A DNA stretch of 64,000 nucleotides. It comes from Lineus longissimus. Taxonomy: Eukaryota; Nemertea; Pilidiophora; Heteronemertea; Lineidae. The notes beneath the pieces are model-generated. The model saw only the letters and a program-made list of their open reading frames with translations. It ran no database searches and had not been told where the DNA came from. The stretch is from assembly GCF_910592395.1 (NCBI RefSeq), contig NC_088315.1, positions 4,590,501-4,654,500 of the forward strand, written 5' to 3'. This document shows, piece after piece, positions 1 to 64,000 of this stretch (positions are counted from its first letter, which is position 1; every line of letters starts with the position of its first letter). The position numbers and the translations under genes were made by a program.

Positions 1-719
1 AGAAATCTTATGGTTGCATTTGTGGTTCCCCGTAGATTGTCTTCCATAGTAGCTTTACAACATATTCAAATACCTGTCGGTGTGCTTATTTTTCTCATCT
101 CCGCTAAAATTTTGTTGATGGTAGATAACAGGATATCTTTGCTATTTGTAAACAACCCCAGCCCCTTTGTACCAAGCCAAAGAACCCTTGCCGATTCCTT
201 AGAATGTGTTTTGTGCAAATACTAAAAGAGCTTTAGTACCCTTTCTCTAAGTACTCCTGATAGTGATCCCAGATGTATTAATTTGCCTTCCAGCCACTGC
301 AGACCCTATAGGTTTGTTTTCTTTTAAACTGTAGATCCATTTTCTTGTTAAAATTTACCAAGTCGCTTTGGTTGATTACATCATGGTTATCTCTTCTGGG
401 GTCCAACAGTGGGTTTTTCAATGAATACCTCTTTTGAGCATTGTCCGTCTTAAGTGGTTCAGTTAAAGTATAGAAAACTGATGTTCCAAATCAAGTGAAT
501 AACATCTGTAGAAGAGATAGCTACTTGTTTGTACTAATCAGTTATTTCCCTTATCATTAATATAAATGCATATGGATCATTGCTTAACATTTGTTTTGAA
601 TTCATAATGCACTTACCCAAATAATGCTCAGCCCTTTCATGCCTGTCTGTATAATGTTCTGATATGTTAACTGGGGTACTGCGACATTACCTGCAACATA
701 GATTAGTTTGCACAAGAAG
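1..719. other. No feature recognised; probably intron of the harmonin-like gene
   Basis: I see no exon with convincing splice borders or protein similarity here. Upstream exons of the harmonin-like gene must lie at lower coordinates or outside the window, because the first exon recognised (1150-1222) starts inside a codon. Confidence 0.4.
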
Positions 720-1110
720 TTAACCAATTCTATTAGGTAACATTAGGTAAAGATTTATCACATCAGGTAAAGGTTATAACATTAGGTAAAGAGTTATATA
801 TTGCATAAGGTAAAGAGTTATCACATCAGGTAAAGGTTATAACATTAGGTAAAGAGTTATATATTGCATAAGGTAAAGAGTTATCACATCAGGTAAAGGT
901 TATAACATTAGGTAAAGAGTTATATATTGCATAAGGTAAAGAGTTATCACATCAGGTAAAGGTTATAACATTAGGTAAAGAGTTATATATTGCATAAGGT
1001 TAAGAGTTATCACATCAGGTAACATTAGGTAAAGAGTTATACATGTATATTGAATTAGGTAAAGATTTATCACATCAGGTTAAGGTTATAACATTAGGTT
1101 AAGGTAAGGA
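720..1110. repeat. 63-bp minisatellite inside a harmonin intron
   Basis: A 63-bp unit is repeated about four to five times; identical landmarks (attaggtaaagagttatat) fall at 781, 844, 907 and 970, then decay toward 1110. Each unit itself holds three or four shorter, related elements of the form ttAGGTAAAG. That motif resembles a splice-donor core, so the array presents a dozen decoy donor-like sites just upstream of the exon at 1150. Confidence 0.9.
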
Positions 1111-1149
1111 GGTGGACATTCTGCTTACTGTTTTTATTACCTGCTTCAG

Positions 1150-4100
1150 TTTTACTATCATAGAAGATGTCAAGAAGTCTGAACAAGAAGTCACAGAGGA
1201 TAACTTTAATCCTAACCACTTGGTAAGTCGGCCTTAAATGAACTCTTGGCATTTTGATTATATGATAGTCTTCCAGTGTCGATTTCGTACTTTACAACTT
1301 CTAACTTCTGAGTTATTTGTGTATTGATTCCCATTTAATCATTCAGCCTGATGGTTTCATGTGCTGTCATTAGATGGAACAAGTGTTAGGTATCTACACA
1401 CTTGGGTGAAACAAATGTCTGAAGTTATCATAATACTTGATATTTCAGTTCACGAATGAACAGATAGCTGGAAGACAGGTCATTTTTGTCAAAATTAAAA
1501 AGGTAAAAAGTAAAGGTTTAATCTATGATTTTTCCATATTGTCATCATTTACCTCCCAGCCGATTTATTTTCAATCAATAAACCTAGATCTAACATTTTT
1601 TGTCTCTCTTTTTCAGGATGGTTTGCCTCTCAACATGTCAATAGAGGGAGGCACTGACTCGCCGATTGGAGGCAAAATTGTTGTCTCTGAGATATATGTG
1701 GGTGGAGCTGTGTATAGGCAAGGTATGCATCAAATGTCCGTAATATTCAAACTTGAGGCAAGTAAGCTAGAGAATACCGCATTTGTTCCAGTTATCAATT
1801 TGAAATTGATGTACCAAGTACATGAATGCATTGGCCAGAGTATAAAACCTTGCAGGTGAAGATGAAAAACATTAACCTTGTTTCTGTTTTTTCAGGAGGT
1901 ATTCACCGCGGTGACCAGATCATGATGGTAGATGGCATGAGCCTGCTCGATATCACTCTGTCTCAGGCTCAGAATATCCTTAAGGAAGCTCTGAAAAGAC
2001 CAGCAGTGAGTGTGACAATAGTACACACTGCAAACACTAAATTTTTGTGGGCAGTTTACTTTTGCTAATAACCTAGTTTCGTGAAAATGAAAATCATCTA
2101 CTCTGTTAGAAATATTTGCAACTCGTATAAACAAGTTTTGGCAGTTAACAAAAGGCTTTTTGAATAAAGTTTCATTTCATATTGTGTGTGCTGTGTTGTT
2201 TTTTTTTCGTCAGAAGTTGTTATTGTATTTTATAGAACGAAGTGAGAATGGTTGTAGCACTTGACCCGCCAAAGTCATATGAAGATGAAGTGTAAGTATT
2301 CATTTCTCTACTGTTACTACTATCAATTGAGGAGAAAGCCTGTTGGTTAATTTGAGGAAACGAGAGGGGTATTACAAATGACATGAATATTATATTCCAG
2401 TTCAAACATGTCAAATGTCACAGAATAAGAACTTTTGATGTTCACTTTGAAGCATCACCAATTGCTTTTCCAGGAAGTTCTCCATAGGCCTGTAGTCCCT
2501 CTGCTTCTTTTCCCCAAAAGGTACCTTGTAGTGCAAATAATTAGCTCTGGTGATAGTGAGAGTTTACTCCTATCTTTTTATAACGCCTATTCAGTGTATC
2601 AATGGGAATGGAAATATTTTCTTTTCATGTAGTAATTTTTATGTACATTATTGTCTGTACCCATGCAGGAGATATCGAGCACTTCCTTTCTCTAACATTG
2701 ACTGAATCCATTGAAGGTGAAATCAGCATTATTGAATTAATCTTTTGGTCAGAAATTTCTCTACTGGCATGGAAGGTGCCAGGTGTTATACATTCGAATT
2801 GTCAGAAGTTGTCACAATGTATATGAAATTGAAAAGACAGCGTTATGCAATGCATAACTCTAGTAGTTCTATAGTGTTATTAACTTCTGCTGATTTCAGT
2901 TATTCCTCCATGTATCTGAGAGGGTCCTTTAAATCAGAGTAGCCTTTTCAAAAATAAGTGGCATCTTGTACCAGTTGGTTTACAAATAGGCACCAAAAAT
3001 CTATTCCTTGGGATGTTGGTTCATTTTTAGGCATATATTGTTGTGACAGCTACTGATATAAGTTAGCTATAGTGTGTGCATGTCCTCCCCTGTCCTCGCT
3101 TTTGGTTGCATGTGTATCAATTTTTTTATTGTGAATGTATTCTTTCACTGAAAGATCTCAATATTCAAGCTAAATTCTTATATACCTGTATCGACCATTG
3201 TGATAAAGCTCAATTGTATTGTTTTCAAAGACATGAGTTTTCAACCTTTTTTTACAATTAGACTTTTATTTTACTGTTGCAGGGGATTTTAGTTGATTAT
3301 TCCATTAATTTATTATTGCTTAAACTATCATATAAACCATTCTTTAAAGTCCTTTTGTAGAGGTATTTCATTTTCACTTTCCCAATCTGCATTATAATGT
3401 AATGCGGCATATATTCGTAATTTGGCCGAGGTTTTCGAATCGTTTCTCAAATGTCAGTATAACACATGTTTCAGAGGTAACGTGTTGTTCAAGCAGTAAA
3501 ATCATATACACTTATAAATGTGTGAATCCCAAATACTTTCTACCTTTGTTGATCTATTGAACATAAACCTAGTAGCTAGTGTTCCTTCCTTTACTTAGCT
3601 TGCAATCTGGTCAAAGTGAGTAGTACATATCGGTAATGTTTTCATCCATTTATATAAAAATGAATTGGATAATAATTAAAAGTCCTTCCTACATTCTTAA
3701 AATTGTCTGTCTAAAATGATCACAATCTCACCGCTGCCTTGCCAAAATCTTTGGCAATACGACGGCTATTCACCTTCACAAAGAACACGCAGCCCGCAGT
3801 GGACAAGTGACTACTTGTCCCAATTCATGCTGTATCTATTTTTCGATGTTTTTTTCTCAGTCATTGTTGTAAAAACAAACAACTAATAAATCACATCTCT
3901 TACATGCATTGATCTAAATATCTGTAGAAGTCACTTGTAAACTGCATGTTTGCATGACGAAACATGTTTTTGTGATTGAAACTAAAAAATTGACAAAAGT
4001 TACGTACAAAATTGCACATCTATTAGAATATTGAACCCATTTGTGTCTGGTGTTTTAAAGAACTGATATGAAATACATTCTTCTGCTTAATATGCTAACC

Positions 4101-4563
4101 ACAATAAAATTGATTATCTTTCTGTCTCAATACTGTTTGAATAACCAACAAACTGGTAACCTTCACATCATTTAATGCTGTACTTGCAATTAATAACAAA
4201 TGTACTTGCTTGATATTGACCACTGAGTAAGGATGGATCGATGGTCAAGTGATAGTTGTCAATTCCCGCAGTTATTTCAGAACGTTCTTTGACAAGTTTT
4301 GGCACAAACTTTCAATGCAATATTGGTAGCCGTTAAATCATACATCCTTGATATGTTGAAATTTAAAAACAGTTTTACAGTATGCTTATTTCAACGTAAT
4401 GGCCAATGCACTCAAGCTTGTGATTTTCAACAATACACTACGACTGCAGTGTAAGGTAGGAAATTTTCACCAACATTTCAGAAAAATAAAATTTTCACTT
4501 CATACTTCACGTTACCGGTCAATAATCTTTACTATTTCTCTCCATTACAGCACCTACTTCTAA
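1150..4563 (+). CDS. USH1C: Harmonin-like PDZ scaffold protein, C-terminal exons
   Basis: Harmonin is a PDZ scaffold of hair-cell stereocilia and microvillar tip-link complexes that binds cadherins and myosin VII. Only the 3' end is here. Exons I read: 1150-1222 (linker, tentative), 1449-1502 (FTNEQIAGRQVIFVKIKK), 1617-1722, 1896-2005, 2236-2291 and 4551-4563. All have AG acceptors and GT donors, and phases join cleanly (phase 0, 1, 0, 2). They encode the last PDZ domain, with EGGTDSPIGGKIVVSE, RQGGIHRGDQIMMVDG and VVALDPPKSYEDEV in the order known for vertebrate harmonin PDZ3. The spliced end is ...DEVTYF-stop, which corresponds to the vertebrate ...DELTFF class I PDZ-binding motif. The fit of linker, PDZ3 and tail makes the assignment strong; the first listed exon is less certain. 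Upstream domains are outside the window or unrecognised. Confidence 0.88.
2292..4550 (+). other. Last intron of the harmonin-like gene
   Basis: The intron runs from a GTAAGT donor to a pyrimidine-rich acceptor (tctctccattacag). It is by far the longest intron of the visible part. I found no cassette exon in it that I could defend, though one would be needed to use the alternative reading frame of the terminal exon. Confidence 0.75.
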
Positions 4564-5500
4564 CTTGGACGAGTTCCTGGATGATTACGATTCCGACGGC
4601 ACCAATTTCTACTACAATGGTTTAGAGTCCCCAACAGGGAAAACAGGCGTTCCAGTCACATTCATTTGAAACAGTGTAACTTGGAACTGTTTCAGTCTAA
4701 GACACAGAATACCGAGACATTCACCGTGATTATCTCAATCAGGACAATTTTTTGGATTGAGCATGGTACTTACACAATTGGCAATGGATGTGGTTTTCCA
4801 TCAATGCTATTGAATTTATTCAACATGTTCAAGACCTGTGAGAGACTTGTGCCATGGCCCGATTTACGCTTTTGACACAGTTTTGACATTATGTTAAATC
4901 TTCCACTTGTTCAGTATTGTATATTCTGCTGCATAATCGTGTATTAAAAGTCAACCTCTAAAAAAACAATATTATCATAGTCATACTTTATCGCCTAAAT
5001 ATCTAATTTGCTTGTACATGCAATGTTATGGGTCACAATTTGTCTGATGTATTCAATAGATCTTGGGTTGTCAATGATCTCAAGGAGTTGAAATCTCTCC
5101 AAGCTGGCTAATGTCAGTTTGACAATACGTATTTGCCACTGACTGAGTGTTCTAATTTACTAAGTAGAATCTGCATTCACTTCCGCCATATTTTTGGTAA
5201 CGTAATACATGATGGCATACATTATTCAAATGCTAACATCAGAAACGATGTAGGATACTGTTGAAGACATTTTTAAGTATTTTTTTAAAAATTCAAATGT
5301 ATTCTTGCATGAACATGTGATATATGATAGTCAATCATCAGATATCCTTCTATAGTGTATTACTGGGCAAATTTTTGAGTTTTGAGCCAATTTTACAAAT
5401 ACCAGGTAGAGCACTGGATCTATGCACAATACATTCCACTGTATGATAATCATGTACGATCATGAGTAAGAATGAGCTTAATAAACTTAATTTATTCATT
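4564..5500 (+). other. 3' UTR of the harmonin-like gene
   Basis: The region follows the TAA at 4561-4563. No close AATAAA precedes 5480, where AATAAA is followed by a GT-rich stretch (cctgtggcgttgtc), a normal cleavage-site layout. The first ~105 bases are also open in a different frame (see findings). Confidence 0.6.
5480..5485 (+). terminator. Polyadenylation signal AATAAA, harmonin-like gene
   Basis: AATAAA followed about 30 bases later by a G/T-rich element. It is the first canonical signal downstream of the stop codon. Confidence 0.55.
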
Positions 5501-6280
5501 TACAAAACCTGTGGCGTTGTCATTCTGTGACTACTGTATATATAGAGAGTACTACCAGTACATGCGGGATTGTATCATCAGCCGTATAGTTTTGCCTAGC
5601 CCAGTTGTAGGCAAGCGCATTAGAGTGAGACAAAACTGAAAATTTGTGAACATCATGTCGAAACAAGCTGAATATTGAGAAATGGCTTCAAATGTCGCCG
5701 TTATAAAGAAATACAATGACTGTCATTGAATATGCTAAATAATGAAAGCAACACGCACATTCATCGGGTAAACAAGTATTTTATTAACAAACGCACGGTG
5801 CGCATATATAGGAACGCACAATAATGATGTAAATTAGAAATCCTAAAGAAGTTTATACACTTTTCTAATTGTTCCATTATTTATATACATGTTGGCCTTA
5901 CCCTGTTTTTGAGATTGAGATTCGTGTTGCCTTCATACGAGAAGTTGGCAAACCACGTTTTTAGAAATACTTATGTTGCTATTGTCATGATTGTCTGCGC
6001 GAACCTTGAGCTCGAAATACTATAAGGCTGGTAATGTGCAAATGCAATGCACGGCAGTTCTGAACTTGTCTCATAAATGCCCTTCGTCTTTGACGAAGAA
6101 ATGGATAGTCGAAGGCTGGAACGGATCTTGAGCCGACGTATTTTGGACTGGCGTTATTTTGAACATTATGGAAGCAATCAAAAATGATGATGCGATCACG
6201 AGTTCACGGGCCAGTATAAAGTTAATCCTGCGTTTTGTATCAAGGCGCTGATTAAGATCTCTGTGAATTCACAGTGCGTC
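5501..6280. other. Intergenic, nothing recognised
   Basis: No open frame of note, no repeat and no RNA gene recognised. Confidence 0.5.
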
Positions 6281-6293
6281 CCCGATTCAATCA

Positions 6294-6760
6294 ACCAAAA
6301 CATATGTATCTTACTCCGTTCCACCAACATCTCGTTCCCCGTCCAAGAAGTTCGACTTCCGCTTTCGTCACTGGAGATATTGTTATTGTGGTGCCTGTAA
6401 CAGGTAGAAAGAAGTCTTTAGATTGCATGAGGCTTTTTGAAGAGAGTGGGAACAGTGAAATAACCTGGTAAACTTTCACCGCAGCTTGAACTCCCCGAGC
6501 CCAGATTACCCGAAGCACAAGTACTTGGCCCCGTTCCACCAACATCTCGTTCCCCGTCCAAGAAGTTCGACTTCCGCTTTCTTCACTGGGGTTATTGTTA
6601 TTGTGGTGCCTGTAACAGGGAGAAAGAAGTCTTTAGATTGCATGAGGCTTTTTGAAGAGAGTGGGAATAACCTGGTAAACTTTCGCCGCTGCTTGAACTC
6701 CCCGAGCACAGATTACCCGAAGCACAAGTACTTGGCCCCGTTCCACCAACAGCGTGTTCC
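6294..6760. repeat. Tandem repeat of about 215 bp, two copies plus a partial third
   Basis: The landmark ccgttccaccaac recurs at about 6317, 6532 and 6739 (spacing 215 and 207). Copies 1 and 2 share the whole stretch through the 'caggtagaaagaagtctttagattgc' region and diverge by scattered substitutions. The third copy stops after about 40 bases. Frames stay open on both strands across it, which I attribute to repetition and not to coding. Confidence 0.85.
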
Positions 6761-6891
6761 CTGTGGTTTGACGTCGGTGTCGATTCCTTCGGGGATCATG
6801 GGGGGTTTTGTCGTAACATCTGAAATACCAGAAAACTATCATCAGAACTTTATGGAGGTTTGAATAAAATCTGTGACAGGTACGTTGATGG

Positions 6892-8033
6892 TTACATCTC
6901 GGGGTGGCGAGTCGGCCGCTCATTCCAAACCAATCTGTGGGATGCGCCGTTCGTATTAGACCGATACTTCGTCCCCAAAAAGCGGATCGAGGCTATATAA
7001 TGGGCTACGTTCGTATTTACTGGTGGTGCAGGAAAATAGAAAATGCAATTGCTGAACCTTGTCGTGGTATATATATATTCAGAGTAATTGTGTATGTCTA
7101 ACAACAGCAATGTTGGAATTTATTACGTTCTTGTATTTATGCTATTGGAACTTTTCAAGTTTCCAATTCCAAATATTTAACGAACGGCGTAAGCCTTTTA
7201 AGAAACCCATAAATATATCAATTCGGGTCGGTAATCAGATTTCTACGACACTTACCTTGGGTAGTTCTCTTTTGTAAGCGGAGCCTCAGTGTTCTTAACA
7301 TGTCTGTCATTGAAGAACCTGAAGAAGAAAAAGTCAAGAAATAAGATGCATGTCGACCGTCGAAAAAGCAGTGATCCATTTCCGTGCTGTTTATCGGTAC
7401 TCTTGGTGGAAGATCGGATATCTGACATGGACTCGTGACCACCTTCAGGTCCCTGCAGTTTGTGATATAGGGCCTGGAGGGTTTACTCATGGCCTCATAA
7501 GCTGAACAGAGGCTTCGACAAGTCCATGTCAAATATCCGCTCGTTCGCCAAGTGCACGTATAGACTAATTTCGGCCTTCACATTGTGAGCAGCGTACACG
7601 AGGAGTCGGGGAACTCTTCAAAAAACCACTGTCGATTAAATACGTATACGAATACATCTATGTGAGTATATAGCTCTTCGTAAGTGTTCGAAACCTGCCT
7701 AATTATGGCACAAAACGTGGCAGGTTAAACAAATCTTTAAAACTTCACCAACAGTTACAAGTAAGAGTGAAGGCAGGTAGTGAACAGTCCGTCTTTTGAT
7801 TCCAGATCGCTCGAATAATTAGGCCTGCCAGTTACCAATAGTGCAGCCTCAAGTCATTTTCCTACTGGGGATTGGACCAGTTTCCTATACTGGAGGTGTA
7901 ATCAGTTCAAAAACAGGGGCACAATCAACAATTTACCTTTTCCGTCCTGACTCTTTGACGACGAGTGCGGACGAGCCATAACGGTGGAGATGAAGAGGCT
8001 CGCGGCAAGAAGAATGATAACAGTCGAATTCAT
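6892..8033 (-). CDS. Candidate secreted protein, three coding exons, family unknown
   Basis: Exon 7937-8033 begins MNSTVIILLAASLFISTVMA, a clear signal peptide, followed by RPHSSSKSQDGK and a GTAAAT donor in phase 1. Exon 7256-7501 starts after an ag acceptor (tctgttcag), is in phase and encodes 81 residues with cysteines in TNC, SPC and DHC contexts and an Arg-rich end (LRLRLQKR), then a GTAAGT donor, again phase 1. A third exon, 7019-6892, follows ...cctgcaccaccag and adds 41 residues ending HPEM-stop. The total is 156 residues. Exons 1 and 2 are well supported by signal peptide, splice sites and phase; exon 3 is tentative and no AATAAA is seen close behind it. I do not recognise the family; the size and shape are compatible with a cytokine- or hormone-like secreted factor, but that is inference only. 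Confidence 0.5.
7060..7200. repeat. Segment with a diverged copy at 10190-10335
   Basis: The stretch around 7110-7195 (caatgttg..., tatttatgc..ttggaac.tttcaa, gaacggcgta.gcctt) matches 10242-10335 with many substitutions. It lies in the last intron of the minus-strand secreted-protein candidate. The second copy therefore looks like a partial duplication of that locus. Confidence 0.6.
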
Positions 8034-8045
8034 TGTGATGTCTGC

Positions 8046-9396
8046 AAAAGAGAAAGCGAAATACATTTCAATATAATATGAATGATCTTGCCAAGCAGGG
8101 GTACTGACCGGGCCCCTCTCGAAGAATACTGCAAACTGGACATCATTATCGCGCTGACAAAGAGATGACGGGCCCTACCAAAAATCATCCAGGAACATGC
8201 ATTGCTTTTGGAAGTTGAATCTGCGCCGATTGTAGAAATCTTCCGGATACTGTACTCTACTCTTTTATTCGAAACATAAAATGCAATAGAGCTATATATA
8301 CTTTACATCATCTGAAGCTGCCAATCACTATCGACAACGAATCGCTTGCAAGCACGTAGTTCCGATTTTCGATATAATGGCAACAAAATTCCGATATCAA
8401 AATTGTTCCGATAGCCATTCTTAAGACCACAGGGGATAGTGTTGATAGAAAAACGAATCCGATCAATGTACGTATGTATATCAAGTAAGCTTTTATGCTG
8501 GAACTATTGATATTAAAACGGGCATCAGTTATACTGGGACAGCTTGGATATACTAAAACACATTGTCTGTAGCTAGCTTTTTGGCCTTTAGGGGCAAACC
8601 ATCCCACTAACCTTTTTATTGAACCCAAGTATTTATAATATGTACTATGATGATTAATTCATTCACGTATCCTTGGGATAGGAAATATATGTTTTGCAGA
8701 TAAACAAAGTCACGAGAAAGAAAGTTATCCCCGGGCAATCAATAGACCTGCATGGACATTTTTCATTCGATTTCTTGAATTGGCGCTTGTGCTTCTTTTA
8801 GGTAGTTTTTATTGGTCCATTATATCAGTGACGGATGAACAATTAAACTGGACAGAACAATGCGATAAACAACAAAACTGTACAGACCGATGTGATAAAC
8901 AATTAAACTGGACAAACCGATGTGATAAACAATTAAACTGGACAGACCAATGTGATAAACAACAAAACTGTACAGACCGATGTGATAAACAATTAAACTG
9001 GACAGTCTTATGTGATAAACAACAAAACTGTACAGATCGATGTGATAAACAATTAAACTGGACAGACCAATGTGATAAACAACACAACTGTACAGATCGA
9101 TGTGATAAACAATTAAACTGGACAGATCAATGTGATAAACAACAAAACTGTACAGACCGATGTGATAAACAATTAAACTGGACAGTCTTATGTGATAAAC
9201 AACAAAACTGTACAGATCGATGTGATAAACAATTAAACTGGACAGACCAATGTGATAAACAACAAAACTGTACAGACCGATGTGATAAACAATTAAACTG
9301 GACAAAGCGATGTGATAAACAACAAAACTGGACAGACCGATGTGCGTGAAAGTCAGAAATTGTACAAAGGAGAAGAAAATATTGAAGTATACTTAC
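8046..9396 (-). other. First intron of the secreted-protein candidate
   Basis: On the minus strand a donor (AACT|GTAAGTAT, G at 9396) precedes an acceptor (ctcttttgcag) eight to nine bases upstream of the ATG at 8033. The intron contains the 30-bp minisatellite. It is inferred from splice motifs and a TATA box placed upstream; it has not been tested against any transcript. Confidence 0.45.
8839..9345. repeat. 30-bp minisatellite, about 17 units, mostly a 60-bp two-type alternation
   Basis: Two related 30-mers alternate: gataaacaattaaactggac... and gataaacaacaaaactgtac.... The higher-order period is 60 bp over most of the array. Because 30 is a multiple of three and the units lack stops, the array is open in the forward frame (LNWTDQCDKQ/QNCTDRCDKQ) and in at least two reverse frames. 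The forward frame has no ATG before the array, so I annotate it as satellite and not as a gene. Confidence 0.93.
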
Positions 9397-9485
9397 AGTT
9401 ATTGGACGGTATCTGGAATTGCCGATCGTGATAGTGTGGACTGAAGTCACTCAGACGTTCTTCTGCTGCTGGTGATAAGATTCTT
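9397..9485 (-). other. Probable non-coding first exon (5' UTR)
   Basis: The exon lies between a TATA box and a strong GTAAGTAT donor on the minus strand. It contains no ATG. It would be spliced to the coding exon that starts at 8033. The start of transcription is estimated from the TATA position. Confidence 0.4.
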
Positions 9486-9509
9486 TGCTGATCTCCGCCG
9501 AGGAACCTA

Positions 9510-9516
9510 TTTTATA
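9510..9516 (-). promoter_or_regulatory. TATA box (TATAAAA) of the secreted-protein candidate
   Basis: TATAAAA on the minus strand, about 30 bases upstream of the proposed first exon. The pairing with a downstream donor and then a signal-peptide exon is what makes it credible. Confidence 0.45.
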
Positions 9517-9519
9517 ATC

Positions 9520-10189
9520 TTCTCAAATCTTTCAAAATGCTAAAAATAGCTCGTGGAGTAAACTCTGCAGCTATAATTAGCAAAAATAGATTGATGGGAA
9601 ATCCTTTATTTCCCCACACGATTTGTCCAACTTCCCCATTTGAGATATCCGATGTTTATATTTGATCTTGGCGCAGTCACGGAGTCTTCTAAGACTTGAA
9701 CTACATTTCGCATGAACTTTATCATATCATAGGCTATTATAGGCCCAGTGATTCGAGTGTCATTGACATCCGTAAGGGAATTCATGAGATGATTAGCAAA
9801 CATGGGTTTATTTACTGTGGCAACGTCTTGGCATGTAAGTATTATCATTAGTAGGCCAACCCCAATTTGTCGATTAGGCGGTGGTGCAATGATTCATTTT
9901 ATCAATGATTAACATACTATAACAATATATATTTATAAAGAGAAGTGAAGACCATGAAACAACTTTTACTTAACGACAATTATCAATGAAAATAAAAAGG
10001 CTATTGTTGATAGATGATTGTTTCCTTTTATCACCATTTTCGGTTGGATCTCGGAGACATTTTGTATGTCTTACATTTGTTGGTATGAAAAGCTGTCTGT
10101 TAAAGGCAAATGTCGTTCGTGTTCTCTGTATTTCCTTTTGGCTAAAGCAATGGGAAAATGAATTGCCGTAGAGTGCAGATATAATGCGC
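9520..10189. other. Intergenic, nothing recognised
   Basis: A 91-codon open frame on the minus strand (9970-10245) lacks similarity or convincing splice borders. No RNA gene or repeat is seen. Confidence 0.35.
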
Positions 10190-10430
10190 TCAATAGCTGA
10201 AACTTTGAATTCATAGTATTTGTTTGTCAGTCTACGCAACGACAATGTTGAAAGTCAGCACGTATTTATGCAGTTGGAGCTTTTCAAATTCAATTTCAAT
10301 CCAAATGTTTGAAAGAACGGCGTAGGCCTTCAAACAAAGGAAGTTACACCAAAGGCAACAAGTCAGTCCACAAAGCTATTGTGTCGTGTAACACTTAAAT
10401 CGTCTCCCCAAGCTTCTCTTAGTGTTCTGA
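10190..10430 (-). pseudogene. Diverged partial copy of the secreted-protein locus
   Basis: The segment resembles 7060-7300, including AGAACACT.AG of the end of exon 2. At the place of the GTAAGTG donor this copy reads TTAAGTG, so the splice site is lost. I could not follow the similarity further upstream. It is probably a decayed partial duplication. Confidence 0.35.
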
Positions 10431-13400
10431 TATACAATACATACCAGGGCCTACTGAGGATGGCATTGTCATCTTAGAATTAAAATGTCATGTTTTCTTT
10501 ACAATCATAATGTAGAATGTTCTAGAATGCATTGACAACGGACGCCTCCCAGGAAGCACCCAGTATCATTCTATTTTAGGCTCCATCAATCATTGACACA
10601 GAATAGGAACTTCCCTTCCCAGAACGTACACATACCAGTTTATAGCGATGATATATAATTGTTTTTAGGCAGTGACAGTATGTTATCGGGTAAGGACAAT
10701 AAGGTTGCCAACAATTCACGGAGAAAGACTTCCAAGAAATTAGAGAATATCAGGCATTGCGTTTTCTCGCATGTCAAATTCTCGAGTTGCCATGATGTTT
10801 CTGTTTCATGTAAAATGTTACTTCCCCGAGTTTGTAACGAGAAATTGAGCAGGCGAGAATTCAAAGTAACCGACAACAAAATATAATGTATGTCAATGTG
10901 CTTCGTACGGAGCGAAACCTGTTTAAAACAACTAAGATACAATTTTAAGGAATGTACGTTGCCAGCTTAGATAAGAATAGACACATCGAATGATAGATAA
11001 AAAAAATCACTAATTATCAGTATCAGTTATCAAAATTAATTTCGGATATGACCCTGTACACTTTGTTTACTGCTGGTTATGAAGCTTTATAGCGTCGAAT
11101 ACTCTAAGTGTGTGTAAAAAAGTATTCATTTAATGAACAAAAAACAAAATATAGCGATTGGAAGAATATTCAATTCTTTTTTATTATCAATGATCACATT
11201 GTCATGCATACACATCCCTTTAACTCTAACAGTATTTCTGGGGACAAAATACGCTAGTTTCCTTTCACCTGTTGTATCACAATGTTGTGTGAGTACTGCT
11301 AGACACAAAATATAGTACTAATGCCCGGAGGCTGCATACTGAAATCATAAAGAACAAACCCGAAAAGCCCCGAAGCTTTAAACAAGTGAAAGGACTTGGT
11401 TTTATCATGCTTTGTAACGCGAATGAGGTAACTTAAGTTATTTTCGTCAAGATCATTGACCTGTAGCTATGCAGTTTGTGATGCCTGGAGGCTCTTCCTC
11501 AGGACATAATGAAAGTTTCAGGAGCAATTCCATGTTAACCATTATGTACTTTAGCTGACTTCATGGGCGTTTAACACTTTCAGATTAAGGAAAAACTGTG
11601 TAAATGAATATATATTCTTTCTCATTGTTAGCTAAGGGTATTCGCTTTAAAACAGTAAACGTCAAGATTTTTGGTACGGTGTATTGAAGAAATTTCAGTA
11701 AATATTAGAATCGTGTGAAATGGAATAATTCACCAGTTCCTCCTTTTTTGTCTGCATCGATTTCGTAAATTCAATACATGTATATACAAATGTATTTTCC
11801 TGAACTAGGGCTACATATGCAAATTTCATATACTGATTGAGCATTTATCATCGTATTTCAATCGAAATTCCAATACGATAGATTGATTATAAATTAATGC
11901 GAATAACAAATCGAAAAAGCCATTGAATGCGTTGTGAACCCACACTAGGAAAGAACGCAATCCACATTATACATCATGCATAAGGTAACTGTCACATGCG
12001 TGACGTGGCAGTCTTCAATACTTCACAATCGCGATACTCTTTGATAAAGGAATAGTTTATTTGATACGGCCCCGCCACGGATATCAGTACCGTAGAGGCA
12101 TTCTGGGTACTTTTTCCTCGGCCTTGTTTATAACTGTGGTATATCATCGATTTGTTTTTCATTTTGTTCTTGAGTATATTTACATATAACTTTACAAGTT
12201 TGAGGCGGGTTTTTTTTGCCGTGGTGTCCTCTGGCGAGTACCCCAGGGGGTTTGTTTACCATCGGATATATACCGGAGGACTTAGATGACTCCTGGTCTT
12301 TTTTGATCAAAATATATCCCCGTGGCAGTATCATTGATCAAATGATGAAAAAAGTGTTGTGATATATACATTTTAAGACGCATGGAATGAAATGCTTAAC
12401 ATGAACCTTCCTGCCTATTACGCCTGTTCGGGGATTTCCAAAAGCAGTATTTGGTCCGGTCTTATCCAATCAGAAGTGTCAGATTCTGTGTCTCCGTAAT
12501 GCTCGCTAGAAATGGTCCAATCAGATGTCTATATATATTTGACCGTTGGTTCCGGTCAATTTTGTTTCAAAAAGTAGGTGAACATATCAAATGTTTTTTC
12601 TTCTTATGTTATATATATCTTATTTTCATCATGTACATGTCTGGATGGCCTCAATATCATGGAGTGCAAGGGTTAATAACCATATACATGTCTATCAGAT
12701 AAAACGGAGGTTACCTTTCTCCCCAACAATCACACATGCATGTTTAATTTTTTCTTTGTGTTACATCCCCACCGCTACATTTAGACACTGTTTTTCTCTT
12801 TTTCGCGAACAAAAACCGGTACGCCTTGTATTATACTGTTTGTCGCTATAAAGTTCATTGAAACCTTTTCATCAGAATTCTAATGTGATTTCATTATTGA
12901 TTATCAAAATAAAAGACAACTACAACTATGTCAGCTTATTCATTGAAATACAATACTTTCAAAAATTCGATGAGATTCCGTTGAGATTATCAGCACGATT
13001 TTATATTAGCTTAGAAAAAGAGAAGATTACCTTTGGAGATGAAAGCTAGTCACAATTCATGGGAATACATACATAATTTTTGCAGTCACTAATATGTTAC
13101 AGTTTGTATGTGTCTGATTCCGAATTAAAAGATTTAATATTTAAAAGATTTAATATTTAAAAGATTTAAAAAATTTAAAATTATTCTGTACATTGTACAA
13201 TTACTTCTATATATTGTACGTACATTCAATTTGCAAACTCAACATCAAAATATAACTACAAATTGGATAAAAGAAATTCTGTTCACACTTTCGAAAATTT
13301 TGCTTGCAGAATAACAAAACTCATTTTGTGTTATTTGTGATTCATTCATGTTCCCTATCGCCAATTTGCTTTTAAAAGCCAGATAGCACAAGTGTTGGAC

Positions 13401-14264
13401 AACGGTATCGTGCAGAAAGGGTAGTAACAGGGTAAAATAGCAGAAACTCGACGATGTTTGATTTATAAAAGCGCATTTGAATTGAGTGTTAAATGATACT
13501 GGTAATTCAACTTGATTGCAAGCGTAGATGAAAACCTCGATATTCACCTGTACTATTTTCGTTTTGAAAGAAAAGAAATTTGACACTGACAAAATATTTT
13601 ATAGAGCGATAAATTTATTCTCAATAAGGACATTAGACAATATTTCTTAAAGCACTCAATATATATTCTCAATTATGATACTCTACATACAACAACATGG
13701 TCTGTAATATCTATATCACAATTAAATTGTAAGCGCTATCCAGTGGAGGGTGTAATCAGTTGGAGCCTTGCCTGTAAGATACGGTCGAGTCCGGAGCAGA
13801 AATAAGAAAGGTGCTGTGGTACTTTTCATTGTAGACTCAGTACAACTGTCCACAATTATTCTTGTCCCGGTGTAAAAGAAGAAAATGTCCCCCTGGAAAA
13901 AGTGTCCGGCCTATTGTATTCCGCTATCTGGTTCTATAGAGGCCATGACCGCCAATAGCTCAGAGATTAAAGCGCATAATATAATCCATTGTTTCCCGGA
14001 CATTCTATCCCAGGACATTTTAAACTTCTACACCGGGCCTAAAATTGTACCACGTGACATTATATAACAATCAACAAAACAATTGTTACCTGTATATTAC
14101 ATCAAAAAACGTATCGCTCAAGATCACATGCATAAGGGTCTGTTTTTAATCAATGGAGCGATAAATTGTCCTGGCATTTCGCACTTATAACACATACTTG
14201 GTGTTATATTCGACAGTTGCTTTTAATAGATGAGAAATCAAAACAATCATTAGTTCAAAAATCC
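10431..14264. other. Intergenic, AT-rich, nothing recognised
   Basis: Only short open frames without similarity. A small A/T tandem (gatttaatatttaaaa, about 13128-13180) and one short palindrome are the only structures noticed. Confidence 0.4.
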
Positions 14265-14315
14265 TCAACTGACTCGAATATACCCATAACTTATAAGCAT
14301 ATTCGAGTCAGTTGA
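14265..14315. repeat. 17-bp perfect inverted repeat
   Basis: Arms tcaactgactcgaatat (14265-14281) and its exact reverse complement (14299-14315) flank a 17-base loop. It could form a stable hairpin. There is no gene nearby that it obviously serves. Confidence 0.9.
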
Positions 14316-17300
14316 CGATATGATGAATCTGATGTTGCCATGATATAAGCGGAATATGCCCGTTTAAAACGCAGATTATATACATGTAAGCAATGTTAGA
14401 GACTTGTCTATGAGAGGGCAGAGAGAGATATTCACCAAAAGGTATACGATGCATAAGGGTGTAGATTATTTGAGCAAAGACATGTAGATTGTACAATACA
14501 ATTATCCCCGGTGTGACAGCGGATATAGTCCCCCTGGAGTCATAGTCCGGTAGCATTGCATTTGACCAATTAAGCAGCATGATCTATTGTACCGCTAACC
14601 CTAACCAAAACATTTAGCAATGCGGGCTATTGTTACACGGACTATCAGCCCTAGGACTACTATCCCTTGCACACCGACATGATGAAACTGAGAAAGGTAT
14701 ACATGTTAATGGGTCGATAGATGGTCGGAAAAAAATACCAGAAAAACATTTTGATTATTGACATTACCTTTGTATCATATCACTCGGGAGCGCCGAGTTT
14801 GATAACATCGTTTTTGGAGTTGATCGGTTCTCAAGGAGAAAGAACTTCAAACTTCTATGTATATCGCCATGAGAACCTACATATTATATACTAAGATGAA
14901 GAAATAAACAATAAAATTGGACCTGTACATGGCAGGACAACAATGACATCCATTTTGAATACGGTACGGGTGAAACGTTTTAAAATATCGAAACTGGAAA
15001 ATGTATGATACTACTATGTATCACAACGAATGAAAGAACGTCGTTTAGAGCCTCATAGATTGTAACTATACATTGTAAATACAAACGTAGCGCAAACGCT
15101 ATTAATGTAAAACGCTATTTTCAATAGTAAACTATTTCTCCGAATATTACTGAATAGATTGCATTATAATGAACCATTTTCCACTGTCGACGTGTAAATG
15201 CCTTTTTCATAAAACTACGTGCTAACCTGGAAAGAAAACATAGAATATAACCTACCAAAGATTAGTTCATTTTGAGGGGCGTAGGCCCGCATTTATTATT
15301 TTATAGGATTGTACCCCTCCAACACAGTAATGGGAAGGCCTTGTTTCTATTGTGTTGCAAAGGTAAACCAATACCTTTACCCATCGTGGTGTAGATCGTC
15401 GTGACTATTGGGCATGTTTCCAGTGACTGCGATCGCGAGAACGCTCGTGTCGCAGTTTTTTTATATTTGCTTCATTGCACCCAAACCGAACATTTTGCTT
15501 TTGCTTGCGATGTCGGATGTGCCGTTCATAGAATTGATTAATTTCAATCTATTCAGTTGCAATAAACAATTTCAAAACAAATGTACCATTATATTGAAAA
15601 TGGACATGACCCAGCAGTGTTGATAAAAATTCAAAGAAGAAGAAAGAATACTACAATAACTACAACGTAAATGATATTACCTATCTTTAGCTATAATTTG
15701 CTGAGTTAACATGGATTGAATTATTTGTAGCCTACACATAACCGTTTTCTTCCTGTAATAAAAAAAATTAATTTTTTAAAAACTCAAATTTTATTTGATT
15801 CGCCTGTCAGAATTGTTCTTCACTTACAATCTTTACCAGCAACATATTCATGTATTGGAAACCGTCTAATTTATGTGGTTATTTCTTTTTTGCGAATTTC
15901 GCGAATAAATTGTACTCGTAGAAATAAAAATTTCGAAATATTTCTTTGATTGGAAAAACCAAACGAAATGTCGTAATTCTCCGAAAGAAAGATCGCTGCG
16001 AAAATTTTTTTATTTTTATTTTTTCAGAAATTTACATGTAGGCCTACTTGCAAAAACTGGCGCTTATGGCAAATATTAAGACTCGGAGGTTTACGGTGGA
16101 CATACGAATGTGCCAAGCTCCTTGATTGGGCATACATCTATATACTCGTGTTAATCTGAAATTTAAAGCAATGATTTGTATAGCATAACAGTTCCCAAAA
16201 GGTGTTATTTGTTATGATCAGAGACCTGAGACGTACGTTACCGTATCCTTTCGTGTCATCTTTGTTAAGAAATACTGTGGACAAAAACATTTAATACATG
16301 TAATTAATATACCGGCTGTCTTAATGCATTAAACGCATGATTATGTGCAATAAGTTACAAAATCTAGGGTTTTAACTGACAATGATCTGGGACATTCACA
16401 TTGTCTCGAGAATGTCGAAAGCTTATTTCAGAGCTTTAATAGCTAGTTTTATCCTAGGGCATCTTTGGTAAACATCTAGGGTTTAGTAGGTGTCTTTAGA
16501 AAGACATTGAAAGAACCATAAAACAAATGTCTTGAAATACTTCTATGGTGGTTTGTACTGGATGTTGTGTGAATGGAAGTTTACCTTTGCATGCTATCAA
16601 AGCACAATTAGGATTATAATTACTTACAAAATTTAATTTAATCACTTAATTGTATCATTACTGTAATATACCTTTGTTTTCTTAATAGAAACGGTAGAAA
16701 ATCAGATCAGATGAGACATGTACTATCTCAAGTTGTTGAAAACAAGATTTACACGGGTCTACATTTTCAACACTTCCCTTTAACAGTTGTTTTTGTTACT
16801 TGTAGCAAACTTACAAGATTCAATATCAGAGATGTACATGGCTGTGTGATGCACCTGAGGAGAATGTACGTGATTAGAGTTTAAGATAACTATTACAAAA
16901 GACTGAGAGCCACAACTTTACCTAGGTCGACTATAGCAAAAACTCTAACCTAAATGTACTTCGTTTTATTTAAGGTACGATTTTACTCTTTGTGCAAAAA
17001 CTGTTTGAAATAAATTTAACAACTTAATGCAATCAGAATCTTGATTCGTGGTGCCTACTTTATCAATCCTTTCTAACATACAAGAAAAACAATTGAATAA
17101 CAAAATGGTTTCCTGACATCATGACTAACTTTGACCGTTTTGTAACCCTACCTTTTTTCGGGATCTCAATGGGAATTGAATTTGCGTTGATGCAGCGAGG
17201 CTAAGCAAGTCATCAAATTTCTAATTGGTTGGACGTCATCAATAACTGACAAGGGTCTTTTAGGCTTATACAATACTATGATATGTGCAACTTATAAGAG

Positions 17301-18471
17301 GACAAATGTAATAATTATATGAATAACAAAATTGAAACGCACTTGGAGTTAAACAAGTTCTCAATTGGACAAGATGTTCTCAATTTGGGAATTGATACTG
17401 TTTAAACATCACAATGTCTTGGTCGTCATCTCGGCGACATATGGAGTTGGACTCGGGACGTTTATTTGATAGGACAGCAAGAATAAATAGGAAAATAATT
17501 CTTAATTCCTATTTGTTAAACGTTTGCAATGAAACAAGCAAAACAAAGCTTGTGAAAAAGGCAACTAAAGAAAGGTCCATGTAGATATAACGTACTATAA
17601 ATTTAGTTTGGCAGCAAAATTCGAGGTCAGGGACACCAAATGTGGCTTCCGATTTTTCATGAAATTTCACTTAAATATATTATTCAATTATTTTTTGCCA
17701 CAATTTTCTGTTTCATTCGTGATCTACAGTTTTACTTAAATAAGTATTGCAGATAGAAAACAATGCATCAGGACCGAAAACGGCTCCACCAGATAAGCTG
17801 TGGACAATTAGGTGAGCGAGAAACTATATTCTTTTCTCTCTCCGTGCACAACCGAAGCAAAAACCGCCAATTCTCTTATGGTGGACGTCACTCGACAACA
17901 ATAATTATGAAAGCACATCTTTTTCCCGGCAATAAGACCATCACGTTACGGTTAGAGTCCTGATTCTGATCAAATGTCTGGTACTGAAGATGAGTCCCAT
18001 TTCCTAACTGTTATAAATGTTCTCCCGAAATAGATTTGAATAAGAATGCTTAGTCGATGTACAGACATGTACACTGCTTCCCGGCGTGTTGTTACATAGA
18101 AAACTCTTCACAATTAAACTAAGTGTGGGTAATAGAGTATGGTATGTCGAAGCACTACTTTTTCTTTTCTTCATCCCCGTGATTTCAAATTCCAACTATA
18201 AATTCTATCTTTTCTATCTACTTCGATGATAAGACGTTCAGATGCTGAAATCCCGGAGGTGCAGGAAATATCGGATGATCGCAAAGCACTGGGCCCGTCA
18301 AAACGACAAAAAACAACAACAACTGGAAGCTGGACTCACGAATATATAAGCGAACATTGTATCCCGGTTTGTATATCAATTTGCTGGTACTTTCGTACAG
18401 CATGAACTCGATGCGACACCGCGGCGTGTCACGTGTCACATTCATTCCAGACGCCTTCCCGTATCTGCTGT
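14316..18471. other. Intergenic, nothing recognised
   Basis: Low-complexity A/T tracts around 15760-16030. No coding exon with supporting splice sites, and no RNA gene recognised. Confidence 0.4.
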
Positions 18472-19477
18472 CTAAGAGTCCTCCGTTGACATGCACATCC
18501 CGCTGGACCACTTCTGAGGCTTGCCATTCTCATCAGCAGGACACTCTGTAGGTAAGAGAATTAGATAAAGCAATCATACTACGATCGTAGGTGATTTCTT
18601 ACCCTTAAAGTTACTTTCTGAAGGTAAGAAAATGATTTAAGCATTAATGATGCAGGGTGTTGAGAAAAAGATGAAAGGGAGTAATTGCACATAGACTTTT
18701 ACCTGTGAATCTTAAGGAAACAGGTGAGATTTTATTCGCAATTTCTATCTTCCAACATTAATCTTAAAACCCTGTTCATTCGCCGTCGCCATGTTGAAAC
18801 AGGAAAAGGAGAGGGAAAAATCTGCACTAACAAAAAACAAAAACAGCTCTCACAAGAGAATAGTTCCATCCATGTACTAGGTCCAAGCCATGACTCTGCC
18901 TTAGCAAAGCTTTTAGTTTTCGTGTTTTATTTCTTCTAACTGATCTAACTCCTAATTGGACATTTCAATTTACACATTGCACTTCAATATACTGTTAAAG
19001 ATTTATTGATACAAAAACTAACTTACTCATTTCATAAAATTTCATTCCATGAGCCTTTTTTCCTTTAATAAGAAACGGTGCCATTTCATCTTTCTCACCG
19101 ACGAAGGGCGCTATCAATTGGCACTTTCCAGCAGAGTTGAAATCCTTGCCTCCGAAGTTAAACCCTTGGCAGCTGGTCTCTATTTCCTCCTTCTGATATT
19201 TGACTTGAAGTAGCTTGCATTTAAGGAAACAGTCGACTCCATTCATGTCTGGATCTTTAGGATTGAGACATTTCCCCCCGTAGTCTTCTGATTTGGTATT
19301 TGGAACTAGCAGTGCTGCACCTTTGAATGTAGGGTTCATCGTTGCCCAACCCTGGATTTCCGCCGGAATGGGTACGAATGGCTTCGTGGCCGCGTACGCA
19401 TCATCGCCCTCTTCAGCAAGCACCAGGTTAGGGCATATCAGGCAGACAACCAAGAATACAACCAAATATGCGTACAT
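18472..19477 (-). CDS. Secreted PAN/apple-like domain protein, two exons
   Basis: Exon 1 (19477-19027) starts at the only in-frame ATG that opens a signal peptide, MYAYLVVFLVVCLICPNLVLA, followed by a mature part beginning EEGDDAYAA. It ends at a GTAAGT donor in phase 1. Exon 2 (18545-18472) follows a cctacag acceptor and adds KCPADENGKPQKWSSGMC and a short Ser/Glu/Asp tail before TAG. The total is 174 residues. Residues about 90-130 carry the PAN/apple arrangement: C-x3-C, then SCQGFNF, then GKCQLI. PAN domains bind proteins or sugars outside the cell. The mature protein has seven cysteines by my count. The in-frame codons upstream of 19477 lack an ATG and are likely 5' UTR. The splice phase joins exactly. 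I am confident in the gene and moderately so in the domain. Confidence 0.72.
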
Positions 19478-19579
19478 CTTGTCTACCTTCACCAAAATAT
19501 CCTCAAGAAATTTTTTGGGAAATATTGTTCCCCGCTCAGCTCTTTCTCTGTTTGATACAAGTCGTTCCAACAAAATTTA

Positions 19580-21130
19580 GCACCGGGTGATGGCAAGGTT
19601 TGTTTAAAATCAGATTTGAATATCAATATTACGAGTTCACTGATTCTTCTGACAGGATTTAAAGTACATATGCGTTATTTTTGTAAATCTTGAGTTTTTA
19701 TCATCAATAGAATCCTTTTTGAAATATTGTGACGGTTTCTTCCTCAAGTGGCCTGCAATGAGTTCCGTTTCTTGAATTCAGGGTAATTAATGACAAAATG
19801 TCTAAATGATATCCCAAGTCCAGCCTCCAGCTTAACTAAAATAATTATGTTTGCTCTCCTAAATATTCCTCATAAAGATATTGTTAGTCCTTTTTCTGAA
19901 TCGAAATTACGCAATCACCCGGCACCAAAATGATCTTTCACTTTATCGTCGGAACCAGCCAAACTCAAAATGATACAGGAGACAAGTTTGTCTGTCTAAC
20001 TGAGCGCCATTGTCATCCCCGTTGCCGATTGGTTGTATCAATTGATCTGACATATAATCAATCATGCGAGCGAATCAGATATCTTCTTTGGCAACAATTA
20101 AATTATCGAACCTATTATGAGGCGAGGAAAATTCCCCTAGGTGATTCGTTTTACAGTAAACAACATTTTAGTTTTTACAAGTTTCTAAAGATTTAGGGAG
20201 AGATTGGTAGACAACGAAGATGACAATTGGGTTGCAACGGTACGATGTTAGAGATGAGAGTCAATAGATACCTAGGCCCGCACCTGGTATTACAAAACTT
20301 TAAGATCTGGTAATCAGAATCGTCCGTAATCGATATTGTTTTCGATAAATAAACTCAAATTATCAGTTTATTTTGTTGGTGAATTGACAAACTCCTCTGA
20401 CGGATTCGATTCATGTCAATGGCCAATAGCAAAACCTCGAGGATGTTGTGTTGCCCACGGCCATGGGCAAAAACCTTTATATGGTGTCAAATTTAGCTTT
20501 TGGGGATGTTGTTTTTGTTGTTGTTTATCTTGTGTATTATTAATGCACATCAATACTACCAGAAATTAATAGTATATGGGTTTGGAATTTTATAAGTGCC
20601 AAAAGCTTGTTTTTTTCAAAGGGAACTCGGATAATAATTTGAATTCAATTTTTGCTGGAAATATAATACCAAGACGGACAAAAATCAAATCTCATTTAGC
20701 TCTGAACTTCTAAAGAAAATAAAGATACAGGGCATTTCTTCAAACTACGAAATTCTCTTAGTATTTCATGCCGCATTGTGTACTCGCATTTTTTAGAGGG
20801 GTTTTATAACCTCGTGATACAGCTCCGCTACCACCTCATTCCTTACTGTCTTAATCAAATTTCGTTTGCAAAACCTACCACTATATATCTTTCCCTTACT
20901 GATGAACACTGGTTTTGATTAACCTCGTAAGTTCTTAAATAATTTAAACGGTATTGTCTGAGAATAAACCGACTCTGCATTGCGGATACATTTTATATTG
21001 GCTGCTTGAAAAAAGCCTACAACAGCCTCAGGGAACGGAGCGAATATGGATTGATCGTCAGGCGTAACTATTTGCTTATATAAGGACCTATATGTAAAGG
21101 AATCCCTTACAAATTGACGCATTAATTGTC
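19580..21130. other. Intergenic, nothing recognised
   Basis: No defensible exon, repeat or RNA gene seen. Confidence 0.4.
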
Positions 21131-21137
21131 TCCGATG

Positions 21138-21300
21138 ACACCCTGGAGAATCAGTTCCCCACATAGCCAAGCATCTTATCAGGCCTTCCAAATTGCCGAG
21201 CTTGCCTGTTCTTGGAAAGGAAATTTTATTTAATAAAGTCGGTAAGTTGGAAGGCCTGATAAGATGCTCGGCAATGCGGAGAACTCATTCTTCAGGGTGG
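21138..21300. repeat. Foldback element with ~54-bp arms
   Basis: The inner 21 bp of each arm are a perfect inverted repeat (gcatcttatcaggccttccaa at 21171-21191; complement at 21247-21267). Similarity continues outward for another ~33 bp with several mismatches (caccctggagaa against ttcttcagggtg). The loop is 55 bp. The shape is that of a foldback or MITE-type element, but I did not find clear target-site duplications. Confidence 0.75.
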
Positions 21301-21715
21301 ATGTGAGAATTAATAACACACCCTTTGTATGCATATTAGATTCAAAGTTTAAACCACAAAAACGCCAAAAGAATGCCATAATTGTGAGCTGGTGGTTATA
21401 ATAGCACTATGCACACCCTTTGTCATCTGAAGTCTTTAGACCTATTGAAATAATATGTGAGAAATAATCGAAGAATTTCTAGAACATTCGATACATTTTT
21501 TTATAAATTCATGATTTTCTATCAATCCTTCGGTTTGTACTCTAAGCACTGACACATATATTGGCCTATTGATAAAGATACTTGCGGCGAGCAATACGGA
21601 CTTCTCTCGTCAACTCGAAATAGCAATTCGTCGATTGACGTCGGCAAAAAAAGGACAACAGCATGGCCATCTAGGACTTCACTGCGCATTCGCAGACGGG
21701 GCATTTGCATGACAA

Positions 21716-21935
21716 TTACCATTATTTGCCCTTGTCAGTTTAGGTCTATGGACCCGCATGCGAGATTTTTCGTGGGGGTCGATGTTATCATGTCTTGCCC
21801 TGATAATCCTTTCATAATACAGCAAAACAATCGGAATTTAGGCCTAGGTGCGAGCGGGCTCTGTTTGAAGACAATTGACCGGGTATTAGCGTATGCCTGA
21901 ATTCCTTTTACAGAGAGGTGAGGGGCATACGTAAT
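21716..21935. mobile_element. Dispersed element, copy 1
   Basis: This shares with 24752-25795 and 37011-37230 the ordered blocks atttgcccttgtcagttt, ggggtcgatg, ttgccctgataatcc, aatttaggcctaggtgcgag, gaagacaat, tgcctgaattc and gaggtgaggggcat. No coding capacity. It is probably a non-autonomous transposon-derived repeat. Confidence 0.75.
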
Positions 21936-23780
21936 GTCTCTCTAAGCCAACACATTTTGGCAGCTGGCCACCATTGAGCACACGAGGATTTAAGGATAAG
22001 TCTTAGTTAATCTAGTAAACATTGTAAAAAAACTAGTTTGAACGAATACGATGCTTTCAAAACTTAGAAATCGATACTGAACTTTTCAATTATGATGATA
22101 ATCTCGACAAGACATTGAAATTATTGAGCGCGTGTATCGGTCGTTCTCTGAATTTTCCTTGGCGATGCTTCTTTTGGTACAATTAGTTCAATTCGTACGA
22201 CTCGTTTACGCCAACTAGTTGTAGTAAGATGAACTAAGCATGGGGGATCTGGGGAGGTAATGTGGCTTGTTCCCCATTCTCCCCGGATGCAATCAATCTT
22301 CTGATGAAGGATACTCTTTTCCCACGTCTTATCTTGAAAACCCCTGAACCCCTAAACCCGAACTTTACAAACTACACACTGATTTCTGACTACAACGAAG
22401 ATCTCACAAAAACTGAATGTAGAATTTCCGAGACTTGTCGACACAAAGATGTGTTGCCGATACTATAGTATTTAATGTTTCTAGTTCCAAACAACCCAAA
22501 TAGGGGACAAACTAACTGAGAAACCAGCTATTTTGTACTATTCGAAAAATGCAGTTGGCGCAATAATTTTCTTTCTCTGCATAAATGGAAGCAGTGTGTT
22601 TCAATTTCAAACAAAAGAAGTGCATTTCTATTCGTCATAAAAAAATGAAAATGTCCTGCTCTGATGATATTTTTGCACACAACATGAAGTATAATAGCAG
22701 TATATTAGCATTCGCCCAACACCGCAGAATTTGCCCGTAAGGGTTATTTGACAGTATACATAATAATATTTATACAATACCAAAATGCAAACGGGAAAAG
22801 CTTCTTTTTTATAAAGAATTTTATTAATATTTTTGGCGAAGGGAGTGTGAGCTGGCGTACGGGCGACAAAATGCAGTGGGTGCGCCAAAGTTTCATGCAA
22901 CAGTACTATGTGCCTGCCGGAACTACACATTGTTACGGTCACTTTAACGGCAGTAGTAATGTGCCTGCCGGAAGCACTCGTAATTGTACAAGAAAAAGAG
23001 AAATAAAGCAACATTTGCCTCTTTCCTCAAGCAGGAGTATGTGACTTCCGTTCAGGTAGCATTAGTCGATCAGAAGACGCCTAAAATATTTTTTCGGCAA
23101 AGAATTGGAACACAGACTTGCACGGATTCTTAGAGAAAGTCCCAAATTCTTTCTGCATCCAAAAAACGTAAACCACGCGCATAATGGTATAGTTTCTTTA
23201 CTTTTCGCCCCGTGACAATTACACAACTTTTTGTATACCTTCTACAGCCTCTACTCAAATGTTTCAGAGCAACTTGGGGAGCTGCTTATCGGCGTGATCC
23301 ATGCATGAATTAGTATAGTTTGAAAAGAATTTTCTTTTAGAAATTAAAAAAATTAATGATATACCTGTACTAGGATTGGTTTTGATGCAAGTATGCTATA
23401 TGGCGTCGTGACTCAAATATAATATCGGTTAAATCGTTAAAACAATTTGTTGGACATGAAGTTCATCACCCACAATGCGGTGGCGTGCTCCCAACCTATC
23501 CCTCCGCTCAAACACCATCCCCATATACGCTTGGCTGCGAAAGTCGCTCATCAGATACAATAAACCTCGAATTCCCACGCAGCCAACCTCGCCACCAGGT
23601 AGACAATCGCTCATACACTGCTCATAACTTATGCAATTTAGTGTTAGTAAACCCGCTAAAATCCGTCGCTAGGTATCGCAAGAGCAGTTATAGATAAGGT
23701 CCCTGCGTTTGCCTCTTAAACTGGATACGGGAGCTTTAGAGCCTTTTTCGACGGAATACGAGTTCAGGGGAGTTTCAAGA
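21936..23780. other. Intergenic, nothing recognised
   Basis: Two stretches of about 100 codons are open (about 22628-23044) on opposite strands, but neither has similarity or splice support. Confidence 0.35.
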
Positions 23781-26093
23781 ATGGCCAATCGGTTCTTAAT
23801 CACAGTGCTTGCACTGGCCATGTTACACATCGCCTTAGCCAGACCTACAGGTAAAGTCAAGTTTTCTTTATTGTTTTATTAGAACCAGAGAGGTGCAAGG
23901 CATTCCCTCAAGTTTTCAAGTCAAACTTTCCTTTTACGCAATATTTCTTCAACCTAGTATGACCATTATGATAGAGACTTAGCTTCGGACATGGGTGCAG
24001 AGCGCAAATATATATTTTCAATATCAAACGCAAGTCATTAGGGGCACAAATCGATCCTATTTAAATGTAGCATGTCACGCATTTGCGTTTTTGATTGGGT
24101 GTGTCGGCCGTATCCATGGCAGCAAATGGCCTACCTGGAGCGCATTTCATTGATAAGTCGAAATAAATAGCATGCATAATATTCTTAAAGTTCCTATTTG
24201 ATATCTCCAACGTTTACCCAAATGCTAACACTGCGCGGTAGAAATATATGTCATAGAGTGTCGCGGGGAGAAAGGGTTATGCGCTTTTCATCTTTAAGGT
24301 ATTGAAGGCATTGGGTCTCTAAACCCATATCTTAATTTCCTCACAACGGGAAGAAGACGTTTACCAGGGGACATTTAGAATTCTTAGAACGGTGATATAC
24401 AAGATTTCATGTTACATAGTGTCATTGTAATTGTGCTGGGCTGCGAGTACGCCCCTTATCTAATTTTTGTAAAATATCCGACTTCGGACAAAAAAGTTAT
24501 TTTGTGGCATAAGTGACACATATGTATTAGTTCTCGGCGATCGGTTTTTTTAATCACGTTTCTGGTCGTTTGATTTTTCTGTCCTTGCATGAAGAAAAAA
24601 ATGAGATAACGGATGTTTTGAAACATATGCTGTCAGACCTACTCTACCGAAATGCATACAACTGTTACCTTGCGAACTGCACATTACCAATTTTGCGAAC
24701 TTCATTTTACCGTATTACTTGTGTATGATCCATTTTACCTTATCTGTACGTCTATTTGCCATTGCCGGTGAAGGCCTACCGACCCCTATATGGAAGCTGC
24801 TTCATAGGGTCGATTTTTGAAAGATTTGCCCTGATAACCCTTTGAAAAGACTGTAGGACAATCGGATTTTAGGCCTAGGTGCGAGCAGGCTTTGTTTGAA
24901 GACAATAGAGCGTGTATTGGGCTATAGGCCTGAATCCTTTTTACTGCGAGGTGAGTGGCATAATAACGTGAAGGCAATAGAGCGTGTATTGGGCTATAGG
25001 CCTGAATCCTTTTTAATTTACTGCAAGGTGGGTGGCATAATAACGTGAAGGCAATAGAGCGTGTATTGGGCTATAGGCCTGAATCCTTTTTAATTTACTG
25101 CAAGGTGGGTGGCATAATAACGTGAAGGCAATAGAGCGTGTATTGGGCTATAGGCCTGAATCCTTTTTAATTTACTGCAAGGTGGGTGGCATAATAACGT
25201 GAAGGCAATAGAGCGTGTATTGGGCTATAGGCCTGAATCCTTTTTACTGCGAGGTGGGTGGCATAATAACGTGAAGGCAATAGAGCGTGTATTGGGTTAT
25301 AGGCCTGAATCCTTTTTACTGCGAGGTGGGTGGCATAATAACGTGAAGGCAATAGAGCGTGTATTGGGCTATAGGCCTGAATTCTTTTGACTGCGAGGTG
25401 GGTGGCATAATAACGTGAGGACAATAGAGCTGGTATTGTGCTATAGGCCTGAATCCTTTTGACTGCGAGGTGAGTGGCATAATAACGTGAGGACAATAGA
25501 GCTGGTATTGTGCTATAGGCCTGAATTCTTTTTACTGCGAGGTGGGTGGCATAATAATAATGTGAGGACAATAGAGCTGGTATTGTGATATAGGGCTGAA
25601 TTCTTTTTACTGCGAGGTGGGTGGCAAAATAACGTGAAGACAATAGAGCTGGTATTGTGCTATAGGCCTGAATTCTTTTTACTGCGAGGTGGGTGGCATA
25701 ATAATAATGTGAGGACAATAGAGCTGGTATTGTGATATAGGGCTGAATTCTTTTTACTGCGAGGTGAGGGGTAAAATAACGTAATGATCAATATTCAGAT
25801 ACGTGTAACATTTTTCTGTCTTGAGCTCAAAGTTCCTCTCCGCCACACCAAAAGAACTGTCCCCAGAAAGGCTTCGGAAACTTATTAGAAGCGTATCATT
25901 CCTGACAGGTAAGATTGTGTTGTTACACGAGTCGGAGCATAGATATGGTGGATATGAAAAGATAAGGTCAGTCACATACACGGGGTACGTGTTCATTGTC
26001 TCTACTGGAGACTCAGGGAAACTGAAGTACACAATACAGTACTGCAGTTACATGTTTTACGCATATCGCTGGAACTGCACTTGCCGAGATTAA
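23781..26093 (+). CDS. Candidate small secreted protein, signal exon plus terminal exon
   Basis: Exon 1 (23781-23850) encodes MANRFLITVLALAMLHIALA, a textbook signal peptide, then RPT and a GTAAAG donor in phase 1. About 2 kb downstream, after gaactgtccccag, an open stretch 25867-26093 is in the matching phase and encodes RLRKLIRSVSFLTGKI onward to YRWNCTCRD-stop, basic and with three cysteines near the end. AATAAA follows about 70 bases after the stop. The sum would be 98 residues. The signal exon is better supported than its partner; other acceptors at 25826 or 25833 do not match phase, and further exons could exist. The VNTR would sit inside the intron. The family is unknown. Confidence 0.38.
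24752..25795. mobile_element. Dispersed element, copy 2, expanded by an internal VNTR
   Basis: The left part (24752-24900) matches copies 1 and 3. The right part, which is single-copy in those elements, is here multiplied in tandem. The right end (gaggtgaggggtaaaataacgtaatgat) again matches the other copies. Confidence 0.75.
24899..25790. repeat. VNTR of 72/75/77-bp units, 12 copies
   Basis: The landmark caatagag falls at 24903, 24975, 25052, 25129, 25206, 25278, 25350, 25422, 25494, 25569, 25641 and 25716. The basic unit is 72 bp. Three consecutive units are 77 bp through an inserted aattt, and two are 75 bp through an extra taa. The first units read 'gcgtgtattgggctatagg' and the later ones 'gctggtattgtgctatagg', so the array is a left and a right sub-family. 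Reverse frames are open by repetition only. Confidence 0.93.
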
Positions 26094-26107
26094 TCTTTTT
26101 TAGTAGT

Positions 26108-26147
26108 GATTGTTTTAACAATCAACATTAACTTAAAAGTTAATGTT
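26108..26147 (+). repeat. Two adjacent small hairpins in a 3' flank
   Basis: gattgtt/aacaatc and aacattaac/gttaatgtt form back-to-back stem-loops just after the stop at 26093 and before AATAAA at about 26165. They may be 3' UTR structures if the candidate gene is real. Confidence 0.5.
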
Positions 26148-26163
26148 GCCCTTGATTTCACAC

Positions 26164-26170
26164 TAATAAA
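26164..26170 (+). terminator. Candidate polyadenylation signal AATAAA
   Basis: AATAAA lies about 70 bases downstream of the stop codon of the candidate secreted protein ending at 26093. Confidence 0.4.
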
Positions 26171-26174
26171 TGCA

Positions 26175-29100
26175 TTTCTTCTACTGTATCAACAACCTGT
26201 CATTTGAAACCCAATCAGTCACTTCCCATGAAATGCGCGTTGATTTAATCTACTTTGGAGACAACACTATGCAGCGGTTGTGTTACGGTAAGCGCGCGAG
26301 TCTTTCGCCTTATTGAAAACTTACCCTTTCCGAGAGCTGAATTTGAGGGTACATGTATTTTCGGTGTTATTGTCCAATCAAAAGTGCATCCCAGCGCGTG
26401 TGCTCATCTGCGGTAGGCAAATCATGAAGTTCTTTGGGGTTCCGTTTCGATAAATTTTCCCTTCGGAAATTATCTTATCGTGGTTGGAGACCTTTTCAAC
26501 AGCCTTACACAATTTTTCAACACGCAGATACATGCAAAAAAGATCACCCGTTAATGATTTAAGACTCAAATAGAAACACCCCGGCCTTGACTATACGCGC
26601 GGTAAATCGGGAAGATGGATAATAGAACTAATAGAATGAATAAAATAGAGATGGCTGAGCAGAATGAATAGAAAGCTGCGGGAAATGGAAGCTGTCGTAT
26701 TCGTAAACAGGACAATTTCAACCTTTTAATTGACAAGGTGTTTGTCTGACACGAACATTTGTCTCTTAGAACCCAACGACTGGAAGGCAATCCCGAATAT
26801 ATATCCGGTGCTTTCCATTCAACAACAAGTACTTTATCTTTTAAAACTCTAACTCTAACTAACATATATCGTACATTACAAGCCCTTATCAAACGGGGCT
26901 ATAGGCCGACGCTAGGGGTAAAATTTGTCTTTATGTGACTATGTACAATTTAAGGGACTGGGTCGTTTTTAATTTAGTCGTAGATATCCATCGTGAAAGG
27001 TTTCGATGTACTGTTAGATGGCGAGGCCCCTCTCGGAAACTTCGTTAACTTAAACTGAACCACCTTCGTAACTCCTGCCTGTAGAGTCTCTTTAAGAACA
27101 TCATATAAATACATATTTAATCATCCTAGATTGTGACACTGTCTCTTGGGAATCTTACAATCAGCCATTTTAATGACGTTTAGTTAGAGTAACCGAATCC
27201 GGAGTTCCATACATGTACACGTGCTTGCCGTTCGCGAGAAAACAGCCAGGTACACTCGTATTGAATATTAACATTGATCTGTTGCAATTAAGCGATAAAC
27301 TGTACGTTCCGTTGTGGTAGTATCCCTTGGGGTATGTTTATAAGCGTCTCTAAGATAGAATACAGTAAAAAGGATTTGTATTGAGACGAAACGCGGCCAA
27401 AAGTACAATGTATTTACTTTCATATATATATATTTTTTTTTAATATTCGTAACTCTAAGATTAATATAATATAGACTCGCTTAGCATTTATTTTTTTCGA
27501 TCAGTTTCTTGCGATTCAAGCTCAATCTGGGACATTGTGTACATTGATGATAGACACCCATTGGTTTATCAAGAAGTGGCGTGGTATGCAAAACTTGCCA
27601 GGATTTTTCTTTTTTTGAGGGGGGGGGCTGATTTATACTCGGTCATTCACATATAGGTGCGCAGCGCAAAACACGCAAGTATGGGAAATTTAAAACATTT
27701 CAGGCTAAGAGGCAACTCATGAAGGAAGGTATTTCAGGGCGACATCGCCGGAAGTCAAGTGCGGTTTGTCGGGAAATGGACCGCAGTCTCAATAACGCCC
27801 GATCGCTAATGTGAATCACAACGACATAATTGTTTCGATATTCGTGGATCGTGTCTCGGAACAGCCGGTGTCAGACTGGTGCTGGTGGAGTGGGTATCAG
27901 TGATTTATTGCGATACTGGAGCCGTCGAAACGGCGATAAATTTCCATCTTAGTTCAGCGGCTATGTGGTCCCATGTGTTGGCTGGTTCAATTCCCAAGCA
28001 TCATGATAAACAGACGAAATTGTTCACATACATATTAAAGGACTTAATAATTATTACGCCTTACGATACTTAATTGTTTTTTTTTAAACTATACAAGTAA
28101 ACAAGTGTATAAATCTTCCTTCATCAGATTTGTTTGTATGAAACGGTGAATTAGGCGCCTGAAATCTCTGCTCTGCGACAATAAGAGTCCTGGTGAGTTT
28201 GTAAAACTTGAATTAATGAGGAACATAATTTGCCTTAATTGGTGATGTATCCTGTTGCAGTTGTTGACAAAGAAGGAGTTGAATTGCTAATTAAAATTGC
28301 TTACAAGTAGCCTACATCAGTCCCAGACTCTACTGAACAACAGGGACAATTATGATATTTTATTATTAAGCATTCAGCCCACACGACTTGTGTGGCTCTT
28401 CATTAGTCTTAGTACAAACAACCATCTTTTCTGTTGAATCGAGACACGCCTGCAAATAACACCTTTCCAAAAATGCGCAACCTCATTTCTAGACAAACCA
28501 AGATGATACCATCAGAAGGCTTTTCTATCGATAATAATAAGAGATCGCCTACAAAGATATGGGATTGTGCTACATGTGTACGTTTTAAATATCATGTCAT
28601 GCAGTGAAACCGTTTTGTAGGATAAGAAAAAGAAATCATCTGATAACATAAAGACTAATGGCTTCTGATACTCACAGCGCTGTTCGATACTCTATCAATC
28701 CATATGTTGCATTTTCAAGTTATCGGTGGTCACCGGGGCCCTTAGCGTCCCTCATGTATAGCAAGATTAAGAAATAACTGTCATTTTCATTCTAACATTA
28801 CTGAAGATATGTAGGTCGTGAAATAACAACGCGATTGGGTTGTGACCACAATGGATTAAAACATTTTGGAATCAGTCCGGACTGGTTTATTGAAAAAATC
28901 AAGCCAGTTTTAGCTGACCCATAAAGGGAAACTATAGGCAGCAGCCATGATAAGCAGGTATAGGCAAGATAAAGATACACGAAATCGCCAATTTAGGGTG
29001 TCTCCTATACATGCCATACCAGTCGCTACGAGTGTCGCTACATGTGTCGTATCGTGTCGGTGTCTATCTAATAAATTTACCTCATGGACTGACCATCGAA

Positions 29101-30079
29101 AATACCTCCTCCACTCAATCGATTATCACTGAACTCACCGTAAGCAAACAACAAAGTTATCACTCCAGCAATAAATCAATGATCGATCTTGACCAACCGC
29201 TATATTCGAGTGCCATCGTTCGCGCGCTCCGACATTTGCACTTCATTGCTCCTCGCACCCAGTTGTCTTTCTCGCTTCAGTGCGCGCCACGGTCCCGCCC
29301 GAGGCCGTGGTGGAGTTGATATTGGCGACGCATAGTCTCGTCGTCATGCCTGAAGCACGTTACTATTTTGTCTGGTGCCAGTTCGTCGCATCTTGAGAGT
29401 GACCGCCTGGGTCAAGGTCTCGCCAGGCCAGGTGGTGTCCTGGCCGCTTTGTCAAAAAACTATATGCGGTGATGCTTTCAATCAACACTTGGAGACGAAA
29501 AAACACAAATATCATGTCATAATCACTTACTTGTCTTTGCATTGGGATCACTCTGCTAAAGGTGTCTGAGCTCACTGTTGAAGTTGCAGTGTTGTTGTTA
29601 AAGGGGTACACCGTGTGCAATCGTAAAAAGAAATGTAGTTATACAAAATGCCGTAGTGAAGTTGTTATGCATACGAATATGCTGCAACTTGTATATCTGT
29701 GTACACAACGATATTGTTTAAATCTATGTTCAGTACATATTTACACAAACATCCACCGTTCTTTAGTCTCTAACCACTGTTACCAATGGCTGGATAATAT
29801 TTCCATGGTATCTCGTTTTAAGCCTGCGTTTTAGATCCCGAGTCAACGGAAAATGAAGAAAGGAATGGCGATTCCTATTCCCAACCAGATTAGCTTTATC
29901 CTTCATGATGTTTGACGACGTCTGCCACCGTGGATTCAGATACCTATATTTCCTCCATCAACCTGAATCCTCTTCTTTGAACATGCTACTTGGTTGATTG
30001 TATTGACCCCCTTGAAATGATAGACCGCTGTAGTTCATTGGGAGGGCACAGCTATACGGTTTCAAAGAATTCGAAAATT
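26175..30079. other. Intergenic, nothing recognised
   Basis: Simple runs occur at about 27421-27442 (TA then T) and about 27617-27626 (G). No exon, RNA gene or transposon recognised. Confidence 0.4.
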
Positions 30080-30398
30080 GACCTGTAGCAAACTTCATAG
30101 GTAATCATACGCATGTGAAGCCCGCTTTTGAGTGAGATTTTCTATCTTTTTTCGACTTGCAATTTATCTTTGAACGGCTCATTTGAAATTTTAAATAACT
30201 TCCATATCGATTTGGCTAACACTGAAACTGATTTCAGTGTTAGCCAAATCGACCTGTAGCAAACTTCAGAGGTAATCATACGCATGTGAAGCCCGCTTTT
30301 GAGTGAGATTTTCGATCTTTTTTCGACTTGCAATTTATCTTTGAACGGCTCATTTGAAATTTTAAATAACTTCCATATCGATTTGGCTAACACTGAAC
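30080..30398. repeat. 171-bp tandem duplication with a palindromic junction
   Basis: Copy 1 (30080-30250) and copy 2 (30251-about 30398) differ at only a few positions (for example cataggt/cagaggt and ttttct/ttttcg). Copy 1 ends in a perfect 20-bp inverted repeat, arms 30208-30227 and 30232-30251, around the loop ctga. Copy 2 has only the left arm. Confidence 0.93.
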
Positions 30399-30399
30399 C

Positions 30400-33300
30400 T
30401 GATTTCCAACGGCAAAGCTACCAATCCGTTGGTGATCAGGTAACAAATAAGAAGTGGATTGGGGCCTTCAGATGGTTTGTTGAACATTTGTATCTCCTCG
30501 AAATTGAACTAGGACTAAATAAACAGTTTCTCCCCAAAAATAGGGACTGTAAGTGCAGATCAGTAAAACACTCGCAGTCACTTTGTGTTTAGATTGCTGA
30601 GGGCCAACGGCAAAGAAACCCTTGTTTCCAAAATACTTTAAGAAATGCCTATGAGAAGTGTATAGACGTGGATCACTAAGGCCTTCAAACATTCTACGAC
30701 TATTCAGTGGTATTCTATCGTTTTAAAAGACATCTCTCAGTAGATTCTCCGTTGTATTGCAAATAATTCTGAGCCTGGAGTCCTGTTATTTCTTGATAGA
30801 TATCTTGAGGTGCGAATAATTTGTTATTCCTTTGCAAGAGCAGGTGTGATTTCGCCCGACCTTCGGGTGAATTTTTATTTCTCTACGTTTTATTTTTATT
30901 GATGCAACGTGCGAACTTGTTTTTAAAAATGTTTTTGAATCTGGGTAGAGTACCAGTTGGCCAGATATCCTTCATTTTTATCGCGAACATCGCTACAGGA
31001 ACACTATACTTGGTCAATGAAACTTAACCCGTTTCGGTACGTCTGTTTCACATGCCTATACGTAAGATACATGTACGTCGTTTGTACAGGCGTTCCTCAC
31101 CGGCTAAGTTTTTTGTAGCGTCGACACAATATGTTCGTCGACTTCCAGTGCAACTTCGGTCATTGTACTGTACGATTGTATTACTTGCTTAATTTATTGA
31201 ATTTGTTGAATTTTTCACTTTTTATTTCAACTTTTAGTTCTCACTCCATTTCTGGTGCTTTCATGAATTTTGCAAGCCCAATAGCTGAATTCCCTCGGAT
31301 AGGCGATCTTCCCCTTCTCCAGTATAGGCCAACAGTGATTTCCTAACGTGTCTCACTAACAGTTGAACATGCATATTCAAGCCGTGAGAATGATATAATG
31401 ACACAGTATTCAAATGTTAATTATACAATGGCAACCCACCTGAATAATTCAGAAGATTGAGCCAGACAGTAGTTTCCGTCATGTTAACTTTAGATAATAC
31501 TCTCGTTTTCTTCTCTTTATTATATCAGTTGTGTCTCTGGCATCTGCAAGTAAGCCACTACAGCACACCCATGAAACAATGAGTCTCCCTCATTTCAGAT
31601 GTGGGTCAACGGAGATGCAGATCTCGGTGTGCTCTCAGCGCACAAGGTTGCACCGTGCCAAATTGTCATGAAACGACTTCCTTGATTTTTGGTGAACATT
31701 TGAGAATTTAAATTTCTATACTTTTTGTTATAATTTCAAGACTATTCTTTGCCCCAAAAATACATTTTTAACCATTTTGTGAGAAAAAAAAATTTTGAAA
31801 AAATTTGACCGGTGTAATGTTTTTGAGTGTTTCTATTTTTGAGTGTTTCCCCTCATTGTTTGGGAACGCTAAAAGATAGATTGACAAGTTTTTCTGTGTT
31901 TCCCCCTATTGAAAAGTCATGGTCTCTCTAGCTGCCTATTGTTTGGAAACACTGACACATGGGAAACAACCACAGATGTTACACCGGCCATAAAATTTTG
32001 AAAATCATTTTACCCCACGTGACTGTGAATGATGTGGCAGATTTGCCACGGACTACTGAGGTATAACTGATCTTCTCTGAGCAATCCTATATCGCGATTC
32101 TACTAAAAGGGTAAATGTCAATTAGGCCCACTAGTATAAGATGATTAACCAACTGCAACGTTTGATTTGTCAAATAAAGGAGGTGTACGGGTAAAATAAT
32201 GGTATCTTCATGCGTCAGTTCTTTCTGCAAGGGTCATTTCGACTATTGGAACTATCTATGTTACTAGCATTCTTATATTTGACATTTTTTCGCCAGAAAG
32301 TAATGTTATTAGTCAAGATACTGGTGCCAACCCTCTATGCAATTAATCCGATCCCGTTCCCACTTAGCTAGCTATACTGAGGTAAATGTCTCTGTTGGAG
32401 TCTGTAAGAAATAAAATTGTAGAGTCAAGATGGTGCCAGGAAGAGGTCAGTGCTGCAACTGATCCGACAACTATTGAAGTGCGTCCGCTGCTCATTACCA
32501 CACTCTCCTTCTTCGTCACTTGAACCTTCTTTATTGAGCCAAAGAGAATAACGTCAATGTTAACTAATCTGTCGGATCATGCTGCAATGAGAGCGATACC
32601 TTCATTCCTTTAAGCTATTGTACGATGGTAATTTATTGCCAGCAGTTAAAAGAAAATCGCCCTGATTCGTCGCGACACTTACACCGCCTTTATCTTTCAA
32701 AGGCGGCGATATTATATGCCGAAACGATGCGAATCACTCCCTTTGTGAAATTGTGGTGGTTATCGCTGAACAGGCTAAGATGGTAGAAACTTTAGATGGG
32801 CTTTATTTGCCCCATTTGTCATGCGCGTACGAAACCTGTTCCCTGTGTAAATATTATGACGCACATCAGTAAATTTTTGTTACACTACTGTAATATTTTT
32901 TTTTGATACACTAATTGGTGATATAGCACTAGTTCCCATGGGCGGTTACTGTGACCCGTCGCAACCGAGCCCGAACATCCCACGAAAGGAAAAACTGATT
33001 ACTCGTCATCTGCAATATTACGCCGTGGGCCAAAACGAAAAAGGGGCTGAGTTTTAGAATTCGTGACAACTCTGATATGTATTTGATATACATGTCAGAG
33101 CATTTTTATCGTGATACGTAAGATGCCCTCTTAAAACTACATAGCACTAAAGTTCCCAGAAAATCAAAAATTGAAGAAAAATGTTAGTTCATGAGCTCCC
33201 TCCTAGGTGGCAGGACTGAATGAAGCAGGTTTGGCCACCTAGGATTAAAATGATGACCGAAAATAACTGACTATTCTCGTGATTAAAGTCTGTATATCCG

Positions 33301-36300
33301 GTTAACATGCAACTTTATTTGTGGGAACTTTGTCTAACTAATTATGTCATTTTTATCACCGTATTCATCATTATAAAAGCCTTTTGATTTGCCCCCGAAA
33401 TGCCAGCTTTTGGCTATGGCCCCCGGCCTATAACGCCTGTTGCGTCTTCGCATCTACGTCTTTTTGCAGAGCAATATGAAATCGCTTTAAATTGTAAGGC
33501 TAACTAGAAAGCGTCTGAAAATTTTCACCGGATATTTTGTGCCGATTTTCTATTGGATAAAAAACAAAAACAAAACAAGGTTTGAACAAGTAGAAAGCCT
33601 CCTGTTTTCTCCGGCTCTAAAATCTAATATTATCTATTTGTGGTTTTGTAATTATTTTCTAAAAATGAACACAATGCTGGTAATGGTTTAAAATGAGAAC
33701 AATGAGAGATATTGCAATAAGACTGCGCGAATGTTCGAAAAGTAATTGACCGCCGGCGATCAGTGAAAGGGTAAGTTTTTGGTTTACTATGATTCTTAGT
33801 ATCTCTCTTTCATTTAATTAAATCGTCCCTTAAGGTAAAAACTAGGAAAAAGTCCGAGGAAAGTGTATGGAAAAGAAAGCATTGTTTGGCAGCGTGATAA
33901 TGTGGATTAGAAAGACTGCCTGTAACCTTTGTTATTGCCAGTGTCAAGTTTGCATTAAGGTGGCTTGCAAATGTTCCTCTATTGTCAATAGAAAAGGTAA
34001 CGCAGTGACATAAAAGGAATACACTTTATGTCTTTACAAATATCCAAATGGAACGCAACTAGATCCATCAGTTTGTATTCAAAGTTAGTCCAAATATACC
34101 GGTATACTAACAACTGAGGACAATCTACGTCGTCTTACTGTCTTTCCACACAACAATCCTTCTTCAAACTCAGGCGCAATATGCCCCTGGTAGGGCCTAC
34201 TAAACTAGTTTGCTTTTCAAACCGTTATTCTAGCAAGAATTTCTTTTGTATTAAAAAACACCAATATTTGATGTTCTATGAAGTTATGTGGATATACCGG
34301 GTATAAAGACTGCACTCATTCTGTGAAGCGCTTTGAGCGTTGGCGTCAGTATTGTCATTTTTGCATTATTTGACACATTTTGTTTTCATTCAAATTTCGT
34401 ATATATTTATGTTGTACCTAATTGAATATTGCCCATGCACCAATCAACCTGGAAAATGTACAATATTGTATTTCTTCCAAAAGAAAACTATTATATCAAA
34501 TTCTCAATTTCATCATACCGCAAGGAAAAAAAGAATTTCTATTTTTTAAGGATTTATTTTCTGCAACAATTTTTAAAGAAGTTCACACCTGTTGTTTGGG
34601 GTCGATTCAAAATTAATTTCTAAATGGATGAGATGCGATAAAAAAAAATCGTATCAGACTATGAAATATTGGAAATTATTTGTCTGGTGAAAATATTATT
34701 TGTTCTCTCAAATTCTTAGAACCCACAGTGTGCCAACCCTTCGTACATGTATTTTCATCACTTCCGTATTAGTATGGTTTTTGATTACATGTACATGAAT
34801 CATGGGGATTTCTTGCATTTTAGTGTGTGTTGGGGACATAATGTTCCTAATTCGTGGTATTTTCCTTGAAATGTGTCGATTCTGACCTCTACCATCAATA
34901 AAATCCCCTTCCTCCGCTCCGACTTACAGAAAAGGATCGCACGAAAATCAGTTTTTTTCACCTTTTAATACCTGGCCCAACCGTTTCATGTAATTGTGAC
35001 CTTCATAAACATAAATATCGCGGAACATTTGTATTGGTCGCAACTATCAGCTTGATGTAACGGAGCAACTGAATGAAAAACGCGCTGTTATGCGACGAGA
35101 CGCCATACTATATCGAATACCAATATTTACAAAATTTGTCTGGTTCTCCGATACTTGTTCCACGTTCCTCCTCGCACCTGGAACGGTGATGGCACCAAGG
35201 ATGCTCATTATCTACTTGTAATTCCTTATACAGCACACTTTTCCTTATGCAACGCTTGGTATTATCAAGAGATTACGCCGTTTAAATGTAATTCCCCAGG
35301 CAAACATGAGGATGTCTCAACCGTTAGAAATGCTCTGCTTTGGCCCAGCCTTATGTGTGATTAAACGATTTAACTAATAACCGTTAGAAATGGTCGTTAC
35401 ACGAGTAAACACAGCGGTTATAGATAAATCCAATCGTGTCGCAGCTGGCCCCCGAATCTCCCGTGAAACCAAAACCCCCCACGAGCCAAAGGCTGATTAC
35501 GGAGAAGAGTATGATTTTGTAAACGATGAGCATTAAGATGTTGATTGTGTTTAAAAGCTACTGTGTTAGTCCCTAGGCAACAACCACCGTAAAATACTTT
35601 CAGTTGTCAATGAATTTATCCAACTTGCCTAAAAGAATAACCTCTTCTTGACATTTTTTTACTGATAACATTTATCCTCGGGTACAACGACGACTATACT
35701 AGCAGCTTGGTGTACTTATCAGCCCAACTGTTGATGTTTTACTATTCTTTATTGCCACTGTCTAATAAACATTCCCGCCTTCTTGGTAATTTTTTTAGCA
35801 CAAGTCCCCTGGCTTCCCCCGAAACCCGTACAACACAACGACCGTGATTTAAAAGAAAACTTCGTTCAACTTTGGTACGAACAATGTTGGGGACGTACTT
35901 TGAAATTCTACTGTAGTTTCCTCTCTTTCCCTCTCTGCTTTGAATCCAGGCTGAGGTGTTCTAAAATAGTCTTTAGCTTTCAAGTTCGATGGACCGGTCA
36001 ATCCCAGACATTTGACGCCAAAATAACAAGAGGAAATAACCAATAAAGCCTCATGCCTTGTCTATAGCCCTACACCTGTGTTTTCCACCCCGATCCGTCA
36101 TAATTACGGCGTGGACAGCCTGTAGCAGCTATAGCGGAAGCTGCTGATCAACCGGGGCTGTGCTTCAGCTGACTCTAAATCACCTACGTGATGTATTACT
36201 CCGAGATCAGCGCACAGCAAATGTCACAATCGGTATGACACTGATGATACACATACTGACCCTTTTGATATCTCTGTGCTGACAATAAATACGAATACCT

Positions 36301-39300
36301 CGCGGCCAGTTTTCCACAATGAACCTGATGGACAACTACGGCGCTTTATGAATGGTGAAGCTGTCTCTGTACTTCAGAATGCTGACAGAACTGTCTTCGA
36401 ATTACAGAATGAACCATAAAACTCCCCGATTAAATTGAACATAAAACCTCACTGTACTTGGGACAATTTCCAGCGCTTATTTTAGAACTCCGGACAAATC
36501 ATCCCAGTCAGGTACGATGTTCTCCAGAACGGAATCGAATTAGTAGTAAAAGAATTACAGTCAAAAATTGTACGGTGACCTCTTTCCGGACACATGCAGG
36601 GCTATCAACCGACAATTCTTCGCTACTTCAATTGCCATGAAGCCGTGCAAAGAATTGCATCTTAGTGGTTTACTAGGAGGACACGGACCAATCATGGCAC
36701 AAACCGCTAATTACATTGAACCAAATCCCACCGGAAATGCCATCAGTGATTCCGAAGGCAAAAACCCTCCTTTCCTATAAAGTGCAAATTGTGTTTGCGT
36801 GGCTGGAGCACAATCGCATTTATTCGTTGTCACTGTCTTAGATAGATGGAAACATTCATCGGACCACGACCAAACATATCTAACCACAAACTAACGTATT
36901 GGACCGCAACGGCACACATAGAACCACATGTAGCCAGTCTCATTTGACTAAATCCGTAACTATCGGGAACAGCCCGAAAACATCGGAGCGCACAAACCAA
37001 TCATCGCGTTAATTTGCCCTTGTCAGTTTCGGCCAATCGACCATCCTAAAAGCCGTTTCGTGGGGGGGGGGGTCGATGTGATCAAGATTTGCCCTGATAA
37101 TCCTTTGATAAGAGAGCGGAACAATGGGAATTTAGGCCTAGGTGCGAGCGGGCTTTGTTCAAAGACAATAGACCGTGTATTATTGGGTTAAACCTGAATT
37201 CTGTTGTGAGGGCTAAAATAACGTGATAATAATATAACAACGGTCCGTTTAACTGAAATAATCGAATCGTAACCGAAAGCATCGAACCGCTTGCCTTAAC
37301 AGAAGAGCTTGTATATACATTAGGTAATTTTCTATAACCTCGTTAGTTTTTCCCATTGTTTGATTGGCCTACTCGTCGCCGGTATCCCGGTTCACACTCG
37401 CCCCAGCCGTAGTCATGCTTGGCAAATCCGCTTTGACACTCTGTCAGGCGCTAAACATCCTAAATGACATTGGACTGTTCAATAACTATAAATGGATCCA
37501 AATGGAGGCCATCTGACAGAACTGGGTAAACTTCAATTCGACAAATCACACATTGCATTACGTCAAATTGGTCTGGTGTTTGCTTTACGTAGTGATATTT
37601 TCCTTGATTCACAACTGATGATGCGTTTTCGATTTCTGCGGTTAATAGGCTACCTTTCTATCTAGCCTGTTCCATCAAAATGGTACGTGGCAGAGAAGTG
37701 ATGTCGCATGTTATGTCAAATGTTAAGGTTTTGAGGGCTCGTGCTCAGCGGGCGGGCTTTGTTTAAAGAGTATAGACCTTGTATTTGGCAAGGCTTGAAT
37801 TCTTTTAACTGCAAATAGAGTAATGGTCGAACATCGACTTCAGTGCTTTGGGCATAAATTTCAAACCCCTGATCACCATATATTGCAGCTTTTTCTGGTG
37901 CATGCATTTTGTTTACAGCAAAGAGTAAAAAAATAAGGTGCAGACGAAGTCTCCTCTTAGGTCAATGAACCAAAAGCAAACATGATATTCATACATTTGT
38001 ATCTACCAACAGATGGATATCCGATCCCTTTTGTGTGTTTCAATGGTCTGCATGCAGAGAATGGCGAGACTGCACGAAGTCGACGCGTGTTATGCTTCAG
38101 CCAATCATTATTCATGTTTTTCGTATTTGAAAAAATAGCGGCCAGCCATTTTTAGGAAAATCTTTCCGGATCAGCGTGTGGTAGATTATTCTCACCGTTT
38201 TATTTGCTTTGATATTTTGTAATGAGTGAATGGAACTTGATGAACTTGTATGCCATAGCACTATTCGGAAAATAGTCTAATGAGACAATTTAAGAAAATA
38301 TGTTGTTTCGTCCAAGTAACTGTTCCTCCGTAAAGAAAAACGTGTTCTCAGCTCGGGAAAGTCGTCCAGAAATGATCAATAGGACGAGACTATACCGCTT
38401 CCGCAGGCTACTGTCAGACAAGCAATGGAGTGGCTTGAAGGTGTCCGCACTACAAACATAAAAAAAACATGTATCATTGTTAGTATTTTTTATTGCATTC
38501 GACGATGTGGTCAATACTATCCAAAGGTAACGCGCCTTTTAACACTCATACCCACTCGCCGCAACCATTTATTTTACAATAACATAGCGTACACGCCTGT
38601 CTTCAGGTTGTGTTTACAACACTTTTACCACCAAAGGTCTATCTTTTTTAATGCCAAGGGAAACTTGGTACATATATCACGAAAGATTTCATGTCCACGT
38701 TTAAGCAGCTGGCAAATTCTCATGTTTAACATCTCCTGCCCAGAGATCTTTATGTTTTGTTATGTTCTCAGGGGTTTTTTATTTGTAGGGGCTTAAGGGG
38801 GCCTTACCTGCGCGAAAATGAAAACGGTCGGGAATTCACAGCTCAGTTTTTTATCTATGCCTTGCGTCTGCTTTTAAAAGCGGCGTAATTTGTTGCTTCA
38901 TGCCAGACTAGAGCGTGAACTAACTTCACTCAGAATGCCTATGCAATTGCATCCTTCAATGGTCCATCGCAAATGTTATGTCCGCATCGCTTTGGGCATA
39001 CTTCTAATCAAAATAATTTCTCCACTTTTTACTTCTTTGAATGTGAATGAGGAACGTGATAGTCAGTCCACGATCCAGTGCTTAATTCGATTTCTTAACC
39101 AAACCCAATCCGACCCATTTGATAATAGGTGTTCAATATGTTCATCTAATCAGCCACCATACATTAGGATGCAGAAACCATAATTAGAGGCTAACAACAC
39201 TGGTAATAGGTTCATCGTACGATGACATCACGTTTTACTGTTTTCTCGCAAACACCACTTGCTCTCTTTTCCGATGGTTCGCTCCGAACGATGCTAGCCA

Positions 39301-40780
39301 AACAATATCCACGTCCGTCAGCGATTCACAAGTGATGTTAAATGTGCATATTGGCAGATAGTCACCGTCTCCTCGGTTGTTGTTCAAATTGTTGATGCTA
39401 ATGCTGATGTTCACCTGGAAGCCTAGAAGCTTTACTGTTTTACATTAAAACTTCGTCAACAAGATGATAATTTACAGATCGCCAGAAACTAGCAAGGAAA
39501 GTATAAAAGAAACGGGATTGACTATTCGACCAATATCCCCATGACTAATGCTCTGATACAAATGTACCTTGATTCAATCCTTTGAGTCGATGCTCTTTTC
39601 CGGCGTAGCCTCGGGTTGTGTCATTCCGTTGCTTTCTGTCTTCTCACGGGCGTTGACTGCAGTTTCACTCAATTCGAGCCCTCGCACTGTGTCTAAGTGG
39701 TAACTAGTCATGCCGCTTTCTGGCTATTAAAGTGTTACGTGGACAATACCGGGAAACAGGAACAAGAGGATATCTTGTGAAAAGAGGAATTGCCACTGGG
39801 GACGGTAGATATGAATAAAACTGCAAGACAAACTAGAACAAGCAAGCCAGAGTATTAGATTTTCATTAAATATCCAGCGATGTTTGCGAAACCCGTGTTA
39901 TAACGGAACAGGGGCCGCGCTTCAACATTGTATGAATTGTCTACTTCGAAGAAAGAACTTTATATTCTAATTATGCTTACCAAGTGAACAATTTTCGTCG
40001 ACGTGGGTTTACTTAATAGCAATGATACAACTATAACAATGTCTTTATTCTTGTTAGCAATGATGTTTTCTACAACTGGGTATTCTTACACCCAATGCCT
40101 ATACTCTTCCCACACCATTTTCGATTCGGTGCGAGTTCCTTTGACTTTTTAAAAATATTTTGCAATGGGTAAAGCATGGAAACAAGCGTAAGGAAGAAAT
40201 TACGCCCGTACAGTTTATTCGATAAAATGAAAGACCCCCCTAATGGGTTTTTGAGATTCTGAAAAAACATCTAACGTCTATAGGGTGTTTCATGGCCGCT
40301 GTGAAGCCACTATATGGGGGCATATCGTGTTGACCAAAATCCATTAAAAGCTTTTCCAAAGGCCAAACACCTTTTTTGGCATCATTAATGACAATAGTCG
40401 TCGTGATTGAAAAAAGGTATAAAATGCGCATGTATAGCATGTATCAATTCTTCATATAGCCGAAGTTACTACTGCCTTCATGCTGTTTCACCTCCCTATT
40501 ATAATTAGAACTAACTCTAAATTAATGACCGTTATATTTGTTGACGGAGAATAACCAAACATTTTTCCAGGCCACTAATGGCTGTCATTATTTGATACTC
40601 CGTTTCCCAAAAGTACCTTTCCCAATTAGTCGCTCTTTGAATATGTCACCCGAAAATACCCAACCAAAGATACGTGGTAGATCTCAGTGCCAATTGTGTA
40701 CTCGACAGATACCCAAAAATGTATGATAATAGTGACATGTCATCTGTATTGTATAGCAGGATGGTTTGCGGACTCCTAAA
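30400..40780. other. Long intergenic stretch, nothing coding recognised
   Basis: I see only short hairpins: ccgccttt...aaaggcgg (about 32684-32706), tcctaggtggc...gccacctagga (33201-33244) and a near-perfect ctctga.atgtat stem at about 33068-33100. No exon with splice support, no RNA gene. The exception is the dispersed element at 37.0 kb listed separately. Confidence 0.35.
37011..37230. mobile_element. Dispersed element, copy 3
   Basis: It has the same block order as the copies at 21716 and 24752: atttgcccttgtcagttt, a G-run followed by gtcgatg, ttgccctgataatcc, aatttaggcctaggtgcgag, cctgaattc, then gtgagggctaaaataacgtgat. The G-run is expanded to about 12 here. A weaker partial match (gggctttgtttaaagag...cttgaattcttttaactgc) is at about 37750-37815. 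Confidence 0.75.
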
Positions 40781-40987
40781 GCTAGCAGTATACGCTGGGG
40801 TAAATTGTGCCCATGTGCCACGGAACCGATGACCGTGGCACACATCCTGACAAGATATGCGAGATTGGCAGCTCTGAGAAAAGACTTCTGGCCAGAAGGT
40901 ACCAGCCTACAAGACCAGCTCTATGGAGACCTCCAACAGCTGCGAAACACCATAGAATACATCAGAAGATCGGACTTGACTGTCTAG
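40766..40987 (+). mobile_element. 3'-terminal fragment of a LINE (non-LTR) retrotransposon
   Basis: The last ~70 codons end ...RRSDLTV-stop at 40987. They carry the C-terminal signature of many non-LTR reverse-transcriptase ORFs: C-x-C followed by PMTVAHIL, then LAALRKDFWPEGTSL and LQQLRNTIEYIRR. The final cysteine expected of the CCHC-like motif is replaced (TRYAR). The ORF is followed at once by gcgaacgagaagaagaagaag, a GAA-type tail usual for such elements. Upstream reverse-transcriptase sequence is absent, so this is a 5'-truncated dead copy. Confidence 0.75.
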
Positions 40988-42915
40988 AGCGAACGAGAAG
41001 AAGAAGAAGAAGCTGGGGTAAATGCCTGTCATGTCGCTGAGGCTTTTTATCGTTCAGTAGCATCGTGTCGTTTCAGACTAAAGAGACGACTCGATCTCCA
41101 GCTCCAAAGCAAAAACGTAGAACTTCTATTAAGGATTTAAAAATCTCGCAGGCATTTGCCTTTGCGCGTATACGTCAACATTTGCCAATTCGCGACACAT
41201 ACAAAGGACATCACACCACGAGCGGTTTCACTATTGACTTGGTCTGGTTGTTCATAGTCGGAACAGACAATCAAATCGTGCCAAAAGCTTATGTTATAGT
41301 TTTATGAAATGATATTTTATCCCAAGCCACACGATTTTGCTAGATTTCCGTGATAAACATTCTCGTGCATACCTCACGTTGTCGCTCAATCGTCGATTGT
41401 TGCTCGGAGTCTTACCGGTGGCCTCATTTGTAACGAAACCAATGAAATCACGAGGCAAACTGTTAAATGCAGCCACGTGGTGTAGTCACGTTTTGAAAAA
41501 TGCACGCGATTTCTTTAAATTGCTTGGTGCACGCTGCTAGTGCCGATTGATTGTCGAATTGTCGAGAGAATAAAATGTTGTTTGTTGGTTGAGGCGACGC
41601 CTACTATTTCCTGTTCAAATGGTTGGTGTAATATCTCGGAAAACGTCACAGGTTACTAGTACACATCTCTAGTGTTGGAGTAATTAAAATTTACAAGATC
41701 CCGAAGGCTTTTTCTTTTCATTGTTAGCTTACATGGTTTGTGTTAAAATTCCAATAGGAAATGCACGCCAGATTCTTAAAGCAAATCTCATATTTTGTAA
41801 ACGCCGACTGCCTATTTTCATTAGTATAAAAGAAGCTGTAAGAATCTTAGTAATTATCCCCTTGGTTGGGAAACACTAGGTTGATAGGTAAGAAACACTC
41901 GCAATTGATAGAAAACCATACTAAGTATTGATGATATTTTCTCCCCCGCCACGTCCTCTAAGTAAACGTGATTTATGATACCCACACATTTTTCCAGTCA
42001 CGTCGAATCATAGATAATACTTTTCTCTCCCGACTGACACTAATCCTGTTATAATAGTGACAGTGGTTACCGCACGTACCACGACCATTTCCGACACTTT
42101 TAGCTAATAATCGGTGAAAGTGCGGCTGATCGGCAACAAGCCGATGATCTGTCGCGGTTCTTCCCTTTGGCTACGATACGGTTAAGAGGCCGATCATAAT
42201 AGTACGTAGCCTACGCACGATTATTAACGATTTTTCGCGACCCCTACCCCTGTGTTGTCGGTTACACTGCCTGGAGGTAGCCCCACCCTGCGAACACCGA
42301 TACGCATTTGCTGTAGTCTGGTAATAGTCCATCCTAAATTGCATGTAGTGTCATGCCATTTTGAGTCGAGGTTCTGTAACAGCATTTCTTCATCAAATTT
42401 TGATCAAGTTTTTAACATTTCATTTTTACCTATGGACCTCAGATAATTTTGTTGGTGAAATGGCAAGGATCTATTATGATTATGTGTCCGTTATGAAATA
42501 TGTACAGCCTTTGTACTATTCTTGCAGTTTCATATTTGGATCAGTTTTTTATGTCCCACACGATATTGAATCTAAATTCGCCACTTTTCACCTAAAAATC
42601 GCTTAAGAAATTGACAGGTCTAACTGATACGTGCATTTCACGTTTCAACCTAATTGATAAAGAGCCCAGTCAAGTTCATAATCGCTTGAGATAGAAATGT
42701 GTAAGTAACTAGCGATATTGGTCTGTCACCTCCAATCCCTATAATATTCTTAAGGTTGACAAGGGATTTATTTGGAAGTGAAATGTGTAATTTCACGGTT
42801 TCAGTGAGCTGGTCACAGTGAACAGAAGAATAGGAGACAATCAACTATCTGCAGTCCTCGGTCTGTCGTAGGGGTAGCAAACCACTATCCAGCGCTATAA
42901 GAGAGTTTGGCTCAA
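40988..42915. other. Intergenic, nothing recognised
   Basis: Two open frames of 80 and 67 codons (41065-41307 and 41337-41540) lack similarity and splice support. Confidence 0.35.
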
Positions 42916-42920
42916 GATAC

Positions 42921-43050
42921 TGTGCATACACATATGGTATAATTCAACAGCAAACGTAATGTGCATACACATATGGTATAATTCAACAGCAAACGTATTG
43001 TGCATACACATATGGTATAATTCAACAGCAAACGTAATGTGCATACACAT
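42921..43050. repeat. 39-bp tandem repeat, three copies plus a partial
   Basis: The unit begins gtgcatacacatatggtata. Copies are almost identical, which implies recent expansion. The fourth copy breaks off after gtgcatacacat. Confidence 0.92.
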
Positions 43051-43673
43051 TCCGTTTGATGGTCAAGGAAGGTTGTAAATTACTTGTCATCTTAGCCAAC
43101 CGTGATGCCACCGATGGCGGCAGACTTTAGCATATATACGGGAGAGTCTCCACTGCTAAAATGATCACTCCAAACTTTTAAGAGTTGCAGTGTGCATTAT
43201 TGGGAGATGCAGTGAGTGCGAAAAGGGAACATTAAGACACCACACCTCATATTTTCCCCACGTAGTTTCGAAACACAACGACTATTGAAACGAAGGCAAC
43301 GTAAAAGGAGAATACTAAACGCTATGGGAACTTTTAATTACCTGCCAACTAATTGCTTGAGTCGCCCCAGGAGAGTTTAACTTGCTTGAGAAGATAGGTA
43401 ACTTTCAAAAAGGACCAAATGAATTACATGTATAGGAACAGCCATTGTTATCTTCTTATGTGGTAGTCGTCAAAACGCCCTAAAGGAACTTAATCACCCG
43501 AGTGGTGAATTTATGTGACGAAAGCTTCTGTGTTCCTTCTGTGTATCTACGTTCCCTTTGTTATCGGTGAAAGATGGGTGCGGCGTGAGTCTGAGGCCAC
43601 ACTCACCAATTCAAAGCCCACATCATGAAGTTCTGCAACTGAGATAAAGTTCGTATTCTTACTCATAAATCTG

Positions 43674-44235
43674 ACCGGTCCAACAAACTAAACTAACAAG
43701 AATTAAAAAACTTAAGGCATGAAACTTTAAATACCATTTGTACTTTATTTGACCGCATTACAGTTTAAAGTACGACCACTTGGACAGATCTATATGAATA
43801 TACATGTATGCGCATTGACAGACGTCACAGCTATCCATTCCCTTCACGAACCCGTTCTTGCAATACATGTCACACATGACTCTGTTTGACAATCTGAAGA
43901 AAGCAATAGAAAAAAATGTTCTTTTACCTGTCTGCGGTTATTGATCTATTTCCTCAACAACCTTTATGCCGCTGTCTCAAGTGTTGGTCACCAGTTTTCG
44001 AATATCTCCGTCTCTCCAAATGACCCTTGCGACCCCCTTAAATATCTCCGTTCATCTTGCTCCTGGAGACTTGCCCCTGAGTTTCCCATATCAAGTAGCT
44101 CGAAATTCTATGCGACTGGACTTTTTTTTTCGGTGCGCTATTTTTTTTCTCGGTATACATGTACCTGATCAAAAACTGACATGCATGTTTTTAAAAAGGA
44201 AGAGTCCTGATGCCACTACGTGATCAATGCAGTTG
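43674..44235 (-). pseudogene. Relic of a fifth antistasin-type unit (last exon and flanks)
   Basis: This aligns to the 3' part of the intact units (for example 44540-45080) but with many substitutions. The exon-4 equivalent, 43800-43893, keeps the ttcag acceptor and the downstream CDMYCKNGFVKGMD code. It has lost one base shortly after the first cysteine codon compared with all four intact copies, so the reading frame soon hits TGA. A further insertion of about 14 bases disturbs the end. Exons 1-3 are not present, because the next unit begins directly to the right at about 44277. Confidence 0.75.
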
Positions 44236-44602
44236 ATACTGGTTATTTCTGGAAGCACAGTCTTGTTCATAGAGTTCAATCAGCAGTCTCATTAGACCAA
44301 TTTGAACGTTGATCTGCTGTCCGGGAGGCTAGGTAGCTATCGGGATGTACATGAGATTGTGCATCAGGATCATGCATGTTAAGATGCCTCCATAGTTCAT
44401 TAGCTGGGGCTGTTACGAACCTTCGTGATTCATGAAGGCTCGATCAACCTGATTGCTACCGTTATACAATTTTTGTTGTCATCATGTTATGACCTTTATC
44501 AACCTCTGTCGCCAACTTCTGTGATGAAGTACTCAATACACCTGACCGGTTCAACATACTATAAAGATCGACTTATAGAAAAACAAATGTATGATATTTG
44601 AA

Positions 44603-44612
44603 TTTATTTATT
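44603..44612 (-). terminator. Polyadenylation signal, gene A
   Basis: Two overlapping AATAAA hexamers on the minus strand, about 50-60 bases after the stop codon; conserved in position in all four genes. Confidence 0.65.
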
Positions 44613-44662
44613 TGACCACAATTCGTGATGTTACAGTTAAAGGTACGACTACTTGGACAGAT

Positions 44663-46194
44663 CTATGCACATTTACAGATGTCGCAGCCATCCATTCCCT
44701 TCAAGAAACCCTTCTCGCAATACATCCTGCACATGGCTCTGTTCTTACAATCTGAAGAAAAGAATAGAAAACGATGGGTTAGTTCTTTTACCTGTTTGCC
44801 TCTGTCTCAATCGTTGGTCCCCATGTCAGTTTTCGAATGTCTCCGTCTCTCCAAATGACCCTTGCTGCCCTCTCAACTATCTTGGTTCATCGCACCCCCG
44901 GACTTGCCACAGTCTTTATGATTTCCTCTTTCTTTCGCCCATATTGCAGAACCACAAAGTCTTGACCGGTTTTTTTCGGTCTAATACTTTGTTTCTCGGT
45001 ATCTGGCCAAAACATGACATGCATGTTTACTAACTAGAGAAAGAGGTTCTTATACCACTCGAGATCAATGAAGATGCTGGTCTTTTTTCAGTTACCCTAT
45101 CATTGTTGTTTAAGTCGAGTTTTTGGCATGTTCAAAATGGATTTGAAAATTTTTACAACCGCATCGTTCATCAGCCAATTAATGATCACTGCCGACATCG
45201 ATTACTGCTTTTTATTGGATCGAACAGTAACTTACGATCGAGGTTGGCGTTGCATTTGCAGTCAAAGCAGCCGTCGAGTCCTCTTTTGAACCCATTCTTA
45301 CAGCCCATCCTGCACAAAGGGGCATTAGCGCAATCTGAAAAACAAAACAAGAATTTCATGAACACGTGTACATCACTTATGCATATTGCAGTAGAAGATC
45401 GGAATGAGTGACGACTGTTCGCTCGAGATTAAACGGTGGAGGTTGTTGGTGTGAAATTGTTTTACTAAAACCCGTTGCGCTTCACGCTTCTAAAAGTTTT
45501 GCAGTTGCAGCAAAAGAAAAACCAAGCAAATGCCAAAAGACAATGTAACACTTACGGTCGAAATTTGCGTTGCATTTGCACTCGAGACATCCATTCGCAT
45601 CCCTGGAAAAGCCCTTTTCACAGAACATCATGCACATGACGTCATTGCATCCTTTTGGCTGATAACTGCTTGCTGGAATAGGAATTGTAATTTTAATAAC
45701 GAAGTTCGTTTTTCCAAGAGCTCTCTTTGCAACATAAGAAATATACCCTGTATAGCCCGCGGGCAGCCTGATTGGAAGTGGCAGGCCTCCTTTTCAGCCT
45801 TAGACTACCAGGACCCGAAGACCAAACACAGATTACAAGTAACAGGTTGTTGGTTAAACAGGCAGGACACTAGCAAGGTCAGCAGTTTTTGCCGTAAACA
45901 GAATCTATAACAGTTAACCCCCAGCCCCGGCCACCAGTAGTTTTCCTATTGAAGAAACAGGAGGAAGTCGTGAGAAGAATCCGATGCAGCAACGCAGGTA
46001 CACGCTTCGCAAAAGACCAACATCCTCTTCACGGAGGGCTATAAGCGCCATATAATGATGAAGGGCTACATTTCGTCTTATTGCCCAAGGGTAGGGCAAA
46101 GATGGCAATGTCCGATGTTAAACCTGGAATATAAGTTAGTGTGCTTACCATGAGCAGCGACAACAACGAGAGCCAACAAGATCAGGACCTTCAT
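44663..46194 (-). CDS. Antistasin-type inhibitor A, signal peptide and three domains
   Basis: Antistasin-family domains inhibit serine proteases outside cells. Exons: 46194-46149 (MKVLILLALVVVAAH, signal peptide), 45672-45556, 45334-45236 and 44751-44663. All introns are phase 1 with GTAAG donors and yyyycag acceptors; the sum is 351 bases, 116 residues. Each of exons 2-4 encodes one domain with spacing C-x4-C-x3-C-x10-C-x2-C-x-C (for example CEKGFSRDANGCLECKC), which is the antistasin core. The residue after the second cysteine, P1 in leech antistasin-type inhibitors, is Met, Arg and Arg in domains 1, 2 and 3. Domain 2 of this copy has Gly where the other copies have Tyr (CRMGC). TATA lies upstream at 46277-46285 and AATAAA at 44603-44612. 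The protein is intact and very probably expressed. Confidence 0.85.
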
Positions 46195-46276
46195 TTTGAG
46201 CTAGGAGTGTGGATATCCGCGAGTAGTTTAATGTGTCAGAAGAGTTGCAAACTGAAGAGCTAGACCCAGTATCCCA

Positions 46277-46285
46277 ATATATAGC
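46277..46285 (-). promoter_or_regulatory. TATA box, gene A
   Basis: CTATATATT on the minus strand, within the conserved block ggctatatattggg. It lies about 85 bases before the ATG. It is identical in position in all four copies. Confidence 0.65.
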
Positions 46286-46289
46286 CAAC

Positions 46290-48462
46290 TGCCATCATTG
46301 GTATCTGTCAGCCCTGGGACTCATCATCTGCCGTACGACAGACAAAATGATAGAAATCACAAAAACAAGGAAAAAAATAGATTGAATTTGTGCTGACCAT
46401 AATTTGTTTGATGCGTTGGTACACTTGAAACATGTAATTCCTTAAACCTACTTCAGATAATAGATAATACTATCTCATATTTGAAGGTGAGCCATCGCTA
46501 TCATTTTCACTATAATCAGGTCTTATATTTGCTATGTTTGATATTGGCTCCCGTCCTGGAACAAGAGCACCTTAAATGATGCTGACAAAATATTACGACT
46601 TCACTAATATCAACCATTGATCAGGTAGAGGGTAAATTGAACTTTCTCTGAAAAATGGTCATCTGACTGACGGACAGGAGATAATGATATCACCACATCG
46701 TCTATTTGATAACACTGGTGGATGGGGAACATGAACACCAGTGACAGGTGTTACCCCGATTACTTGACTTCGATGATTGGAAGACCTATCTTGTTTAAAT
46801 GATACGCTGCAAAATCCTAGTAGGCTCATCATAAATTGATTAAAAAAAAGTTTGATTATTTTGATTGTAACAAATGAAAGAGCGGACCAATATGCACATG
46901 TATTAAACTCGGGTTAGGTGGTAAGGAAAACGAAAAAAATTTTTACTTATGACAAGATGCCTTTAGAGATGGCAATAATTATAGCCGTGAACCATACGCT
47001 GACTTACTTTAGTATCCCAGAGTTTCTTTTCATACCGGACCATCTTCCAATAACAAGGCACGGACAAATTAAGGGGTTCGAAAGATCAGGGTATACCGAG
47101 AACCGAACTCCACAAATGCTTGGTTTTCAATTTCTTTCACAGCACGTTATGCGCCAAGCCCGATTTGACTCTGTATTAAAGATCGTGACAGCAATTTAAT
47201 TTCAGTGTGTAAAGCTTACAAAGATATTCATCTGGTGTACCTGACACGACGCCCCGGAATAACCGCTGTGGCCGGTGTTAATGGGTCGCGGCCAGAAGGC
47301 AGCTAGATGAATAATACTCTCAAAGAAGCCAATTAGATATATCAACTCATAGAAGACAGTACTTATCAGTGAAATTCAAGGGGCCTTAACGTATTCAAGG
47401 CACGTCAGCGGGTTTTTTGTGGTAGTTTTTTTGTTCTCAAGAGAATTTGAAAAATAGCTATAGTGAGGAGGGTCTTAATAGACTTGAAATCTTATTTTTA
47501 CATGGTACCAAGAAGTTTCTGGTGAGTAGTTTGCTTTTCGGGAGTATGGGCACCATGTTCATAATCTTTTTTTTCATCCGCCAGTTACTGAGAGAGAAAT
47601 GTGTGTTGTATTTCTCCGTCGCCCATCCACTGATTGACCGACCTCGATACCCAACACATAAACAAAACCTGTGACGACAGCGGGAAAGACAGCTTTCTGT
47701 ACTGAGTTAGTGTAGCTTCATGCATGTAATGACGTGTAAGAGAAGGATCGGGATTCTTCCCAGTTGTTGTGATAGTGAAGCTACTGATCCATCAAGCGCA
47801 TCAAACGCAATACCATTGATTATTCCCGATGGTATTTGGCCAAGGCGAGTCTTTAAGCTTCTCGCCGTGTTCACACACGACGCAATATCCAGGAGACTGT
47901 TGACTTATGTCATCGCAATTGAACACGGAGATACCAGCGGAGCGTAAAGGAAGCCTCTGAGGCAATGTGGCGCGAAGAACAGGGCCTTCCCGTGGGGAGA
48001 CGGGCAATATGATTCTGGGCAAAAGTAGAGTACTGCCGTATTTGAAATCGTTACCTGTGAGTACGCCCCTGTCAAGACAAATCACTCGATTACTCCGTGG
48101 CATCAAATATACAAACATTGTTGGGGTTCCTCTTTCCTTTGGTCTATTTTTTGGTACGTTGATAAAGGTAAACATGTCTTCAGGTCTGATTCAACAAGAG
48201 CGTTTTCCCACTCCGGTCCTCACCGCGGTAAAATTAGTTTCGCGGAACCATGTGGTATTACACGTATCCCGTTAGCGGATCACGGAGAACAGAAGTACAT
48301 GTATCATGAAAAACGCCATCCGTGCTGGAGGGTTACTGGGAATTACCACCGATAGGGTCCGAACTTACAGTTACCATGGCGGCGACCGCAATTGAGTTGG
48401 AAAACATTCTAGGAATCAGTTGCCAATTATAGTATTGTTCTTCATCTGTTATCGTTTTTTTT
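46290..48462. other. Spacer upstream of gene A
   Basis: This contains duplicated flank sequence. A conserved minus-strand open frame (48175-47801, 124 codons) and a Kozak-like mini-ORF (48376-48432, plus strand, MAATAIELENILGISCQL) recur in units B and C. No supported gene function. Confidence 0.5.
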
Positions 48463-48793
48463 CAATCAGTAGTCTCATTAGATCAATTTAAACGTTGATC
48501 TGCTGTCCGCGAGGCTAGGTAGCTATCGGGATGTACATGAGATTGTGCATCAGGATCATGTATGTTAAGATGCATCCATAGTTCATTAGCTGGGGCTGTT
48601 ACGAACCTTCGTGATTCATGAAGGTTCGATCAACCTGATTGCTGCCGTTATAAGAGTTTTTTTGTCATCCTGTTACGACCTTTATCAACCACTGTCGCCA
48701 ACTTCTGTGATGAAGTACTCAATACACCTGACCGGTTCAACATACTATAAAGATCGACTTATAGAGAAACAAATGTATGATATTTGAATTTAA

Positions 48794-48799
48794 TTTATT
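48794..48799 (-). terminator. Polyadenylation signal, gene B
   Basis: AATAAA on the minus strand about 50 bases after the stop, in the same place as in the paralogues. Confidence 0.65.
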
Positions 48800-48849
48800 T
48801 GACCACAATTCGTGATGTTACAGTTAAAGGTACGACTGCTTGGACAGAT

Positions 48850-50335
48850 CTATGCACATTTACAGATGTCGCAGCCATCCATTCCCTTCAAGAAACCCTT
48901 CTCGCAATACATCGCGCACATGGCTCTGTTCTTACAATCTGAAGAAAAGAATAGAAAACGATGGGTTAGTTCTTCTACCTGTTTGCCTCTGTCTCAATCG
49001 TTGGTCCCCATGTCAGTTTTCGAATGTCTCCGTCTCTCAAAATGACCCTTGCTGCCCTCTCAACTATCTTGGTTCATCACACCCCCGGTCTTGCCACAGT
49101 CTTTATGATTTCCTCTTTCTTTCGCCCATATTGCAGAACCCCAAAGTCTTGACCGGTTTTTTTCGGTCTAATACTTTGTTTCTCGGTATCTGGCCAAAAC
49201 ATGACATGCATGTTTACTAACTAGAGAAAGAGGTTCTGATACCACTCAAGATCAATGAGGATGCTGGTCTTTTTTCAGTTACCCTATCATTGTTGTTTAA
49301 GTCGAGTTTTAGGAATGTTCAAAATGGATTTGAAAATTTTTACAACCGCATCGTTCTTTATTGGATCGAACAGTAACTTACGATCGAGGTTGGCGTTGCA
49401 TTTGCAGTCAAAGCAGCCGTCGAGTCCTCTTTTGAACCCATTCTCACAGTACATCTTGCACAAAGGAGCTTTAGCGCAATCTGAAAGACAAAACAAGAAT
49501 TTCATGAACGCGTGTACATCACTTGTGCATATTGCAGTAGAAGATCGGAATGAGTGAAGACTGTTCGCTCGAGATAAAACGGTGGAAGTTGTTGGTGTGA
49601 AATTGTTTTTACTAAAGCCCATTGTGATTCACACTTCTAAAAGTTTTGCAGTTGCTGTAAAAGAAAAACCAAGCAAATGCCAGAAATTAAGACAATGTAA
49701 CACTTACGGTCGAAATTTGCGTTGCATTTGCACTCGAAACATCCATTCGCATCCCTGGAAAAGCCCTTTTCACAGAACATCATGCACATATAGTCATTGC
49801 ATTCTTTTGGCTGATAACTGCTTGCTGGAATAGGAATTTCAATTTTAATTACGAAGTTAGTTTTTCATGAGGTCTCTTTGTATCACAAGAAATATACCCT
49901 GTAGAGCCCGCGGGCAGCCTGATCGGAAGTGGCAGACCTCTTTTTCAGTCTTAGACTACCAGGACCCGAAGACCAAACACAGATTACAAGTAACAGGTTG
50001 TTGGTTAAACAGGCAGGACACAAGCTAGGTCAACAGTTTTTGCCGTAAACAGAATTTATAACAGTTAACCCCCACCAGTAGTTTTCCTATTGAAGAAACA
50101 GGAGAAAGTCGTGAGAAGAATCCGATGCAGCAACGCAGGTACACGCTTCGCAAAAGACCAACATCCTCTTCACGGTGGGCTATAAGCGCCATATAATGAT
50201 GAAGGGCTACATTTCATCTTATTGCCCAAGGGAAGGGCAAAGATGGCAAGGTCTGATGTTAAACCTGGAATATAAGTTAGTGAACTTACCATTAGCAGCG
50301 ACAACAACGAGAGCCAACAAGATCAGGACCTTCAT
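48850..50335 (-). CDS. Antistasin-type inhibitor B, signal peptide and three domains
   Basis: Exons: 50335-50290, 49824-49708, 49480-49382 and 48938-48850 (46, 117, 99, 89 bases; 116 residues). Phases and splice motifs match gene A. The signal peptide ends ...VVVAAN where A has AAH. Domain 1 reads CNDYMCMMFC (A: CNDVMC), domain 2 CAKAPLCKMYC and domain 3 CKNRAMCAMYC. The P1-equivalent residues are therefore Met, Lys and Ala. Promoter TATA (about 50418) and AATAAA (48794-48799) are kept. Confidence 0.85.
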
Positions 50336-50417
50336 TTTGAGCTAGGAGTGTGGATGTCCGCGAGTCGTTTAATGTGTCAGGAGAGTTGCAAACTGAAGAG
50401 CTAGACCCAGTATCCCA

Positions 50418-50426
50418 ATATATAGC
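50418..50426 (-). promoter_or_regulatory. TATA box, gene B
   Basis: Same CTATATATT block as upstream of the other three copies. Confidence 0.65.
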
Positions 50427-50429
50427 CAA

Positions 50430-52476
50430 CTGCCATCATTGGTATCTGTCAGCCCTGGGACTCATCATGTGCCGTACGACAGATAAAATGATAGAAATGA
50501 CAAAAACGAGCAAAAAATGGATTGAATTTGTGCTGACTATAATTCGGCTGATGTGATGGTACACTTGAAACATGTGATTCCTTAAACCTACTTCAGATAA
50601 TAGATAATACTATCTCATTATTTGAAGGTGAGCCATCGCTATCATTTTCACTATAATCAGGTCTTATATTTGCTATGTTTGATATTGGTTCCCGTCCGAG
50701 AGCAAGAGCACCTTAAATGATGCTGACAAAATATTACGACTTCACTAATATTAACCTGTTTATATACATTATTGGACAGGCAATTGAAAAGAAATGTAGG
50801 CCTATAACTTGGCTAATTGTGTGCGTTGGTATTAAATGGATACCCCTGAGGCAAAATGTCACTACCATATCATGACTTACTTGAATGATGATGCAAGGTG
50901 CAAAGAAAAGGTGACAACGGCATCGAACACCTTCACAGAAAACAAACGAAGAAAGCCTTTTAAGAATTTTCTTGAAAATGCAGTCTACAATTTTTATTTT
51001 GAAAGGTTTTCTGAATAAACAAATGAATGCTCTTTTGATTATCTAGAAGTAAGCTTCCGAAAGTGATGGTTTTCAGTCATGTGCGTCTATATTACCGCTA
51101 ATACTCCTGCAGTATTTCTTTCTAATTTCGTCCTTGAAAACAATTGATTCATACTTGACCTCTAGTTCCGAATATCACCATTGTATTCAGGCGCTTGGTT
51201 GGAGTCGTAGCTCATGGAGGCCGTTCCGCTGGGCCTTGCGTCCAACTGATTATGAGCTCACTCATGCTTCATCTTTGACCATTTCAATCCCCACCCTGCT
51301 GATTATGGCAAGCAGGACAATTTATCATATGCCATTGCATGATACAATTCTCATCGATCAGGAAAAGGGTAAACTGAACTTTCTCTGGAAAAGGGCCATC
51401 TGAATGACAGACAGGAGATAATGATATCACCACATCGTCTATTTGATAACACTGGTGGATGGGGAACATGAACACCAGTGACAGGTGTTACCCCGATTTC
51501 TTGACTTCGATGATTGGAAGGCCTATCTCGTTTAATATTATAATGAAACGCTTTAAAGATCCAAATAGGCTCATCATAAATTGACTGAGAAAAACTTGAT
51601 TATTTTGATCGTAACAAATGAAAGAGTGTGACTTTCACCACGGATCAATATGCACATCATGACATGTTTTAAACTCGGGTTAGGTGGTAAGGAAAACGAG
51701 AAAAAAAAATTACTGATGACAAGATGCCCTTAGAATATAGCCGTGAACCATACGCTGACTTACTTTTAGTATCCTTATTCTTCCCAGTTGTAGTGATAGT
51801 GAAGCTACTGATCCATCAAGCGCATCAAACGCAACACCATTGATTATTCCCGATGGTATTTGGCCAAGGCGAGTCTTTAAGCTTCTCGCCGTGTTCACAC
51901 ACGACGCAATATCCAGGAGACTGTTGACTTATGTCATCGCAATTGAACACGGAGATACCAGCGGAGCGTAAAGGAAGCCTCTGAGGCAATGTGGCGCGAA
52001 GAACAGGGCCTTCCTGTGGGGAGACGGGCAATATGATTCTGGGCAAAAGTAGAGTACTGCCGTATTTGAAATCGTTACCTGTGAGTACGCCCCTGTCAAG
52101 ACAAATCACTCGATTACTCCGTGACATCAAATATACAAACATTGTTGGGGTTCCTCTTTCATTTTGTCTATTTTTTGGGTACGTTGATAAAGGTAAACAT
52201 GTCTTCAGGCCTGATTCAACAAGAGCGTTTTCCCACTCCGGTCCTCACCGCGGTAAAATTAGTTTCGAGGAACCCAGTGGTATTACACGTATCCCGTTAG
52301 CGGATCACGAAGAACAGAAGTATCACGAAAAACGCCATCCGTGCTAGAGGGTTACTGGGAATTACCACCGATAGGGTCCGAACTTACAGTTACCATGGCG
52401 GCGACCGCAATTGAGTTGGAAAACATTCTAGGAATCAGTTGCCAATTATAGTATTGTTCTTCATCTGTTATCGTTT
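50430..52476. other. Spacer upstream of gene B
   Basis: A 60-codon plus-strand frame (50836-51018, MDTPEAKCHYHIMTYLNDD...) recurs in unit D with frame changes, so it is duplicated flank, not a demonstrated gene. The conserved minus-strand frame is at 52142-51825 and the mini-ORF at 52395-52451. Confidence 0.5.
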
Positions 52477-52824
52477 CAATCAGTAGTCTCATCAGACCAA
52501 TTTGAACGTTGATCACCTGTCCGGGAGGCTAGGTAGCTATCGGGATGTACATGAGATTGTGCATCAGGATCATGCATGTTAATAAGATGCCTCCATAGTT
52601 CATTAGCTGGGGCTGTTACGAACCTTCGTGATTCATGAAGGTTCGATCAACCTGATTGCTGCCGTTATAAGAGTTTTTTTGTCATCCTGTTGCGACATTT
52701 ATCAACTTCTGTCGCAAACTCATTTCTGTGATGAAGTTCGTCAGTATTCCGACTCAATACACCTGACCGGTTCAACATACTATAAAGATCGACAGAAAAA
52801 CAAATGTATGATATTTGAATTTAA

Positions 52825-52830
52825 TTTATT
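52825..52830 (-). terminator. Polyadenylation signal, gene C
   Basis: AATAAA on the minus strand about 50 bases after the stop codon. Confidence 0.65.
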
Positions 52831-52880
52831 TGACCTCAATTCGTGATGTTACATTTAAAGGTACGACTGCTTGGACAGAT

Positions 52881-54454
52881 CTATGCACATTTACAGATGT
52901 CGCAGCCATCCATTCCCTTCAAGAAACCCTTCTCGCAATACATGTCGCACATGACTCTGTTCTTACAATCTGAAGAAAAGAATAAAAAATGAGGGGTTAC
53001 ATGTAGTTCTTTTACCTGTTTGCCTCTGTCTCAATCGTTGGTCCCCATGTCAGTTTTCGAATGTCTCCGTCTCTCCAAATGACCCTTGTTGCACTCTCAA
53101 CTATCTCGGTTCATCACAGCCCCGGTCTTGCCACTGTCCTTGCGTTTCCCTCTTTCTTACACCCATATTACAGACCCCCAAATTTTGACCGGTTTTTTTC
53201 GGCCTAATACTCAGTTTCTCGGTATCTGACCAAAACATGACATGCATGTTTACTAACTAGAAAGAGGTTCTGATACCACTCAAGATCAATGAAGATGCTG
53301 GTCTTTTTTCAGTTGTACAATCATTGTTGTTTTGGACGAGTTTACGGAATAATCAAAATTAACTTGAAAATTTTAACGATCAAATCTTTCATCAGTCAAT
53401 TAGTGATACTTCCGACATCGAATATACATGTACTGCTTTTTGATGGGGTTTTATCAAGAGACATGGAATGATCAGTAACTTACGATCGAGGTTGGCGTTG
53501 CATTTGCAGTCAAAGCAGCCGTCGAGCCCTCTTCTGAACCCATTATCACAGTACATCCTGCACAAAGGAGCTTTAGCGCAATCTGAAAGACGAAACAAGA
53601 ATTACATGAACACGTGTACATCACTTATGCATTTGGCAGGAGAAGATCAGGATCAGTGAAGACTGTTCGCTCGAGATTAAACGGTGGCGGTTGTTGGTGT
53701 GAAATTGTTTTACTAAAACCAGTTGCGCTTCACGCTTCTAAAAGTTTTGACGTTGCTGTAAAAGAAAAACCAAGCAAATGCCAGAAGACATAGTAACACT
53801 TACGGTCGAAATTTGTGTTGCATTTGCACTCGAGACATCCATTCGCATCCCTGGAAAAGCCCTTTTCACAGAACATCATGCACATAACGCCATTGCATCC
53901 TTTTGGCTGATCACTGCTTGCTGGAATAGGAATTGTAATTTTAATGACGGAGTTTTTTTTTTCCAAGAGCTCTCTTTGCAAAATAAGAAATATACCCTGT
54001 AGAGCCCGCGGGCAGCCTGATCGGAAGTGACAGGCCTCTTTTTCAGTCTTAGTCTACCAGGACCCGAAGACCAAACACAGATTACAAGTACAATGTAACA
54101 GGCTGTTGGTTAAACAGGCAGGACACTAGCAAGGTCAGCAGTTTTTTCCTTCAACAGAATTTATAACAGTTAACCCCCAGACCCGGCCACCAGTAGTTTT
54201 CCTATTGAAGAAACAGGAGGAAGGTGTGAGAAGAATCCGATGCAGCAACGCAGGTACACGCTTCGCAAAAGACCAACATCCTCTTCACGGAGGGCTATAA
54301 GCGCCATATAGTTATGAAGGGCTACATTTCATCTTATTGCCCAAGGGAAGGGCAAAGATAGCAAGGTCCGATGTCAAACCTGGAATATAAGTTAGTGAGT
54401 GAACTTACCATGAGCAGCGACAACAACGAGAGCCAACAAAATCAGGACCTTCAT
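52881..54454 (-). CDS. Antistasin-type inhibitor C, signal peptide and three domains
   Basis: Exons: 54454-54409, 53920-53804, 53582-53484 and 52969-52881; 116 residues, frame intact. Domain 1 begins SSDQPKGCNGVMCMMFC, domain 2 is CAKAPLCRMYCDNGFRRG and domain 3 is CKNRVMCDMYCEKGFLKG. The P1-equivalent residues are Met, Arg and Asp; an acidic P1 is unusual for a trypsin-like target. TATA and AATAAA elements are conserved. Confidence 0.85.
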
Positions 54455-54535
54455 TTTGAGCTAGGAGTGTGGATGTCCGCGATTAGTTTAATGTGTCAGG
54501 AGAGTTGCAAACTGAAGAGCTAGACCCAGTATCCC

Positions 54536-54544
54536 AATATATAG
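54536..54544 (-). promoter_or_regulatory. TATA box, gene C
   Basis: CTATATATT block conserved with the paralogues. The upstream flank beyond about 54660 is rearranged relative to A and B, so distal regulation may differ. Confidence 0.6.
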
Positions 54545-54549
54545 CCAAC

Positions 54550-56261
54550 TGCCATCATTGGTATCTGTCAGCCCTGGGACTCATCATCTGCCGTACGACA
54601 GATAAAATGATAGAAATGGAAAAAAAACAAGCAAAAAAATGATTGAATTTGTGCTGACTATAATTTGGCTGATGTGATGATACAAGGTACAAAGAAAAGG
54701 TGACAACTGCATCGGACACCTTCACAGAAAACAAACGAAGAAAGCCTTTTAAGAATTTTTTTGAAAATGCAGTCTAGAATTTTTATTTTGAAAGGTTTTC
54801 TGAATAAACAAATGAATGCTCTTTTGAGTATGTAAGTAAGCTTCCGAAAGTGATGGTTTTCAGTTATGTGCGTCTATATTACAGCTAATACTCCTGCAGC
54901 AGTTTCTTTTTAATTTCGTCCTTGAAAACAATTGACTCATACTTGACCTACTGGTTCCGAATATCACCATTGTATTTAGGCGCTTGGTTGGAGTCGTAGC
55001 TCACGGAGGCCGTTCCGCTGGGCCTTGCGTCCAACTGATTATGAGCTCACTCATGCTTCATCTTTGACCATTTCAACCCCCCACCCTGCTGATTATGGCA
55101 AGCAGGACAATTTATCATATGCCATTGCATGATACAATTCTCATCGATCAGGAAAAGGGTAAACTGAACTTTCTCTGGAAAAGGGCCATCTGAATGACGG
55201 ACAGGAGATAATGATATCACCACATCGTCTACTTGATAACACTGGTGGATGGGGAAAATGAACACCAGTGACAGGTGTTACCCCGATTACTTGACTTCGA
55301 TGATTGGAAGACCTATCTCGTTTAATAATGATACGCTTTAAAGATCCAAATAGGCTCATCATAAATTGACTGAGAAAAACTTGATTATTTTGATCGTAAC
55401 AAACGAAAGAGTGTGACTTTCACAACGGATCAATATGCACATGTATTAAACTCAGGTTAGGTGGTAAGGAAAACGAAAAAAAAATTACTTATGACAAGAT
55501 GCCCTTAGAAATGGCAATAAATATAGCCGTGAACCATACGCTGACTTACTTTTAGTATCCTTATTCTTCCCAGTTGTAGTGATAGTGAAGCTACTGATCC
55601 ATCAAGCGCATCAAACGCAACACCATTGATTATTCCCGATGGTATTTGGCCAAGGCGAGTCTTTAAGCTTCTCGTCGTGTTCACACACGACGCAATATCC
55701 AGGAGACTGTTGACTTACGTCATCGCAATTAAACACGGAGATACCAGCGGAGCGTAAAGGAAGCCTCTGAGGCAATGTGGCGCGAAGAACAGGGCCTTCC
55801 TGTGGGGAGACGGGCAATATGATTCTGGGCAAAAGTAGAGTACTGCCGTATTTGAAATCGTTACCTGTGAGTACGCCCCTGTCAAGACAAATCACTCGAT
55901 TACTCCGTGACATCAAATATACAAACATTGTCAGGGTTCCTCTTTCATTTTGACTATTTTTTGGTACGTTGATAAAGGTAAACATGTCTTCAGGTCTGAT
56001 TCAACAAGAGCGTTTTCCCACTCCGGTCCTCACCGCGGTAAAATTAGTTTCGCGGAACCCAGTGGTATTACACGTATCCCGTTAGCGGATCACGGAGAAC
56101 AGAAGTATCATGAAAAACGCCATCCGTGCTAGAGGGTTACTGGGAATTACCACCGATAGGGTCCGAACTTACAGTTACCATGGCGGCGACCGCAATTGAG
56201 TTGGAAAACATTCTAGGAATCAGTTGCCAATTATAGTATTGTTCTTCATCTGTTATCGTTT
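54550..56261. other. Spacer upstream of gene C
   Basis: Duplicated flank with the conserved minus-strand frame 55985-55611 and the plus-strand mini-ORF 56180-56236. Nothing else recognised. Confidence 0.5.
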
Positions 56262-56578
56262 CAATCAGTAGTCTCATCAGACCAATTTGAACGTTGATCT
56301 GCTGTCCGGGAGGCTAGGTAGCTATCGGGATGTACATGAGATTGTGCATCAGGATCATGCATGTTAAGATGCCTCCATAGTTCATTAGCTCGGGCTGTTA
56401 CGAACCTTCGTGATTCGTGAAGGTTTTTTTGTCATCCTGTTGCGACATTTATCAACTTCTGTCGCAAACTCATTTCTGTGATGAAGTTCGTCAGTATTCC
56501 TACTCAATACACCTGACCGGTTCAACATAGTATAAAGATCGACTAATAGAAAAACAAATGTATGATAATTTAATTTAA

Positions 56579-56584
56579 TTTATT
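56579..56584 (-). terminator. Polyadenylation signal, gene D
   Basis: AATAAA on the minus strand about 50 bases after the stop codon. Confidence 0.65.
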
Positions 56585-56634
56585 TGACCTCAATTCGTGA
56601 TGTTACAGTTAAAGGTACGACTGCTTGGACAGAT

Positions 56635-58267
56635 CTATGCACATTTACAGATGTCGCAGCCATCCATTCCCTTCACGAAACCCTTCTCGCAATACATCGC
56701 GCACATGACTCTGTTCTTACAATCTGAAGAAAAGAATAGAAAACGAGGGGTTAGTTCTTCTACCTGTTTGCCTGTCTCAATCGTTGGTCCCCATGTCAGT
56801 TTCGAATGTCTCCGTCTCTCCAAATGACCCTTGCTGCCCTCTCAACTATCTTGGTTCATCACAACCCCGGTCTTGCCACATTCTTTGCGTTTCCCTCTTT
56901 CTTCCACCCATATTACAGACCCCAAAATTTTGACCATTTTTTTTCGGTCTGATACTCAGTTTCTCGGTATCTGACCAAAACATGACATGCATGTTTACTA
57001 ACTAGAGAAAGAGGTTCTGATACCACTCAAGATCAATGAAGATGCTGGTCTTTTTTCAGTTGTACAATCATTGTTGTTTTGGACGAGTTTACGGAATATT
57101 CAGAATTGACTTGAAAATTTAACGATCACATCTTCCATCGGTCAATTAGTGATCACTTCCGACATCAAATATACATTTACTGCTTTTTGATGGGGTTTTC
57201 AAGAGACATGGTATGATCAGTAACTTACGATCGAGGTTGGCGTTGCATTTGCAGTCAAAGCAGCCGTCGAGTCCTCTTCTGAAGCCATTCTCACAATACA
57301 TCATGCACAAAGGAGCTTTAGCGCAATCTGAAAGACGAAGCAAAAATTACATGAACCCGTGTATACATCACTTGTGCATATTACAGTAGAAGATCGGAAG
57401 CAGTGAAAGACTGTTTACACCACCCGTTTCCCGCCTGCGGTTACTTCGCGAGAACTTAGAGTTTCAAAATACCCTCTAGTACTGTGAAGGGAAGCGGGGA
57501 GGAATAATCAGAAGATGCCAGCCGTGCGAGTGGTTAGTTGTTATTTACAAAATTATCCGAGCTTCGTTTTCGCAGCATTGATCTATTTCGCAATCTCTAC
57601 GGCTCAAAAACATCACAAGAGAATATCCCCGAATTCACATCAGACACCACCGCGGAAATCCAGCCCATTCGCTCAAGATTAAACGGCAGAGGTTGTTGGT
57701 GTGAAATTGTTTTTGCTAAAACCCGTTGCGCTTCACATTTCTCAAAGCTTTGACGTTGCAGTAAAAGAAAAACCAAGCAAATGCCAGAAGACATAGTAAC
57801 ACTTACGGTCGAAATTTGTGTTGCATTTGCACTCGAAACATCCATTCGCATCCCTGGAAAAGCCATTTTCACAGAACATCATGCACATATAGTCATTGCA
57901 TCCTTTTGGCTGACTACTGCTTGCTGGAATAGGAATTGAAATTTTAATTACGAAGTTCGTTTTTTCATGAGGTCTCTTTGTATCACAAGAAATATACCCT
58001 GTATAGCCCGCGGGCAGCCTGATTGGAAGTGACAGGCCTCTTTTTCAGTCTTAGACTACCAGGACCCGAAGACCAAACACAGATTACAAGTTACAGGTTG
58101 TTCGTGAAACAGGCAGGACACTAAAGCAAGGTCAGCAGTTTTTGCCGTAAACAGAATCTATAACAGTGGCAAAGATGGCAAGGTCCGATGTCAAACCTTG
58201 AATATATGTTAGTGTGCTTACCATGAGCAGCGACAACAACGAGAGCCAACAAGATCAGGACCTTCAT
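56635..58267 (-). CDS. Antistasin-type inhibitor D, signal peptide and three domains
   Basis: Exons: 58267-58222, 57923-57807, 57327-57229 and 56723-56635; 116 residues, frame intact. Domain 1 reads SSSQPKGCNDYMCMMFCENG, domain 2 CAKAPLCMMYC and domain 3 CKNRVMCAMYCEKGFVKG. The P1-equivalent residues are Met, Met and Ala, so this copy lacks the basic P1 seen in A-C. Intron 2 carries a unique insert of about 260 bases and intron 1 a deletion relative to the paralogues; splice sites are untouched. The TATA box is at about 58349-58357 and AATAAA at 56579-56584. Confidence 0.85.
57413..57671. other. Unique insert in an intron of gene D
   Basis: Between gtgaaagactg and gctcaagattaaacgg, which are adjacent in A-C, unit D has about 260 extra bases with no match to the other units. 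No terminal repeats or target-site duplication were obvious. The origin is unknown. Confidence 0.7.
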
Positions 58268-58348
58268 TTTGAGCTAGGAGTGTGGATGACCGCGAGTAGT
58301 TTAATGTGTCAGGAGAGTTGCAAACTGAAGAGCTAGACCCAGTATCCC

Positions 58349-58357
58349 AATATATAG
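58349..58357 (-). promoter_or_regulatory. TATA box, gene D
   Basis: CTATATATT block conserved with the other three copies. Confidence 0.65.
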
Positions 58358-58359
58358 CC

Positions 58360-61300
58360 AACTGCCATCATTGGTATCTGTCAGCCCTGGGACTCATCAT
58401 GTGCCGTACGACAGATAAAATGATAGAAATGATCACCAAAACAAATAGATTGAATTTGTGCTGACTATACTTCGCCTGATGCGTTGGTACACTATAGAAA
58501 CATGAAATTCTCTCAACCTCCTTCAGATAAAAGATAATCCTATCAGATTTTTGAAGGTGAGCCATCGGTATCTCACTATTGTAGGTCTTATATTTACTAT
58601 GTTTGATATCGGCTCCCGTCCTGGCACAAGTTGTTTCATCAATATACTCCAACTCTCGATATTTTGTGTATGAGGTACGAGTATCAAAATCTGAATCTCA
58701 GGATGATTGGCTCCGTGAACGAAAATGTAAGTCGATGCCGAAGGTCGTGCACGGAGTTTTAAAGAGGTCCTGTAGTGACACAGAGAAATGATATGAGAAC
58801 AACGGGCCCCTCCTGTACGAATTTACCAAAGTAACCTGTTTTTATACATTGATTGTGGCTTAGGAAATGGAAAAAGAAAAATATATAACTTGGCTAATCG
58901 TGTGCGTTGGTATCAAATGGATACCCTCGAGACAAGATGTCACTACCATATCATGACTTACTTGAATGATGATACAATGTGCAAAGAAAAATTAACAGCG
59001 GTATCCGACACCTTCACAGATAAAAAAAGCCTTTTAAGACTATTTTTTGAAAATCTAGTCTTAGAATTGTTGGATAAATTTCTGAATGAACAATGGTTTC
59101 TTATTACATGTATAAGTAAGCTTCCGAAAGTTATGGTTTTTAGTTATGTGCGCCTATAATACCGGTAATACTCTTGCAGCAGTTTTTTTTAAATTTCGTC
59201 CTTGACAATAATTCATTCATACTGGTTCCGAAAACCACCATGTATTCAAGCGCTTGGTTGGAGTCGTAGCTTACGGAGGTCGTTCCGCTACTGGTCTTCC
59301 GTCCAACTGATTATGAGCTCTTTGACCATTTCAACCCCCACCCCGCTAATTTTGGCAAGCATGACAATATCATATGCCATTGCATGATACAATGTACATC
59401 TTTCTGCTTCGTTTTCCTGAACAATGGTCAACTTCTCATCGTCAGGTAGAGGGTAAATTGAACTTTCTCTGGAAAAGGGCCATCTGAAAAACGGACAGGA
59501 GATAATGATATCACCACATCGTCTTTTTGATAACAATGGTGGATGGGGAAAATGAACACCAGTGACAGGTGTTACTCCGATTACTTGACTTCGATGATTG
59601 GAAGACCTATCTTGTTTGAATGATACGCTATAAAATCCAAGTAGACTCATCATAATCATAAATTGACTAAGAACGAATTTGATTATTTTGATTGTAACAA
59701 ATGAAAGAGCGGAACAATATGCACATGCATTAAACTCGGGTAAGGTGGTAAGGAAAACGAAAAAAAAATGTTATTTATGACAAGATGCCCTTACTGATTT
59801 TACTCCGTATTAAAGATCGTGACAGCAATTTATTTTCAGTTTGTTGCAAAATATTCATCTGGTGTACCTGACACGACGCCCCGGAATAACCGCTATGGCT
59901 GGTGTTAATGGGTCGCGACCATGAGCAGCAACATGAATAATAATCTCAAAGAAGCCAATTGACTGGCACTTGCTACATCGTTGGAATATGTCAACTCACA
60001 GAAGACAGTAGTTATCAGTGAAAGTCAAAGGGGCCTATCCATATTTTAGGTACGTCAGCGCGTTTTTTGTAGGGTTTCTTTTGTTCTCAAGAGAATTTGA
60101 AAGTTTGACTTTTTATCACGAAAACTAAAGACAGATACCGTCTGAGGTCGTCCCTAAATGTATTGTTTCCTGGTGATAGGTTGCTTCTCGGGAGTATGCG
60201 GCCATCAGATTTTTCACTGAGAGCAGCTACTATAAGCAAATTTGGGCTGCAAGAAACTCCTGCCAAATCGCTCACGTAAAGACGTTACCTATAACCTCTT
60301 TCATCGTACTATGGTCTTCTTTCGTCTTTTTCTTTCTCACGCTGAAGATATTATAGATTGCGCAACTAAATTTGTGCAAGCAAATACGATATCAGTAATA
60401 GCAACAATAGATCCATTGTTGGTAGTCGGCTAAAAAGAGGTTTTAACCTTTGAAGTTACAGGAGTTATTCGATACGAAAAATGCCGTACTTTGTCGGTGC
60501 TCCCGATATTGGACAGAATAAGGCTAGGTAAAATTTCACAAATTATTCTCGTACGAAATATTTTTTAAATCGGAGCGGGGCCCGCTTTTATTTTTTATTT
60601 TTATTGATAACGTACATGTACGTCGGATTCAACAGATTCAAAGGAAAATACGCCGACACCACGGCCTAAAGACATTATGCCCCCTCCTCCGAGGTACATT
60701 AGATGTGTCGCAGCCTTACTCAGGGATCATTCCAAAAAATTGAGAGAATAATTCTAGTTCCGGTTATAACGCGAGGAGGAAATGTGGAGGATTTCAAGCA
60801 AGCAAAGTGCCACTTTACGATAACTCATCTTTTAAAATCATCATATTATACGTAGGCGACTCGTAAACGGTTTCGCCTCGAGAAGATCGGATTTACAGGC
60901 AACAATGTAGAAAATAAATAGATACTTGATTTTTTTCATATCAGTATGAAATCTGTTGACATGATATTCTGTTGTCCTTTGTACCATCCCGGCGTCGCTT
61001 CCCAGATTGAATGCAAACCTGATAAACATTCTTAATACTGACAAACTTTGTAAATACTGCTTGTTTTTCTAGAGTTACAATGCCAAGGGCTAACGTCTAA
61101 ACGTCAGGGTTGTAATTTGTTTACGGAATGAACTGTAAGCTTTATAGTTCGACTGCTCAAAAGACATTGGTATATTTGTCAAGCTAAATGTAAATTTTCT
61201 GATTACAAAGAAACTACCTCGATTTCTTTCCGTATCAGAACGTATGTTACTTTCATGGGGTGCGTTTAGTTTGTTTTGACAGGAATGGTGATGCGTGTAT

Positions 61301-61830
61301 TTACATTTTATAGTTGCAATGTTTATGTTTTAAAACACTGCGCACACAAAGTGTTCCTGCGTTTTGAATCCTCCGAGATTTTTATTGTGGCCGGTTTGGA
61401 CCGTTTTCATATGATATCAAAAATTATAATTCTTTGCCGCACGTCCGAGACAGGTCTACAGGCCCAACTTCTTTCTGTAGGTGCACTGGCCCGCATTCCT
61501 GGCGCCAAACCGCAGTACAGCGTCACACAATGAAGACACGTAGGCCCACCTACATTTTAATTCCTCTTTCAGCAGCACGCCGTGACATTTGAATCTTTGC
61601 GTAATCGTCAAAAGGCGTCAGTCGCTGGGCTGGCGATGTCTGTTGACGCCACGTTGTGTCGATTGGAGGTAAAACTATGTTGAATATGTAATTATCGCTT
61701 TCATCTGGTTCTATTGACATCCAAAATGTTCCCTGGGGGAACGAAGCTGAGTTGCTGCCGCTTCAAAAGCATCCTGAGATACAAGTTTTTAATACTCCTA
61801 CATCGTATACAATATTTTAAAAGGAAGTGA
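58360..61830. other. Upstream flank of gene D and following intergenic region
   Basis: To about 60230 this is duplicated flank. Beyond, only short frames without similarity. No exon, RNA gene or repeat is recognised from 60250 to 61830. Confidence 0.4.
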
Positions 61831-62061
61831 CTATTTGGCAAGCCCGGCTTACCAAACAGCGACTTTTTCTTGTCCTGAATGAAGAGCCGAACTCTCTGGC
61901 TAATGTGTTGTAAAGTCTCCAGCTCGCCAAACAGGGTAGATTTTTTACCTGTTTGGCCAGCCAAGCTGGCCGAACAGGGTGGCTTTTTAGTGCTGTTTGG
62001 CAAGCGGCTCTCCAAACAGGACAAAAAAAGATGCCTGTTCGGCGAGCGGCTTGCCAAATAG
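61831..62061. repeat. Cluster of four related imperfect hairpins
   Basis: Stems of the form CTGTTTGGC(A/C)AGC...GCT..CCAAACAG lie at 61831-61860, 61949-61978, 61993-62020 and 62034-62061, with a half-stem (agctcgccaaacagg) at about 61921-61935. The stems vary in sequence but keep complementarity in most places. Confidence 0.8.
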
Positions 62062-63275
62062 ACCCGGCCTATTTAAAACCACTGATTACGCCAGATGCTT
62101 CAAAAGATACACTTTAGAACCGGTAGCTATTGTTCAGTGTTGGCAACCGACCCAGTTCGTTTTATGCAACTGACGTAAGGAATGTTCTGTTGAAAGTGAA
62201 ATGTAACCAAGGATGTAAAAGTAGGCGTGTGGAGGGTGTCTGTCGCCTAAGCACTTCACAAGCATACCTTGCTATAAAGACAGGAAGAACGACCAGTGGT
62301 TACATCTTTGTCACGTGGACTTAGGGTGGACGAGTAGATATACTCTGCACCACAAAGAATGATCATTGAACTGTTATCATTGGGTGTAAAGCCTGTGACG
62401 CTTGAACGCCGTTACTTTGCACTGGCCGATGAGACAAATGACCATAACACGCTAGATAAAAATGAAGGTGCATGTATTCCCGTTCCTGCTCACCTTGGAA
62501 AATGATCTAAAATTAAAAACAACACGCCGCAATATAATTAGACGGTATTATTTATTCACTGAATAATCAAATCAATGTTCATCAGTCTCAAATTACTCCA
62601 AGGATTGAAATAATCATGAAAGGTGTTGCTCAGACATGTACAGATGTTAACGTAAAAGAAAACCTGTCGCGAAACGCTTCTAAAAATGGGGAGTTATATA
62701 AACAGCCCGGTAGAAACTGTATAATGCCCCAAAGCTGCAGCCAAAGCGTCTCGGGTTACGGTCTGCATATCAACCCCACCAATGACGATGACAGTATGAA
62801 CTGCTTTCCGATTATCATTTGATCTGCTAGAGAGAGAGGCTATGACAGGTCAGTTCATGGATGAGAGGGGTTATCCTTCGTTGTCCCAAAATAGAAGAAC
62901 GTGATCGCACAGGGAATTTTAATATCATTGAAATTATTCTGGTGAACCTGTGTGATCTGACCTATAGCCGCCTCATGATGACATTAAACCTCGAAATAGC
63001 ATTCCGCGATGATGAGGTCACTGCAGCTGCTGCCCTCTATTTCCCCATCGCTGAATTACAGGCAATGTCGGACAAACATGCGGTTTCGTAATGGATTCAG
63101 GCTTTCTAACTAGGGCAGTTAGATTCAATCTGGCACATGTCCGAGTGTTGGAAATACTACATAATTGTTCTGAATATTTCTCTCTCTGACTCTATGGTAT
63201 CATTCATGCTAAAAACAATGCAGGGTCAAAGATAATTGACTTTGAAATAAGCTCAAATGCGTAGAAATAAGTGTC
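62062..63275. other. Intergenic, nothing recognised
   Basis: Short open frames only (for example 62616-62822), without signal peptide, similarity or splice support. Confidence 0.35.
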
Positions 63276-63286
63276 GATGTCCGACT

Positions 63287-63344
63287 GTCACGTGACTAAA
63301 ACGTCATCAATATCTTATGCAAATGACCTTGTGAGCTATAAATA
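63287..63344 (+). promoter_or_regulatory. Promoter: CACGTG palindrome, octamer and TATA box
   Basis: gtcacgtgac (63287-63296), acgtca (63301-63306), the octamer atgcaaat (63317-63324) and ctataaata (63336-63344) lie in order within 60 bases. Spacing fits a rightward RNA polymerase II core promoter with a start near 63370. The octamer plus TATA layout is known from histone and similar strongly expressed genes, but no histone frame follows. Confidence 0.5.
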
Positions 63345-63426
63345 GTAACTTCGCGGAATGCTATTAGATTGCTTGTATCATTCATCTTGCATTTCGTGCG
63401 GTTGGATATCGTATAACAGCATTAAA

Positions 63427-63821
63427 ATGCCTGCAAATATTGAAACATTTGTTTTTGCGTTGGTGTAGGCTTAATACACCAAAGGAGCATACATGTAAAC
63501 CTAGCCTATCTCTTGGGGACACATCCGAATATACGTCTAGATCATAGCCTAATCCAGTTAGGATACGGCATCTGCGTCGCAGATGGTAAAGATGTTTACA
63601 GATTCCCCGAAGATGAAAACTTTGAGGCTTTTGAGGGACGTTTTCACACGTATGCACATTTGTCCAACCGAAAGCGCGTTAAGTCTGCACATACGATATT
63701 ATGGACGATAGAAATTAACCTACGTGTATCAAACGATGTCATTTTGAGGAGACGTCGTATTGCACTTTGGAAGGGGGAACCGTTTCAGCCAATATACAAG
63801 ATCTATAATAAACCATTATAG
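63427..63821 (+). CDS. Speculative two-exon gene behind the 63.3-kb promoter
   Basis: The first ATG after the predicted start is at 63427 (MPANIETFVFAL). A possible donor GTGTAG follows at 63463, weak by consensus. An acceptor (taatccag, ending 63557) precedes an in-phase open stretch 63558-63821 beginning LGYGICVADGKDVYRFPEDE and ending KIYNKPL-stop; the joined product would be 99 residues. Support is only promoter position, phase agreement and protein-like composition. The family is unknown, and without splicing the ATG frame ends at 63468. Confidence 0.2.
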
Positions 63822-64000
63822 TTACATGTATTATTTTTCAGGACTACCATCTTATCTTGTGACGAGTTCGGAAATCTATTTCTCGAGGCCGATCCAAAGA
63901 GTTGGCCCGAGGCGTACGCAATTAAATATTAGGTCCTCCCCGCATGCAACCGACTATTGGCTTTAGCCTCTAGCATAGTTAAACTTTTTAGGCTATGAGA
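63822..64000. other. Window end, nothing recognised
   Basis: An ATTAAA at about 63923 could serve as a polyadenylation signal for the speculative gene. Confidence 0.2.

Follow-up and report, generated by a model that had tools for sequence, protein, structure and literature searches.

The question raised by this locus is whether four tandem genes of Lineus longissimus (Nemertea) that encode antistasin-type proteins are evenly held alike by selection, or whether they share a fixed scaffold on which the residues predicted to set protease specificity have diverged. The window, meaning here the whole 64,000-nucleotide stretch analysed, contains the four intact four-exon genes that a first-pass annotation of the DNA had claimed, and they lie on the minus strand; the open frames and the exon lengths of 46, 117, 99 and 89 nt that it gave are found in 4/4 copies. 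Every junction is GT..AG, all introns are phase 1, and each coding sequence is 351 nt (116 amino acids plus stop), with no internal stop. A TATATA lies 89 nt upstream of the ATG in all four, and each stop is followed within 250 nt by an AATAAA/ATTAAA motif. The features are as follows.

44275..60102, minus strand: four-unit array, limits detectable by self-alignment
43768..43893 (about), minus strand: isolated fifth exon 4 with the start of its 3' flank, a relic
46278..46283, minus strand: TATATA of gene 1, 89 nt upstream of the ATG
50424, 54543 and 58356, minus strand: TATATA of genes 2-4, same offset as gene 1
46149..46194, minus strand: gene 1 exon 1, ATG at 46194, signal peptide judged by eye
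45556..45672, minus strand: gene 1 exon 2, domain 1, P1 = Met
45236..45334, minus strand: gene 1 exon 3, domain 2, P1 = Arg
44663..44751, minus strand: gene 1 exon 4, domain 3, P1 = Arg, stop
50290..50335, minus strand: gene 2 exon 1
49708..49824, minus strand: gene 2 exon 2, domain 1, P1 = Met
49382..49480, minus strand: gene 2 exon 3, domain 2, P1 = Lys
48850..48938, minus strand: gene 2 exon 4, domain 3, P1 = Ala
54409..54454, minus strand: gene 3 exon 1
53804..53920, minus strand: gene 3 exon 2, domain 1, P1 = Met
53484..53582, minus strand: gene 3 exon 3, domain 2, P1 = Arg
52881..52969, minus strand: gene 3 exon 4, domain 3, P1 = Asp
58222..58267, minus strand: gene 4 exon 1
57807..57923, minus strand: gene 4 exon 2, domain 1, P1 = Met
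57229..57327, minus strand: gene 4 exon 3, domain 2, P1 = Met
56635..56723, minus strand: gene 4 exon 4, domain 3, P1 = Ala

Self-alignment places the starts of the repeat units at ~44275, 48461, 52475 and 56260, and recovers the large block gains and losses that had been described for the spacers. The array does lie within the span first given for it (43674..60230), but its detectable right edge is at ~60102. The lone exon 4 at the left edge has a broken frame and a displaced stop. Extension of the array past the window was rejected, as the 10 kb flanks on each side match neither the array nor its proteins and no further close exon is found among the genome matches listed. A genome-wide search (391 Mb) with the gene 3 protein listed 28 matches, 13 of them in the array (both counts being lower bounds); the dispersed relatives among the matches listed are no more than 66% identical, over a single exon. 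Scans of the window for tRNAs and Rfam families found nothing. An open frame in the spacers (47801-48190 and its equivalents) was rejected as a gene, the unit-3 copy having no Pfam match; its substitutions are spread 10/12/16 over codon positions, and its first part is out of register in unit 2.

The database names of these proteins raise the possibility of a single complex gene, with the four copies as alternative transcripts of one transcription unit. The gene 3 protein appears in NCBI and UniRef as 'isoform X3' and 'isoform X2', which suggests that annotation groups the copies as isoforms. We consider this reading very doubtful, since a TATATA at -89, all four exons, a stop and a polyadenylation motif are present separately in every copy.

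All four proteins match the Pfam Antistasin profile (PF02822) with 57.1, 57.6, 56.9 and 61.0 bits against a cut-off of 21.2 bits, in three stretches each (E 1.5e-16 to 3e-15), which bears out the antistasin-type assignment and leads us to reject a chance match or a wrong family. The 116-residue product with three minimal six-cysteine domains was likewise correctly described: a pattern search finds the core C-x(4,5)-C-x3-C-x10-C-x2-C-x-C three times in gene 1, and the domains of genes 2-4 have the same cysteines, which are invariant in the alignment. A profile of A2 compared with PDB found antistasin (E 2.5e-8), guamerin (4.4e-4), bdellastasin (8.2e-4) and hirustasin (0.01), while the gene 1 protein alone matches solved antistasin weakly (E 0.22). 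The gene 3 product is identical to the NCBI/UniRef record P0001, 'antistasin-like' of L. longissimus, so that this family is already known and has been annotated in part. Among 86 homologue matches, only the L. longissimus record is >50% identical over more than half of the query, and it is plausible from these comparisons that the array is lineage-specific. None of the literature titles found concerned an antistasin array in L. longissimus.

The array proteins share the PF02822 core, six C-terminal cysteines and the C-P1-x-x-C loop with leech antistasin, hirustasin, guamerin and bdellastasin, which we take to be MEROPS I15, and guamerin has Met at P1, as in domain 1 of the array proteins. However, leech modules are described as having ten cysteines in five disulfides (PMC6265900), of which the array modules have only the C-terminal six, and they thus fall outside the leech-type ten-cysteine definition. 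The array proteins also differ from the leech inhibitors in having three modules per protein and Met at P1'. Within the same genome, an antistasin-like gene at C5:10.918 Mb (P0018) resembles the array genes in its signal-like start, three minimal domains, four exons and junctions judged by eye to be phase 1, but is 46% identical to gene 3 and has Ser, Arg and Met at P1. No second copy of it was seen in the 9.9 kb read on C5. The triple minimal-domain form is therefore not unique to the array. Within the phylum, proteomics has reported antistasin-domain proteins in mucus or proboscis secretions of Lineus sanguineus, Kulikovia alborostrata, Antarctonemertes valida and Cephalothrix cf. simula (PMC10674772, PMC11768458, PMC9132205, PMC12846013). 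These are likened to the array by description, the consulted sections of those reports containing neither a gene array nor an analysis of P1. One study placed further toxin families of L. longissimus on the genome, and its supplementary figure list names no antistasin codon analysis (PMC10674772).

P1, which by the rule stated in PMC7277884 decides the protease that fits, was taken as the first residue after the second cysteine of a module. Factor Xa cleaves antistasin at Arg34 (PMC7277884), and this residue (chain 1skz) aligns with the P1 position in both the gene 1 alignment (weak, E 0.22) and the profile alignment. Similarly, the P1 of poecistasin is inferred to be Arg27, right after a Cys in the printed sequence, and guamerin, which inhibits elastase, has Met at its predicted P1 (PMC6265900). 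Read in this way, domains 1-2-3 carry M-R-R in gene 1, M-K-A in gene 2, M-R-D in gene 3 and M-M-A in gene 4. P1 is also variable among homologues, with an entropy of 3.10 bits that only P5 exceeds (3.14), against 1.64 for P1'; this set comprised 138 distinct domains with 10-residue spacing, of 153 in 79/85 homologues scanned, leaving out the array record P0001 and unweighted for relatedness.

The copies had been called near-identical, which needs qualifying: the proteins differ pairwise at 9-13/116 residues, and are thus about 89-92% identical. The first-pass annotation also held that purifying selection acts on the coding parts, and for the frame and scaffold this stands. Compared with expectations scaled from intron rates, there are 0 coding indels against 8.0 (P 3e-4), 0 changes in the 18 Cys codons against 8.79 (P 1.5e-4), and 16 changes in other non-loop codons against 39.08 (P 2.5e-5). 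Even purifying selection over the coding parts was rejected: pairwise pN/pS is 0.55-1.28, variable sites are spread 9/9/10 over codon positions 1/2/3, and P1 has changed faster than the introns. The three P1 codons have 6 changes against 1.47 expected (P 0.004), which in part explains the pN/pS values, and the P4-P4' loop has 15 against 8.79 (P 0.035), in tests that rest on only four linked copies. The P1 excess persists when any one of the 4 genes is dropped (P 0.004-0.047) and in a fixed-P1 permutation that keeps codon counts (P 0.008). P1 codon 96 alone has 4 changes, a number matched by 0/912 overlapping intron triplets, and 5/6 codons with two or more changes fall within the P4-P4' loop (P 0.002). 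In exon 4, genes 1 and 2 are distinguished by 2/89 nt, both inside the P1 codon. Any-phase scans across the loop were not significant (P 0.11-0.28), which weakens any strong statistical claim for the loop as a whole.

These last scans, the pN/pS values near 1, the even spread over codon positions and the mosaic structure of the copies would all fit ordinary duplicates under partial constraint, amplified for dosage, with P1 differences arising by neutral drift and gene conversion and not by adaptation. We regard this as unlikely, given the lack of coding indels, the strong constraint on cysteine and other non-loop codons, and a P1 rate above that of the introns. The modules could instead serve non-inhibitory binding (e.g. 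of matrix, an ion channel or a microbe), the loop varying with some other partner. In its favour, they do not have the N-terminal half of leech antistasins (as described in PMC6265900), Asp is an odd P1 for a canonical inhibitor, and the mucus antistasins of Lineus sanguineus are reported to have no anticoagulant motifs, in a paper that calls antistasin roles outside blood-feeders unclear (PMC10674772). Yet the alignments match the reactive loop, one residue to one, with that of proven inhibitors, and change is concentrated on P1, the specificity residue, which makes such a role quite improbable.

We favour, with a probability of about 0.72, the reading that genes for antistasin-type serine-protease inhibitors with three heads have expanded here in tandem, the scaffold staying fixed while specificity diversifies. 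The four-gene array arose by local expansion, and each product, probably secreted, consists of three minimal six-cysteine modules, one per phase-1 exon. Each module is predicted to offer a serine protease a loop of canonical type, C-P1-Met-(mostly Tyr/Phe)-C, with P1 probably setting which protease fits. The products may have an inhibitor or defence role, as first suggested, and the proteases blocked may be those of predators, prey, microbes or the worm itself.

The antistasin domain, tandem arrays and P1 hypervariability in inhibitors are already known, and a fixed scaffold with copy-to-copy variation in the specificity residue is a familiar evolutionary pattern, seen here in an antistasin-type array. 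Potato type II inhibitors of the Solanaceae are similarly multi-headed and tandemly duplicated, with conserved cysteines and positive selection at P1, although they belong to another inhibitor family, in plants, and have codon-model support (PMC2259423). Leech antistasins are reported to show little or no positive selection (PMC3631404), which counts against generalising the P1 pattern of the array. The array offers a compact natural experiment on the evolution of inhibitor specificity, in which the targets of four genes ~90% alike, with different predicted P1 combinations, are directly comparable, and it suggests what the antistasins reported from nemertean mucus and proboscis may be selected for.

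More tentatively, the array may act as a small arms-race cassette, in which multi-base changes and gene conversion exchange the P1 codons of fixed three-domain scaffolds. The worm would then secrete a blend of three-headed inhibitors aimed at different proteases, among them one with an unusual Asp-P1 head.

Genes 1–4, the four tandem antistasin-type genes, lie on the minus strand of the window (C8:4590501–4654500) and agree in every model: exons of 46, 117, 99 and 89 bases, GT-AG introns all in phase 1, a product of 116 residues, and a TATATA 89 nt 5' of the ATG. Exon lengths and product size are thus as the first-pass annotation described. Exon 1 encodes a hydrophobic start, by eye a putative signal peptide ending AHA/ANA across the first junction, and exons 2, 3 and 4 each carry one antistasin module (domains 1–3). 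The HMM search that the annotation had proposed matched PF02822 three times in each of the four spliced proteins (Pfam). The gene 3 product is identical over 116/116 residues to an NCBI record, 'antistasin-like isoform X3 [Lineus longissimus]' (P0001).

Repeat units and partial copy in the array:
~43768–43893: partial fifth copy, a lone exon 4, frame broken and stop displaced
~44275: start of repeat unit
~48461: start of repeat unit
~52475: start of repeat unit
~56260: start of repeat unit

Specificity is described as set by P1, with K/R trypsin-like, Y/F/L/M chymotrypsin-like and A/S elastase-like (PMC7277884). The first residue after the second module cysteine (gene 1 residue 63), our predicted P1, aligns with Arg34 of antistasin (1skz), numbered from printed chain positions, at E 0.22 in one alignment and at a profile E of 2.5e-8 in the other; Arg34 is the reported factor Xa cleavage site (PMC7277884). 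The inferred P1 of poecistasin, Arg27, follows a cysteine in the printed sequence, and guamerin, which inhibits elastase, has Met at its predicted P1 (PMC6265900).

Predicted P1 residues in genes 1, 2, 3 and 4:
Domain 1: Met, Met, Met, Met
Domain 2: Arg, Lys, Arg, Met
Domain 3: Arg, Ala, Asp, Ala

The array is predicted, with a probability of about 0.7, to supply secreted three-headed inhibitors of varied specificity; our confidence in any ecological role is lower. Antistasins are reported from mucus in Lineus sanguineus, one antistasin-like peptide being described in the seawater control and absent from the mucus sample, and nemertean antistasins are proposed to hinder predator digestion (PMC10674772). 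They are also reported from Kulikovia mucus and from the proboscis of Antarctonemertes and Cephalothrix.

Purifying selection on the coding parts, claimed in the first-pass annotation, holds for part of the codons. Coding sites vary less than introns (28/348 vs 147/952; Fisher P 4.5e-4), with 0 coding indels where the introns (22 gap intervals over 962 bases) predict 8.0, though pN/pS between gene pairs is 0.55–1.28. Treating codon classes separately reconciles the two. With expectations taken from the ungapped intron columns (952 in all, 155 changes), the cysteine codons have 0 changes (8.79 expected) and other non-loop codons 16 (39.08 expected). The loop codons (P4–P4') have 15 (8.79 expected; P 0.035), and at the three P1 codons there are 6 (1.47 expected; P 0.004).

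The P1 excess, spotted by eye ahead of testing, persists with any single gene dropped (P 0.004–0.047), with total changes randomly placed (P 9e-5 over 116 codons; 6e-4 over 82 mature non-Cys codons) and with per-codon counts preserved (P 0.008), in a sample of four linked copies that exchange tracts and are not independent. Three random intron triplets total at least 6 changes with a probability of 0.003. Genes 1 and 2 have only two base differences in the 89 bases of exon 4, and the P1 codon holds the pair. Several results count against the P1 excess. The domain 1 P1 is invariant, and all-phase domain scans gave P 0.22, 0.28, 0.18 and 0.11 for widths 1, 3, 5 and 8. Taken alone, variable amino-acid positions are weakly enriched in the loop, with 5/15 in the narrow loop (P 0.10) and 8/15 in the wider one (P 0.03). 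In leeches, one antistasin alignment in PMC3631404 is reported with 0 positively selected sites and the other with five, of which three map to the signal peptide region. Fixed cysteines with a diversifying P1 is an already known pattern, here in an antistasin array; potato type II inhibitors are described likewise (PMC2259423).

A profile search returned 86 proteins at E <= 0.01, including P0018 (a second L. longissimus antistasin-like protein), Mytilus trossulus, Hydra vulgaris, Hydractinia, Hypsibius and numerous proteins from metagenomes. Once the array's own record was excluded, 79 of 85 proteins gave 153 modules by pattern, 143 with 10-residue spacing, of which 138 were distinct. Across these 138, entropy is 3.10 bits at P1, exceeded at P5 alone (3.14 bits), and 1.64 at P1', which is Met in 99; a variable P1 adjoining a near-constant P1' thus seems to be general across the subfamily.

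A search of 391,118,348 genome bases with the gene 3 protein (E up to 10) gave at least 28 matches. Among the 28 listed, 13 belong to the array, namely the lone exon and exons 2–4 of the four genes (12 matches); outside it, the best match listed was 66% over one exon at C5:4.05 Mb.

Predicted P1 residues of dispersed modules:
C5:10.9 Mb: Ser, Arg, Met
C5:4.05 Mb: Gln, Leu
C19: Met, Met
C2: Met, Met, Leu

The C5:10.9 Mb gene (encoding P0018) resembles the array genes in having a signal-like start and three domains on four exons. Near-identical antistasin exons 4.6 kb apart at C9:5.136 and 5.141 Mb (L004 and L005), with P1 Arg in both, are apparently a second tandem pair. At C17:15.52 Mb (L006), a 1201-residue open frame holds many antistasin modules; 9 Pfam matches are listed for it, and a pattern scan of 3 kb gave 11.

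Intron 3 is 97.7% identical between genes 1 and 2, 95.0% between genes 3 and 4 and 87.7–89.5% in cross pairs. This grouping is absent from intron 1. Inter-unit identity is mosaic, consistent with an array shaped by unequal crossing-over and gene conversion. Array sequence was not found in the 10 kb on each side. A spacer block (47753–48626, 51777–52643, 55563–56425) varies at 44 of 878 alignment columns across three units, and a 100-column stretch (48352–48451) is identical in all three. The block has a minus-strand open frame with no match in a Pfam search; it may be regulatory or may reflect exchange in the recent past.

Elsewhere in the window, a 193-codon minus-strand open frame (18995–19576), with nothing above cut-off in a Pfam search, holds a Met-led, secreted-looking, cysteine-containing protein. 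At 8834–9344, 30/60-base tandem repeat units lie within a long plus-strand open frame with CDKQLNWTD-like repeats, and at 24897–25782 a tandem array of 12 copies of a 72-base unit has a long minus-strand open frame.
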